Source: Neckera pumila
Taxonomy: Eukaryota; Streptophyta; Bryopsida; Hypnales; Neckeraceae
Direction of reading: 5' to 3'
Length of the DNA stretch: 64,000 nt
NCBI GenBank assembly: GCA_963969595.1
Contig: OZ018418.1
Span: 9,677,001-9,741,000, forward strand
Shown: positions 1-64,000 of the stretch, piece by piece
Numbering within the stretch: position 1 is the first letter of the stretch
Layout of the letters: each line of letters starts with the position of its first letter
Notes under the pieces: generated by a model
The model's database searches: none
Seen by the model: the letters and a program-made list of their open reading frames with translations, nothing else
Told to the model about the DNA's origin: nothing
Translations under genes and position numbers: made by a program

Positions 1-2497
1 GTCTACTGTGTAATTCAAACCCCATTTCTCTGCTTTGGATGCATTTCATAGAATTGGTATCTTTTAAGATTAGAAAAAACTGCAGATTGAAATTATGCAA
101 CAAAGTACAAGTTGAGGACATTGGAAACCTCACTTTAAAGTTCATGGGGGCATCAAATGTCCGCTTGATTCTTTTTAATCTACTACTATAGCCAAACTCC
201 ATGGGCCCTACTCTACATGCATTTTACAGAACTGATATCTCCTAAGATAAAAAAAAACTACAGGTTGAAATTATTCAAACTATAATTTGAGGACATCGAG
301 AACATCACTTTGTAGTTCATCGGCGCATTAAATATACGCTTGATTCTTTTTAATCTACTATGTAACTCAATCACCATAACCCTGCTTTGTATGCATTTCA
401 CAATACTGGTATCTTCTAAGATTAGAAAAAAAAACAAGTTGAAGTTAAGAAACACATGTACAAGTTGTGGACAATAAGAACCTCACTTTGGAGTTCATGG
501 GCGCATAAAATGTCCGCTTGATTCCTTTTAATCTACTATAAAATCCAAACCTCATGGACCCTGTTGTACATGCATTTTACAGAATTGGTTTCTCCAAAGA
601 TTAGAAAAAACTACAAGTTGACATTAAGCAACAAATGTACAATTTGAGGACATTGGGAACCTCACTTTGCAATTCATGGGCGCATTAAATGTCCGCTTGA
701 ATCTTTTAAATATACTATGTAACTCAAATCCCATGGACCCTGCTTTATATGCATTTCATTGAACTAGTATCTTCTAAGATTAGAAAAAACTGCAAGTTGA
801 AATTATGCAACAAATGTACAAGTTGTAGACATTGGAAACCGCACTTTGGAGTTCATGGGCGCATGAAATGTCCGCTTGATTCTTTTTAATCTACTATGTA
901 ACTCAAACCCTATGGGCTTTGTCCTGTATGCATTTCACAGAGTTGGTATCTTCTAAGATTAGAAAAAACTACAAGTTGAAGTTATGCAACAAATGCACAA
1001 GCTGTAAACATTGGGAACCTCACTTTGGAGTTCACGGGGGCATAAAATGTCCACTTGATTCATTTTAATTTACTATGTAACCCAAACCTCAGGAGCCTTG
1101 CCCTGTATGCATTTCACAAAATTGGTATCTTCTAAGATTAGAATACACAACAATTTGAAATTTTGCAACAAGTGTACAAGTTGTAGATATTGGGAATCTC
1201 AATTTGGAGTTCATGGGGGCATGAAATGTCCACTTGATTCCCTTTAATCTACTATGTTATCCAAACTCCATAGGCCTTTCTCTGCATGCATTTCACAGAA
1301 CTGGTGTCTCCTAAGATTAGAAAAAACTACAAGTTCAAATTATGTAACAAAGTACAATTTGAGGACATTGGGAACAACACTTTGCACATCGTAAGAGCAT
1401 TAAATGTCCACTTGATTATTTTTAATCTACTATGTAACTCAAACCGCATGGGCCTTATACTGAATGCATTTTACAGAACTGGTATCTCCTAAGATTAGAA
1501 AAAACTACAAGTTGAAATTATGCAACAAACGTTCTAGTTGTGGACATTGAGAACCTCAATTTGGAGTTCGTGGGCGCATTAAATGTCCGCTTGATTACTT
1601 CTAATCTACTATGTAACTCAAACCCCATGGGCCTTACACTACATGCATTTTACAGAATTGGTATCTTCTATAATTAGAAAAAACTACAAGTTGAAATTAT
1701 GCAACAAAGTAAACTTTGAGGGCATTGAAAACATCACTTTGGACATCATTGGCGCATTAAATGTCCACTTCAATCTTTTTAATCTACTATGTAACTCAAA
1801 CCCCGTGGGCCCTGCTGTGTACGCATTTAACTGAACTGGTATGTCCTAAGATTAGAAAAAACTACAAGTTGAAATTATGCAACAAATGCACAAGCTGTGG
1901 ACATTGGAAACCTCACTTTGGAGTTTATGGGGGCATAAAATGTCTGCTTGATTCTTTTAGTCTAGTATAGAATTGTAACACCATAGACCCTACTCTGCAT
2001 GCATTTTACAGAACTGGTATCTCCTAAGATTAGAAAAACCAACAAGTTGAAATTAGGCAACAAATGTATAAGTTGTGGACCTTGGGAACATCACTTTGGA
2101 GTTCATAGGTGCATTGCATTTTTGCTTGATTCTTTCTAATCTACTATGTTACTCAAACACCGTGGGCCCTGCTCTGGATGTATTTCACAGAACCGGTACC
2201 TTTTAAGATTAGTAAAAACTACAAGTTGAAATCATGCAACAAATGGACAAGTTGTGGACATTGGGAACATCACTTTGGAGTTCATGGGTGCATTAAAAGT
2301 TCGCTTGATTCTTTTTAATCTATTATGTAACCCTTAACCCATGGGCCCTACTCTGCATGAATTTCATAAAGCCAGTTTCTCCTAAGATTAGAAAAAACTA
2401 CAAGTTGAGTTTATGCAACAAATGTACAAGTTGTAGAAATTGGAAACGTCCCTTTGGAGTTTATGGGCGCGTTGCATGTCCACTTGATTCTTTTTAA
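1..2497. repeat. ~179-bp tandem satellite, block A
   Basis: About 14 head-to-tail monomers. The landmark GCATTT(C/T)A recurs at 41, 219, 393, 572, 751, 930 and 1109, giving spacings of 174-179 bp. Each monomer carries a 'AAGATTAGAAAAAACTACAA' core, 'TTATGCAACAAA', 'GGACATTGGGAACC' and 'CGCTTGATTC'. Monomers differ by scattered substitutions and small indels. Two subtypes alternate irregularly: one has 'GTACAAGTTGTGGAC' then 'GGAGTTCATGG', the other 'AGTACAATTTGAGGAC' then 'GGACATCATTGG'. The length is close to one nucleosome repeat, as in many plant centromeric satellites. The short open frames in it follow from the repeat and are not genes. Confidence 0.97.
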
Positions 2498-3424
2498 CCT
2501 CTAAAGGACCAAACACCATTTTTTGGCAACAGAGCAATTTTAGGCAGCTCACTACAAATGGAAATTTTTATTTTTTTCTTTGAAATTTTCACACAAGATG
2601 TGCCCGAGGAGTAGCTTCAAGGCCCAACAATTTTCATAACTTTTGACCTTATAGGTAAAAAGTTATTGCATGATATGTATTTTTCTGCATTTGGCGGGCA
2701 ACCCGGGCAGCTCCAAAAAAATTCTTTAAAAAACACTTTTTTGAAAAATTAAAACTTGAAATTGGTTTTATAGATTTATATATACTTGGAGAGCTTTGGA
2801 TAATTCCATTTGGATTTACAAGTTAAAAGTTATGAGGAGTTTTAGTTTGAGTGTAGTTATGGAATCTCCACTCTAAAATAAACTTTGAAGTCCTTTATCT
2901 AACTCAATTTTCAATACTCCAAAAAACATTGGGTGTATATTGTTTATTAAAATTTTACAGCCACTAGGATTGGAATTCTTCAATTCTATAGTTAAATTCT
3001 TGACAATTTAGTATTTTGAGTCATTCTCTATCCTTCCTACTTACTATTTTTATCCTATATGTTGTACAATTCCAAATGATTTGAATATTGTCAAGCATGT
3101 AGACAACTTGCCTTGGAGAAAGAGTCCAAAGAGTAACCACCATTTTGGACATGTTTCAATACAAATGTGACCTTGTGAAGGGCAGCTGCCTAGACTTTTG
3201 CAGTGATTAAAAAAGGATTTTTGTCAAGTCAAATGCTATTATCATGCGATCTACATGGTGGAAAATTCTGAAATTTTTTCCACATCTTTTTAAACCAGTG
3301 TACTAAAAGATCCTATGATTACATATGTTAAAAAATGTTTATTTCTCTAATGTTTGGTACTTATATTAGAAGTGCCAATTTTGGAGTGATCTTGGTGAAA
3401 ACATAGTCAAAATCCTTTAGGGAC
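2498..3424. mobile_element. 927-bp non-autonomous element with short TIRs and TAA duplication
   Basis: Non-satellite, AT-rich sequence interrupts a satellite monomer exactly. The left end reads CCTCTAAAGGACC and the reverse complement of the right end reads GTCCCTAAAGGA, a short imperfect inverted repeat. TAA flanks it at 2495-2497 and 3425-3427, and the satellite phase resumes across the gap. A 3-bp T(A/T)A duplication with short TIRs is typical of PIF/Harbinger (Tourist-like) elements, so that class is the best guess. No long open frame or transposase motif is present. Confidence 0.5.
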
Positions 3425-6400
3425 TAATGTACTATGTAATTCAAATCCTATGGGCCCTGCTCTGTATGCATTGCAGAGAGCAAGGCTCTCCTATGATTAG
3501 AAAAAACTACAGGTTGAAATTTTGCAACAAAGTACATTTTGAGGACATTGCGAACATCACTTTGGACATCATTGGCACATTAAATGTCCGCTTGAATCTT
3601 TTTAATCTATTATGTAACTCAAAATCCCATGGGCCCTACTCTATATGCATTCCACAAAACTGGTATCTTCTAAGACTAGAGAAAACTACAAGTTGAAATT
3701 ATGCAACAAATGTACAAGTTGTGGACATTGGGAAGATCACTTTGGAGTTCATGGGCGCATCAAATGTGCAATTGATTCTTTTTAATCTACTATGAAATCA
3801 AAACGTCATGGACCTTGTTTTGCAAGCATTTCACAGAAGTGGTATCTCCAAAGATTAGGACAAACTACAAGTTGAAATTATGCAACAAATGTACAAGTTG
3901 TAGACATTGGGAACCTCACTTTGGAGTTCATAGGTGCATTAAATGTTTGCTTGATTCCTTTTAAACTATTATGTAACTCAATCACCATGGCCCTGCTCTG
4001 TATGCATTTCACAGAATTAGAATCTTCTAAGATTAGAAAAATCTACAAGTTGATATTATGCAACAAATGTACAAATTGTGGACATTGGGAACATTGCTTT
4101 TGGATATTGTAAGCGCATTAAATGTGCGCCTAATTCATTTTAATTTTCTATGTTACTCAAATCCCATGGGCCCCGCTTTGTATGCATTTCACAGTGTTGG
4201 TATCTTCTAAGATTAGAAAAACTACAAGTTGAAGTTACGCAACAAATGCATAAGCTGTGGACATTGGAAACCTCACTTTGGAGTTCATGGAAACATGAAA
4301 TGTCCGCTTGATTCTTTTTAGTCTACTATGGAATCGTAACCCCACGGACCCTACTCTGTATGCATTTCACAAAACTGGTATCTTTTAAGATTAGAAAAAA
4401 TTACAAGTTGAAATTATGCAACAAATGGACAAGTTGTGGACATTGGGAACATCGCTTTTAAATATCGTAAGCACATTAAGTGTGCGCCTGATTCATTTTA
4501 ATCTACTATGCTACTCAAACCCTGTGGGCTTTACTTTGCGGGCATTTCACAGAACTAGTATCTCTCACAATTAGAAAAAACTACAAGTTGATATTATGCA
4601 ACATATGTACAAGTTGTGGACATTGAAAACCGCAATTTGGAGTTCAAGGGCGCATTAAATGTCTGCTTGATTCTTTCTAATCTACTATGTAACTCAAACC
4701 CCATAGGCTTTCTTTTGTATGCATTTCACAGAGTTGGTATCTTCTAAGATTAGAAAAAACTACAAATTGAAGTTATGCAACAAAGGCACAAGCTGTGGAC
4801 ATTAGGAACCTCACTTTGGAGTTCATGGAGGCATGAAATGTCCACTTGATTCTTTTTAGTCTACTATGGAATCCTAAGCCCATGGACCCTACTCTGCACG
4901 CATTTCACAGAACTGGTATCTCCTATGATTAGAAAAAACTACAAGTTGAAATAATGCAACAAAGTACAATTTGAGGACATTGGGAACATTGCTTTGGATA
5001 TTATAGGTGCATTAAATGTCCGCTTGATTCTTTTTAATCTATAATGTTACTAATACCCCGTGGGCCTTATTTTGCAGAAATTTCATAGAACTGGTATCTC
5101 CTAAGATTAGAGAAAACTACAAGTTGTAATTATGCAACAAATGTATAAGTTGTGGACATTAAGACCATTGCTTTGGATACCGTAAGCGCATTAAATGTGC
5201 GCCTCATTCTTTTTAATATACTATGTTACTCAAACCTCGTGGGCCTTACTCTGCAAGCGTTCTACAGAACTGGTATCTTTTAAGATTAGAGAAAACTACA
5301 AGTTGAAATTATGCAACAAATGCACAATTTGAGGACATTGGAATGATCAGATTTGGAGTTCATGTGAGCATCAAATGTCCGCTTCAATCTTTTTAACCAA
5401 CTTTGTAACTCAAATCCCCTGGACCTGCTCTATATGCATTTTTTAGAATCCGTATCTTTTAAGAATAGAAAAAACTACAAGATGAAATTATGCAACAAAT
5501 GTACAAGTTGTGGACATTGGGAACCTCACTTTGGAGTTCATGGGCGCATTAAACGTCCGCTTGATTCTTTTTAATCTACTATGTAACTCAAATCCTAGGG
5601 GCCCTGCCCTGTATGCATTTCACAAAGTTGATATCTTCCAAGATTAGAAAAAACTACAAGTTGAAATTATGCAACAAATGCACAAGCTGTGGACATTGGG
5701 AACCTCACTTTGCAGTTCATGGGGGCATGAAATGTCCGCTTGATTCTTTTAGTCTACTCTGGAATCCTAACCCCATGGACCCTACTCTGCATGCATTTCA
5801 CAGAACTAGTATCTCTCACGATTAGAAAAAACTACAAGTTGAAATTATGCAACAAATGTACAAGTTGTGGACATTGAAAAGTGCACTTCAGAGTTCATGG
5901 GCGCATTAAATGTCAGCTTGATCCTTTTGAATCTACTATGTAGCTCAAACCCCGTGGGCCCTCCCTTGTATGCATTTCACAGAGTTGGTATCTTCTAAGA
6001 TTAAAAAAAACTACAAGTTGAAGTTATGCAATAAATGCACAAGCTGTGGACATTGGGAAATGCACTTTGGAGTTCATGAGAGCATGAAATGTCCGCTTGA
6101 TTTTGTTAGTCGACTACGGAATTGTAACCCCATGGACCATACTCTGCATGCATTTCACAGAACAAGTATTTCCTACAATTAGAAAAAACTACAAGTTGCA
6201 ATTATGCAACAAATGTACAAACTGTGCACTTTGAAAAGCGTACTTTGGAGTTCATGGGCGCATTAAATGTCATCTTGATTCTTTTTAATCTACTATATAA
6301 CTCAAACCCCATGGGCCTTGCCCTGTATGCATTTCACAGAATTGGTATCTTCTAAGATTAGAAAAATCTACAAGTTGAGACTATGCAACAAAGTGCAATT

Positions 6401-8808
6401 TGAGGACATTGGGAACATTACTTTGGATATTCTAGGTGCATTAAATGTTTGCTTGATTCTTTTTAATCTACTATGTAACTCAAACCCCACGGGCCGTACT
6501 CTGCATGCATTTCACAAAATTGTTATCTTCAAAAAATACTAAAAGTACAAGTTGAAATTATGCAACAAATGTACTGGTTGTGGACACTGGGAACATTGCT
6601 TTGGATATTGTAAGCGCATTAAATGTGCACCTAGTTCTTCTTAATCTACTATGTAATTCAAACCCCATGGGCCATACTCTGCATGCATTTCACGGAACTG
6701 TTATCTTCAAAAATTAATAAAACTACACGTTGAAATTATGTAACAAATGTACAAGTTGAGGACATTGGAAACGTCACTTTGTAGTTCATTGGTGCATTAA
6801 ATGTCTGCTTGATTCTTTTTAGTCTACTATGGTAGCCAAACCCAGTGGGCCCTTCTCTGCATACATTTCACAGAACTAGTATCTCCAAAGATAAGAAAAA
6901 ACTACAGGTTGAAATTATGCAACAAAGTACAATTTGAGGACATTGGGGACATCACTTTGGACATCATTGGCGCATTAAATGCATGCTTAAATCTTTTAAA
7001 TCTACTATATAACTCAAATTCCATACGCCCTGTTCAATATGCACTTCACAAAATTAGTATCTTTTCAGTTTAGATTAAACAATAAGTTGAAATTATGCAA
7101 CAAATGTACAAGTTGTGCACATCAGGAACAACACTTTGGACATCATAGGCGCATGAAATGTCTGCTTGATTACTTTTAATCTACTATGTCACCCATACCC
7201 CATAAGCCCTACTCTGCATGCATTTCACAAAATTGGTATCTCCTAAGATAAGAAAAAACTACAGGTTGAAATCATTCAAACTACAATTTGAGGACATTGG
7301 AAACATTACTTTGCACATCATCGGCGCAATAAATGTCCGCTCCAATCTTCTTAACCTACTATATAACCCAAATTCCCTGGCCTTGCTCTGTATGCATTTC
7401 TTAGAAATTGTATCTTCTAAGAATAGAAATACTACAAGTTGTAATTATGCAACAAATGTACAAGTTGTGGACATTGGGAACCTCACTTTGGAGTTCATGG
7501 GCACATTAAATGTGCGCTTGATTCCTTTTAATCTACTATGTAACTCAAACCCCATGAACTATACTCTGTAGGCATTTCACAGAGTTGGTATCTTCTAAAA
7601 TTAGAAAAAACTACAAGTTGAAACTATGCAAAAAAGTACAATTTGAGGACATTGGGAACATCAATTTGGACATCATTGGCGCATTAAATGTCCACTTCAA
7701 TCTTTTGAATCTACTAGGTAACTCAAATCCCCTGGCCCTGCTCTGTAAACATTTTTTAGACCTCGTATCTTCTAAGATTAGAAAAAACTACAAGTTGAAG
7801 TTATGCAACAAATGTACAAGTTGTAGACATTGGGAACCACACTTTGCAATTCATGGTGCATGAAATGTCTGCATGATTCTTTTTAATCTACTATATAACT
7901 CAAGCCCCATGGACCCTGTCCTATATGCATTTTACAGAATTGGTGTCTTGTACGATTAGAAAGAACAACAAGTTGAAGTTATGCAACAAATGTACAAGTT
8001 GTGGACATTGGGAACTGCACTTTGCAGTTCGTGGGCGGATGAAATGTCCGCTTGATTCTTTTTAATCTACTATGTTATTCAAACCCCATGGGCCCAACTC
8101 TGCACGCATTTCCAGAACTGGTATCCTCGAGGATTAGAAAAAATTACAAATTGAAATTATACAACAAATGTACAAGTTGTGGACATTAAGAACCTCACTT
8201 TGGAGTTCATGGGCGCATGAAATGTCCGCTTGATTCCTTTAAATCTACTATGGAATCCAAATTTCATGGCCCCGTTCTACATGCATTTCATAGAATTGGT
8301 GTCTCCAAAGATTAGCAAAACTACAAGTTGACATTACGCAACAAATGCACAAGTTGTGGACATTGGAAAGATCACATTAGGAGTTCATGTGCGCATCAAA
8401 TGTTTGCTTGATTCTTTTAATCTACTATGTAATTCAAACACCATGGCTCTGCTCTGGATGCATTTTATAGAATTGGTATCTCCTAAGATTAGAAAATACT
8501 ACAAGTTGAAATTATGCAACAAATGTACAAATTGTGGACATTGGGAACGTCACTTTGGAGTTCATGGGCACATTAAATGTGCACTTGAGTTTTATAAATC
8601 TACTATGTAACTCAAACCCCACAGGCCCTATCCTGTATGCATTTCACAAAATTGGTATCTTCTAAGATTAGAAAAAACTACAAGTTGAAGTTATGCAACA
8701 AATGTACAAGTTATAGACATTAAGAACCACACTTTGGAGTTCATGTGCGCATCAAATGTTTGCTTGATTCTTTTTAATCTACTATGTTACTCAAATTCCA
8801 TAGGCCCT
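3425..8808. repeat. ~179-bp tandem satellite, block B
   Basis: About 30 further monomers of the same satellite, in the same orientation and phase as block A. Both subtypes are present. Some adjacent copies are alike (for example around 5600-6350), which suggests local higher-order amplification. The block ends at the GCCCT target duplication (8804-8808) of solo LTR R1. Confidence 0.97.
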
Positions 8809-9473
8809 TGTCGGAACATGAAAATCTAGTTTTACTATATTAAAATATAAATGAAGGAATAATATTCTTCTTAGTAGTAAATTTTTTCGATTTTTCGATA
8901 GTTATAGAACGTCTAATGTTTAGAACCGGAAACTGGAAATGGACTGATCAGGAATTAGTGTAAAGGCTAACTGAATGTACCGGAAACAAGGAACCGGAAT
9001 TCGAGTTTGCTTAGACCGAGTCAGGAAAAGGATAACAGGAAACCGCCATCCAACGGTGACCTACTTAACCCTAGGGAACAACGGGAGCGTTCTAATCATT
9101 AGTTAACGGGAATCCTAAACGGGCAGGATTAACGGGCAAAGCCTTAATTAGGGTAATTACTAAGAGCTGCTGAGATTGGCTCTTTTAGATCCTATCTGTC
9201 CAAAGGTTGGTCACTTGTGATTTCCTGCCCTGACGGAGAATTGTGCAGCGTACGCGATTACTGATTTCCGGTCTGAGAGGTATTATTGGTGTTTTGAATT
9301 GACAAGACTGTAGACGAGAGTGCTAGAAGGTTATTGAGAGAGAGAGAAGGTTGTTGGTGCCTGAGCTTAGAGTTAATACCTTCCAGCTGAAAGGAGAGAG
9401 AGAGTGAGCCGTGAGGATCACTAGTCTCACCAATACCCGACAGTAGACCGGTTCCCTCTGATCGACGAGAGAT

Positions 9474-11597
9474 ATGGCCGCAAGTCATAGCGGAGGAACG
9501 ACCATCTCGCTGCGCTACGTGACGCCGCGATTACCCAAGGATGACAAGGAGATGGCGGAGCTGAAGGAGGACTTGGAGCAAATGGAATGCGCCGGCTTCC
9601 TGATCAGACCGTGGGATTTTCGGAGTGAAGCAATAGTGGCGGAGTTGAGTTCGGGAGCACCAACTCAGGCCGCGACCACGGTCCGTGCAAAACCCAAGAA
9701 GTGGACGGCGGAGATGTGGAGGAAGGTGTACCGGTTCGATCGGGAGGGCGAAGGCAACGCATCCCGGAAGGACCAATTCACGGTGGGTAAGTTTCATACC
9801 CCCATTAGCAAGAAGCATGGGTTCGCGGTTACAGATTGCGTCAATGAGAGAGAGAGGCGTTTGTTGCAATATGTCTTGACCATTTTTAACTCGGAAAGGC
9901 CAAGCCGGGTCTCTCTGACACTTGCCAACACAGTTTTTGGCGCGCTGTCAGGAGACCGGAAGGTAGTTTAGGGTTTGGTAATTCAGGACCAAGTGTTGAA
10001 AATGGTCAACAATGTCGGGAAGGCTAAGCCTTCCGCCATCTGTCCGTTCCTCTATCACCTGTATCATTCGGAGGAGGTGATGACAAAAGAGGAAGAGGTA
10101 GAATATGAGGCCGCCGCAGCACTAGTAGAATTTGAGGTCCCTGACTTAGATCAGGAGACCGAAAATGAGGAAGAGTCCTCCGATGAGGACGATAAGAGTG
10201 AGGCTGAGGACAAGGGTGAGGAAACGAGGTGAAAGGATCCGGTAGAGAGAGAACAGACCAAGGATACCGATCCGGTCTGGGGGGAAGAGCCTTTGGACAG
10301 GATCACCCGAGATCTAAGTGATTTCAGGAAACGATACGCGGTGGTACAAGGTGCAATGCAGACCATCTGCACCACGGTGGGCGTTGACCACCCAGCACAA
10401 GCCTTAACTCGGGTGATCTGGCTTAACCGGGAGAAGGAGAAGAATGAGAGTAAGGAAGAATTGGTGAAGCTTTCCGGCCAAGTGGCCGCTCTTAAACAAG
10501 AGTTGCGCCAGAAAACGGAAGAGGTGGAGATGGAGAGGACGTTCTCCAAGCAGACGAAGGACACCCTTTCCCAAATCTGGGAATTCATCACCCATCCGGG
10601 TGAAGTGGTCAACAAGGCTAACTTGTTTGACCAACAAGTGATGACGAAGGGAAGACAGCTGCACCAGAAGCTCCTACTGGCGATGATCACTTACCACAAG
10701 AAGATGGAGTCTACCCTGGAGCAGCTGCGAAAGGTGATGCGTGAGGTAAATCCTCACAGTGAACCTGCGCCAAGACCAGAACCGGATCAAGAGCCAATTC
10801 AGCAGTCAGCAACAGAAGACACGGGTAAAGGTGAGACTTCTCACGAGCAACCTACCTTACCTGTACCTGAGGAGCACCAAGAAACCAAGACGAGTCAGGA
10901 GCAGCAGACCGAAGTGGAGAGCACCAAAGTCACCGACCCAATCCCGGAGGATGATGATTTGGAGATTACGAAGGTAACGGGACCTGATCCAGCCAAGGCA
11001 CAGGGACCAAAATCAGCAACCGGACCAGGAGGGTCTACTCCAGACGAGAGAACCAAGACGAAGAATATCAACAGTCTCTCCCCCTCCAAGTCTTCTCCCA
11101 AGACTCCGGGGAAAAAGGTGCAGTTCGGTGAGGCAGAGAAGATGACGGCTCTAATGTAGTCCGTGGTGAAGACGGAGGCTAGAGCCGGTCGCGGGACTTC
11201 ATCCGGTTCACCCAGTAGTGGTCTAATCAAGAAACCGGTTGGAGGAGAGGCAACACCTCAGAGCAAGGTGGCTAGACCTACTCCAGCCCCGCAGAAGAGA
11301 AAGGTTCCTGAGCCACCGTCAGCTAAGAAGAAATTCACCAAGGCTCAGGAAGAGGAAGAAGACGAAGAGGATTCCGATGATGATGAAGAGGAATCCGGGT
11401 CCGATGAGGATTCTGAACCGTATTCAGATCCCGATCAGGCCCTGGCAGAGACCCGAGCAATGAAGGCGAAGGCGGCCAGAGAGAAGGCCAAAGTCCAATC
11501 TAAACAGATGGCGAGACAGCAGACCAGAAAGAAGCCCATGACCCGGAAAGGACCATCAAAGGCGGGGTTTTCTCCAGTTAAGAAGAGTAGAAAGTAG
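9474..11597 (+). pseudogene. LTR-ORF protein, R1 copy (708 codons, three stops)
   Basis: One reading frame is kept from ATG 9474 to TAG 11595-11597, broken only by stops at 9969, 10230 and 11157, each one transition away from Trp, Arg or Gln. I do not recognise the family. Residues 1-170 form a conserved block (EDLEQMxCAGFL, RPWxF, WTxxMWxxVY, VGKF, GFxVTDC, NTVFGAL), followed by 'KAKPSAICPFLYHLYH' and an acidic linker. Next come a predicted coiled coil (about residues 310-370), the conserved 'LFDQQVM...HKKMESTLEQLRKVM' region, a long P/E/K/T-rich disordered stretch and a basic tail ending KKSRK. A structural or regulatory role is possible but untested. The gene lies wholly inside an LTR, upstream of its TATA-like box. 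Confidence 0.8.
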
Positions 11598-11670
11598 GTG
11601 AAGGTTCTGGCAGTGATTGTAGGGCTACATGCCTAGATTTTTGACAAGTAGTTGAGTAGGAATATTTTTA

Positions 11671-11681
11671 GTATAAAAGGA
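11671..11681 (+). promoter_or_regulatory. TATA-like box of R1 LTR (genomic promoter)
   Basis: TATAAAAGG lies 75 bp after the LTR-ORF stop and about 1.0 kb before the LTR end. R5 has TATATAAG at the equivalent place (53010), and R3 and R7 have TTTTTAAGGGC. The minus-strand relative R2 has a decayed version. This position fits the start of the full-length transcript, which puts the LTR-ORF in U3. The role is inferred from position and conservation. Confidence 0.55.
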
Positions 11682-12676
11682 GTTAGGACTCAAGTTGAGT
11701 CCAGATTTTTAGGATCTAAGATCCACATTTAGTGGAAGCTTTTTGACTGTAGCTTAGGTTACCTAAAATTGACAGGAAGTTAGGAATGAAACGTGTCATT
11801 CCTTTGGTTGTTTTTGGCCTTAGGCGCTTTTTGAGCTTGAAGGGTAGTTTAGTATTTGAAGGCAGATTTTAGGTTTAATCCGAGTAGCATTTTCATACTT
11901 TGTATTCCCAGTTTTTCTGCAAATGCCATTGAAGTTTTTTCAATTCACAACCGTGAGTTGTACCTTTTAGCACTTGTTCGTGTTATTGTGAGAGTAGTGA
12001 GATCGTGCAGAGTTGGGTAAGGAGGAAGTGATACCCGGATACAGGAAGTATCCGGTCCCTAGAAAGATTGCATGTTAGACAGGATACCACAAGATTTCCT
12101 TGCGAGGATTAGAACTTGCTTTTGTCAAGAAATATTATAGCTCTCCTGTGTTTTCCTGACGTCCCTTCTCTACCTAGGCCGTGGATTGTCTTGTGGTCTG
12201 TTGTTGTAGTAATTGTTAGGAGAATCCAGACTGTCTTGCGTGACCTGCTAGCCTGAGTAGTCAATCCGGTCTAGTTATGAGGAAGGTCTCTTTTTCGTTG
12301 TTTTTGTCAAAGTTTTCTTTTGAAGTTTATATCGTGGATCTTCTGACACGTTAAAACTCGGAGGGTAGGAGTTAAGCGTCCTTCCTGAAGCCCAAAGTTG
12401 CAGATCCTTCTTGGTCCAGAGGTTAAACTCGAATTTATTACATAGTTAAATATTCTAGACCGGATAGATATATATGTGGGAAAGGAGTTTTCGGTTCCGG
12501 ATTACTGGAATTGGAACCGGTCTAGGCTAGTACTCGGGGTTTGTTTTGGTATATCAACTCATTTCATTTCGGTCATTTAGGAGAATTACACCGAGATCTC
12601 TGCGGAACGATACACAAGTCACTTTAGGGTCCACTAAGGCCTTAGAGAAAGATTTTGTGCTTTCTGTGCTACGACA

Positions 12677-13529
12677 GCCCTACCTTGTATGCATTTCACA
12701 GAATTGATATCTTCTAAGATTAGAAAAAACTACAAGCTGAAATTATGCAACAAATGTACAAGTTGAGGACATTGGAAACATCACTTTGTAGTTCATCGGC
12801 GCATGAAATGTCTGCTTGATTTCATTAAATCTACTATGGAATCCAAACCTCATGGCCCTTGTTCTACATGCATTTCATAGAACTGGTGTTTCCAAAGATT
12901 AGAAAAAAACTCCAAATTGACATTATGCAACAAAGTACAATTTGAGGACATTGGGAACCTCACTTTGCAGTTCATGGGCGCATTAAATGTCCGCTTGATT
13001 TTTTTTTAGTATACTATAGAATCCAAATCCCATGGGTCCTACTCTGCATGCAATTTACAGAACTGGTATCTTCGAGGATTAGAAAAAACTACAAGTTGAA
13101 ATTATGCAACAAATGTAAAAGTTGAAGTTATGCAACAAATGTACAAGTTGAAGACATTGGAAATCTCAGTTTGGAGTCCATGGGCGCATTAAATGTCCGT
13201 TTGGTTCTATTTTAATCTACTATGTTACTCTAATCCCATGGACCCTGCTTTGTATGCAGTTCACAGAGCTGGTATCTCCGAGAATTAGAAAAAACTACAA
13301 GTTGAGGTTAAGCTACAAATGTACAAGTTGTGGACATAAGGAACCCTACTTTGAAGTTCATGGGCGCAACAAATGTCTGCTTGATTCTTTTTAATCTACT
13401 ACGTATATCAAGCCCAATTGGCTATGCTCAATATGCATTTAACTTAACTCCTATTTCCAATGATTAGAAAAAGTACAAGTTGAAATTATGCAACAAAGTA
13501 CAATTTGAGGACATTCAGAACCCTACTTT
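12677..13529. repeat. ~179-bp tandem satellite, block C
   Basis: About five monomers between solo LTR R1 and the CACTA element, in the same phase as block B. One monomer contains a ~26-bp internal duplication near 13097-13150, where 'TTATGCAACAAATGTA' occurs twice in succession. The block stops in mid-monomer at the CACTA terminus. Confidence 0.95.
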
Positions 13530-13560
13530 CACTAGAAGAAACCTGCGTTTTTGGTCACGT
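13530..13560 (+). repeat. Left terminal inverted repeat of CACTA element
   Basis: Begins CACTAG and continues to TTTTTGGTCACGT. It pairs with 32123-32153 with about five mismatches in 31 bp. CACTA termini are recognised by the TNPD-type transposase. Confidence 0.92.
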
Positions 13561-13639
13561 TTTCAGAAAAACGCGTGACGTCAAAAAAAACATGAGATTG
13601 TCTTCTGCAACATCCAAAAGAACGTGTGCCGGGGACCAT

Positions 13640-14150
13640 GATTGAGGTGATGTCACAGAAAACAGGGCCACAAAATTCTGAAAACAAGTGAATGTCGCTA
13701 GAAACGTTACATGTCTTCCGCAACGTCCCAGACAACAGAACACGTTTTCTTCTGGACGTCACCGACAACACAATTCTTCCACGTCAACAACTTCATTGAG
13801 GGCCACTGTGGGCAGTCCAAGATGAAAAGGAGGAGGCTGCCCAGAAGGAAACAAGTGAATGTTGCGCAGAACGCCACATGTCTTTCGGCACGTCAAAGAC
13901 AACAGAAACAAAAAATTTCTTCACGTCACCGACAACACAAGTTTTCCACGTCAGCAGGGTCAACGCGGGCAGTCAAAGATGGAAAAGAAGGGGCTGCGTA
14001 GAACAAAACAAGTGATTGTTGCGCGCAGCGTCACATGTCTTCCGCAACGTCCTAAACAACAGAATAAATCATTTTTTTCCAACGTCACCAACAACACCAT
14101 TTTCCACGTCAGCAGCATCGTTCTGGGCCACTGCGGGTAGTGACTTTGTA
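13640..14150. repeat. Subterminal ~160-bp triplication of CACTA element
   Basis: Three diverged copies start at 'ACATGTCTT' near 13709, 13876 and 14033. Each holds 'CTTCCGCAACGTC' (or a variant), 'GACAACAGAA', 'CACGTCACCGACAACAC' (or a variant), 'TTCCACGTCA' and a 'GGGC(A/C)' segment. CACGTC/GACGTG cores are dense here and recur near the other end (31700-32130). Subterminal repeats of this kind bind the TNPA protein in En/Spm elements; binding here is inferred. Confidence 0.75.
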
Positions 14151-14349
14151 GTAAAGGAGGGTGCTGCCCAGAAGGAAAAAGGGGCAAGTGCTTCCTTAAG
14201 GCTAAAAAAATTTGGGGTAAATGAAAGTTCTGGCAGTCAAATTTCTAATTTGCTCTTGTGCTTTTTAAAATCCAAAAACAAATAGTCTATAATTGCAATA
14301 AAAATATTTTTATTATCGTAACGCTTAAGGAGGGATTGACACAATAATA

Positions 14350-16450
14350 AAATAGGACAAAGAAGAAATACAGACATCATAACATTTTGATCAAACTGGG
14401 CCCTTTCGTATTTCACAACCCAGTCTTGGGGGTCCTAAAAATTACACCATTCACTTGGGAGTGTCTATTCATCTCCACTATTTTGAAAGATAGAAAAGGA
14501 GTGCTACGTTAGACCTCCTAAATAAAATAACTGGATTCCAAGGAGAACTAATTATGAAACACTGCAAGGCATTTTGGCACAATAATTTTAGTGAAAAAAG
14601 TTTGTGGGACACCACCAAGGGCCTTCTTTCATTGAAGTGGACCCTTCTTCTTTACAAATCATTTCTAAAAATATCCAAAATGAAACCGTTAATACGGGAG
14701 CGCCTACTGCCCACTTTTTAAAAGAAAAAAACAGAGAGGGAACACTATCGTGGGCCTGCAGAATAAAATGATAACATTTTAGACACACCAAATTATAAAA
14801 CAGTGGAAGGGATTCTACCACAACAAATTCATTCAAATTAGTTTGTGGATCACCACCTACTACTCTCTTATATGACAGTGGGCCCTTCTTTCTTACTACC
14901 CATTTTTTTCCATGCATTAAATGAAAACATTCCAATGGGTGCGTTGGATGCCTACCATAATAAAAAATAAAAAAAGAAGGGTCAGGGGCCTCTAAAATCA
15001 AATGATTCCATTCCGTGCACAACAAATTAGGAAATACTGCAAGGCATTTTCCCATAACAATTTCATTGATAGTACTTGTTGGATCACGTACCATCGAAGG
15101 TGGGCCCGGTTTCATCAAAGTAGGCCCTTCTTTTTTACTACCCATTTTTTTTCATGCATTAAATGAAAACATTCCAATAGGTGCATTGGATGCCCACCAT
15201 AATTACAAAAAAGAAAAAGTGTCAGGGGCCTAAAAAATCAAATGATTCCATTCCGTGCACAACAAATTTAGAAATATTGCAAGGCCTTTTCCCAGAACAA
15301 TTTCATTGACAATACTTGTTGGATCACGTACCTTCGAAGGCCCTTTTTTTAAAAATGTCGATGGACCCTTCTTCTTGACAGTCCATTGTTCTGGCCTCCA
15401 AAATTAGACCATTCAAATCGGAGTGCCTACTGCCCAGCATTGTTTTAAATAAAAACAAAGAGAACATTAATGGAAGCTTCCCAAAAAAAAAAAAAAAAGA
15501 TGCACAACAAATTTTAAAACTAAGGCAGGCATTTTGCCACAACAATTTCATTCTAATTAGTATTTGGACCCCCACGTACGGCCCACTCTCATGAAAGTAG
15601 GGTCTTTGTGTTAACAATGCTTTATTTTGGGTCCACAAAATTAGACAATTCCAATGCGAGCGCCTACTGCCCTCCATTCACACACAAAATATACGGGAAC
15701 AGTATATGAGGCCCAAAAAATTTGAGAATTTCATTCCATGCAAAACAAATTATGAAACAGTGCACGGCATTTCTACATAAAAGCTTCAGTAATTCAAAAA
15801 ATAATTATAAAACATACAGGGTGCCTAGAACATCAAATGATTCCATTTTGTGCACAACAAAATAAGAAATAATGCAAGGCATATTGTTGTTGAAATAATT
15901 AATTTTAATTCATTGGTCAGCCACCGTCAAGGGTCCTCTATTATAAAAATAGGCCCTTCTTTTAGGCAAATAAATTGTTTTATTTTTTGATTTTGACCAC
16001 TCAAGTAGGAGTGACCACTGCCAGCTATAATCTTCTATAAAAAGGAAGGGAACAGTACCAGGGGTTTGCTGAATACAAGGACCAGTTCATTCACAACAAA
16101 TTCTTAAAGCATGCAAGGCATTTTTCCAAAAGTATTTTATTCAAAATAATCTGTGGGCCACTGCCAAGGGCCTTTATTCTTTAAATTGGGCCTTTCTTCT
16201 TGACTATGCAATTTAGAGAAGCCCAATATAAGATCATTCAAATGGTAGTGCCATGTATGCACCAATTTTCTTTAAAATAAGAAAGTGAATACTACAGGGG
16301 GGCTGACAAATAAAATGAAGGAATTTCATGCACAAGAAATGATGAAACACTGCATTGCATTTTCCAAAAACAATGTCATTCAAATTAATTTGTAGGCCAC
16401 CTGGGAAGGGCCCTGTTTCTGAAAGTGGGCCCTTCTTCTTCACAATCGGA
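14350..16450. repeat. Degenerate ~239-bp tandem repeat inside CACTA element
   Basis: Nine copies can be aligned on 'CAACAAATTA..AA..TGCAAGGCATTTT', centred near 14561, 14801, 15035, 15275, 15520, 15760, 15870, 16110 and 16350. Spacings are 234-245 bp, with one short step of 112 bp that marks a truncated unit. Each unit also has 'GGGCCCTTCTT', 'CATTCAAAT' and 'GTGGGCCACC'-like segments. It is unrelated to the 179-bp satellite. Chance open frames occur on the minus strand (for example 14588-15145) but show no conserved protein. Confidence 0.8.
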
Positions 16451-16847
16451 TTAAACAAATCATTCCTTGACTTCCATGCAATAAAACTTTAAATTGGTGC
16501 AAGTTATGTTATGTCCTAATGTTGTGTAGATGTTTACATCATCTTCTGGTCCGTTTCCTTGGACATTTGTGCTCTTCACATTTCCAGATGGGGTTATCTT
16601 AGAAAACAACATTTACGTACAAGACGCTTGATGCATGCTGTACGCCTATCAGTAACGATGTCATTGCAGATATCTTCAATTACATGTGCTGTGACTTCTG
16701 CAGTTGGTTTACTGAGACATGCAATCCAACGATGCTGACGTTAGTTTGAATACAATTGTCTATTAGCATAGTCTGCGGTGTAAACGGCAAGGGCAGTCCC
16801 CCTATGTTCTTTGTACCTGTTGTTGCCTTGGAGCCTCTACTGCTGGT

Positions 16848-17702
16848 CTAATGAACATACCACCTTCTGCTGACGCTTCTCCCGCTGGCTCTAACTCCAA
16901 AGCAACGGGTTTGGAACCCAGTGAAGTCCTCATCATTTCCCACTTGAATCATAGAAGGGATGGTCTCATTGTCTTCAAGTTGTCCACGTCTACCCCGCAC
17001 ATTTGTACGGCATATGACCTTCCAGCCTGCCTTCTGAGGATCATCCGAAAAAAACACCTGTTGAATGTGGATTGGAAATGCAAAAGAGTCCGCATGCACC
17101 TTGCCATCCATATGGTTGAAATTTGCAATTGTAAAGCCATAGCGATCTCGCTGGACATGAGGAAAGCGACCATCATTGCTCCCTCTAACCCAATCGCACA
17201 CTTGCATGGTCGTGCAATGGTTGCAATAGTCGACCTCCAAGATTTCTTCTATATATCCCACGTAGTCATGTGTTTGCTCTATGGGTTGCCCATTGCAAAG
17301 CCCCCATCGAAGCTGCTGAGTGAATGAGGCTACCACAGCAGAGTCGCGTGTGACAAGTCCACTTTCCGCACTACAAATGCAAAGATGCATGCCAAAGGCA
17401 TACATTTGACGATGGGATGTAGCAAATCGCTCCGGGGGTTGGCTGTACTGTACAACATCATCGTCCAAACTTTGGCCTGCAGCTTGTAGTGTCATCACTT
17501 GTGCACTGAACCACAAGGCGAAAGGCGGCAAATCATAGAGGTCTGTCGGATATTGCACAGGCTTGTTTGGATGGCGTCGGCGAACACTTCGCCGAAATGC
17601 CTCTCTTTCCTCCCAACGTCTACAACGTGCTGTTGTATACTCCCTGCACATGATCCATGTTTGTACTATTAGAGTAGGCTTCACTTCATAATGTGAGTAC
17701 AT
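16848..17702 (-). pseudogene. CACTA transposase, DUF4216-like C-terminal region
   Basis: An open frame of about 284 codons contains 'LPPFALWFSAQV' (the 'F..WF...V' motif), 'YVGYIEEILEVDY', 'VCDWVRG' and 'YGFTIANFNHM', followed by 'DSFAFPIHIQQVFFSDDP'. The last is the 'PF..A.Q..QVF...DP' signature of DUF4216. It closes the transposase about 300 bp from the 239-bp array. The first in-frame Met (17702) need not be an exon start, since this is a downstream exon. Confidence 0.85.
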
Positions 17703-18137
17703 TGAAATGAACCGTTGTCAACATACTAACAGAGCTTGCCAGTGTAGTGACCTTTGTCCTCAATGACGCAATGCATGATGTCAAAGATGATGTTCTGTCC
17801 AATGTCCACTGTTATAGACATATATGAAAATGTACAAGGATGCAGCTGACCACTGGCCAGTCACCTACCACTTGCCCCTCATAGAATTAGGTTTGCAAGT
17901 TAGAAAAACTGTATCAAAGAATCTACAAAGTCAAGGACAAAGTTCACTTCAATATAGAAATGCATAGTCTGAAGAAGATATAGGAACTCACTTTCGACAA
18001 GCGTCAAGGCACACGGCATTGTCCAGTACAAAGGCGTGAAGAAGGTTCCTGAATTCATCCAACATCTTCCGCTTTTGCTTGGAGTTTAATCGAAGAATCT
18101 CGTCTGTCATTGTAGCGTCTTCATTCGGGTCCCATAT

Positions 18138-18593
18138 CTACTGCACTGTCCCGCTATACTGGCGCATGTACTCCGTACAAAATCCGAGTGCGTCATCCAT
18201 TCGATAGCCCTCTGCAATGCTACCCTCTGGATGTGCATAAGTTCGAACATAATCCTTCAAAGTGTTCATGTAGCGCTCTATCGGATACATCCAACAACAA
18301 TGCACTGGGCCACACACAAATAATTGTTGTACCAAGTGCACGAGAAGATGTGACATGATGTTCAAGAATGTAGGTGGGAATTCCTTCTCTAGCACACAAG
18401 TGGCCATAATGACATCGCGCATCATCTCATTCTGGTCACTCTGTCGGACTTCTTTAGCACATATTCTCTGAAAAACTTTGCTCATTTTGATGATGGCTAC
18501 GCGCACGTTCTCATCCAATAAGTTCCGTATGGCCACAGGTAGGATCTGCCAACAATACTCCAACACAAAGGTTCCATGAGGGAGACTGTTCAC
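18138..18593 (-). pseudogene. CACTA transposase, DUF4218-like region
   Basis: About 150 residues with 'LPVAIRNLLDENVRVAIIKM', 'FPPTFLNIMSHLLVHL', 'CGPVHCCWMYPIERYMNTLK', 'YVRTYAHPEGSIAEGY' and 'ALGFCTEYM'. These are the signature stretches of the DUF4218 region in plant CACTA transposases ('GPV..RWMYP.ERYM..LK.YV.N.A.PEGSI.E.Y'). The frame is open and fairly intact. Its exact job in transposition is unknown. Confidence 0.9.
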
Positions 18594-18812
18594 TACAAAG
18601 ACGCGGGACCATGAAATTCCAATGACACATCCATTTCTTGTAGTGCTTCAAGTACTTTGAACATGACATAAAAGTAATTGACTAGCATGTCATAATCTCT
18701 GTCGCTAAAGACACTGACATGCTTCCCTACTGTTTTCAATGACATTCATTTTCACATCAATGGAAGCATGCCCTACCATCCCGTCACGCACAAAGGATCA
18801 TGTGGACGTCAT

Positions 18813-19221
18813 TTACAATGTCTGAAGCAATGATTCCCACGACATATAATGCATGGAAAAAGCAAGAATGTTACATACATGCTGCATGAGGACATGGTAG
18901 TCGTGGGTTTTCATATATTGCAGCTTCCCATCTTCAAGGCGCTTGTGAATGCTTCCCACATAGTTTGTCGGGGTGCGAATATTAGAAATTATAGAAACAA
19001 ACTCCTTTCGTTCATGGGGCTTGAACACATAAGGTGCCGAAGGCACGTAGTATTCATCTTGTCGCCGGCGTGGTTCTTGAAGCCATATTTCTTCACGAAT
19101 TCCCAATTCCTGTGCATCAATTCGACTTCTTGGACTGTCATTCATGCCCCACAAAGTCTTCACTATACTCTTGCACTAATTCTTCTCGCAATGCATTGTG
19201 TCCAAGATATGCCTTTCCAGC
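18813..19221 (-). pseudogene. CACTA transposase, exon with 'LDTMHCEKN' segment
   Basis: After a probable acceptor (TTCTGCAG, near 19221) the exon reads 'HLLERHILDTMHCEKN', then an in-frame TAG, then 'IVKTLWGMND', 'SRIDAQELGIREEIWLQ', 'SAPYVFKPHERKEF' and 'ANYVG/TNYVGSIHKRL'-type residues. This is the segment that follows the Transposase_21 core in plant CACTA proteins ('RH.LDVMH.EKN......LL.......R.DL...GIR..L'). The TAG falls at a position usually hydrophobic (Leu), one change from TTG. Confidence 0.8.
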
Positions 19222-19665
19222 AAATGCTGCAGAACCAAGAATGCCAAAATATTAGGAATACCTTCATACAGGCCGCTATGACATTAGCACGATCCAACAA
19301 TTCATTTCAGACAGTACTTTGTCCTTACTGGCCCATTTTACTTTAGTGAGACATGATGACAGTCGAAAACATAGTCATTGCCTTTAGTGTGACACATCCG
19401 ACGACATACATGATAACATGAGGTCTGCTATCTGAGACATTCATTCTGTACGACAAGCGCGTTGGCAACAACGTCTTTGGTGACGTTGCTGTGCCATGGT
19501 ACCTTATATTATTGAGGGTACGATAATTCATACCTCCCAATACTCCAATTCAAACAAAGCGCAAAGCCTTTTCACGCCCGTCACATGCACTGGATTGTCA
19601 GGTCCATTTTCCTTGCCACCAAGGTCTAAATATGATTGGCGCCAAGCCGCATAGCGGACTATATC

Positions 19666-20800
19666 TTATCCTGTTTGAAGTCGTGGCATGCCGCGTTGTT
19701 CAGCTCGTCCATTGAACCGAGTGTTTCTTAGATATGGGTGTTGTCGTGGCAAGTACCGGCGTATGCCACCATACACAATTTTGGACCCCCTTACTTGTCT
19801 GTTTGAAAGAACATCTCCAGTCTTGGCCATTCTTGCATCAGTATCAGGCCCGCAAGGCGGACATCCTTTGTACCCCTTGCAACATAGACTAGATATCAAC
19901 CCGTATGTTGGAAAATCTGATATAGTCCACATCAATATAGCACGCAAGTGAAAAGACCGACTGTCCTCCGGTTGCGAGAAGTCCAAGGCACGAACACCGT
20001 GCCACAATTCCTTCAACTCCTTCAGTAGCGGACGTATGAAGATGTCAAGTGCACTAGAACTCGGAGAGTGCTTGCCGGAGATGAGAATGCATAATGAAAT
20101 GAAGAACTTCTTCGTGACGAACCACGGCTGGAAGTTGTATATCAAGATCAATACAGGCCATATAGACCAATTTGTGTTATTCAACTTGAAGGGGTTAACA
20201 CCGTCCAGTGCCAATGCAAGGCGCACGTTGCGGACTTCACCTCCGAATTGTTGAATGAGACGTCATTGTCAACGTGTTTCCATGTTGGGCTATCGACCAC
20301 GGAGCGCATGATGCCATTAGTGCTGACATGCTTTGTGTAAACGGTCAACATGCGCGCTATCTTCGGCGACCTCCACATGCATTTCAATTGCGGAATGAGG
20401 GAAAAATGCCGGATGACCTTCCTTGGAATTTTACCTGTGCCATCCATCCATCGTGCTGTATTACACTTGGGGCAACGTTGCAATGCTGCATGCTCCTCTT
20501 CGTAAAGAATGCAACCACATGGGCAAGCGTGGATATTGTTATAGGTCAGCCCCAATCGCCTGATGGTCTTCCGTGCCTCATAATGGTTTGCTGGCAATTT
20601 GTTACCCTCCAGAAGTAAGTCCGAGGATAAAAAGCGGAAGAGCTCATCGCTGAATTTATTGCTCACCCGGAACACGATGCACATGTTAAGGATGATGATT
20701 GTTGCCAACACAGTGCTTGTTTTCGAACCACGGTACAGGGGTGTGGAGGCTTCTGTATACAAATTGTCCATGCCGTCCACAGTGTCATCTTCAACATCAT
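19666..20800 (-). pseudogene. CACTA transposase, Transposase_21 core
   Basis: The first part (20780-20181) has 'PLYRGSKTS', 'LLLEGNKLPANHYEARK', 'RRLGLTYNNIHACPCGC', 'CPKCNTARW' and 'RWMDGTGKIP', all typical of the family. The second part (20226-19666), in another frame, has 'RLALALDGVNPF', 'WPVLILIYN', 'LLKELKELWHGV', 'ILMWTISDFPTYG' and 'CCKGYKGCPPC'. The Asp in 'LALDGVNPF' is the usual conserved acidic residue. A one-base shift near 20250 separates them. The part ends near a probable splice donor after 'LFELEYWE' (about 19520). Confidence 0.88.
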
Positions 20801-21328
20801 CATTGTCACCTCCCCTTTGCAGTCGTTTGCCTCTTCATGCAATGCATCCACTCTATCAAACGCCTCCATCACTTGTCGCTGCACTTCATGGTACTCATCG
20901 AGAGGAGGCTGAGTTCCTTGAGTTGGGGCTTCCGCATTTGCTTCTTCTCCGAACACATCAGCAATGTCAACATCAATGGCTGGGGGGACATTGGCAATGA
21001 CGTTGTCATCATAAGCAACATCTTCAACCCAAATTCCTCCTGCTGGATATCCATCTAGTGGATCACCACCCAGTAAAGATTTATGAAAAAATGGATCCCT
21101 GCCCGCCTGAGAATGGTGCTCTCGTATCACGCGTATGGTTCTCCAATGTCCCCCTTTGCAATTCCAACACGGACATCTATATGACCGCATGTTCTTCTCA
21201 GTTGCCACTCGAAGCTCAGTGTGCAAAATTAAATCAGCCATCGGTACGTGGCATAGTCTGCGTCCATCCTCCGTGAAACGAATCGTGGTTCCACGTCCTG
21301 CAGATGAGGGATTCGTGCGCGTTGCCAT
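20800..21328 (-). pseudogene. CACTA transposase, N-terminal zinc-binding part
   Basis: From ATG 21328 the frame gives about 175 residues with 'YRCPCWNCKGGHW' followed by 'REHHSQAGRDPFF'. This C-x-C-x2-C...H..H pattern matches the transposase-associated zinc-binding region of plant En/Spm proteins ('CPC..C.N......HL...GF'). An acidic linker follows. The frame then changes near 20800 at a GGGGAGG run; the neighbouring frame continues smoothly into 'DDVEDDTVDGMDN', so a single-base indel or a small intron is likely. Confidence 0.7.
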
Positions 21329-22220
21329 GCTCACATCACGGAAGCATAAACGGAACTTTGAGGGAAGTCCACAACCCTGCACTTTGAATCCCGTCAACCT
21401 GAAACTTGTTAGAAGCCACGATGATTTTTTGTTAAGCGAGGCTATACACAAAGTGAATGAGAATGTATAGGAATTGACCGTTATGGAGCACTGGCATCCC
21501 AATTCAACATTCCGTTAGCATTTTTCGGAGGCAATGTTATCACAGAAATTTATGTCACCCTTCTGCTCTACGAGGATACTGCGTACTAGTCCAGTTCATG
21601 CGGATATGTCAGTAGTGACGTCTTCGGAGACGTCATTGACGACAACTCCAAAGACATAACTTCTGTCACTGATGACATCAAACTGAATGTCTTCAGGAAC
21701 AGCGGTCTGTCATAATGTGCAATCAGTTATCGGAATAGCTGCCTAGACTCCGTAAAGAATTAATCACACCAAAGACCTCCCCGGAAGAACCCGAAACCTG
21801 ACCTGCTGCTTCTGTGCTGCGGATGTTTGCTTAGCAATTTGCAAGGTATGATTGTGTTAGGAATTCGTTTCGATATTATCGTGTTGCCTATACGTGTGTG
21901 TAAATGTCAGCACTTATGTCTTCATGTTGTTCTCGACGTCGATCTCCCTTTCCTTTGTTAAATTACTACACAGACTGCATCAGACTAATACGCAAACGTG
22001 ACATTCTTAGCAACATGTTTGTGTTTATGGCAACGTCTCCCACAATGTCAGATCAAACGTGCACCCGTACTAGAATCATTGGAAACAACCACGTGTCTTC
22101 CGAGAATGAGTGCAGCAACAGTGCTTCCCATTACAGGAGAGCTGCAAGGTTAGGGTTCATGAACAGAAATTCCTACACACCTGCTCTTTATCAGTGCTTC
22201 CACTAGTTTGCTCAGCAAAA
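21329..22220. promoter_or_regulatory. Divergent intergenic region between the two CACTA genes
   Basis: This ~0.9-kb stretch separates the transposase (minus, start 21328) and the TNPA-like gene (plus, start 22221). It has no conserved open frame, though short chance frames occur. 'GACGTC' and 'ATGACATC'-like cores are frequent (for example 21620-21690). It probably holds both promoters; no convincing TATA box was picked out. Confidence 0.45.
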
Positions 22221-22510
22221 TGGCATCCACTTGCGCTTCACCAAATCGTACTAGGGTTGTTCATTTTGCAGAGTTGATGAGAGAAGCCACGGAAGTGAAT
22301 GCGGCTGAAGAGGAAGCAGCTGGGGTTCTGCAGAATCTTGCGCCTACTGCTTAACGGCACTCCCCTCCCAAGAGTGCGATGAAGAAAAAGCGAGCAGAGT
22401 CCGAGGAGGAAGATCCCGTGACACGGCTGGAGGCTGTTGCAAAAACCAAGGCAAGGGCGCCAATTATTGCTGCTCCGGAGTCCTACATCAATTCTTCTGA
22501 TCAGGATCAG
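22221..22510 (+). pseudogene. TNPA-like gene, exon 1
   Basis: ATG 22221 opens a frame starting MASTCASPNRTR and containing an acidic EEEAAG segment. One TAA stop follows 'NLAPTA', then a Lys/Glu-rich stretch ends 'NSSDQDQ' at a GTAGAG donor (22511). A single C-to-T change from CAA explains the stop. This places the gene start divergently from the transposase. The downstream 22511-23134 would be intron. Confidence 0.55.
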
Positions 22511-23134
22511 GTAGAGTTTGTTTAGAATTACTGGCTTCAATTTTTGAGGCGCAGCGAGGAGGCATGTTGCGCAGACTTCAAAATCGGTAGGGAGAGAGTG
22601 CATTTCCAACTTCAGAATCGGAGCAGGGAGCAGGGGTCTGCCGTCGAAGCCGCGCACCGTCGAAGGCCCTGTCCACGGGTATAGGGGGGTAGGTGCCGCG
22701 GATATAGGTCGCGCCTACCCCGTCATGAATGACCAGCCGCCGTTCTCCCTCTCCGGCACTACATTTTTGGTCACATTTCTCCTTGTTTCTCCACGTCTCT
22801 CCATGTCGTTGACTTTACAAGCGATGAAAGAACCTTGCTTCACTGCGTCCAAATCGATGTCTGACTCCAGAACCTATAATCGCGCCAATTTCAATTGTAG
22901 AAGTTGTCAATTCTGTTGCTGTAGCCTTGTGGTAGTGTGCGCCTGGCGAAGGCAGTCCGTAGCCTTGAATTCCGATCACCCACAAAGTTCTTTCATCGTC
23001 AATGTGTATTTTGCTCTGAATTTGGTACAAATTTCCAATTGCAAAGTTACACGGTAATTCCTATAGGTGATCGGAGGGGGGGGGGGGGGAATGTGATGTG
23101 TGCTTAGTTCGTAGTTCAGTTTTGAGGCGCAGCA
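22511..23134. other. Intron-like stretch with G14 run and a foreign-looking insert
   Basis: The segment begins after the exon-1 donor. 'TTTTGAGGCGCAGC' occurs near 22545 and again near 23123, suggesting that a piece of about 580 bp lies between copies of a short repeat. A run of 14 G residues sits at 23076-23089. A minus-strand frame (22815-23030) has no recognisable domain. I see no gene here. Confidence 0.45.
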
Positions 23135-23442
23135 ATGCCGAGACTGAACCTATTGAAGAAGAGGTCATTCCCGGAACCCACATCGGAGGATGATGCGGGA
23201 CCAAGTCGGAGGATGCGCTTGGAAAGCAAGCACCACTCCAAGGGAAGAGAAGACACGAGTTCAGGGAGGGTGGCTCAAAGAAGGGGGCCAACTGCGAAGA
23301 AGAAGACGGTAGTTGTGGAGGTGAGCGAGGACAAAGGAGACGAGGATCGGGAAGACCCTACGGAAGACCCTGAGGAAGACCCAATGGAAGACCCAACGGA
23401 AGAAGAGGATGACAGCGGCGCCTTGAGGGAACAATCGTGGAG
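23135..23442 (+). pseudogene. TNPA-like gene, acidic exon 2
   Basis: ATG 23135 gives MPRLNLLKKRSFPEPTSEDD, a Lys/Arg-rich nuclear-type segment, then a tandem acidic repeat of the form D-P-(T/E/M)-E. It ends at a strong AG|GTAAGTGT donor (23443). It is probably an internal exon or an alternative first exon. No fold is recognised. Confidence 0.55.
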
Positions 23443-24240
23443 GTAAGTGTTCGACCCCTTTGTGTTTTTGGAAATTTTTGGCAGATCATGTGTTCCTTCG
23501 GTGCTGCCGATGATGTTCTGGAAAACGTGTTATGTCCGACTTCACGTTGCAGACGACATCATGTGTACCGTGATCCAAGTGGGGCACATTTGTGGTCGAT
23601 GTAGATAGTGACGTCCTCACGTCTTCTTTCATGTACTGACAAACATAGCCAGTTACAGATGTGCAGGTCTTAGGGTATTTTAGATTTGGTCTGCTCGTGA
23701 GGGAGTAGTCGTGTAGGTAAGTGTTTGACCCCTTTTTTTCCCCGCAATTTTTTTGCTGATCATGTGTTCCTCTGGTGTTGCCAATGACGTCCTTGAAAGT
23801 GTGTTACGTCCCGACGTCCCGACGTCCCGTTCCAGGCGAAATCATGTGGAACGTGATCGAACTCCTCTTTTGTGGCCGATGTCAACAGTGACGTCTTCAC
23901 GTTATCTTTCATGTACTGATATGCATATCCAGCAACAGATGTGCAGGTCTTAGGATATTGTAGTTTTTATTTGCGCGTGAGGTGGCACTCGTGTAGGTAA
24001 GTGTTTGACCCCTTCTTTTTTTGGCAAATTTTTGATTGATCATGTGTTCCTCTGGTGTTGCCAAGGACGTCCTTGAGCGTGATATGTCCCAACGTCTTGT
24101 TCCAGGAGACATGATGTGAAACCTCATCGAAGTCTTCTGTTGCGGTTTAGGCTAGCTAGTGACGTCGTCCAGTCTTCATTCATGTACTGACACACATATC
24201 CAGCAACAGATGTGCAGGTTTTAGGGTATTTTAGCTTTGC
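23441..24240 (+). repeat. ~277-bp tandem triplication carrying a splice donor
   Basis: Three copies start at 23441, 23715 and 23995, each with AGGTAAGTGTTTGACCCC (TCGACCCC in the first) and then 'GATCATGTGTTCCT', 'GGTGTTGCCAA', 'TTTCATGTACTGA' and 'CAGATGTGCAGGT'. The first AG|GT is the exon-2 donor; the second and third would be additional donors within the intron. Copies differ by substitutions, so the triplication is not recent. Confidence 0.85.
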
Positions 24241-24631
24241 TCTGGTCTTAGTGAAATAGATGTTTGTGCGGGCGGTCCTGTCCATACAATTTGTGGATTA
24301 CAATACCCGTATCCAACAAGGAAGCTTCCAACCTGTGTCCTGTTTGGATCAATGTCAAAGACGACATCATTGTAAACGTATGACATGTTCGATTGGATGT
24401 CAAAGACGACGTTCTTCGGAGCCCTGCAGTGCACTGTTTATTGTGAACGTTAACTTCTTGGAATGTCCTCTCTATTCGGAACTGAATGTGAGAGAGAGAG
24501 AATATTTGTTTTGCAAGTGCCTAGAACTTGATCGTAAAAGTTAATATGATGTGAACATGGACTTGACAATAAATGTAGCATTCTCTCAAAATTGAAGTGA
24601 TTACTAACATTTGAAAAACGGTTAATTGCAG

Positions 24632-24906
24632 TAGAGGGTATGAGACACACTCTACTGGGGAAGACTCAGGTGGTGACACGGATGCTGCTATTGAAGCGGT
24701 GCATACTGAGAGCAAGAAGCAAGTAAACACCGCCAACAATATGAAGAAACCCATCAAGCTAGATGCAAATGGGGAGCCGCATGGACTAATGCGGGATGTG
24801 TTGACGAAGGATGTAGTCAAGTATGCAAAGTCCGTAGACCCTACGAAGGGTTGGGAAGGACAGGACCAGCATATGAGGAAGGCCCTCTTCAAGAGATTGT
24901 ACACAG
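24632..24906 (+). pseudogene. TNPA-like gene, exon 3
   Basis: Bounded by TTAATTGCAG (acceptor) and ACACAG|GTTTCC (donor). It encodes about 90 residues, including 'KLDANGEPHGLMRDVLTKD', 'VKYAKSVDPTKGWEGQD' and 'RKALFKRLYT'. This resembles the N-terminal half of the Transposase_24 domain of En/Spm regulatory proteins. The frame is open throughout. Confidence 0.6.
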
Positions 24907-25237
24907 GTTTCCCTTCCATGCCTTTCATTCTCAGTAGAATGTTCCATACTTGTTGCGCACATGTTTTCTATTCATGGATGATGATGTTGCCTGGGACGCT
25001 TGTCCTGTTGTCGCGGACATCGTAGTGGATGTTGTATGTGACGTCAATCATGACATCAATGTAACGTAATAATGAGGAGGACATTGTTAAAGAGAAGCGA
25101 ACGTTTGTTTTTCTCCCCTAATGTCTCTTCCTTTATAGTGAGTGTGCTATGTCTGTATCTGTCCTCTCCAAGGGAATGCAAACAATAGTCTTAAGGTGAA
25201 TTCTGTACCACAATGAGAGTTTAACACCATTTTGCAG

Positions 25238-25518
25238 ATTGGGAGACTTGTGGCCACTCTACGTGCGTGAGTGAACGTTATATGGGTCCCATCATTACAA
25301 AGTCACTCATCACACTGCGCCATAAGTTGTCAAAAATGATTGACAATGACAAACCGAAGCCGGCGGATTACAATGAAACATACTGGAAGGGGCTTAAAGC
25401 TTATCGGGCTACCGAAGAGGCAAAGGCAAAGTCAGCACACATGCATGCAATCTCAAAGAGTAAAGGAACCGGATCAACGCAATTGAGGGCCGTAGAGAGG
25501 CAGGTGGTGTCCCACTTG
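25238..25518 (+). pseudogene. TNPA-like gene, exon 4 (Transposase_24 core)
   Basis: Bounded by TTTTGCAG and CTTG|GTGAGT. The open frame includes 'RHKLSKMIDND', 'YNETYWKGLKAYRATEEAKA' and 'KSAHMHAISKSKGTGSTQL'. The sequence W-x3-L-x2-Y-x3-EEAKxKS...G(S/T)xxL is the recognisable signature of plant Transposase_24 proteins. It is the best evidence that the plus-strand gene is the second CACTA gene. Confidence 0.75.
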
Positions 25519-25872
25519 GTGAGTGCCCGAAAACCTCTTTGGCGATCCAACCACTACCTTCTGTTGCTTCCCCTGAATGTGTAATTCTGTTGTCCCATTA
25601 TTTTCTAAGGTCATAGAAGACATCATCTAAGACGTCTTGTGCTTCAGAAGACGTCGTCCAAGACGTCACATGTGCTTTCTCACGTCTTTGACAACAAGTG
25701 AGCTGAACTCATATGTGCTGAAAGGCAGTTCGCTTCTTTCATCTTCTTCTTTCGTTGAATGTGCCCAAGCATGATGAATATGCTGTGGGCAATTTCTATG
25801 TACCTTTATAAAGGTTGCTGGTGGCATTCTTTTTCTTGGTTGTATATTACTAACTTAAATGTGGTAATGTAG

Positions 25873-26060
25873 GCCATGTTGAAAGGTCGACCTCCGTTTG
25901 ACCCGGAAATTGATGCAGAAGTGGCTGAGGAGCTGAAGAGAATTAGTGAGGAGAAGAAGAAAGGCCGTTCAAATTACGTTTTTGAGGTTGAAGACTTGCG
26001 TACACACATGATGGAGGTCGAAATGTCCATAGGCCGCCTTGAATCCTCGTAGGCGGAAAA
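25873..26060 (+). pseudogene. TNPA-like gene, exon 5 (coiled coil)
   Basis: Acceptor GTAATGTAG, donor GTAAGG at 26061. It begins 'AMLKGRPPFDPEIDAEVAEE', then a Lys/Glu-rich helix and 'MMEVEMSIGRLESS'. An in-frame TAG at 26050 lies near its end and is one transition from CAG. A short coiled coil following the core is common in this family. Confidence 0.55.
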
Positions 26061-26122
26061 GTAAGGACATGCTGAAGGAGGCCCTTCATGGCAGAAAAGG
26101 TAATGGTCTTGAATCATTGCAG

Positions 26123-26536
26123 GATTGAATGGAGCCTTCTTCATCTGCTGAAGTTGTGGGACTAGGACCGCCAATGTTGGAAGGACCGCCAGCGGTGCTG
26201 ACGTTGCAGAACAAATTCCCCATGGCAATGGTGACTGCATCCGCCCCTGCAGCTCACATTGCACCCTCGGTCATAGGCAACGTCGCCACTGACGCAATCC
26301 CTGTAGAGGGAGACGTTGCAGGTGCAGCTGAAGAAACTATGGATATTGATCGTGCGGCAGACATCCACTCAGAAGGAGTGGTAGTAGAGGCCACGAAGTC
26401 TGCAGATGCTGTGCCCAGCGTCCAGAAAGAAGTCGAAGAAGAACAGGACGATGCATACAAATTGCCCGTTGTTAGTGCAATTTCGCCCACGATTGAAGGT
26501 GATGCCTTTGAAGGCCAGAACTCTAACCCCCAGCAG
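26123..26536 (+). pseudogene. TNPA-like gene, exon 6 (low complexity)
   Basis: Acceptor ATCATTGCAG, donor CAGCAG|GTAATA. It encodes about 137 residues rich in Ala, Val, Glu and Pro, with no recognised domain, from 'MEPSSSAEVVG' to 'GQNSNPQQ'. It is probably a disordered linker. The frame is open. Confidence 0.5.
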
Positions 26537-26775
26537 GTAATACATGTGTTGTAGTGTGGCCGTTCCTTTCATTGTGTTTACCCACTCTTTCTGGAACCTG
26601 CAATTTCCATCGTGCTGACTCATTGTTGTCTAAGACATTGCTGAAGATGTCAGAAGACAACATCCATGTCATGCGTGATGTTGTTTCTCATATCACAGTT
26701 AACAAGCTCAGGAGCGTTCTGTGTCATGGAATCCGTGACAACATTGTTTTTGTTTCTATTTTGCAGAAAGACGCT

Positions 26776-29700
26776 TGTCTTACGCGCAATCTAGGCGTAA
26801 GTATCCTTAACACAAAAATGTGCCAAGATAACACAAAATATCGTCCCAGGGAATTTCTAGATTCTATGTAGTATGTTCTAGCTATCCGGCTTTTCTATCT
26901 TTCTTTCGTCTCCCTTACTTACTCTTTTTCCGGCTTCCTTCACAATCCGGATCATAAACTATCCGGAATCCGGTTTACGTCTTTGCTTCCAATCCGATTT
27001 TCTATACCTCTGTTTTACCATCAGAGGGTCCACTGTTGGTCTTGTAGAGGGGTAGGGACTCACCACTCGTTGTTCTCCTACAATTCTAACAAACACAAAT
27101 AAAAACACCCAAGTACTCAAAGGGTTGTAGCAAGACGAGAAGATCCGGATCCTCACAGCTAAACCGGATGGTAAATCCGGAAAGCAGGTCACTCAGGAAT
27201 ACTTCACTCTCCCTAACTACAACGACAGATCTCAGAGTCAAGTATAAGGGGGTGTGATCTTTCTGAAGGTTGAATGAATTCTAAGGTTGGTAGATCTTCC
27301 GGACAGGTGGGAACTTCCTTGGGTGGGTGCTTACCTCCGCACGACTTGACAACCGGACTCGCTTCCCTGCTACTCAGATCCGGACTACTCTAGTAGTAAT
27401 TTAAAGACACAATGTTCAGCTCCTAAGTCAACAATCCAACAACATTACAATAGCACACTCTCGACTTAGACCGTATTCTCCAAAATCCGGATTCCTCCCC
27501 ACCCGTCCTTTCCTTCCAACACCCAGACTACAAGTACATGCAATCCGGATACACTGATAAAGCCAAACTGCATACCCGAGGGCTTAGATTTTGAAAAGGG
27601 AATGAAATACAAATGAACATCAACTAGGAGGGAATGAGGGGCAACTAACTTGCCCGCCCTTAAAAACCCAAATCGAAACCAAAGTCAACACCCTAAAAAA
27701 AACAAAGGGCAGTCCAAAAACCAGGGCAACCTCACACATACACCAAGGAAATCCCGATTAACCGGGAAAGTCCTTATCCCTAAACTTCCGGAACCCGGGC
27801 CCATGCTAGGATTCCGGTTCCGGATCTAACTAACTAAATTCTAATCCACCTCCACAAGTAATCCCCTTTGAACTACTTGGTCATCCGAGACTTCTTTGAA
27901 CTACCGGCTCCCTGCTTGGTTGTCGATTTACCGGAACTCTCGGCTGGCGTCATCTTGGCAGCTCAAGGCGGATTCTGCCAGGTCGCAGGAGACGTCTCCT
28001 CTTCATCCGTATCCTCCTCAGACTTAGTAGCGGATTCAAACTCACCGGATTCAGAGTCCTCGATCTCTTGCTTCGCCGGCTTCTTACCTTCCGGCTTCCG
28101 CTTCTCCAACTTCCGGAGTTTGAGTTGCTTCCCAAGTTCTACCATCTCCAGTTCTTCTTCCGGATCCAAGAATTCGACCTCCACTATTTCTGTCTTCGTA
28201 TTCTTTCGGGTTTCCAGCTTGAGTTCCGGTCTCGCCTCTGGAGCCGGATCTCCCAGATCGATCAACTATATCCCCCGTGTTGGTGATGGCTCCGCCATGT
28301 GGGGGAATTTCTCCGGATGCTCCCTTGCCGGATTTATCGTTCCCATACCTTCTAAGAGGTCTCTTCGGATTGGCAATCTCTGCCCTGTCTTTCTGGATCC
28401 CGTTGGAGACTGTGAGGAAGGACTAAAAGTACTCACCGTTCCCCACTTCTGGAATTGACCCAAGGAAGGTACCTGGGGCAGCTTGAAGAGAGACTTCAAG
28501 CTTGGATCTTCTTTTGTTCCAGAAGTTCCGGCTTCGTACTTGACCGGCGACTCCATGAAGATATTCGGAAGTGGCCCAAACTTGTCCTTGGCCACATCCA
28601 GAGGTCACAGCAGTTGCCGCATCTCGTCCAAAACAGTCTTCATCTTGGCCTCATAATCGACCAAGACTTGCAACACTCGAGATCCGGTGACGATGCCGTC
28701 GGTATCTATTTTCTTCGTGAAGAGCGTGGACCGGATGATCAAATGTTTCGATTGTTCTACCAATCCCTTCAAATCCCGGACGAGCTTCAGGGCATCCGTC
28801 TCCTTCTTTTGGGCTGAGATCGACTGTCCCTCCGTGCAGTAAAACTTGTTCTTGTAGTTATCATGTTCCGCCTTCAACAGTGCGATCTCCTTGTCCTTTT
28901 CTTGGAGTAGTGCCGGATCAGGTCTCTTCCGGATTTCGTTGAAGATCTGATTCGTCTCAACGTTCAATTCGCTGGCGACGCCTGTGATCACCCCTGCCAT
29001 CTTAGCGTGCATCTTTCGGCACTGTGCCATCCACCGGGCTCCGGCATCATAGAAGTCGGAGAAATTGGTATACTCCGGCGACGGCTGGGTCAGGGCCAGA
29101 TTCGATTCCGGCACGTCCATACTCGCTCTTCGTGAGTCCGAATTGGTTACCTTATGCCGCTTCTTCTTCTCCAGCGGCTTTGGTTCCAGATGCTCCTCCT
29201 CTTCTTCTTCTTCGGTCGCTTCTCCCGTCGGCTTCAACTCCTCCGTGAATCCGTATTTCAGGATTTGCATTCCGGTCTCATATGCAACTTGTTCCGGCGG
29301 GGTCATGTAATCATAATAATGATACAAATGGAACAAGTACGTACTGACTGGACTCTGCTTGGCCTTCTCGACCGCCATCGCCATCTTCTTGACTTTCTGG
29401 TGAATTAGGCCTGCCCAGTTCACGACCCGGCCTTCCAGTGCTCTAAAAATTGTATTCGCGACCGTGACCGTAACTCTCGTTGGTTTTTCCGGATATACTA
29501 TGGGAATCAGGAAATTCAGTAACCTCCTATGACGCTCATTGATACAGTCACTAATGAAGAAACCCTCCTTGTGGTGCGGTGGCTTCTTGAACTTTCCTTT
29601 ATGAAACTTATCCGTCCGGGTTGTGCTTTCGGATCCGGACTGCGTCAATCCGTAAGTTTCCGCCCACATCCATGCCGTCCAGGACGATAACCGCCCCCTT

Positions 29701-30398
29701 GGCGTCGGCTCGAACTGGTTCGGCGCCCCAAAAACTAACTCCCAAAGAAAGTCCTCGCTCCTCACCATCCAGGGTTTCCAGATGAACCCTATACACCCTA
29801 GTGTGGACAGATCTTCCTCTAACTCTAAACGTTCACTGGGATCAGATGGAATGATCGGGTATAAGAGTTTGACAGATGGAACTGTCTTCTGCCCCTGCGC
29901 TGACGTATCCGCCATTGAACTCTAATCCGGTGCAATCGGCACCCTCCTTTCCTTTTCTCCTTATCCGGCCTAACTCACCACTCTTTCACTCTTCTAAGAG
30001 AAAACGCACTCCAAAACCTGCAAGCACACACCTCCTTGAGCGGAAGAAAGAGGGAGAAGAATGAGAAGATCATCCGCTTAAGTACCCGGCCAGTGACTGA
30101 CACCCGTTGGTTCGGTCATTTAATGCGCCGCCTTTTTCAAACGGATCCCTAGTTTTCGTAGGCCGGACCCCTAGTTCGTAGGTTTGCCGGAATCCGGATC
30201 TCCTTCCGGTTTCCGGATCCGGTAAAAGTCCGTCTCTTACTCCTTCTACAAGTTTTTGTGAGCTGGAACTTTCCGACTACCTAGTTTCTACTAAATGTTC
30301 CGGTTCATGGTTCCAATACTCCAAAATTTCGAAAATATTTATGGAATTGATCCTAAACTGATCCGGGTTTCTAAATAATGACATTGCGTGCTCCCACA
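26776..30398 (-). mobile_element. R3: 3.62-kb solo LTR of a Ty3/gypsy element, carrying an ORF
   Basis: On the minus strand it begins TGTGGGAGCACG and ends GCGCGTAAGACA. Flanks are ACGCT (26771-26775) and ACGTT (30399-30403), a 5-bp target duplication with one transition. The insertion lies within exon 7 of the CACTA TNPA-like gene; across the site the frame resumes with 'PVDSSSRPRRG'. No gag-pol is present. Both LTR ends resemble those of R7. Parts: promoter-like GGGTACTTAAG near 30077-30087, LTR-ORF 29915-27873, TATA-like TTTTTAAGGGC near 27657-27668, then about 0.9 kb of presumed R-U5. Confidence 0.87.
27873..29915 (-). pseudogene. LTR-ORF protein, R3 copy (681 codons; first 436 intact)
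   Basis: Frame from ATG 29915, open for 436 residues, then TGA at 28605, two further stops (near 28266 and 27965), and TAG at 27873. All three internal stops are one C-to-T change from Arg or Gln codons. The N-terminal block has 'EEDLSTLGCIGF', 'KPWMVRSEDFL', 'SWTAWMWAETY', 'FHKGKFKKPP', 'EGFFISDCINERHRRLLNF', 'YPEKPTRVTVTVANTIF' and 'SPVSTYLFHLYH'. A coiled coil ('EIALLKAEHDNYKNK') follows, then 'LFTKKIDTDGIVTGSRVLQ' with 'DYEAKM..VLDEM'. The C-terminus is acidic then basic (SSKKSRMTK). It is the best-preserved copy; the family is not recognised. Confidence 0.82.
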
Positions 30399-30403
30399 AC
30401 GTT

Positions 30404-30559
30404 GAAGCACCTGTTGATTCTTCGAGCAGACCTCGTCGGGGGACGAAGACAACTTCCCCAAATATCAAGAAGGTGGTGAAGCCACCACCAAAGACAAATG
30501 TGACGAAAGCAGCAGCGAAGGCATCCAATGTTACAAAACCTGTCCATGCTGCCTCTAAG
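30404..30559 (+). pseudogene. TNPA-like gene, exon 7 distal part after R3
   Basis: This continues the exon begun at 26767, beyond the R3 target duplication. It gives 'PVDSSSRPRRG' and a Lys/Pro/Ala-rich basic segment ('KKVVKPPPKTNVTKAAAK') and ends at AAG|GTGAGTG. That coding frame and splice donor survive on the far side shows the LTR landed in an existing exon. Confidence 0.6.
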
Positions 30560-30759
30560 GTGAGTGCCAATTTCTGTGACTCCATTGACTACTTAGCCAT
30601 CCGTTGCTGCATGTGGTATTTGTGCAAGCGACTGGAAACAAAGACTTCTTGCCTTTATTGGGTGCATGAAACATGCCATTAATTAAATTTTTACTCATGC
30701 TTTACACGGCGGTAGACTGATGCAGGCATCCAGTGGGAGGAGGTCACCAGCTCCAAAAA

Positions 30760-32122
30760 AGTGATTTCCTTCTGTATTGATGTTGCCTTCCATGTCTCTA
30801 ATGACATCATGCTGTTGCGAGCGACATCCAGGAGAACAGACGTGTTTGTTGTGCTATTCATGCAAGCGTGTCTGTATGTCATGCTTGAAAGCAAGGGACT
30901 GTGGCAAGGGCAGGAGTAAAATGGGGGGAGGCAGGGAGTCGTTACTATCTGATCTTCACCCACTACTTCCACAATGTCGACTTCGACAGCACTTGAGGCG
31001 AGTTTAAAAGGAAAGGCACTTGACGAACTTCGTGCTATTCTAGTGCACTTTATCTAAGGCATGCCTCTCTGTATTACCTCTTTTAGGACATATAACATGT
31101 ATGTTTTTATATCAAGGTAGTTTCAATGAAAAATGTCTCCATTGAATTTCATGTTGGTACTGGTTAAGTCATTCTTGTGCACATTCATATGGAATTTGCG
31201 TGTATGTAATAGAATTGAATGTTCATACAAAGGCAAAAATTACATGTTCAACTCCTAACATAGAGTCAAACTGAGATGTATGTATTTGCATTTCTCTTGT
31301 TCTTACACAAATTGGTGAAACGTAAACACACTTCATGGATAGGTGAACGTATGACTTCTTTGCTGCCAGCACTACACTACATGCTTTGTACCCATGTCAA
31401 TCACGACACTGGCTCCAACATTATATTTCCTTCCACTCACTATCCTTCATGTCGGATCCAATGTCGTGGTCCACGTTCACGAACTCAACAAAACCAGGAG
31501 CTCCGCTCCAGAACATGTCATGTTTCATGTCGCTTTCAATGTCGTGGGCAACATTCATGGTTTCTGGAATATCGAAAGCTACGTTCAATAACATGTCACT
31601 GTGGATATTGTCTAAAACGTAACAATGTGGTTCAATACACACAGCCTGTCTTCATCGACCTTCCAGAAGCACTCCTGCATGACAACATGATGTTACTAAT
31701 GATGTCGTCTAGAACATGTCGTTGTTGTTGACGACGTCACTGAAACATAATGTGTCATCTGAAATTTTCAGAACCCGACCCACGTGGCATCTGACGTGGA
31801 CATGCCAAGTCAAATTTTTTCATCTGCCACGTCAGAATTTTGAGGGGTCCACGTCACTGCCCTGGGCAGAAAGGGGTAGGCCCGAAAATTATCAAAAAGG
31901 GCAGAACCTGCCCAAAAAAAGGTGAGTTGGCACCTTCAACCCTTCCACATGGCACTCTGACAACACTTTGGAGCCCTTGATTTCCAGTGACGTCACGCAA
32001 AATTTGTCATGTTTTTGGTGACATTCAAAAAAATTTTAGCATGTTTTCACGTCACCCGAAAAAATGGATTCTTGCCAACAACACCGGTGACAGCCCAGGT
32101 GACGCATTCCATGTTTCTTTTT
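30760..32122. other. 3' end and subterminal region of the CACTA element
   Basis: Only short chance open frames are seen. From about 31380 the sequence is rich in 'ATGTCGT', 'CATGTCG', 'CACGT' and 'GACGTC' cores. Between 31780 and 32130 there are many CACGT(C/G) motifs and a 'GGGCAGAACCTGCCC' inverted repeat (about 31899-31915). This matches the expectation for the subterminal zone. A terminal exon of the TNPA-like gene may be near 30970-31010 but is unproven. Confidence 0.5.
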
Positions 32123-32153
32123 ACGTCACCAAAATTACAGTTTTCTTCTAGTG
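32123..32153 (-). repeat. Right terminal inverted repeat of CACTA element
   Basis: Ends TTTTCTTCTAGTG, the inverted copy of the left end, followed at once by satellite sequence (ATTGGAGTTCATGGGC). It fixes the right border of the element at 32153. Confidence 0.92.
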
Positions 32154-32352
32154 ATTGGAGTTCATGGGCGCATTGAATGTGCGCTTGATTCTTTTTAATC
32201 TAAAATCTAACCCAAGCCCGATGGGCGTTGCTCTGTATGCATTTCACAAAACTGGTATCTTCTAAGATTAGAAAAAACTACAAGTTGAAATTATGCAACA
32301 AATGTACAAGTTGTAGAAATTAGGAACCTCCCGTTGGAGTTTATGGGTGCAT
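32154..32352. repeat. ~179-bp satellite, block D
   Basis: The monomer interrupted at 13529 resumes here with GGAGTTCATGGGCGC, and about one further copy follows before the gypsy nest. The last bases TGCAT (32348-32352) would be the target duplication of the next element. No satellite reappears to the right within the window. Confidence 0.93.
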
Positions 32353-34160
32353 TGTAGGAATACAGAACCCCAATAGATAGGAAATAGGATAAAACTGGGT
32401 TAGAATAGTCCAATTTTTTTGAATTTATTATTAGTATCTAAGAATCTGAGTCAGCTACAAAGCAATTAGAAATAGGTGATACCTGGATTGCTCAAACTCC
32501 TAAACCGGATAAATATTCTGGTGACAGACGGAAGCCGTAGGATGGAAGACGGATTTGGAAAGCCTACGACCGGTAGCCTTCCGGCCTGGAGACCCTAGGG
32601 CACCGTTACGAGAATAGTCTCATACCCGTTCTCCTAGGGAATTGTCGATCGAGCGTCGGGTACTTAAGGTCTTTGCTCCCATTCTTTCCCTCTTTTTCTT
32701 CTTCTATTTGTGGCGTGCGCTTAAAGAGTGAAAGAGTGGTGAGTTAGGACCGTGCTAGGAAGAGGTCGTTGAGGATGGTGCCGATTGCACCCGATTAGCG
32801 AGTTAGTAAGCTATGGCAAGGTCAGCCCGGATGATGTCTTCGGCAATTCCTAAGGATCCAGAAGTCTAGAAGCAACTGGAGGAGGACTTAGAAATGATAG
32901 GATGCGCCGGATTGTTATGACGCCCCTGGAGTTTGAAGAATGATGAGATCATTGCGGAACTCGTAGTGGGAGTTTTGAATTAGTACTTGTTGACTGTGAG
33001 AGGCCAACCCAAGCTCTGGACGGAGGACATATAGGCGGAGGTATATTCATTCCAAAAAGCTAGATTTGGGTTAGCTCCTTGTAACAATAGAACCGAGGAG
33101 ACTAAGTTCCGGGGTTCGGTGCACAACAAGGAGGGATACAATATTCATGACTGTATCGAGGATAGGCATAGTCGGATTCTAGAGTTTTTGATTCCGATTC
33201 TATATCCGGAGAAGCCGATCCGGGTTACGACCATAGTTGCGAGCACCATGTTTGAAGCGATGGAAGGAGCTCGGTGAATTGGGGTAGACTTATCACGAAC
33301 GTAGTCTCCAAGTTAGTTGCGGGTGCAACTTCCGAAAAAGCCACCCTGCTCAGCCTATAACTTTTCCACCTCTACCATCAGTAGGGTTTTTTGAACAAAT
33401 CGGAGCTGCATGCGTACATCCATGGAGAGGAGGTCATAAAATACGGGTTTACGGAAGAAGTCCAACCAGATCAACCCGTCCAAGGAAAATCCCAAAAGGA
33501 AAAATTGGAGCAGCCTCCCTTGACGCACAAGCAAATCAGGAGACAAAAGTCCATAGATCAGGCTGCACGAGGCAAGTAGGTGATTATGAATGACAAACAA
33601 CAATCGAAATATCCAAAAAATGAGTACATGAAGGAGTTCTGGAGGCGCGGACATAAGTAGGCCGACGAGTGTTGGTTGATCCACAATGAGATGGCGGAAT
33701 ACATCAGCGGAACCATGACACTCTTGGGAGTGAATTGCCCAATGCAGATAGTTGATGCAATCCGAAAAAGGATGGATCCGGGGCCACTAAAGGTCCAGGA
33801 GCTCTGCATCCGGAATCCCGGTAGCCCAGCTAGAGAGCCAACTAGAAGTGGCGAGGACGAAGGAAGTAGACGCTTCCAACCTTGTCCAAATCTGTCGGCT
33901 TTGATGGCAGCTTCGGCGGAGCAGGTGTTAAGAGCTCGGCTCTTCACCGACAAGCTCACGGACAAAGCTCACCTTTCCGGACCGAATGTACTGAGGGTGC
34001 TCATCGACTACCAAGCCCGGATGGAGAAAGTGTTGGCGGAGATATGGCATCTGCTGGGGCAACTTGACCAAGGCAAGGAGATGGATTTTGAGGGCTTCCC
34101 GGAGGTCGCGGATGCCCATAATTATTTGCAGACTTCCCGAAGGTCGCAGATGCCCATAAT
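32353..34160 (+). mobile_element. R4: truncated 5' part of a gypsy LTR (+)
   Basis: Starts TGTAGGAATACAGAACCCC, close to the R6 LTR start (TGTGGGAATACAAAAACTCC), and follows satellite directly. It contains a GGGTACTTAAG promoter-like site at 32658-32668 and an LTR-ORF copy. The 3' 1.2-1.7 kb of the LTR is missing; it stops near 34160 after a 38-bp tandem duplication (units at about 34094 and 34132). R4 may be the 5' LTR of R9, whose pol lies at 54572-57490; that link is inference. Confidence 0.7.
32813..34110 (+). pseudogene. LTR-ORF protein, R4 copy (fragment)
   Basis: ATG 32813 begins MARSARMMSSAIPKDPEV. Conserved blocks follow: 'QLEEDLEMIGCAGLL', 'RPWSLKNDEI', 'NKEGYNIHDCIEDRH', 'ILEFLIPILYPEKPIRVTT'. 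Several stops and a frame change (near 33270) break it. The distal conserved region is present: 'LFTDKLTDKAHLSGPNVLR' and 'DYQARMEKVLAEI'. It is closest to the R6 fragment. The acidic/basic C-terminal half is lost with the LTR end. Confidence 0.7.
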
Positions 34161-34164
34161 TATA

Positions 34165-34286
34165 TCCAGATTTTACATTAAACATTGTTATTGACATAAA
34201 AACACAAGTTGTTTTATTTTGCGTCCACAAAAATGCGTCTGTTTAGGTTATGCTAACGTCACCTAAAACGCGGGTTTCTTATAGTG
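34165..34286 (-). mobile_element. Fragment of a second CACTA-type element (terminal end only)
   Basis: The reverse complement from 34286 reads CACTATAAGAAACCCGCG then TTTTAGGTGACGT, nearly the same as the TIR of the 13530-32153 element. 'GCGTCCACAAAAATGCGTC' lies inside it. The other end is missing, so only about 120 bp survive, wedged between R4 and the gag fragment R8. It was evidently inserted into R8 internal sequence next to TAC (34287-34289). Confidence 0.65.
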
Positions 34287-36250
34287 TACGGGTCGAATAG
34301 GTTCTATTTTGACCGAGTGATCAAAATCACTCAGATCTGGATCTGTACTTATGGCATCAGATCTGGATCTCCTTCTTTCTTTCCAATCCCTACTCCTATG
34401 TTTATCTATCCGGTCCTTGGTGGAACTCCGGGTTTTTACTCGATAAACAAGACCTTGTTGTACTTTCGGAAGCTCCACCTTTGGTTGTCACTTTTCCAGA
34501 TTTTCAATTCCGGTCGTGGAACCGTAATTGAGTTCGGTCTGGTCTCTAGGTGGAGTTTCTACTTGTCTATAAATTGTCTGTACTTGCTGTGGTTTTTGAC
34601 ATTCCTTGATGTTGTGTCCGTATACTCCACAGTTCTAACATGGTAAGGTTAGAGGCTCACCTTGTCCATATCCCTTATGCGGACAATTATTGGCATAATG
34701 ATGAGGGCTTCTACACAAAAAACAGCATCCAGGGGGAAACCTAAAAGGAGGATAATTACCTTGACTAGATTTGGCTGTGACAGCATGTGGGCTCATGTTG
34801 GCCCGGATCAACTGCTGAGGCACCTTCCCTCTTCCGTAACCTATCTGGATTTGGAACACCGGATTCACTTGTTCTTTGTACTCTTTCGTCTCCGGTAGGG
34901 TGTAGAAAACTCCTTGTTCGTCCACAAAGTGGACTTGCTTCTAGGGTCCTTGATTACACTCGCTCGCGTAATGACCGGGTCTCCCTCATCTTGCGCACCA
35001 GACATTCGCCCGAGTTGTGGGTACAATCCGTCTCAGCATCCGGTTCTCTATTAGGTTAACTTTGATTGCTTCAAGAGGCTCTTGAAGGCTCTTCATGAAT
35101 TTCTTGGAGTCATCATTCTCCATTTTCACCTTGACAATCTTCCGGATGCCTCTATCTAGCTTGTTCCATATCGCTCGCCTGTTGCTAGAGGTCTCCAGCT
35201 TATTGACGGATTTGCTTGTCGTAGTAGTCAACGATTGTGTCACAGTTCCAGAACTCGGAGTCTCAGAGTTGGAAAACTTCCGTCTCCTCCTTTCTTTCTT
35301 TTTGCACTTCTTGCTTTGGACTTTCTTTATCCTTTCACTCTTCTTCACGGATATTCTCAGAGATTGGGCCAAATTCTTGTAATTCTGGGCCGGCTCCATA
35401 GCTTCCCGTAATGTAGTGGGTCAGGCTTGACGAATGTGGAAACCCATTGTTTCCGGAAATCCTGCCACATACCATTCTACTTGGATACTGGGCGCAATGT
35501 CCGTGGTTAGTTTCTTGATCAGATCTTGAACTCTCTGACCGTACTTCTTCATTGACTCGTTGGAACGCATGGTCACATTGCTAAGCCACTTTAGCGCTCT
35601 TGCTCTCCCTCCGACTTCTCTAAAAATTTGGAAGAACAATTCCCTAAGCTGGTTCCAGTTCTCTTGGCTCACATCCAAAACATCTTGGTACCATCTGAGG
35701 GCTTCGCCTTTCAGTAACCTTTTGAAGATTCGCTGCTTGGAGGTTGGATCCTCCTAATTTGCTATAGTGGTGGCCTCAAACTCTCCCATCCAGTCATCAA
35801 CATCCTTACTTTCGTCTCTCCGGAACCTACTAGATTTGAGACGAGTGCTGTTCACCATCGCACTTGCTCCCTCAAATACTGGCTCTACATTAGGTAGGGA
35901 GTCGGACTCTCTATTAGACTCCTCTCGGGCTTCTTCCGATTCTCTCACTGGTTCCGGACTGGCAGAACATTCTGGACGTACTTTCGGTCTGACAACCACT
36001 AAGTCCTCTTCTGATTCTGATGCTGGGAATCAGCATACTACGGTCCTCCTGGTTACTTCTTCTAATCGTGCAGAACATTGTCTTACTGGAGTCCCTCTTT
36101 GAGGCCTATTCATGAAGTAGAAGCTGGCTTTTCTACGAAATCTTACTTCGCTAAACTTTGCACTCAATAGATATTTCTTACAAGGAATTTAACTCTATCC
36201 GTCTTGACACCTTCTAGCTTTGTTTCTAGGTCAACAATAATCTATCAGAA
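34287..36250 (-). pseudogene. R8: gypsy gag region (decayed)
   Basis: Minus-strand frames downstream of the primer site give a Gag polyprotein in pieces. The first has 'RFRRDESKDVDDWMGEFE' (35999-35754). The second has 'NWNQLRELFFQIFREVGG', 'ALKWLSNVTMRSNESMKKYG' and 'IQVEWYVAGFPETMGFHIRQ' (35678-35421), typical retrotransposon capsid. A Lys-rich linker follows (35399-34986), then CCHC-type knuckles ('CCFLCRSPHHYANNCPHKG') and 'YRVKTRSSTKDR' leading towards protease. Stops and frame changes occur throughout. The copy ends at the CACTA fragment; protease and pol are missing. Confidence 0.8.
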
Positions 36251-36268
36251 TTTTCGGCAACGGTGCCA
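36251..36268 (-). other. Primer-binding site of R8, tRNA-Asp-like
   Basis: The minus strand reads TGGCACCGTTGCCGAAAA, four nucleotides after the LTR end (ACGACA, plus-strand 36273). The complement of a plant tRNA-Asp(GUC) 3' end is TGGCGCCGTTGCCGGGGA, as used by Athila-type elements. The four differences are all G-to-A. This places the LTR border and supports an Athila-like lineage. Confidence 0.75.
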
Positions 36269-36272
36269 AAAG

Positions 36273-37074
36273 TGTCGTATGCGCAGTCCAGGCGTAAGTA
36301 TTCTTAACACAAAGATGTACTAAGATAACACAAAATATCGTCTCAGAGAATTCTAGATGTTATTGCAAACTAAGGCTATCCGGATGTCTCTCCAAACCAA
36401 AGCCCCAAGCAATCTATAATTCAATTTCTTTACTCTTTCTCCTTTTGGATGATACCAACTTCCGGAATCCAATATGGATCCATCTATTTCTGGATTGTGG
36501 TAACTCTTAGTCGAAACTCAGGTTTTCTATATCCCTGTTTTACCGTCAAGGGGTCCACTGTTGGTCTTTTAGAGGAGTAGGGACTCGCCACTCGTTATTC
36601 AAACACTCACGCACACAAATACACAAACAACTCTCTTCCGATGTTGCAGCAGGGAAGAGGCAAACAATGATCCTCAAAGTTCTCCAAATGATCTTTCCAG
36701 AAAACAGGTCACTCAGAATCCACTTTCTACTACTTCACTACAACGACAGATCAAGCACCCGGAATCGGTAGTGACTCTGTTTGAGACTCTTAGACTGATC
36801 TGACAATTGGCAAGCCTTCCAATGGTGGGGAATATTTTGCAGGCAGTCGCTTATCTCTACACAAAGCCCTTTCTTGGTTCCGGACGCGCATCCACTCCAC
36901 TCTTTTGGATCACTATCCTAGTGGTTTAAGTACGCAATGCACTAATCCTCTTTCACAAATTCAAAGTTCTCTCAAATGCCAACTACCATTTACACCTAGT
37001 TGACATAGATTTGGACTCCTCCTCACCCGTCTTCCTCATACTTCAATACTCTTGCAAATATTCTTATTCATGCA
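36273..37074 (-). mobile_element. R8: 3' end of the 5' LTR
   Basis: About 800 bp ending (minus strand) CTTACGCC...GCGCATACGACA directly before the primer site. It is homologous to the last 800-900 bp of R7 (37075-37950) and R3 (26776-27650), including 'GGGTCCACTGTTGGTC' (plus strand) and the 'GGCAGTCGCTTAT..CTACAC' region. It is cut by the R7 3' LTR end at 37075, with ATGCA (37070-37074) next to it. No gene. Confidence 0.8.
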
Positions 37075-40000
37075 TGTCGTATGCGCAATCTAGGCGTAAG
37101 TATCTTTAGCCACAGTGTTGTGCTAAAATGACACGAGTTATCATCCCAGGGAATTCCAAGATGATGTTGTACATTTCAAGTTTTCCGGATTCTCTTTTCT
37201 CCTCAATCCAATCACCTATTTACTCGTTTTCGGAACTTTTAACTATCCGGAATTCAATCCGAATCCGGTTCTATCCGAAATCTGGTTTCCACTTTCAAAT
37301 CAAGATGGTTTCTTTCACCTCTATTTTACCCTCAGAGGGTCCGCTTTGATCTTTCGAGGGGTAGGGACTTTACCACTCTGGTTCTCATACTCACTAAACT
37401 TGACAAACACAAACAAACACCCAAGTATTTAAAGGAGTTGTAACAAGGAAAGAAGATCCGGATCCTCACAACTTCCTAGAAACCCGATCCGGAAAGCAGG
37501 TCACTTAGGACTCGATCCACTCCTTACCACAACAACAGATCACAGGGTTCCGGAACCTACCGGGGGTGGTTTGTTAAGTGCTAGACCGTTCCGAGGTTGG
37601 CAGACCTTCTGGAAGAGTGGCGACTTCCTCTGGGTGGACGCTTACCTCCGCACGGGTTGACAGCCGGACTCTCTTCCGCTACTCAATCAACCGGATCATT
37701 GTTACGGTAGTTTAAAGGCACTGTGCACTTCCACTCAGTCAGGAATCTAACACTGTCTCAAATGTACCTTTCAAATGGAACCGACTGCCCACGATCCGGA
37801 TTCCTCCTCATCCGTCTTCCCTCACACTCTAGTACAGTCACAAGCATTCATACCAACACTTGAACACGAAGATGAAAATCCGAAAGCTCACTCAACACTT
37901 AGATTAAAAGAAAGGAATGGAATACAAATGAAAATCTGCTAGGAGGGAATGATAGCACAACAAGCTTGCCAGCCCTTAAAAACCCACAAAAAGTCAACAC
38001 CTAAAAGCCAAAAAGAGCCCCAGGAATCCAGGCAGCCAATCAGAGAACCATCCGAGACACCCGGAAAATCTATTGTCGGCTCATTCTAAAAATAAATCTG
38101 GAACCAGGGTCCCAAGCGCAGAAAACCCGTTTCGGAACTGGAGTTCAAAACCTAATCAAAAATCAAAACATCCTAACTAACTACTTCTTCCACAGCTTCT
38201 TGGTACTGCTGCCGCCTTATGTTGCTCCTGTCGTCTTTGTGGGGGTGTTCCAGACACTTGCCCGGGTCTGGATTGGGCGTCGGATCAGCGAAGTTGCCGT
38301 TTTTTCGGTTTCCTTGTCATCGGACTAGAGGAACTCCCTATCCAACTCCATCTCAATGGGTTGCCCCAATGAAGCTCCAATTGGATCCTCGTCATCGCCT
38401 TCCTCCTCTTCCTTGGATGCTCCCTCCATGTGGGTGAAACCTTCCGGATGTGTCTAGGTCGGATTCTCAATCACAAGCATCCGGTTCGTAAAATCTGTCC
38501 AAACCGGAGAAGCCATGACTTTAGGCCCTACGGTCCCCTCTGGTGCCCTTGCCGTGCGCGTGGGAAACGTGATAAGGACCGTCTGCACCGGAGCCTCTTG
38601 AACAATTGGAGCATCCGAACCTTTCTTGGCAACCTCTGCGGTTAACCTCTCCTTTCTTCGTGACGGCCCCGCATGACTAGCAGCTTGAATCGTAACATCC
38701 TTCAGCAAGGCTTGAAGCCCTTTTTCCGATTTGGGAGTCCTTTCGGCGGGGATCGGTTTGGCCGTAGTCCTCCACAATTGTGCACTCGGAACTTCTGGGA
38801 ATCAGGTGAAGTCCATGGCTGTCGGATTGAGAAATCCCAATAGCTTCTTCATCTCTGCCAACACGTTCTCCATCTTGATCTCATAATCCACCAGGATCTT
38901 GAGGATCATGCTTTCGATCACTATGCCTTCTTGAACTAACTTATCATTGAAGAGCCGGTCGCGTGTGATTTGATCCGCGGGTTGTCCCACCAACTCCATC
39001 AGTGCCCTCACAACGTTCACCGCATCCGACTCTCTCTTGGATGCAAACTTTAGGGCTTCCTCCACAACACCCAAACTGGTCTTGAGTTGGATCTTCTCCT
39101 CCTTTAGTTTCCGGATCTGCTCATCCTTCCTACTGAGCAGGGTCGGATTCGGACGCTTTCTAATCTCGCCCATAATCTCATTCAACTCCACCTTCAATTC
39201 ATCCGCTACCAAGCATACGAAGTTAGCCAAGTCCTCGAATTGTTTCCGGGCCTCTTGGAACCATTCTACCCCGGAATCGAACAACTCATTCCCCCCTAGA
39301 TCTGCAAAGGTCCGGCCCGGTTCCTCCATTTTTGAAACTTGCTGCTTCCCTCTTGAGTTCAGATTGGTCGACTTTTGCCGCAAACTTTCCGACTTCTCTG
39401 TCCTTCGCGGCGTCACTTCTAGAACTGCTTCCTCAGCTTGCTTCTCTGGATCCGGAGACAGGCCGTACTTCAGCATCTCTTCAGCGACCTTGAAGGCCTT
39501 GATTTCCTGCTCGCTCACCATCCCGTTGTGGTAATAAAGGTGGAAGAGGTAGGTGCTGATTGGGCTGGACTTGGCCTTCTGCACGCCGTCCGCCAGTTTC
39601 TGCACCATGGCCTTCAATATTCTCCCCCAATGTATTGGCCTATCCTCCATCGCTCCAAAAATGGTGTTGCCCAACATGTTGGTGAGCCGGGTTGGCTTCT
39701 CCGGATACAGGATCAGAACTAAGAACTCCAGCACCTACCTCTGCCTCAAGTCAATACAATCGTGGATCGCAAAACCTTCCTTCGAATTGGGTGGATTACG
39801 GAACTTTCCTTGAACGTAACCGTCATTCCTCAAGGCATAATCGGAACCCACCTTCCGGATTGAGTAGGCTTTCCTCCACATCTGCTCGGTCCACATTGCC
39901 AACTTCCCTCGCTCCGTCAACTCAAACTGATTCGGAGCTCCAGTCATGACTTTGTGGAGCATTGCCTTGTCCTTCAGATTCCACGGCTTGCGCAGCAACC

Positions 40001-40604
40001 TCGCGCATCCCATGCTGTCCAAATCGCCCTCCAAAAGCATTTGCGCCTTTGGATCCGCAGGTACAACCAGATTGAGCAACTTGGCCGTAACTGCCGATCT
40101 CCGAGGTTCCTCCATCCACGATGACAAAATCCTGTTAATCTGGTGCAATCGGCACCCTCCTCTCCTTCCCTCCCTATCCGATCTTAACTCACCAATCTTT
40201 CACTCAACTAACACGCACTCCAAACCTGCAAGAACATACACATCCTCGAGCGGAAGAAAGAGGGAGAAGAAATGGAAAAGAACAGGTTTAAATTGTTGGC
40301 TAGCAATTGACACTCGTTAGGAAGGCCCATAAATGTGCCGCCTTTTGCAAACGGAAGCCTAGTTCCTAGGCCGGAACCTAGGTCGTAGGTTTCCTGAATC
40401 CGGATCACCTTCCGGATTACGGATCCCGTTAAGATCCGTTCCTTACCCATTTTACAGTTTTTGCTAGGCCAAAACTTTCCTACTTTCCTAATTCGGCTAA
40501 CTATTCCGGATTGCTACTTCAGTATATGAAAATTTTGAAAAATCTCACTAATCTATTCCTAAATTAATCCGAAATTCCGGGTTTTGACATTTCGTACTCC
40601 CACA
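37075..40604 (-). mobile_element. R7: 3' LTR, 3.53 kb, encoding an ORF
   Basis: On the minus strand it starts TGTGGGAGTACGAAATG right after the polypurine tract and ends GATTGCGCATACGACA. It follows pol of the same element (44742-40616), so this is a 3' LTR. The whole unit resembles solo LTR R3. It holds LTR-ORF 40115-38181 and a TATA-like TTTTTAAGGGCT near 37971-37984, about 0.9 kb from the LTR end. It shows directly that the ORF lies downstream of pol, inside the LTR. Confidence 0.85.
38181..40115 (-). pseudogene. LTR-ORF protein, R7 copy (645 codons, several stops)
   Basis: ATG 40115 begins MEEPRRSAVTAKLLNLVVP; the same frame runs to TAG at 38181. The N-terminal block has 'LEGDLDSMGCARLLRKPW', 'GAPNQFELTERGKLAMWTEQ', 'VQGKFRNPPNSKEGFAIHDC', 'YPEKPTRLTNMLGNTIFGAM', 'SSPISTYLFHLYYHNG' and 'EEMLKYGLSPD'. 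Next come 'FDSGVEWFQEARKQFEDL' and a coiled coil, then 'LFNDKLVQEGIVIESMILKI' with 'DYEIKMENVLAEMKKLL'. An in-frame stop after 'DLRQR' (near 39735) and a few later stops break it. Its tail ends with a Lys-rich 'STKKLWKK'. The family is not recognised. Confidence 0.8.
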
Positions 40605-40617
40605 TGACCCCTTTTTC
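40605..40617 (-). other. Polypurine tract of R7
   Basis: The minus strand reads GAAAAAGGGGTCA immediately before the LTR start TGTGGG. Such a tract primes plus-strand synthesis and marks the internal/3'-LTR border. R5 has GAGGAAGGGGTAA at the same place. Confidence 0.75.
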
Positions 40618-41700
40618 AAATGTGAAAGTCCCTACGAACATCATCAATGCCCACATCATCAGATTCCATATTCAGTTCATATTTCTTGACTCGGGATTTG
40701 TTAACCCTGGTATCAAGCCATACGCCCTGATGATCTTCCAGCTGCATGGACCCGTTTCTGAAAATTTGCTTGACTCTATAGGGCCCCATCCATTTGGTGT
40801 GTAGCTTACCCAGAAAGATTCTGTAGCGGCTGTCGTATAGAAGTACAAGTCCGCCCACCTTGATTCCGTGGTTCACCGGAAGTTTCTTGTCATGATCCGC
40901 CTTTCTTCTCTCCTGCACTTCCTTGGTGTGGTCCAAATCTATGAGTCTAGCTTCTTCTAGATCTTTGATTGCTAAAAGTTGGATTTCCGGATCACTTGTT
41001 TGCACTGCGTTCCAATTGCTCATGACCCGGTGTGTTTCCATGTCCAATTCGATTCCGTGAACTACTTCCTGTCCAAACACTAAGAAGAAAAGGCTTCTTC
41101 CGGTCGTGTTCTTGTCGGATGTGTTGTACGCATGAACAGCTGATGGAAGCTTCAGATTCCAATCCGTCTTGTATTTGGAAACCATCTTGTTCAGGGACTT
41201 CTCAATAATACCATTAGCCCGTTCCGTCAATCCGTTTGCCCTGGGATTGTACGGAGTTGTCTTCCGGTGCTTGATTAAGTATTTTGAGGTAATATCTTGG
41301 ACCAGGTGGTTGAGGAAATGTAATTCTCTGTCACTGACAAGTTTCAGTGGATGACCAAATCTCATCATGATTTCCGTAAACAGGAAAGAAGCAGTCGTCT
41401 TGGCTGAATAGTTCCGGGTGGCAAGTGCTTCTACCCATTTGGTAGCATAATCCGTGGATAGGATTATGTACCTTCTCTTCCTAGCACTCATCGGAGCAAT
41501 GGGACCGATAAAGTCTATCCCCCATTTTTCAAATGGTGTAAGTGGGATGATAGGAGTTAGTGGCCAGTGATTTCGGAAGGAAGGCGCTTCTGTCCTCTAA
41601 CATTGGACACAACCCTCCACATACGCCTTGACATCGCGGATCAAATATGGCCACCAGTATCCAGCTGAGCAGATCCTGTTGACTGTTGTGATGGCAGCAA
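40616..41700 (-). pseudogene. R7 integrase domain
   Basis: The zinc-binding H...C..C part lies near 41700-41600 (plus-strand 'TTGGACACAACC' encodes the C-x2-C), with one stop after it. The core (41491-40616) starts at 'RRYIILSTDYATKWVEA' and has 'MRFGHPLKLVSDRELHFLNH' and 'RANGLTERANGIIEKSL', giving the D-E pair. The C-terminal region has 'LYDSRYRIFLGKLHTKWMGP' and 'YRVKQIFRNGSMQLED', the GPY/F-like module. The usual 'DQGTHF' motif here reads D-R-E-L-H-F, so this copy is altered at a conserved stretch. Confidence 0.88.
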
Positions 41701-41884
41701 AATGGCTTCCAGAAGGTCAGGAATGCAAAGCCCTCATAACTTTGTTCCGATCCTTAGTTTCTAAACATCTTCTAAGTCAATCGTCTGCTCCCATCTTGAA
41801 CAGGATTCCCTTAATCAAGGAATAGGGAGCTATTGTCTAATTGAAGATACTTTTCTCTTCCCGATTTAGACCTTTCGAATATCG

Positions 41885-42430
41885 CTATTCCGTAAGGAAG
41901 TCGATGACATCCTGAAAGTTTGACTGGTGTTCTCTGTTGAGGTAGAACACCGGTACTTCCTTATCATCTGGAAACTCATCCGGAAACTCGGCAAAAATGT
42001 CCTCCATAGCTTCCTTTCCGCGATATTTTGATAAGAAATCCGCATTTGCATTGGTCTTTTCGGATTTGACCATCACTTTGTAGTTGAACTCCTGAAGTAA
42101 TAATATCCACCTAGCAATCCGTCCAGATAGGTTGGGCTTGTTAACCAGGTACTTCAATGAGTCATGATCGGTGTGGAACACAATTCGATATCCAAGAAGA
42201 TAGTGACGGAACTTCTTACAAGCATGTACTACAGCTAGAGCTTCACGTTCCATGGTGGTGTATTTCCTCTCGGCCAGTCTCATTTGTCTGTTGGAATAGT
42301 AAACGGGATACTCCCGTTGGTCCTGATCGTAGTGCCACAAAATAGCTCTTAGGCACCATCCGGAAGCGTCCAACATGACATAGAAATCCTTGGTCCAATC
42401 TGGTGGAGACAAAATAGGAGCTTTGACCAA
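41885..42430 (-). pseudogene. R7 RNase H domain
   Basis: Open frame of 181 codons with 'FYVMLDASGWCLRAILWHYD', 'PVYYSNRQM', 'YTTMEREALAVVHACKKFRH', 'FHTDHDSLKYL' and 'SGRIARWILLLQEFNYKV', then 'NANADFLSKY'. This gives the D-E-D pattern (D of LDAS, E of EREAL, D of TDHDSL) of gypsy RNase H. It degrades the RNA strand during reverse transcription in functional copies. Confidence 0.88.
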
Positions 42431-42454
42431 AGCCGTCTTTAGGCTCTCAAAAGC

Positions 42455-43246
42455 CTATTTTCTTTCCGGCTTCCAACTGAAACCCATGTCTTTCTTCAGC
42501 AATTCCGTCAGGGGAATCGCCTTCCGGGCGTATCCCTCAATGAATCGCCTGTAATAACCCACACAACCGAGGAATCCTCGGATCTCCTGTATACAAGTTG
42601 GAGTAGTAAGGGCCAGCATAGCTCTCACTTTATCTGTATCCACCTCCAAACCTTTCTGGCTTACCACATGTCTGAGCAATATTCCAAATAGCATTCCGAA
42701 GAAGCACTTTTGGGGGTGTAATTTGAGATTTGTCTCCCGACACCGCTGGAAAGTCTTCCGTAAATACTCCAGATGCAAGGTTCAAGAGCTAAATACCGCA
42801 AAATCATCAATGAAGACCTCCAAAAAATGTCGAAGGAAATCTCGGAAGATGTCCATCATCAATCTCTGGAATGTGCCCGGAGCGTTGCATAATCCGAACG
42901 GCATCCAGGTGAATGCAAAGGTTCCCCTTTTCGTCGTGAATGTCGTCTTCAGCTGGTCCATCAATCGGATGAAGACTTGGTTGTATCCAGAGAATCCATC
43001 CAGGAAACTATAACATTCATTTTCGGAAACATGGTCAAGAATGATATCCGTAAAGGGCAATGGAAAGTAGTCTTTCCTGGTTGCTGTATTCAACTTCAAA
43101 AAATCTTGACAAACCCAGATCTTGATCTTCCCATCAGGTCCCTTATTCTTAGGAACCGTGACGATTGGAGAAATCCATTCCGAGTTATGAACTGGGTAGA
43201 TAAATCCGGCTTCTAAGAGGGCATCAATCTCCTCTTTCACCATCAA
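42455..43246 (-). pseudogene. R7 reverse transcriptase domain
   Basis: Conserved blocks are seen in order: 'EEIDALLEAGFIYPVHNSEW', 'SPIVTVPKNKG', 'VCQDFLKLNTATRKDYFPLP', 'SFLDGFSGYNQVFI', 'MPFGLCNAPGTFQRLMMDIF' and the catalytic 'FIDDFAVFS', then 'HPQKCFFGM' and 'RGFLGCVGYYRRFIEGYA'. The F-I-D-D-F core is close to that of Athila/Tat elements (Y/F-x-D-D-F). A stop lies just after the catalytic block (near 42780). Confidence 0.92.
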
Positions 43247-43863
43247 TGAATATTTTGGATTTAGCCAGTATTGGCGTTGTCAGACAGGAACCGCTCCTTC
43301 CACCAGGTCAATCTGGTGCTCTCCCAACTCAGCCGAAATTCCGCTTAAGTCGGAAGCCACCCATGCGTACACATCAAGGTATTCTTCCAGTAATTTCCCG
43401 TATTCTTCCCTCTCCTATGGTGACATGGAGTAACTCATGAAGAATGACTTTTTGGAGGCAAGTTCCACCTTCTTGTAGTTGGAGGGACTTACAATTGTCT
43501 TGATTCGCTCCGGTTCCGTCTCTTCCGCGTCCTCTTTGAAATCACCCCAGGAGCCTCTTGACCTGGTTTACTAAAATCGATAGCCGAAATCTTCCTTTCC
43601 ATGATCTGCTGCCGTATCCAATCAAAAGAGAGTGGGATATCCATCTCTCCCAATGATCGGTCCTCTGAATGGATTTTAGGAATCACAAGTTTGGATTCTT
43701 CTGTTGCCATCTCCAGAGTAGGTTCCGGAAACTCAAAATCCGTTTCTGTCACCGATGTGAAGTAGCTGGGTACTGAGTCGGAATCTTCCGGATTCAACCA
43801 ATCCGTGGTGTATCCGTCCAACTCACTTGTTTCTCCCATGTAGTCCACATGTTTCCAGGGTAT

Positions 43864-44292
43864 TCAAACACTCAGCTTCCCGACTACGAACTCCTTGGTT
43901 CCCCAATCCACTAAGGCCCTTGCTGTGTATAGCCAGGGTCTCCCAAGTAGCACTGGAAAGGGTCTCCCCTTTGTTACCCGGATCACTACGTAGTTGAGGA
44001 GGTAGGTCTCCTTCCCGATCCGGGTTGGAATCTTCGACAGTCTTCCAACCGGATACACCCGTGATTGATCCGCCATTCTCAGTACTTGATTCGTCGCTTC
44101 GAAGGATGTATATCCCAAGTCAAATGCAGTGTCTTCCAACATCAAGTTGACTTTGGATCCGCCATCCACTGGAACTCCAGGCACGATACATCCGCCTACT
44201 TCCACTTCCAGTTTCGGCGCTCCGTAGTCTTCCGTCTGTGAGAAATTCACAGCTACCGATGGTAACTTCAATCTTTTCCTCCTCTTCTTCAT
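43864..44292 (-). pseudogene. R7 aspartic protease domain
   Basis: An open frame of about 142 codons. 'VPVDGGSKVNLMLEDTAFDL' carries D-G-G-S where retroviral-type proteases have D-(S/T)-G-A, followed by a 'RPFPVLLGRPWLY' segment typical of the C-terminal part of plant gypsy proteases. It would process the Gag-Pol polyprotein. R5 (47520-48150) and R9 (54878-55300) carry the same domain. Confidence 0.78.
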
Positions 44293-44742
44293 CTAAGCGT
44301 CCCGGATCAACTTCTGATAGTTTACATTGTCATGCAGGAGTTGCCCAATGGTGACATTTGCTTGCTGACCCTTGATATCTTGGACGATATCGTATTTGTC
44401 CACCTTAAGTTCCGGATTGATGACAACCGAAACTTCATCAAAAGTGACTACCCGGCGAGCAGATTCCGAAACTCTCGAAGATCCCTCCAAGCTTTCCTGC
44501 ATCTGCTTGCTAATGCTGGTTAAGATCGGGTTACGGTCCACCCTTGTTTCTAACTCTACTTTGGGGTGAATGGGTTCCCTTCTCTTGGAGTGATCAAAAT
44601 CACTAAAACTCGGATTCGGATTTCTATTAGGTCTATATTTATTTCTATGTTTCCTAATTCTACTCTCATTTTCCCGATTTTTGGTGGAACTTTGAGTTGC
44701 TACTCTATAAACAAATCCCTCTCTACTTTCCAGAAGTTCCAT

Positions 44743-45395
44743 CCTTGATTACACTAGAACTCCTGGGTGGGAAATCCGGTTGAGTGTCCGACCTCTTGAG
44801 AGATCTCGCTGCCCTAGTTGGCAAATGGAAGGATTTTAGTTGATGTTGGAACGGACGGGTTCACTTGCAATCGCCTGACTTCGTACAGACAGAACGTGGC
44901 GCGAAGGTTGTTGTATGAAAGGATCATATGGGGGGTCTTTGTGTGACCGGTGATCCGGAGAATTCTCTGGATTGCTGTGAAGAATAAAACCAGATCCGGA
45001 TTAGTGTAGGAGATGGAAGAATAGAGAAGTGGGTCTTCAGCCACTATAAGTCACCGAAGGAGTAGCGGGCCTACCACTCTCAAAATCAAGGGGCGAATCG
45101 TCTGATGGTGAAACAGAGGCAAAATTAAACCAGATGGGAGTAAGAGCGGATGTGAGTTGATAAGACCGGATCGGGAAAGGAGAAGAGGTTCTGATTGTAG
45201 TTTTTGGTGTTGTTGTGTTTCCGGTTGTGGTGTTAGGACCGGAAGAGGAAATATAGGTATTGACTAAGCTTAGAGACCAAATAAGGCTAGATACTTCACA
45301 GAATCTCGCGGGTTCGATCTTTAGAGTCACTTTGTAATACTTTAAAGTGATTTTTGGTAGTATAACTGGGAATTTGCTTGCCCTGTGCTGCAACA
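44743..45395 (+). mobile_element. R5: truncated 5' LTR (3' 650 bp only)
   Basis: Collinear with 53325-53998, the end of the R5 3' LTR: both share 'TAGAACTCCTGGGTGGGAAA', 'GAGAGATCTCGCTGCC', 'GTGACCGGTGATCCGGAGA' and the end GGGAATTTGCTTGCCCT...CTGCAACA. It sits just before the primer site. Its left edge abuts minus-strand R7 pol at 44742/44743 in a head-to-head junction, so about 2.7 kb of LTR with its ORF is missing. No gene. Confidence 0.87.
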
Positions 45396-45405
45396 TACAA
45401 AAATC

Positions 45406-45423
45406 TGGCATTGCTGCCAGGGA
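45406..45423 (+). other. Primer-binding site of R5, tRNA-Asp-like
   Basis: TGGCATTGCTGCCAGGGA lies 10 bp after the 5' LTR end. It differs from the tRNA-Asp complement TGGCGCCGTTGCCGGGGA at five places, four of them C-to-T or G-to-A. It agrees with the R8 site and supports the same primer. Confidence 0.6.
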
Positions 45424-45544
45424 CTCTAAAGCTATTGGTTTTGTTTTGATCCCTACTAGCTAAGGTCAGTTGTTATTTTGATTTCCATGCTATCATTAGA
45501 AATTCAGTTTTTAGAAAGAAAGAAGAGAACCGGATCTCGCACTC

Positions 45545-46681
45545 ATGAGAAGGAGGACAAGAAGTGAAATCAGACGATTGAGGAAGAATCAGCATAGAGA
45601 ATCGTCGGGACTAGGTCTTAGTGATCCGAATATATCAAAACCGGAAGACCAACCCATTTTTGTACCTGCACCTAGAGAAGGAAACGAGAGCCCAAGATTG
45701 GGGAATACACCTCCAACTTCTGAGCGAGTATTGGAACCTGAAGCAGAAGAGCTATTGCTAGACAAAGACAGAATGACCCGGTTGAGGTACAAGCGCTTCA
45801 GAGGAGACAAAAGCCAGGATGCCGATGAGTGGCTGTGCGAGTTTTAATCGACCGTGCTTGCCAATTAGGAGAATGAGGCTGCCCAACAAAGAATCTTTCA
45901 AGGATTGCTGAAGGGGGAAGCTCTCAAGTGGTACCAAGACATTCCGGAGTTGACCCAGAATGATTGGGATCAATTGAGAACAGACTTCCTACAGGCTTTC
46001 TAGGAAGTAGGTGGAGAGGCCAGAGCCTTGGATCGGTTGAGTACACTCACAATTAAGTCAACCAAATTTGTGCAAAAGTATGGGCAGAGGGTAAAAGTGC
46101 TTATGCAGAAGTTGACTACGGAGATTGCTCTTGGTTTGCAGGTAGAATGGTACGTAGCCGGATTACTGGAATCCATGGGATTCCTGATCCGGCAAACAAG
46201 ACCAAGGACGCTTCGGGAGGCCATGGATGCTGCGACCAACTACAAAAACTCAGTTCAGTCACTCCGGAAGTCTTTGAGGAGAAGCAAGAGAAAAGCTAAG
46301 GAGAAGAGCAAGAGGAGTGACCGGAAGTCGAAGCATCGTAAGAAGATTTTGGATTCAGAGAGCAGTTCCAAGTCATCCGGATCGGATGTTTCCGATCCCA
46401 GTTTGTCAAGTTCGAAGGAGGACTGGAGTATTTTTCCTCCTCGGCATTTGTCTAGGAGGGGTCAGAGAGACAAGATCGTCGTTAAGGTCAAGACAAAGGA
46501 TCCGGATTCAAAGAAGTTTATGAAAAAGATCCAAGAATCTCTAGAGGCAATCAAGGTCAACCTCGCTGAGAACCGGAGACCAAGACAGATCGTCCCAACT
46601 TCCCGAGCCAATGTCTGGTGTGGAAGATGTGGAGAACTGGGTCACTACTCGAGCAAATGTCAGAAAGCAGCCCCGAAATAA
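45545..46681 (+). pseudogene. R5: Gag (capsid and first zinc knuckle)
   Basis: From ATG 45545 the same frame runs 379 codons with three stops (from 45845, near 45872 and near 46001). It has 'RLRYKRFRGDKSQDADEWLC', then 'RIFQGLLKGEALKWYQDIPE', 'KYGQRVKVLMQKLTTEI' and 'LQVEWYVAGLLESMGFLI', the capsid region also seen in R8. A Lys/Ser-rich stretch follows, then a CCHC knuckle 'CGRCGELGHYSSKC'. The stop after 'KAAPK' is probably also a mutation, since a second knuckle region follows at 46890-47020. Gag packages the RNA in active copies. Confidence 0.87.
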
Positions 46682-46689
46682 GTTCACTA

Positions 46690-48190
46690 TTTATATCCAG
46701 ACGAAGAAACCTACTACACCATAGCTGTTGAGGAAAAGGAAGAAGTCTACCAGGTTCAACCAACTTATGGGAGAGGAAAAGGTATTGCTGTTCCAATCCG
46801 TTCCAGTGCTTTGAACCGGAACTTTCTACTTGGACCTAGCCAAAGCCCAGTGATGCAGCCACCTATGCGTGTACCTGGATTTTCGGATGGCAAGTGGTGA
46901 TTTGTTATTGTTGTGGAGAACCAGGACACTATGCCAAAGTTGTCCTCACAAGGGACAAGGGCAAGGTGCACCACGGATTTTGCCGTGCCAGAATTGCAAA
47001 GAATACGGACATACCAAGCAAGATTGCTCTAAACTTGTGCAACTATGGCCAATTTACAAGCAAGTGCAAATTCTTCCAAGGGAGCAGACTGCGCTGAACT
47101 ACGGTCACTCAGCCGAAACGGAGAATCCGGAAAAGTGACGGTGTGAGGTGGAGCTGCCAGTTGGAGCGGAGAGCATGGTCAACCGAGTATCGACTTGCAG
47201 TTCCACCAGGAACCAAACCGGACGGTCAATGAAGAGAAGCAAGAGGAAGTTGGAAAGGAAACCGGAATTGAGTAGCGATTTGGATCCGCTTTCTCCAGAA
47301 CAGAGACCGGAACCGAAGGTAGAACAATCCAGGGAAGGAGTAGACCGTAACCGGATTCCGATAAACATCAGTGCAAAGATCCAAAGGGAAATCTCTGGAC
47401 TGGATGTCGTATGGACCTAGAAGACGATTACATTTAGTGATGCTCCACTGATCGTTATTCCGGATGGGTGTACCCGCAAGTACAACATCATCCAGGATAT
47501 TAAGGATCAGAAGGCAAACGTGACTATCGGACAGCTCGTGCATGACAACGTGATGTACCAGAAGCTAATTCAAGATGCCTGGACACGGAAACGGAAGAAG
47601 AAGGTGAAGCTACTCGCAGTGGCAATTAACTTTTCTCAACCGGAAGATGCCGGAGCTCCAGAGGTCACTATAGAGATAGAGGGATGTGTGATTCCCAAAG
47701 TTTCCATCGATGGCGGATCGAGAGTTAACTTGATGCTGGAAGATACAGCATTTGATTTGGGATTCACCATATTTGAAGCCACAGAACAAGTTCTTTGGAT
47801 GGCGGACCAGTCTCGAGTACATCCGGTTGGTAGACTTTCACAAGTGCCAACCTGGATTGGAGAAAAGGACTATCTATCGAACTACGTCATCATCCGTATT
47901 CATAAAGGTAGACCCTTTCCGATGTTTCTCGGAAGACCTTGGTTATATTCTGCCCGGGTTCTTGTGGATTGGGGAGCCAAGGAATTGGTGGTAGGGAAAC
48001 CTTCCACCCGGATTCCTTGGGCCACAAAGAAACATTTGGAAGGAACCAGCAACGTGGATGGTTACACGACGGACTGGACAAATCCGGAAGACTTTGCTGC
48101 GAGCTATTATGTAGATCTATTCGAGCACCAATCCGAGGCAAATAATGGATTCTCCGATGCGGTATTAGAACATGAACCGGGAGACTTCAC
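46690..48190 (+). pseudogene. R5: nucleocapsid tail and protease
   Basis: Two more knuckles are visible in different frames: 'CYCCGEPGHYAK' and 'CQNCKEYGHTKQDC' (46900-47030), so at least one indel separates them. A frame from 47148 leads through 'ISAKIQREISG' and one stop to the protease frame at 47520: 'VSIDGGSRVNLMLEDTAFDL', 'ADQSRVHPVGRLSQVPT', 'RPFPMFLGRPWLYSARVLVD'. D-G-G-S is the active-site motif. The frame then jumps directly into mid-RT (see next entry). Confidence 0.82.
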
Positions 48191-49217
48191 TGACATTATT
48201 TTGGATCACGTTGCTGGACATGAGTGCTACAGTTTCCTTGGATGGATTTTTCGGTTATAACCAGGTATTCATTCGGTGGTGCAATCAGCCAAAAACGACA
48301 TTTACGACAGAGTGGGGGACTTACGCCTTCACCCGGATGCCGTTTGGTCTGTGTAATGCACCCGGAACATTTCAGCGACTCATGATGGACATCTTCAAAG
48401 ACTTCCTTCGGCATTTCATTGAGGTGTTCATAGACGATTTTGCGATTTTTAGCGACCGGGAAAGTCATCTCAAGTGTTTGAGGAAGACATTCCAAAAGTG
48501 CCGAGAGACCAGTTTGAAGCTACACCCGGGAAAATGTTTTTTCGGAATGGGATCCGGAATTTTGCTCGGTCACGTGGTAAGCCAAACCGGATTACAAGCA
48601 GACTTGGAAAAGGTGAAAGTGATGCTTTCCCTGTTACCTCCAACTAGCGTAAAAGAAGTCCGCAGATTTCTTAGATGTGTGGGCTACTACAGATGGTTCA
48701 TCGATGGATATGCCAAGAGAGATATTCCACTCATGGAGCTTTTGAAGAAGGAAATGGAATTGTTTGGACCGGAAAGAGACAGCAGGCCTTTGAAGATCTG
48801 AAGACCCAATTGGCTAAAGCTCTGATCCTATCGGTTCCGGATTAGACCAAGGAGTTCTATGTTAATATCGATGCATCGGGTTGGTGTTTGGGGTCCATTA
48901 TGTGGCAATTCGACGCAGAGAAGTAGAAGAACCCGATTTACTATGCGAGTAGACAAATGAGTTTGGCGGAACAAAATTACACAACCATGGAATGGGAAGC
49001 GCTAGCCGTGGTATATTCCTGTAAGAAGTTACGGCATTATTTACTGGGATACAAGGTAATTTTCCACATGGATCATGATTCTTTGAAATACCTTGTGAAC
49101 AAACCGGATTTGTCAAGCCGGATTTCTAGATGGATTTTGCTCTTACAAGAGTTTGATTATGAAGTTGTAGTCAAGCCTAGAAAGGCAAATGTTTATGCGG
49201 ATTACCTCTCGACGTAG
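48178..49217 (+). pseudogene. R5: RT (N-terminus deleted) and RNase H
   Basis: After 'VLEHEPGD' the sequence continues 'FTDIILDHVAGHECYSFL', so the spacer and first RT blocks (EIDALLEAGF to RKDYFPLP, present in R7 and R9) are missing. RT then shows 'GYNQVFI', 'MPFGLCNAPGTFQRLMMDIF', 'FIDDFAIFS' and 'RRFLRCVGYYRWFIDGYA'. A one-base frame change lies near 48240. RNase H follows with 'EFYVNIDASGWCLGSIMWQF' (after stops), 'YTTMEWEALAVVYSCKKL', 'FHMDHDSLKYLVNKPDLSS' and 'KANVYADYLS'. This copy cannot make an active enzyme. Confidence 0.87.
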
Positions 49218-49235
49218 AGCGGACAAAAATCCGTT

Positions 49236-50640
49236 GTGGATATCTTTGTCGAGTTTCCGGATGAATTTTTGAATCCGGTGGCGAATCCGGTAGTAATAGA
49301 AACTTTAGATTCTCCGTTGGTTGAAGTCTTTTACCTCAACGATGAGTCTGTTTCTGAATATCAGGACATCATAGATTGCTTAGTGAAGTCTAGATATCCG
49401 AAACAGATGAGTCATGAAGAGAAAGAAATTTTCCAAAAGAAAGTGGCTCCTTATACTTTGATTAGAGGAGTCCTTTTTAAGTTAGGAACGGATGACATTC
49501 TCAGACGATGCCTAGAACCCCCGGAACGGAAGAAAGTGATCCAAGCTCTTCACGCGGGAAGTTCAGGAGGGCATTTTGCCTTTGTAAGTACAGTAAACCG
49601 GATCCGATCAACCGGATACTAGTGCCCGAATTTACATAGAAATGTGAGGAATTTTATTCGGAGTTATAATCAGTGTCAGCGGACAAGAGCACCGTCCTTC
49701 CAAAACTACTGGTCACTAACTCCTATCATTCCTCTAGCGCCATTCGAGAAATGGGGGATAGATTTTATTGGACCTATCTTTCTGGTCAGTGGATGGAAGA
49801 AGAGGTACATTATCCTAGCCACGGATTATGCAACCAAATGGATGGAGGCCAAAGCAACACAGAAGAACGATGCGGAGACTTCAGCAAACTTTTTGTTTGA
49901 AGAAATCCTCATGCGATTTGGTCATCCACTCGAGCTAGTTAGCGACCAGGGAACCCATTTCCTCAATGACATTATTGTCAGCCTAACGACCAAGTACCTT
50001 ATCAAGCACCGGAAGATGATTCCTTACAATTCTAAAGCAAACAATTGACGGAGCGGGTAAACAAGATCATTGGTAAGATCTTGAACAAGATGGTTTCCGC
50101 TTACAAGACGGATTGGGATCGGAAACTACCTTCAGCAGTCCACTCGTACAACACCACAGAGAAAACCACAACTGGAAAGACACCGTACTTATTGGTCTTT
50201 GGTCAGGAGGCAATCCATGGAGTGGAGTTGGACGTGGAAACTTTCTGAGTCATGGCAGCTCGGAGTGCGGAGTCAAGGAAGGATACCTTTCACCAACTCC
50301 TCGCCATTGAAGAATTGGAGGAGATCCGGAATACGGCTTTGGGAAGAACCCTAGAAGCGCATAATAAGCGCAAGGAAGACTACGACCGGAAACTTCCAGC
50401 CAATCACGGAATCCAAGAAGGAGGACTAGTTCTCCTCTATGACAATCGTCACAAGGATTTTCCAGGTAAATTGCACACTCGATGGATGGGACCTTTCCGA
50501 GTCAACCAGATTTTCCAGAACGGATCTCTACAATTGGAGAATTTACGAGGTCAGTGGCTTGACACTTGGGTGAACGGATAAAGGGTGAAGAAGTACATTG
50601 CTGCTACTTCTTTTGACAACTCCGAATGATGTTCGCGAGG
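49236..50640 (+). pseudogene. R5: integrase
   Basis: A linker (49236-49500) leads to the zinc region 'ALHAGSSGGHFAFVS' with 'RSYNQCQRTRAPSF' (H..C..C), split by one stop (49621). Core: 'KWGIDFIGPIF', 'RYIILATDYATKWMEA', 'MRFGHPLELVSDQGTHFLND' and, after a frame shift (near 50040), 'TERVNKIIGKILNKMVSAYK'. This keeps the D-D-E arrangement. C-terminal module: 'LYDNRHKDFPGKLHTRWMGP', 'NGSLQLENLRGQWLDTW'. It ends just before the polypurine tract. Two further stops occur near 50249 and 50580. Confidence 0.88.
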
Positions 50641-50652
50641 ATGCTCACAGAT

Positions 50653-50665
50653 GAGGAAGGGGTAA
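50653..50665 (+). other. Polypurine tract of R5
   Basis: GAGGAAGGGGTAA precedes the presumed LTR start TATCGCACCC (TG mutated to TA). Its position after integrase and similarity to the R7 tract support the border. Confidence 0.65.
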
Positions 50666-50939
50666 TATCGCACCCAGAATTTTTAGTTTTCCTTTGCTTA
50701 CCTAAATATTGGAACGGAAACGGGTAATTAGGATCCGGATCTTGTTAGAAGGGCAGAAGGAAACTGAAGATAGACAATGCTAATCCAATAAGGAGAAAAA
50801 TGGATCTGATCCGGTCAGAATGCTAGTATTTAGGAGCGGAATCACCTCCGGATCTCATCTCAAAGCGGATTAGGGTTGGACCGGATTGATATGGACCGAA
50901 CCGGAAAAGGTCATGATGATCTGCCAGGGGTTCTAAGAC

Positions 50940-50949
50940 TATATAAAGG
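50940..50949 (+). promoter_or_regulatory. TATA-like box upstream of LTR-ORF (R5)
   Basis: TATATAAAGG lies about 275 bp before the likely LTR-ORF start. At the matching place R3, R4 and R6 have GGGTACTTAAG about 145-165 bp before their ORFs. It suggests a separate promoter for the LTR-ORF, distinct from the one at 53010. Confidence 0.55.
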
Positions 50950-51214
50950 CTGGTCGTCCTCATTTTCACTCCTTTACTTCCCTTGAGTCCTGGAGCTGAA
51001 CTTGAGCGCTTTTACGCCTTCGTTTGCGCCAGAGCCGTTGTATGTGTGTGTGCTTCAGGCCGAGTACGTCAAAGTGTGTAGGAAAGGTAGAGATTGTGTA
51101 GGTTGCAGTTTTTTGTGTTGTTTTCCGGTTGAAATCGGACAAGAGGAAGTGAGGTACGAGACATGCGAATAGGAGAGAGTGAGGTAGTGACTGGTAAGGG
51201 TCTAATAATTGTCC

Positions 51215-52871
51215 ATGTCCATGCCTCAGCTACGTAAGAGCAGACCGGGAGCGCCCAGTTCCTCCTCCAAGTCAAGCTTTGGAAGGTAGTTCCGGTCATC
51301 CCTATGGTGGAACCGGCCAGGTCCGAGCTCATGGAGGATTTCAACGCAATGGGTTGTCTCGTGTTGATGGATAAACCCTGGGGGTTTAGGGAGGAGCGGA
51401 TGGTGAGAGAGCTGAAGTGTAAGGTATTGAATGAGTTTGACAACACGCTTTGAGGCCGCCCGACCAAATGGGAAGAAGAAAGGTGGAGGGAAGTTTACAA
51501 TTTCCGGATGGGAGGTTCCGGCATGGCTGGACGGAAAGCCAAGTTCATCCATGACAAGTTTCATGGAGAGCTAAGCAACAAGGACGGATATGCGGTCGCA
51601 GATTGCAAGAGCGACCGGCACCGCAATCTCCTCCAATTCTTGGTTCCGATTGTCCACTCGGAGAAGCCAATGAAGATGATTATGACCATTGGCAACACGA
51701 TTTTTGGTTCCCCAAGCGGGGAACAAAAGGTGAACTGGCCCGGATCTTTTCCAATCTGGTGTCCCAGTTGGTGACGAGGATCGAAAAGAATAGGGCCACT
51801 CCTTTGAGTCCCTATCTCTTCCACCTCTACCATCGCAACCAACTCCTCATAGATACGAAGGAGAAAATGTGGAACCTTCAGGAGTCTATCCTGAAGTACG
51901 GAGAGTCGGGTTCGGATGACGAGCAGGAAGAGCGAACCGGGTCCAAATCTAAGACAGAAGAAAAAGACAAGGAAGAGCACCTCCGGATGAGGAAGTGGAT
52001 GAAGACGATGCCTCCTCGCAAGAGAGGAACCCCTCCTACCAACTGGTCAACTCCAGAACAGGGATCGGATGTGGAGGTGCCGGATTTCAAAGACCCGAAC
52101 GACCCGTTCAATCAGTTGACGGTGATTCTGTGCGGGATACTAGCGGATTGGGAGGTCAAAAGGAGGACCCTCTCCAGTGTTGGAGAACTGGTGGATGCAC
52201 CGGCGGATAGCAAGCTATTGGGTAAGGTGGCTCAGTATCTGTCGAATCCGGATGAGCACCAGAGGCAAGAGGCAGAGATTCGTCGGCTTCAGGAGGAAGT
52301 TGACACTCTGAAGGCCGACATGGTAGTGCTCAGAGAGAACAAAGCTGCAGTCCGAGAAATGGTGGAAGCAACTCAAAAGGTGGCCGAGTCTGTGAAGGAC
52401 ACCCTCGGAGAGTCCGGATCCACCACGAACAAGGCAAAATTGTTTGACAAAGGGGTGCATGAGGATAAGAAGGTACTCGGTTCCCGGATAGTTCGGGTCC
52501 TGCCCGACTTCACTGATCGGGTAGAAGCATCATTGGTGGCAGCCAGGGAGGTAGCCAACCGGAAGGACGTCAGCAGCCGAAAGCTGAACGGGTCCATGTA
52601 CTCCCTGGAGATTCCACTTTCAAACCTCTTGTTGCCGGATTCATTCCCAGTCGCAGGATCAAATCCGAGGGAGCCCAAGGATCAGACACCCGAGTCAAGA
52701 AAGAGTCACCGAAGACCTGGGCCTGAGCAACCCATTCATTTGGATTCATCACCAAGATCAAATCTTCCGGATCCTGTTGTCGGGGAGCGGAGCAGGAACC
52801 TGATTGAAGTTTTCAACCAACTGCCCGTGGAACCCAAGAGTCCTACGCTGGGTGGAGGAGTTGGAGAGTAG
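51215..52871 (+). pseudogene. LTR-ORF protein, R5 copy (two frame shifts)
   Basis: ATG 51215 (MSMPQLRKSRPG) opens the frame. It shifts near 51275 into 'VIPMVEPARSELMEDFNAMG' and 'DKPWGFREERMVRELK', 'WREVYNFRM', 'KDGYAVADCKSDRHRNLL', 'HSEKPMKMIMTIGNTIFGSP'. It shifts again near 51740 into 'ARIFSNLVSQLV', 'ATPLSPYLFHLYHRNQ' and an uninterrupted 370-residue remainder. That part has acidic 'ESGSDDEQEER', a coiled coil ('EIRRLQEEVDTLKADM'), 'KLFDKGVHEDKKVLGSRIVR' and a Pro/Ser/Glu-rich tail ending at TAG 52869. One stop (near 51451) also occurs. It is more diverged from the other copies but keeps the same block order. Confidence 0.8.
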
Positions 52872-53009
52872 GTAGGTAGATAGGTAAGAATGTAATTTTT
52901 GTAAGATAGTTAGGACCGGATCAGATGTTGACCCGGTTTGTCCGGTTAGGATTGAACTCGGATGTCCTACATAGATTTCCAGGGGTCTTTTTGCCTTGTA
53001 ATCAAGTTG

Positions 53010-53017
53010 TATATAAG
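53010..53017 (+). promoter_or_regulatory. TATA-like box downstream of LTR-ORF (R5)
   Basis: TATATAAG, 139 bp after the LTR-ORF stop and 981 bp before the LTR end. R1 has TATAAAAGG 1.0 kb before its LTR end. Its place suggests the promoter of the genomic RNA, with R-U5 being the last ~0.95 kb. Confidence 0.55.
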
Positions 53018-53998
53018 TCAAGCCCTGCTTGGGAGCTGCGAGTCCTTTCGCACAAATTTTGTGTATATCTTCTCTTGGCCTCTTGTTGCGTGTCTCTCCC
53101 ATGTGTGGCAGGGTTGTGTGGTGAAGAGTTAGGAAGGCGCATGCGTGTGCGGGTGTGATTTCTCCCTTCGGTGTTCTTGTTTTGATCTTATGTGCAAGTG
53201 AGCGGCTTGTGAAAGAGTTGGGAGTGGATTTTAGCTCCTGAGCATCTCTAAGGTTTAGGATTCTGGGCGAGACAGCCGTTGTTAGGCTAGGGAGATAGGG
53301 AGGGATTCCTTAGTCACGCTAGAACTCCTGGGTGGGAAATCCGGTTGAGTGTCCGATCTCCTGAGAGATCTCGCTGCCTTAGTTGGCAAACGGAAGGATT
53401 TTAGTTGATGTTGGAATGGACGGGTTCATTTGCAATTGCCTGACTTTGTACAAACGGAACGTGGCGCTAAGGTCATTGTAGAAGGAAAGGATCGTACGAA
53501 GGGTCTTTGTGTGACCGGTGATCCGGAGAGTTCTCTAGATTGCTGTGCAGGATAAAATCGGATCCGGATTAATGTAGGAGATGGGAGAATAGAGAAGTGG
53601 GTCTTCAGCCACTATAAGTCACGAAAGGAGCGGCAGGCCTGCCCCTCTCAAAATCAAGGGGCGAACCCTTTGATGGTGAAATAGAGGTAAAACTAAACCA
53701 GATGGGAGTAAGAGCGGATGTGAGTTGATCAGACTGGATCGGAAAGTTGAACGGATCGGAACGTTGACCGGATTGGGAAGGGAGAAGAGGGTCTAATTGT
53801 AGTTTTTTGGTGTTGTTGTATTTCCGGTTGTGGTGTTAGGACCGAAAGAGGAAATATGGATACTAACTAAGCTTAGAAACCAACTAAGGCTAGATACTTC
53901 ACAGAATCTCGTGGGTTTGATCTTTATAGTCACTTTATTATACTTTAAAGTGTTTTTTGGTAGTATAACTGGGAATTTGCTTGCCCTATGCTGCAACA

Positions 53999-54110
53999 GG
54001 CGCCGTAACAATCCGGCACATCCTATTGATTCTAAGTCCTCCTCCAAGTGCTTCCGGACTTCCGGATCCTTAAGAATCGTCGGAGACATCATCCGGGCCG
54101 GCCCTGCCAT
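53999..54110 (-). pseudogene. LTR-ORF protein, R6 N-terminal fragment
   Basis: From ATG 54110 (minus) the frame reads MAGPARMMSPTILKDPEVRK and 'HLEEDLESIGCAGLLRR', nearly identical to the R4 start. It ends at the R5 insertion; the residues that follow in the open frame come from R5. The 37 codons suffice to show that the R6 LTR also carried the ORF. Confidence 0.7.
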
Positions 54111-54571
54111 AGTTTACTGACTTGCTAATCCGGTGCAATTGGCACCGACCTCACCGACCTCTCCTTAGCACGGTCCTAACTCACTACACTTTCACTCTCT
54201 AAGCGCATGCTACAAGTTCAAGAAGAAAGAGAGAGAAGAAATGGAAGCTGAGCCCTTAAGTACCCGACGTTCGGCCGACAGTTCCCCAGGGGAACGGGTA
54301 TGAGACCGTTCCCGTTACAGTGCCCTAGGGTCTCTAGGCCGGAAGGCTACCGGTCGTAGGCTTTCCGGATCCGTCTTCTGTCCTACGACTTTTGTTTGTC
54401 AACGGAATGTTTATCCGGTTTAGGAATTCTAGCAATGCAAGTATTAGCTATTTCTAATTCCTTTCTAGCTAACTGGGATTCCTAGATACTAATAACAAAT
54501 TCCAAAAAATTAGACTATTCTAACCCAGTTTTCTCCTATTTTCTATCTATTGGAGTTTTTGTATTCCCACA
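53999..54571 (-). mobile_element. R6: 5' fragment of a gypsy LTR (-)
   Basis: The minus strand starts TGTGGGAATACAAAAACTCC and matches R4 closely: 'CCAATAGATAG', the GGGTACTTAAG site (54253-54266), and the ORF start. It is interrupted after 573 bp by R5. Flanking TGTAT at 54572-54576 could be its target duplication. It may be the missing start of the R8 LTR (36273-37074); that is inference. Confidence 0.7.
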
Positions 54572-57490
54572 TGTATAGATCCGGAATCGAGTGATTCTGA
54601 TCACTCGGTCAGAATAGAACCTGTCCGACTCATAGTAGAGTTAGAAAAAGGGGTAGGACACAATCCTATCCCCATCAATATCAGTCAAGAAGTACGGTAG
54701 AACTTAGAGGCATCTAGACAACTTTCGGCTCTACGGAAAGTTGCCTTTGATGACGTTCCGGTCTTCATCAATCCGAAACTTTAGATTGATGAATATGACA
54801 TTGTACAAGACGTCAAGGATCAAAGGGCGAACGCTACGATTGGACAACTCCTCCATGATAACGTAAATTACCAAAAGATGATTTGGGATGCTTGGACAAA
54901 GAATTGGAAGAGACAATTGAAGTTGCCCTCGGTTGCTGTCAATTTCTCTCAAGTGGAAGACTTTGGAGCACCCGAGCTAGAAGTGGAAGTAGGAGGATGT
55001 ATCGTATCAAGAGTTCCGATTGATAGAGGTTCCGGAGTCAACCTCATGTTGGAGGATATGGCATTTGATCTGGGCTACACTTCATTTCAAGCCATGGATT
55101 AAGTCCTACAATTGGTGAATCGTTTGCGTATTCATCCGGTTGGGAGACTGTCGAAGATTCCAACCCAAATTTGATAAGAGACATATCTCCTGAACTATGT
55201 GGTCATCCGAGTAACAAAGGGAAGACCATTCCCTATGTTACTAGGTAGACCTTGGCTGTACGCAGCATGAGTGGACTGGGAGCTAAGGAATTTGTAGTTG
55301 GGAAACCAACTACCCGGATCCCTTGGAAACATGTGGATTATTTGGGAGAAACTAGTGAATCAAACATATACACCACAAACTGGTCTGATCCCAAAGATTC
55401 AGATTCCACCCCAGCTATTTCACCTCTGTGATGGAAACCGACTTCGAGTTTCCGGATCCTACCTTTGAGGTTGCGACGGAAGTATTTGACCCCATTCAGA
55501 GGGATGTTCAACCAGAAGATTGATGCATGAGAGAAGTGGACGTGCCACTATCCTTCGATTGGATCAGACGCCAAGTGATGGACGGAAACATTCTGGCCAT
55601 AGGTCTTCAAGGACCCCATCAGGGAAGCGCATGGGGCGAGTTTCGGATCGAAGCAGAGGAAGCGGAACCCAAACAAATCAAGAGTATTTAGAACCCTGCG
55701 GATTACGAGAATGTGGAGCTGGAATTCGGAAAATCCTTCTTCATAAGCAATTCCATGTCCAAATCCGAGAGGAAAGAATATGGGAAACTGTTGGAAGAGT
55801 ACTTGGATGTCTTTGCTTGGGTCCCCTCGCATCTAAGCGGGATTCTGACTGAGTAGGGCGAGCACCGGATTGATTTGACGGAAGGAGCAGTTCTTGTCCG
55901 GCAACACCAGTATTGGCTGAACCCGAGGTATTCATTGATGGTCAAGGAGGAGATTGACGCCCTACTAGAGGCCGACTTTATTTATCCAATTCACAACTCT
56001 GAGTGGGTATCACCCATAGTTGTTGTTCCTAAGAAAGCCGGACCAGAGGGAAAGATTAAGATCCAAGTTTGCCAGGATTTTTGGAAACTGAATTTTGCAA
56101 CCCGGAAAGACTACTTTCTGTTACCCTTTATGGATATCATTCTCAATCATGTTTCCGGAAATGAGTGTTATAGTTTTCTGGATAGATTTTCAGGATATAA
56201 CCAAGTCTTCATCCGGCTGATGGATCAGTTGAAGACTACTTTTACTACGGAATGGGGAATGTTCACATTCACCCAGATGCCATTCGGATTGTGCAATGCT
56301 CCGGAGACATTCCAACGACTGATGATGGATATATTCTGGAATTTTCTACAACACTTCCTAGAAGTATTCATTGATGATTTTGCAGTTTTCAGTTCTTGAG
56401 CTTCACATCTAGAGTATTTACGGAAAACTTTCCAGAGATGTAGAGAAACGAATCTCAAACTACGTCCGGAAAAGTGTTTCTTTGGGATGGTTTTTGGAAT
56501 TCTGCTGGGACACGTTGTGAGCTAGAGAGGGTTGGAAGTGGATACGGACAAGGTTAAAGCTATGCTTGCTTTAGTTGCTCCTACCAGTGTACGAGAAATC
56601 CGGAGATTTCTTGAATGTGCTGGCTTCCATCGGCGATTCATTGAAAGATATGCGCGGAAGGCAACTCCATTGACTGAGCTGCTCAAGAAGGATACAAATT
56701 ACGTATGGAATCCGGAAAGACATGAAGCTTTTAAAAGCCTAAAGTTGGCTTTGGTTAAGGCCCCTATCCTATCATTACTGGATTGGGCCAAGGAATTCCA
56801 TGTCACCTTGGATGCTTCCGGATGGTGTCTAGAAGCCATTTTATGGCAGCATGACAAGAACCAATGGGAGTGCCCCATCTACTACTCCAGTAGGCAGATG
56901 AGCCTTGCCAAACAAAAGTACACCACCACGGAAAGAGAGGCATTGGCAATGGTGTACGCCTATAAAAAGTTCCGGCATTGTCGTCTCGGATACCGGACCG
57001 TGTTTCACACGGATCACAACTCCTTGAAGTATCTGGTCAGTAAGCTGGACCTTTCCGGAAGGATAGCCCGGTGGGTGCTATTGCTTCAGGAGTTTGATTA
57101 TGAAGTCAAAGTGAAACCAGGGAAGTCTAATGCAAATGCAGACTTCTTGTCAAGGTTCCAAGGGAAGAATGCACTGGAGGATATTTTTGCCGAGTTTCCG
57201 GATGAGTTTCTGGAAGAAAAAGAGGTACCAGTATTCCACCTCAACATGGAGAAGGATTTAGCATTTCAGGATATCATTGACTACCTGACAAAGCTGAGAT
57301 ATCCGGAAGGACTGAAACAAAAAGAGAAGAGTATCTTTCAGCAAAAGGTATCCCCTTACTTGCTCATTAAGGATATGTTATTCAAGATGGGGGCGGATGA
57401 TCAACTCAGACGGTGCTTGGAAACCAAGGACCGGAAAAATGTTATGAAGGCACTACATTTCGGACCGTCCGAAAGGCACGTCTGGGCATT
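54572..57490 (+). pseudogene. R9: gypsy protease-RT-RNase H fragment, ending in the integrase zinc region
   Basis: Plus-strand internal sequence starting in the gag-protease linker. Protease: 'VPIDRGSGVNLMLEDMAFDL' (active-site G changed: D-R-G-S), 54878-55300. RT from 55875: 'EEIDALLEADFIYPIHNSEW', 'MPFGLCNAPETFQRLMMDIF', 'FIDDFAVFS'. RNase H 56532-57300: 'LDASGWCLEAILWQHD', 'TTEREALAMVYAYKKF', 'FHTDHNSLKYL'. It stops at 'ALHFGPSERHVWAF', inside the integrase zinc region, where the FCP1-like gene begins in the opposite direction. Stops after 'FAVFSS' and at 56524 are one change from Arg or Gln codons. Overlaps by ~60 bp the region where R8 ends. Confidence 0.88.
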
Positions 57491-58287
57491 TGTATAGGGC
57501 CTTTAAAAGGGGCCACAAGTAGCACTTCAAGTTTTCCTTATCGTCAGACAAAGTCAAAAGTTCCATAACATAGAACGGAGCATAGACGACCACATTTGTA
57601 GGGGGATTGCAAGCGACCCTACAGAATTTACTGTCTACATTGATTGTGTTCACTGCACTAAATTCCGGCCAGGCAGCATATACTTTGGCTAAATTTTTCC
57701 CCCATCCAGTCTGTGCTCCGTCACCACCATCCCAAAACCCACATTGTTTGCCCGACCATGCAAATAAGGGAATAGAATTTGGACCCTTGAGTGGACCCCC
57801 ATCATAGTCGGAACTATGTCATCCATGAAGGCCGTGCTCTTGCTACCCCAAAAGGCCATTGTGAAGTGTACAAAACATCAGGACAAAAACAGTTTAAGCC
57901 ATGGCCTTAGAACTACTCTCCTCAGGTTTGTCTTCATGGACGGCCTTATTTTGCTGTTTGGATTTACTTCTGAGAGCAAACTACAATCCAGCAAAGTCCC
58001 CTGCACATCGAACACTACTAATTTGTCCCTTCCTCGAGTACTCCCTGTCGCCCCTTTGCAACTGATCATTGCAGGCCTCCCCTTTGTTAACATATTTTGA
58101 GGGACACCAAAGGCAGCATGTACCTTCACGGGAGATTCAGCAGACTTCTTTGTCTTCTTGGGGGTTGGCGATGCTTCCAAGGGATTGGCGGGAACAACTT
58201 CTGAATGAACGTCAATCTCGCTAGTGATAGGAACTGCAGGAGGGGACTCTGGCTGGGACTCCACGACTGTAGTTGCCTGCAAACTTG
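57491..58287 (-). pseudogene. TNPA-like/FCP1-like fusion, C-terminal part (HAD/FCP1-homology domain)
   Basis: The minus-strand exon continues from 62233 across solo LTR R2. After a Pro/Ser/Glu linker and 'SAESPVKVHAAFGVPQN' it reads 'KLVVFDVQGTLLDCSLL', 'LRRVVLRPWLKLFLS', then TGA (one change from CGA), 'CFVHFTMAFWGSKSTAFMDD' and 'IVPTMM'. In a second frame (57653-57491) come 'NTINVDSKFCRVACNPPTNV' and 'LKCYLWPLLKAL'. Block order and spacing match plant FCP1/NIF-type HAD domains (hDxDxT, RPxxxxFL, WxSxx, VDxxxxxxxxNPxN). The second catalytic Asp is Gln here, so phosphatase activity is unlikely. It is decayed by a stop and a frame shift near 57700. Confidence 0.72.
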
Positions 58288-58292
58288 GTTGT

Positions 58293-61200
58293 TGTCGTAG
58301 CACAGAAAGTACAAAATCCTTCTCTAAGGCCTTAATGGACCCTAAAGTGACTTGTGTATCGTTCCGCAGAGATCTCGGTGTAATTCTACTAAGTGGCCAG
58401 AATGCAGTGAATTGGTATCTCAAAACAAACCCCAAGTACTAGTCTAGACCGGATCCAGCTCCAGTAATCCGGAACCGGAAACTCCTTTCCCGATTATATA
58501 TCCGATCTAGAGTATGTAACTACATGTAATAAATTCGAGTTTAACCTCTAGACCAAGAGGGATCTGCAACTTTGGGCTTCAGGAAGGAAGCTTAACTCCT
58601 ACCCTCTGAGTTTTAGCGTGTCAGAAGGTCCACGATACAAACTTATAAAGAAAACTTTGACAAAAACAATGAGAAAGAGATCGTCCTCACAACTAGACCG
58701 GATGGGCTACGCAGGCTAGCAGGTCACGCAAGAAAGTCTGGATTCTCCTAACAATTACTACAATGACAGACTATAGGACAATCCACGGCCTAGGTAGAGA
58801 AGGGGCGTCAAGAATAAATGGAAGAGCTATAATACTTCTTGACAAAAGCAGCTTCTTGACAAAAGTCAGCTCTAATCCTCGCAAGGAAATCCTATTGTAT
58901 CCTGTCTAATACGCAATCTCTCCAAGAACCGGATTCTTCCTGTATCCGGGTTTCACTTCCTCCTTACCCAAATCTGCACGATCTCACTGCTCTCACGATA
59001 ACACGGACAAGTGCTAAAAGGTACAGCTCACAATTGTAAATTGGAAAAACTCCAACGGCATTTGCAGAAAATTGGGAATACAAAGTATGGAAAATGCTAC
59101 CCGGATCAAACCTAAAATCCGCCTTTAAATACTAAACTACATCTCAAACTCAAAAGTGCAAAAGGCTAAATACAGCTAACGGAATGATACGTTTCATTCC
59201 TAATTTCATGTCTAATTTGGATAATTTAAGCTACAGTCAAAAAGCTCCCACTAAAAGTGGATCTTAGATCCTAAAAATCTGGAATCAACTTGAGTCTTAA
59301 CTCCTTCTAAACTAAAAATATACCTACACATCTACTTGTCAAAATTAGGCATGCAGCCCTACAGTCACTGTCAGAACCTTCACCTACTTCCTACTCTTCT
59401 TCACTGGAGAAAACCTCGTCTTAGCTGGTCCCTTCCAGGTCAAGGGCTTCTTTCCGATCTGCGGCCTAGTAGTTTGTTTGGACCGGACTTTTGCCTTCTC
59501 TTTGGCCGCCTTCGCCTTTGTCGCTTGGGTCTCTGCCAAGGCCTGATCGGGATCCGAATAAGGTTCAGAATCCTGGTCGGAACCGGATTCCTCTTCATCA
59601 TAGTCGGAATCCTCTTCTTCTTCCTCCTTCTCCTGAACCTTGGTGGATTTCCTTTTGGCCAATTGTAGTTCAGGAGCCTTTTTCTTCTGCGGGACAGGAG
59701 CAGGCCTTGCTACCTTGCTCTGAGGTGTTGCATCTCTTCCAGCCGGTTACCTGATTAGGCCCTTACTCGGTGAGCTGGATGAAGTGCTGCGACCGGCTCC
59801 AGTCTCTGTTTTCACCACGGACTGCATCAGGGCCGTCATCTTCCCTGCATCTTCACACTGCACCTTCTTTCCGGGAGTCTTGAGAGAAGACTTGGAGGGT
59901 GAGAGGGCACCAATCTACTTTACCTTGGTACTCTCCCCTGGAATGGACCCTCCTGGTCTGGTTGCCAGTTCCGGTCCTTGTGCCTTTGCTGGATCCGGTC
60001 TTGTCACCTTCATGACCTCCAACTCATCATTCTCCGGATCCGGGTCGGTGACTTTGGTAATCTCCATCTCCGTTTACTGCACTTGACTTGTCTTGGTTTC
60101 CTGGTGCTCTTCTGGTTTAGGTAGGTCTGGTTGCTCGTGAGAAGTCTCACCTTTACCCTTGTCCTCTGCTGTTGGCTGCTGAACTGGTTCATGATCCGGT
60201 TCCGACCTCGGTGCAGGATCACTTTGAGGATTTACCTCGCCCATCACTTCTCGCAGCTGCTCCAGTGTGGATTCCATCTTCTTGTGATAAATCACCATAG
60301 CCAGTATGGGCTTCTGATGTAGTTGTCGTCCTTCCACCATTACTTGTTGGTCAAACAAGTTAGCCTTGTTAACAACTTCACCCGAATGGGTGATGAAATC
60401 CCGAATTTGTGATGAAATCCCGGATTTGGGAGATGGTGTCTCGTGTCTGCGTGGAGAACGTTTTCTCCTTCTCCACCTCTTCTGTTTTCTGGCGCAACTC
60501 CTGTTTAAGAGTGGCCACTTGGCTGGAAAGCTTTGCCAATTCTTCCTTGTTTTCATTCTTCTCCTTCTCTCGGGTAAGCCGTATTACCCGGGTTAAAGCT
60601 TGAGCTGGGTGGATGGCGCCCACTGTGGTGCAGATGGTCTGTATCACCCCTCGCTCCTTCTCATACCGGTTCCTGAAATCGCTCAATTCTCGGGTGATTC
60701 TTTCTAGCGGCTCGTCTCTCCAGATCGGATCGGTATCCTTGGTCTGCTCTTCCTCTACCTGCCCCTTTCCTCTCGTTTTCTCACCCTTATTATCATTCTC
60801 ACCCTCATCCTCATCGTCCTCAGACTCACTCTGCTCATCTTCATTGCCTCCCTCATCTAAGGATTCTTCCTCATTTCCGGTCTCAAGATCTAAGTCCAGA
60901 ACTTCAAATTCTACCAGGGCAGCAGCGGCCTCATACTCTACCTCTTCATCTTTTGTCATCACCCCCTCCGAATGATACAAATGATACAGGAATGGACAGA
61001 TGGCGGAAGGCTTGGCCTTCCCAACATTATTCATCATTTTCAGTACTTAGTCCTAGATGACCACTCCCCAATCTAGTTTCCGGTCTCCAGACAATGCGCC
61101 AAATATTGTGTTGGTCAATGTTCGAGAAACTCAGCATGGCCTTTCCGGGTTGAGAATGGCTAAGACATACTATAACAACCGCTTCTCTCTCTGATTGATA

Positions 61201-62227
61201 CAGTCGGTGACTGAGAACCCGTCTTTCTTACTAATTGGGTTTCGGAACTTACCCACCATATACTGGTGTTTCCGGGATGCACTTCCTTCGCCTTCTTGGT
61301 TGAATACATAGACCTTCCTCCACATGTCAGCCGTCCATTGCTTGGGCTTTGCACGAATTGTGGTCGCGGCGTGAGTTGGCACTCCAGGCCTCAATTCCAC
61401 CACTACTGCTTTGCTTCTGAAGTCCCACGGTCGGATGAGGAACCCAGCGCACCCCATCTGCTCCAAGTCTTCCTTCAGCTCTACCAGCTCCAGCTCCTCC
61501 TTGGGCAATCGTGGCGTCACATACCGGAGCGAGATGGTGGCTCCCCTGCTCTGACTTGCAGCCATCTCTCCTTTCGTTAGGATGCAGCCAGTCTACTCTC
61601 GAAAATCGAAAAAAGAATGAACCTCACGATTCTCTCTCTCCCTTTCAGCTGTGCAAGCACTAATGCTAAATTGGGATGCTAGCAGACCTCTCTCTTGCGC
61701 TTAATGTTCCTCAAGCACTCTTTTCCGCAGTCCGTCAACTCAAAACCCAATACTGATGCACAGACCAGAAACCAGTAATGGTGCACGTTGCTACAACTTT
61801 CAGTTAGGGCAGGAAAATGTAAGTGACCAGTCTCTGGATGGATGGGGTTTAAGAGAGCCAATCCTAGTTGCTCCTAATGATTCCCCTAATCCAGGCTTTG
61901 CCCGTTAAACCTGTCCGTTTAGGATTTCCATTCACTAATGATTAGAACGTTCCCGTAGTTCCCTAGGGTTAAGTAGGTCACCATTCGATGCCGATTTCTG
62001 TTACCCCTTTCCTGATCCGGTCTAGGCAAATTTGAACTCCGGTTCCTTGTTTCCGGTACATTTGGTTAGCCTTTACATCGATTTCTGATCAGTTCACTTC
62101 CGGTTTCCGGTTCTAAACATTAGACGGTCTATAATTATCTTAAAATCAAAAAAATTTATTGCTAAGAAGAATATTATTCTTTCATTTATATTTTAAATTA
62201 GTAAAAGTGGATTTTCAGGTTCTGACA
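58293..62227 (-). mobile_element. R2: 3.94-kb solo LTR of a Ty3/gypsy element, carrying an ORF
   Basis: The minus strand starts TGTCAGAACCTGAAAATCC and ends TGTGCTACGACA. A perfect 5-bp duplication GTTGT flanks it (58288-58292, 62228-62232). It is collinear with R1 throughout, including ends, ORF and the 'CGAGATCTCTGCGGAACGAT' region. It splits an exon of the TNPA-like/FCP1-like gene: 'TALEEGQ' lies on one side and 'PSLQATTVVESQ' on the other, in one frame. No gag-pol. The R-U5-like part 58293-59383 and the 5' part 61566-62227 hold no gene. Confidence 0.9.
59384..61565 (-). pseudogene. LTR-ORF protein, R2 copy
   Basis: From ATG 61565: 'MAASQSRGATISLRYVTPRL', 'LKEDLEQMGCAGFLIRPWDF', 'PKQWTADMWRKVYVFNQEG', 'KDGFSVTDCINQREKRLL', then stops near 61165 and 61050, 'KAKPSAICPFLYHLYH' and an acidic region. 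A 19-bp tandem duplication (about 60390-60430) shifts the frame within 'SQIRDFIT'. The rest follows in the new frame: 'ANLFDQQVMVEGRQLHQKPI', 'HKKMESTLEQLREVM', the linker, and the basic tail to KKSRK (59384). It is about as long as the R1 copy and closest to it. Confidence 0.8.
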
Positions 62228-62232
62228 GTTGT

Positions 62233-62856
62233 CCTTCTTCCAGTGCGGTGTGCACTTCCTCCTCCGTAGAATTTGCAGTCTTCTCAAGGCCGGATGCATT
62301 GACCACTTCGGATTTGACCGCACCCCTTTGGGACTTGTTGCTGCATGCAGGGGAATCCACCTGCTCTTTTACTCCTACGTCTCTACTATCATTCACCTTG
62401 CTCAGTTCAGGGTCCGCAAGAGTTGTCAAAGTTGGTGGAGTTCCTGGGGTTAGGGGGGCTTTATGACTGTGGGGTCACCGAGGGTTGGAGTTCCTGAATC
62501 CAATTGAGCATCCGATGCCAGAACTGTTATACGGTTACTGACCTGCCACTTTTTTTTTTTAAGGGGCGGAGGTTCTTCATTGTCTGACGACAAAGTAACG
62601 TCCGCCTTCTTTGCAAGCTGACTGAGAGCGCGCTTCTTCCGTTCACTTGGCGCCAGATTCTCCAACGCTGACTTTGACGTTGAGTGGCTGGCGTCAGTGG
62701 TTTTAGCGCTCCCGCTCATAAAGTTCTCGAACATGTTGCGGAGTGACTCAGTTGCTAAGGACTGCTTGGATGCGGTCTTCTGGAACTTGTCAAACCTCGT
62801 GTCCACGTCCTTCTTCCAATTTGCCAAAGTTGAAAGTGTGACAAATTCACTTGTGC
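62233..62856 (-). pseudogene. TNPA-like/FCP1-like gene, middle exon
   Basis: The exon begins after GTGCAG (acceptor, plus-strand 62857-62860) with 'GTSEFVTLSTLANWKKDVDT', then 'LRNMFENFMSGSAKTTD', a Lys-rich segment with 'PPPLKKKKW' (nuclear-type) and 'VIKPP'. A frame shift at a run of six C (near 62455) leads to 'LADPELSKVNDSRD' and 'SEVVNASGLEKTANSTEEEV'. It is broken at 62232 by R2 and resumes at 58287. The region links the Transposase_24-like exon with the FCP1-like domain. No domain of its own is recognised. Confidence 0.6.
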
Positions 62857-63629
62857 CTGCACTTTGTTATCCACAAATGGTACGCGTGGATTGGTAAGAC
62901 ATTCAAATCTCTCCTTCTTGCACTATGGCAAAGAACAATTCAAGGTAATCCACGACTGACTGACAACTTCACCACTTGACTACGACTCCTTCACACCTTG
63001 ACTATGACTTATTTACGACTTCTGGATTTCTAGGGCACGACTTTGTGACTACTCTTCCAGAACTGCGTCAATACTTCTGTGTGGTTGCATTGTCACTTTG
63101 GTGGTACTTACGATGTCCTTGGTTGACAACCGTGTCAATAGTGAGTCCCACCTTCCCTTCTACAGTGAGCAATGCCAAATCAATGACAGCGGATGCAGAG
63201 TTCCAAAATTACACGACCAAATGAGCATTGTGGCAATCTACAACCACAATACAAACAAGCGGCGGTGGTGCATACAGGTCCTAAAACAATTCCGCATGAA
63301 ATCACTGAATCAAGTAGCAAATTCTTGTCCTAACTACAATTTCAATGCTAACATTGTCTTTCACGAAATCCAAACAGAGGGTGCAGTGGTTGAAGGCGTG
63401 GGAACTCATTGTAAAAGCCATCTTGCTATTGAAATTCCTTGGGAATGTCTAAGGCTCTTGGACTCCTGTCCCTGCCTTCATTCCATGCTCACAATCAAAT
63501 ACCAACATTAGTACTTCCACTGTGCATGAAGGAACATTAATCATGTTGTGATTTTGTACAAGAAGAAATTCATTAGGAAAGTAAGTAGGGAAGCTATATG
63601 ACAAAAACATGGAATGCCTTCATACTTAC
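62857..63629 (-). other. Intron of the TNPA-like/FCP1-like gene
   Basis: Lies between the donor GGTAAGTATG (minus; donor at 63629) and the acceptor GTGCAG (62857). It holds only chance open frames (for example plus 63098-63511) without conserved motifs. A run of 'TTGACTACGACT/TTGACTATGACT' short repeats occurs near 62975-63010. Confidence 0.5.
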
Positions 63630-64000
63630 CACCATTGTGGACTTCACAGCTTTTCCTCTCCTCCCTGTTGCTCCAGAATTTGCAACACATTGCCTTGCAG
63701 CGGACATCTTCTGTACCTTCCGTTGCTGCGCAGGAGTTTCCCAATAAGCCATGAGGCGCTTCCATTGTTCTCCATCAATACGGGGAGGACACTTATTGTT
63801 TCTTTTCAACCACCGGGCCTTCAACCGTGACCGCTCCGACTTCATGTATGTGGTGATGGCCATTCGAAATCCGAGCATGCTCAAAGAATTCTCCACGTAC
63901 TCAAACTCGTTGTCAATTACATCTCTCAGCCAGTCCATAGCCTTTTGCTTCTGTTTCACCCATTCAACAACGCTAAGATCCAAAAAATTTGGAATGAAGT
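63630..64000 (-). pseudogene. TNPA-like gene, Transposase_24-type exon (runs off window)
   Basis: The frame is open from the window edge to the donor at 63629. It reads 'SVVEWVKQKQKAMDWLRDVI', 'SLSMLGFRMAITTYMKSERS', 'RLKARWLKRNNKCPPRIDGE' and 'QWKRLMAYWETPAQQRKV', then 'KMSAARQCVANSG'. The pattern RLK..W......CPP.....QW..L..YW.....Q.K....AxRxxN is the Transposase_24 signature of En/Spm-type TNPA genes. The upstream part, with the element's end, is outside the window. Met at 63983 is probably internal. Confidence 0.7.

Follow-up and report, generated by a model that had tools for sequence, protein, structure and literature searches.

The window analysed here, a 64,000-nucleotide stretch of DNA (C11:9677001-9741000) from a genome, taken to be a plant's on the strength of its repeats, searched over 339.5 Mb and 18 contigs (labelled C2, C3, C5 and so on), contains Ty3/gypsy LTR retrotransposons, recognised by their long terminal repeats, TG..CA-type ends, 5-bp target duplications and gypsy domain order, in which a complete element carries a gene region in both LTRs. 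Purifying selection maintained this gene during the multiplication of the elements, whereas inserted copies decay about neutrally; the gene region is kept by solo LTRs. The new point is the position of an LTR-retrotransposon accessory gene inside the LTR, as the literature compared, so far as it describes them, places plant accessory ORFs internally. Our best explanation, which we hold to be about evenly poised, is a gypsy group with a gene in LTRs of 3.3-3.9 kb whose product is a VANC21-like nuclear factor that reverses the silencing of, or activates, its own family.

LTR units with an open reading frame in the window

The reference unit is the 3' LTR of element R5 (50666-53998, + strand, 3333 bp), whose ends match the LTRs of intact elements; it starts with TATCGC directly 3' of the purine tract AGGAAGGGGTAA and terminates in CTGCAACA. 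Its ORF (51221-52871, +), whose start was set by comparison with the open copy in locus L026, is broken by stops and a frame change, with 438 codons open at 51555-52868. The last ~690 bp of the unit (53307-53998) recur with 85% identity at 44742-45395 (+), the 3' remnant of the 5' LTR, directly before the primer-binding-site (PBS) region (45396-45424, +), which bears out the preliminary description in calling the unit an LTR. The internal region (45396-50665, +) holds gag-pol remnants and is ~620 bp shorter than in relatives.

The solo LTR R1 (8809-12676, +, 3868 bp) has the TG..CA ends (TGTCGG..ACGACA) and the 5-bp duplication (GCCCT) ascribed to it earlier, and its ORF (9474-11607, +) spans ~711 codons with three in-frame stops. 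It is inserted in an array of a ~178-bp satellite (1-8808 and 12677-13529), the copies of which are ~75-85% alike; one further satellite unit (32155-32353) adjoins another LTR unit, which begins TGTAGGAATAC and has a degraded ORF (32353-34400, +, far end approximate). A solo-type LTR at 26776-30398 (-, 3623 bp; duplication AACGT/AGCGT, one mismatch) has an open ORF part of 438 codons (28605-29921, -), or 436 aa from the ATG, and a 3' LTR at about 37075-40604 (-), behind a purine tract and an integrase (40619-41596, -), has an ORF (38802-40199, -) in two open parts of 154 and 310 codons. To these are added a 5'-end fragment with the ORF start (53999-54571, -), 84% identical to 32353-32924, and an R1-family solo LTR (58293-62227, -, 3935 bp) with GTTGT on both sides and a broken ORF (59369-61565, -).

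The ORF-bearing LTR units of the preliminary description are real. Its placement of the ORF behind pol and a purine tract in two elements holds for R5; the other unit, 58293-62227, is a solo LTR, and the second 3' LTR of this kind is at about 37075-40604. The open R5-family frame has ~550 codons and is shorter than the 650-710 given there. In tblastx comparisons within the window, the N-terminal ~140-155 aa of the ORF show 35-43% identity between families, although a blastn comparison at E<=1e-8 pairs the R5 LTR with no part of the window other than the remnant of its 5' counterpart.

Intact elements

With the R5 LTR/PBS junction as query, 11 places were examined from the best 40 of 628 candidates, the window's own excluded. 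A full-length LTR lies upstream of the PBS at eight of them (C11:1662061, C9:4562809, C3:31485177, C3:31524565, C3:7376624, C2:40823703, C5:4245962 and C8:10481065) and an interrupted or truncated one at the other three (C2:4155293, C3:17280659 and C9:14281159); none of the 11 has a short, ORF-free LTR, which the preliminary description had named as evidence that would speak against it. Both LTRs are complete in three of the eight: E1 (C3:31485175-31502990), its inverted partner and C5:4245962-4261821. As the partner is a near-identical duplicate of E1, these represent two independent insertions.

In E1 and in C5:4245962-4261821, both LTRs hold the ORF region, so that a full element has two copies, as had been expected. 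The LTRs of E1 (3316 and 3312 bp, 96.6% identical) begin with TGTCGC and contain the whole ORF (positions 557-2206 of 3316); the 3' LTR directly follows AGGAAGGGGTAA and ends in GA, not CA, and the element is flanked by GTTGG on both sides. The LTRs of the C5 element are likewise full length, without a duplication and with rearranged flanks. Along loci L026 and L027, E1 shows the gypsy order RVT_1, RT_RNaseH, Integrase_H2C2 and rve, and in the E1 frames scanned at E<=0.1 we found no chromodomain and no second RNase H, the latter a feature of Tat elements, as an env-like ORF is of Athila elements.

E1 sits within a large inverted duplication (palindrome) at C3:31484000-31532000 (L026-L030), whose arm pieces, ~4-5 kb each, are 99.6-99.98% identical. 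Inverted pairs ~35-36 kb apart also occur on C5 (4249185/4285247) and C6 (147277/182558); these may be genuine palindromes or have arisen in the assembly. Nested in the pol of E1 (C3:31493525-31498810) is a copia element (RVT_2, rve, gag_pre-integrs), and R5-type LTRs lie in the opposite direction within R5-type elements at C5:4254665-4257984 and C2:40829006-40830999. A frame of 824 codons from stop to stop, for which Pfam gave no match (L025:1641-4112, +), adjoins the 3' LTR of an R5-type element.

Putative promoters and the placement of the gene

Two putative TATA boxes flank the ORF in the R5 family. P1 (TATATAAAG; 50942-50952, +, in R5) lies ~275 bp into the LTR, 5' of the ORF, and is found in 15 of 16 copies, within the top 1.5% of flank 9-mers; P2 (TATATAAGT; 53010-53018, +, in R5) directly follows the ORF stop and is found in 14 of 16, within the top 5%. 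In this family, the LTR gene probably has its own promoter in P1 and the genomic RNA probably begins at P2, behind the gene. Such a start would place the gene in U3, and a gene with its own promoter within the LTR would make a solo LTR a stand-alone helper gene. The U3 position asserted in the preliminary description is favoured by these boxes before and after the ORF, for the R5 family and to the extent of favouring.

It is also possible, although we lean away from it, that the ORF belongs to R/U5, with a full-length genomic RNA that starts at P1 and yields the protein from its 5' end, and with gag-pol expressed either from P2 or through splicing at a GGTGAGT that resembles a donor site and precedes the ORF. 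Such an arrangement would agree with the better conservation of P1, with a TATA-like/pyrimidine block before the ORF in three other units and one fragment (weakest at 40604), three of these four also having a GGTGAGT-like sequence there, and with two families in which a TATA box behind the ORF was not seen (LTRs 26776-30398 and 37075-40604); one is present in R1 (one of three R1-family LTRs) and possibly in the unit at 32353. It is at odds with the retention of P2 just behind the stop codon in nearly all R5-family copies, from where a start would give a gag-pol RNA free of the 550-codon upstream ORF. P2 was looked for and not found in two other families, and of three R1-family LTRs R1 alone has a TATA box behind the ORF; both points also count against our best explanation, as does the fact that most R5-family copies (13 of 16) are broken.

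Predicted product and comparison with VANC proteins

The product is predicted to have a conserved, helical domain at its N terminus, together with a coiled coil and an acidic linker that bears an NLS-like motif; none of 83 LTR-ORF products has a membrane segment. The model of the N-terminal domain aligns with DNA-bound VANC21 (PDB 9lnj) over 186 residues at 12% identity and with a modest Z, of a level that helical folds can reach by chance. Foldseek searches with models of the ORF product gave no significant match and VANC21 is absent from the structural match list of the full-length model; the fold match therefore rests on one domain model. In Pfam at E<=10, neither DUF1985 nor DUF287 is among the families listed (two of the lists giving the best 25 of 52 and the best 25 of 40), and a search of the genome for DUF1985 found no match, its controls being silent too. 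The ORF is thus unfamiliar, as first described, with regard to Pfam, but not with regard to its predicted fold, which resembles VANC21.

VANC21 is described as reversing the methylation silencing of VANDAL transposons (PMC5735166). Like VANC21 and VANC6 of Arabidopsis VANDAL elements (PMC5735166; PDB 9lnj), the LTR gene encodes an accessory protein of a plant mobile element; the modelled fold of its N-terminal domain aligns with VANC21, and its element has an excess of one short motif. Unlike VANC, it is hosted by an LTR retrotransposon, in the LTR, with no DUF1985/DUF287 match seen; and whereas the VANC target motif forms tandem repeats in noncoding DNA, the candidate motif here is of the CCGGA type and extends to coding DNA. 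The product probably acts in a VANC-like way; we do not file it in the VANC family, as it is encoded in gypsy LTRs and not by a Mutator-like DNA transposon. In our best explanation, it would enter the nucleus and dimerise, bind the CCGGA-type motifs in which these elements are enriched, and thereby reverse the methylation silencing of, or activate, its own family, in the manner of VANC21 with VANDAL elements.

The motif was picked after seeing the data, CCGGAT having been noticed on reading and the VANC21 match having prompted the count, in which WCCGGW was compared with dinucleotide shuffles. Occurrences exceed the shuffled values in the E1 5' LTR flanks (17 vs 1.4) and E1 coding sequence (13 vs 3.1), the R1 flanks (10 vs 1.3) and R1 coding sequence (8 vs 2.4), the stretch 28605-30440 (12 vs 2.7) and the R5 internal region (31 vs 4.5), and the density is 3.6-8.8 per kb in six LTR units of the window that are complete or almost so. 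Comparison DNA gave 1 vs 0.45 for the satellite, 2 vs 2.3 for locus L037, 4 vs 3.8 for L041 and 2 vs 3.0 for L022, and the copia element nested in E1 shows no excess (1 vs 0.8); window positions 14000-28000 gave 18 vs 8.2, but this stretch enters the LTR at 26776, and 14000-26700 gave 3 vs 7.4. Similarly, each of the five element sets listed has CCGG or CGGA as its highest-ranking 4-mer, and neither is among the first five 4-mers of a 25-kb background. Among the DNA compared, the CCGGA-type excess is confined to these elements, their coding sequence included. After insertion, CCGG sites are not better kept than other CpG sites (0.58 vs 0.64 intact). The excess in coding DNA and this CpG-like decay count against a strict VANC-type reading.

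Alternatively, the product may be a nuclear factor that has no anti-silencing role and serves, e.g., to export or package the RNA of the element, simply to activate the LTR promoter or to choose integration sites. Such a factor would be expected to be under the same kind of selection and likewise to have an NLS-like motif and a coiled coil, and the low identity and modest Z of the VANC21 match and a motif excess not confined to noncoding DNA are compatible with it. We consider this doubtful but a real possibility, given that the one structural match is to a DNA-bound anti-silencing protein of a plant transposon and that LTR families which blastn does not align have one short-motif excess in common. 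Should the product be VANC-like, gene and target motif would lie together on a few kb of retrotransposon, and a second class of elements would be open to tests of the DNA-methylation arms race.

Selection on the frame

Among 16 R5-family copies, differences common to at least two copies number 152/129/266 at codon positions 1/2/3, as compared with 57/57/57 and 79/89/98 in the flanks, and the third-position excess runs along the whole frame; singleton differences number 137/107/133. The NG86 dN/dS of the ORF has a median of 0.26 over 120 pairs (interquartile 0.22-0.31), which are not independent because the copies are related, vs medians of 0.55-0.70 in the flanks and of 0.83 and 1.07 when the frame is shifted; that the flanks fall below 1 is presumably due to the dominance of transitions (99 to 11 in the E1 LTR pair). 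An MG codon model fits 269 log units better than one with omega fixed at 1. Within the E1 LTR pair the ORF value, 0.48, is inside the flank range (0.44-0.84), as expected after insertion. Three R1-family copies gave 0.18, 0.17 and 0.36 for the ORF alone, with differences of, e.g., 92/77/224 by codon position. In line with the preliminary description, dN/dS is thus not near 1 in either family.

That the frame is merely carried along, or is an ORF that arose by chance, and has no selected function, as the masked codons in 13 of 16 R5-family copies and the three stops of R1 might suggest, is very improbable, as a dN/dS equal to the flank baseline is contradicted by the values above, the third-position excess runs along the whole frame, dN/dS is low in two families, and the domain is kept between families at 35-43% amino-acid identity.

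Relation to known LTR-encoded and accessory genes

The sag gene of mouse mammary tumour virus (MMTV) is a U3 gene, encoding a superantigen that acts on T cells. The MMTV superantigen was also the LTR-encoded gene that turned up in our literature search. The likeness is a protein gene in the LTR, hence two per element; the differences are a mouse retrovirus and a superantigen on one side and, on the other, a plant-type gypsy element and a predicted soluble, NLS-bearing, VANC-like product, with a U3 position favoured in the R5 family only.

Conserved extra ORFs of plant Ty3/gypsy elements, namely the env-like ORFs of Athila and the antisense TRP28 ORFs of Grande, RIRE2 and Retand, are described as internal, and TRP28 has been proposed to bind DNA (PMC7264820, PMC11963269). 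As described there, Athila env-like products have membrane segments, unlike those of the LTR gene, and TRP28 ORFs are antisense and internal, whereas the ORF here is sense and inside the LTR. The rice elements Retrosat2, RIRE3 and RIRE8 resemble ours in LTRs of >3 kb, an extra ORF0 ahead of gag-pol and an element length of >12 kb; compared by description only, they differ in that the description compared has ORF0 5' of the gag-pol frame and does not assign it to the LTR (PMC3485330).

Solo LTRs and their distribution

For the seven best R5-ORF matches other than R5 itself (L002-L008), flanks of 0.4-0.95 kb were compared with the ends of the R5 internal region. Six are complete LTRs whose flanks have no match to these ends, three with perfect 5-bp duplications (TCTAA, AATGT, AAACT) and three with one mismatch, whereas L005 is interrupted. 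In L006, flanked by AATGT at either end, the frame is open over 554 codons, with 0/550 masked codons, which upholds the earlier proposal that solo LTRs stay protein-coding. It is one of three among the 16 R5-family copies without a masked codon, beside the 5' LTRs of E1 and of C3:7376624; the other 13 have at least one. Among the best 40 of 392 candidates for the R1 LTR, at least 33 including R1 span virtually the full LTR, with 91-94% identity in the 32 besides R1, and at least one same-strand pair lies close enough to form one element.

The reading of the ORF as an ordinary internal accessory ORF beside a true LTR of ~0.7 kb, for which just the recurrence of the last ~690 bp before the PBS of R5 speaks, is ruled out by the intact elements with two full 3.3-kb LTRs, to which solo LTRs of 3.3-3.9 kb with 5-bp duplications are added, and retains practically no probability.

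While solo LTRs are usually treated as gene-less scars, a solo LTR can here be an uninterrupted protein-coding gene, and solo formation therefore need not end the influence of an element. We suggest, as a tentative extension that we hold with less than even confidence, that retrotransposons moved an anti-silencing gene into the LTR. The recombination that forms a solo LTR would then remove gag-pol and spare an independent gene, equipped with its own promoter, the product of which would act in trans to protect every CCGGA-rich copy; such LTRs would form a dispersed reservoir of anti-silencing genes, and a VANC-like domain would be common to DNA transposons and retrotransposons.

C11, which makes up 12.35 Mb of the 339.5 Mb, holds 19 of the 40 R5-ORF matches listed, an enrichment biased by the origin of the query from C11 itself, and four of the 40 matches listed for the R1 LTR. 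This contig may represent a chromosome rich in repeats, perhaps a sex or an accessory one.
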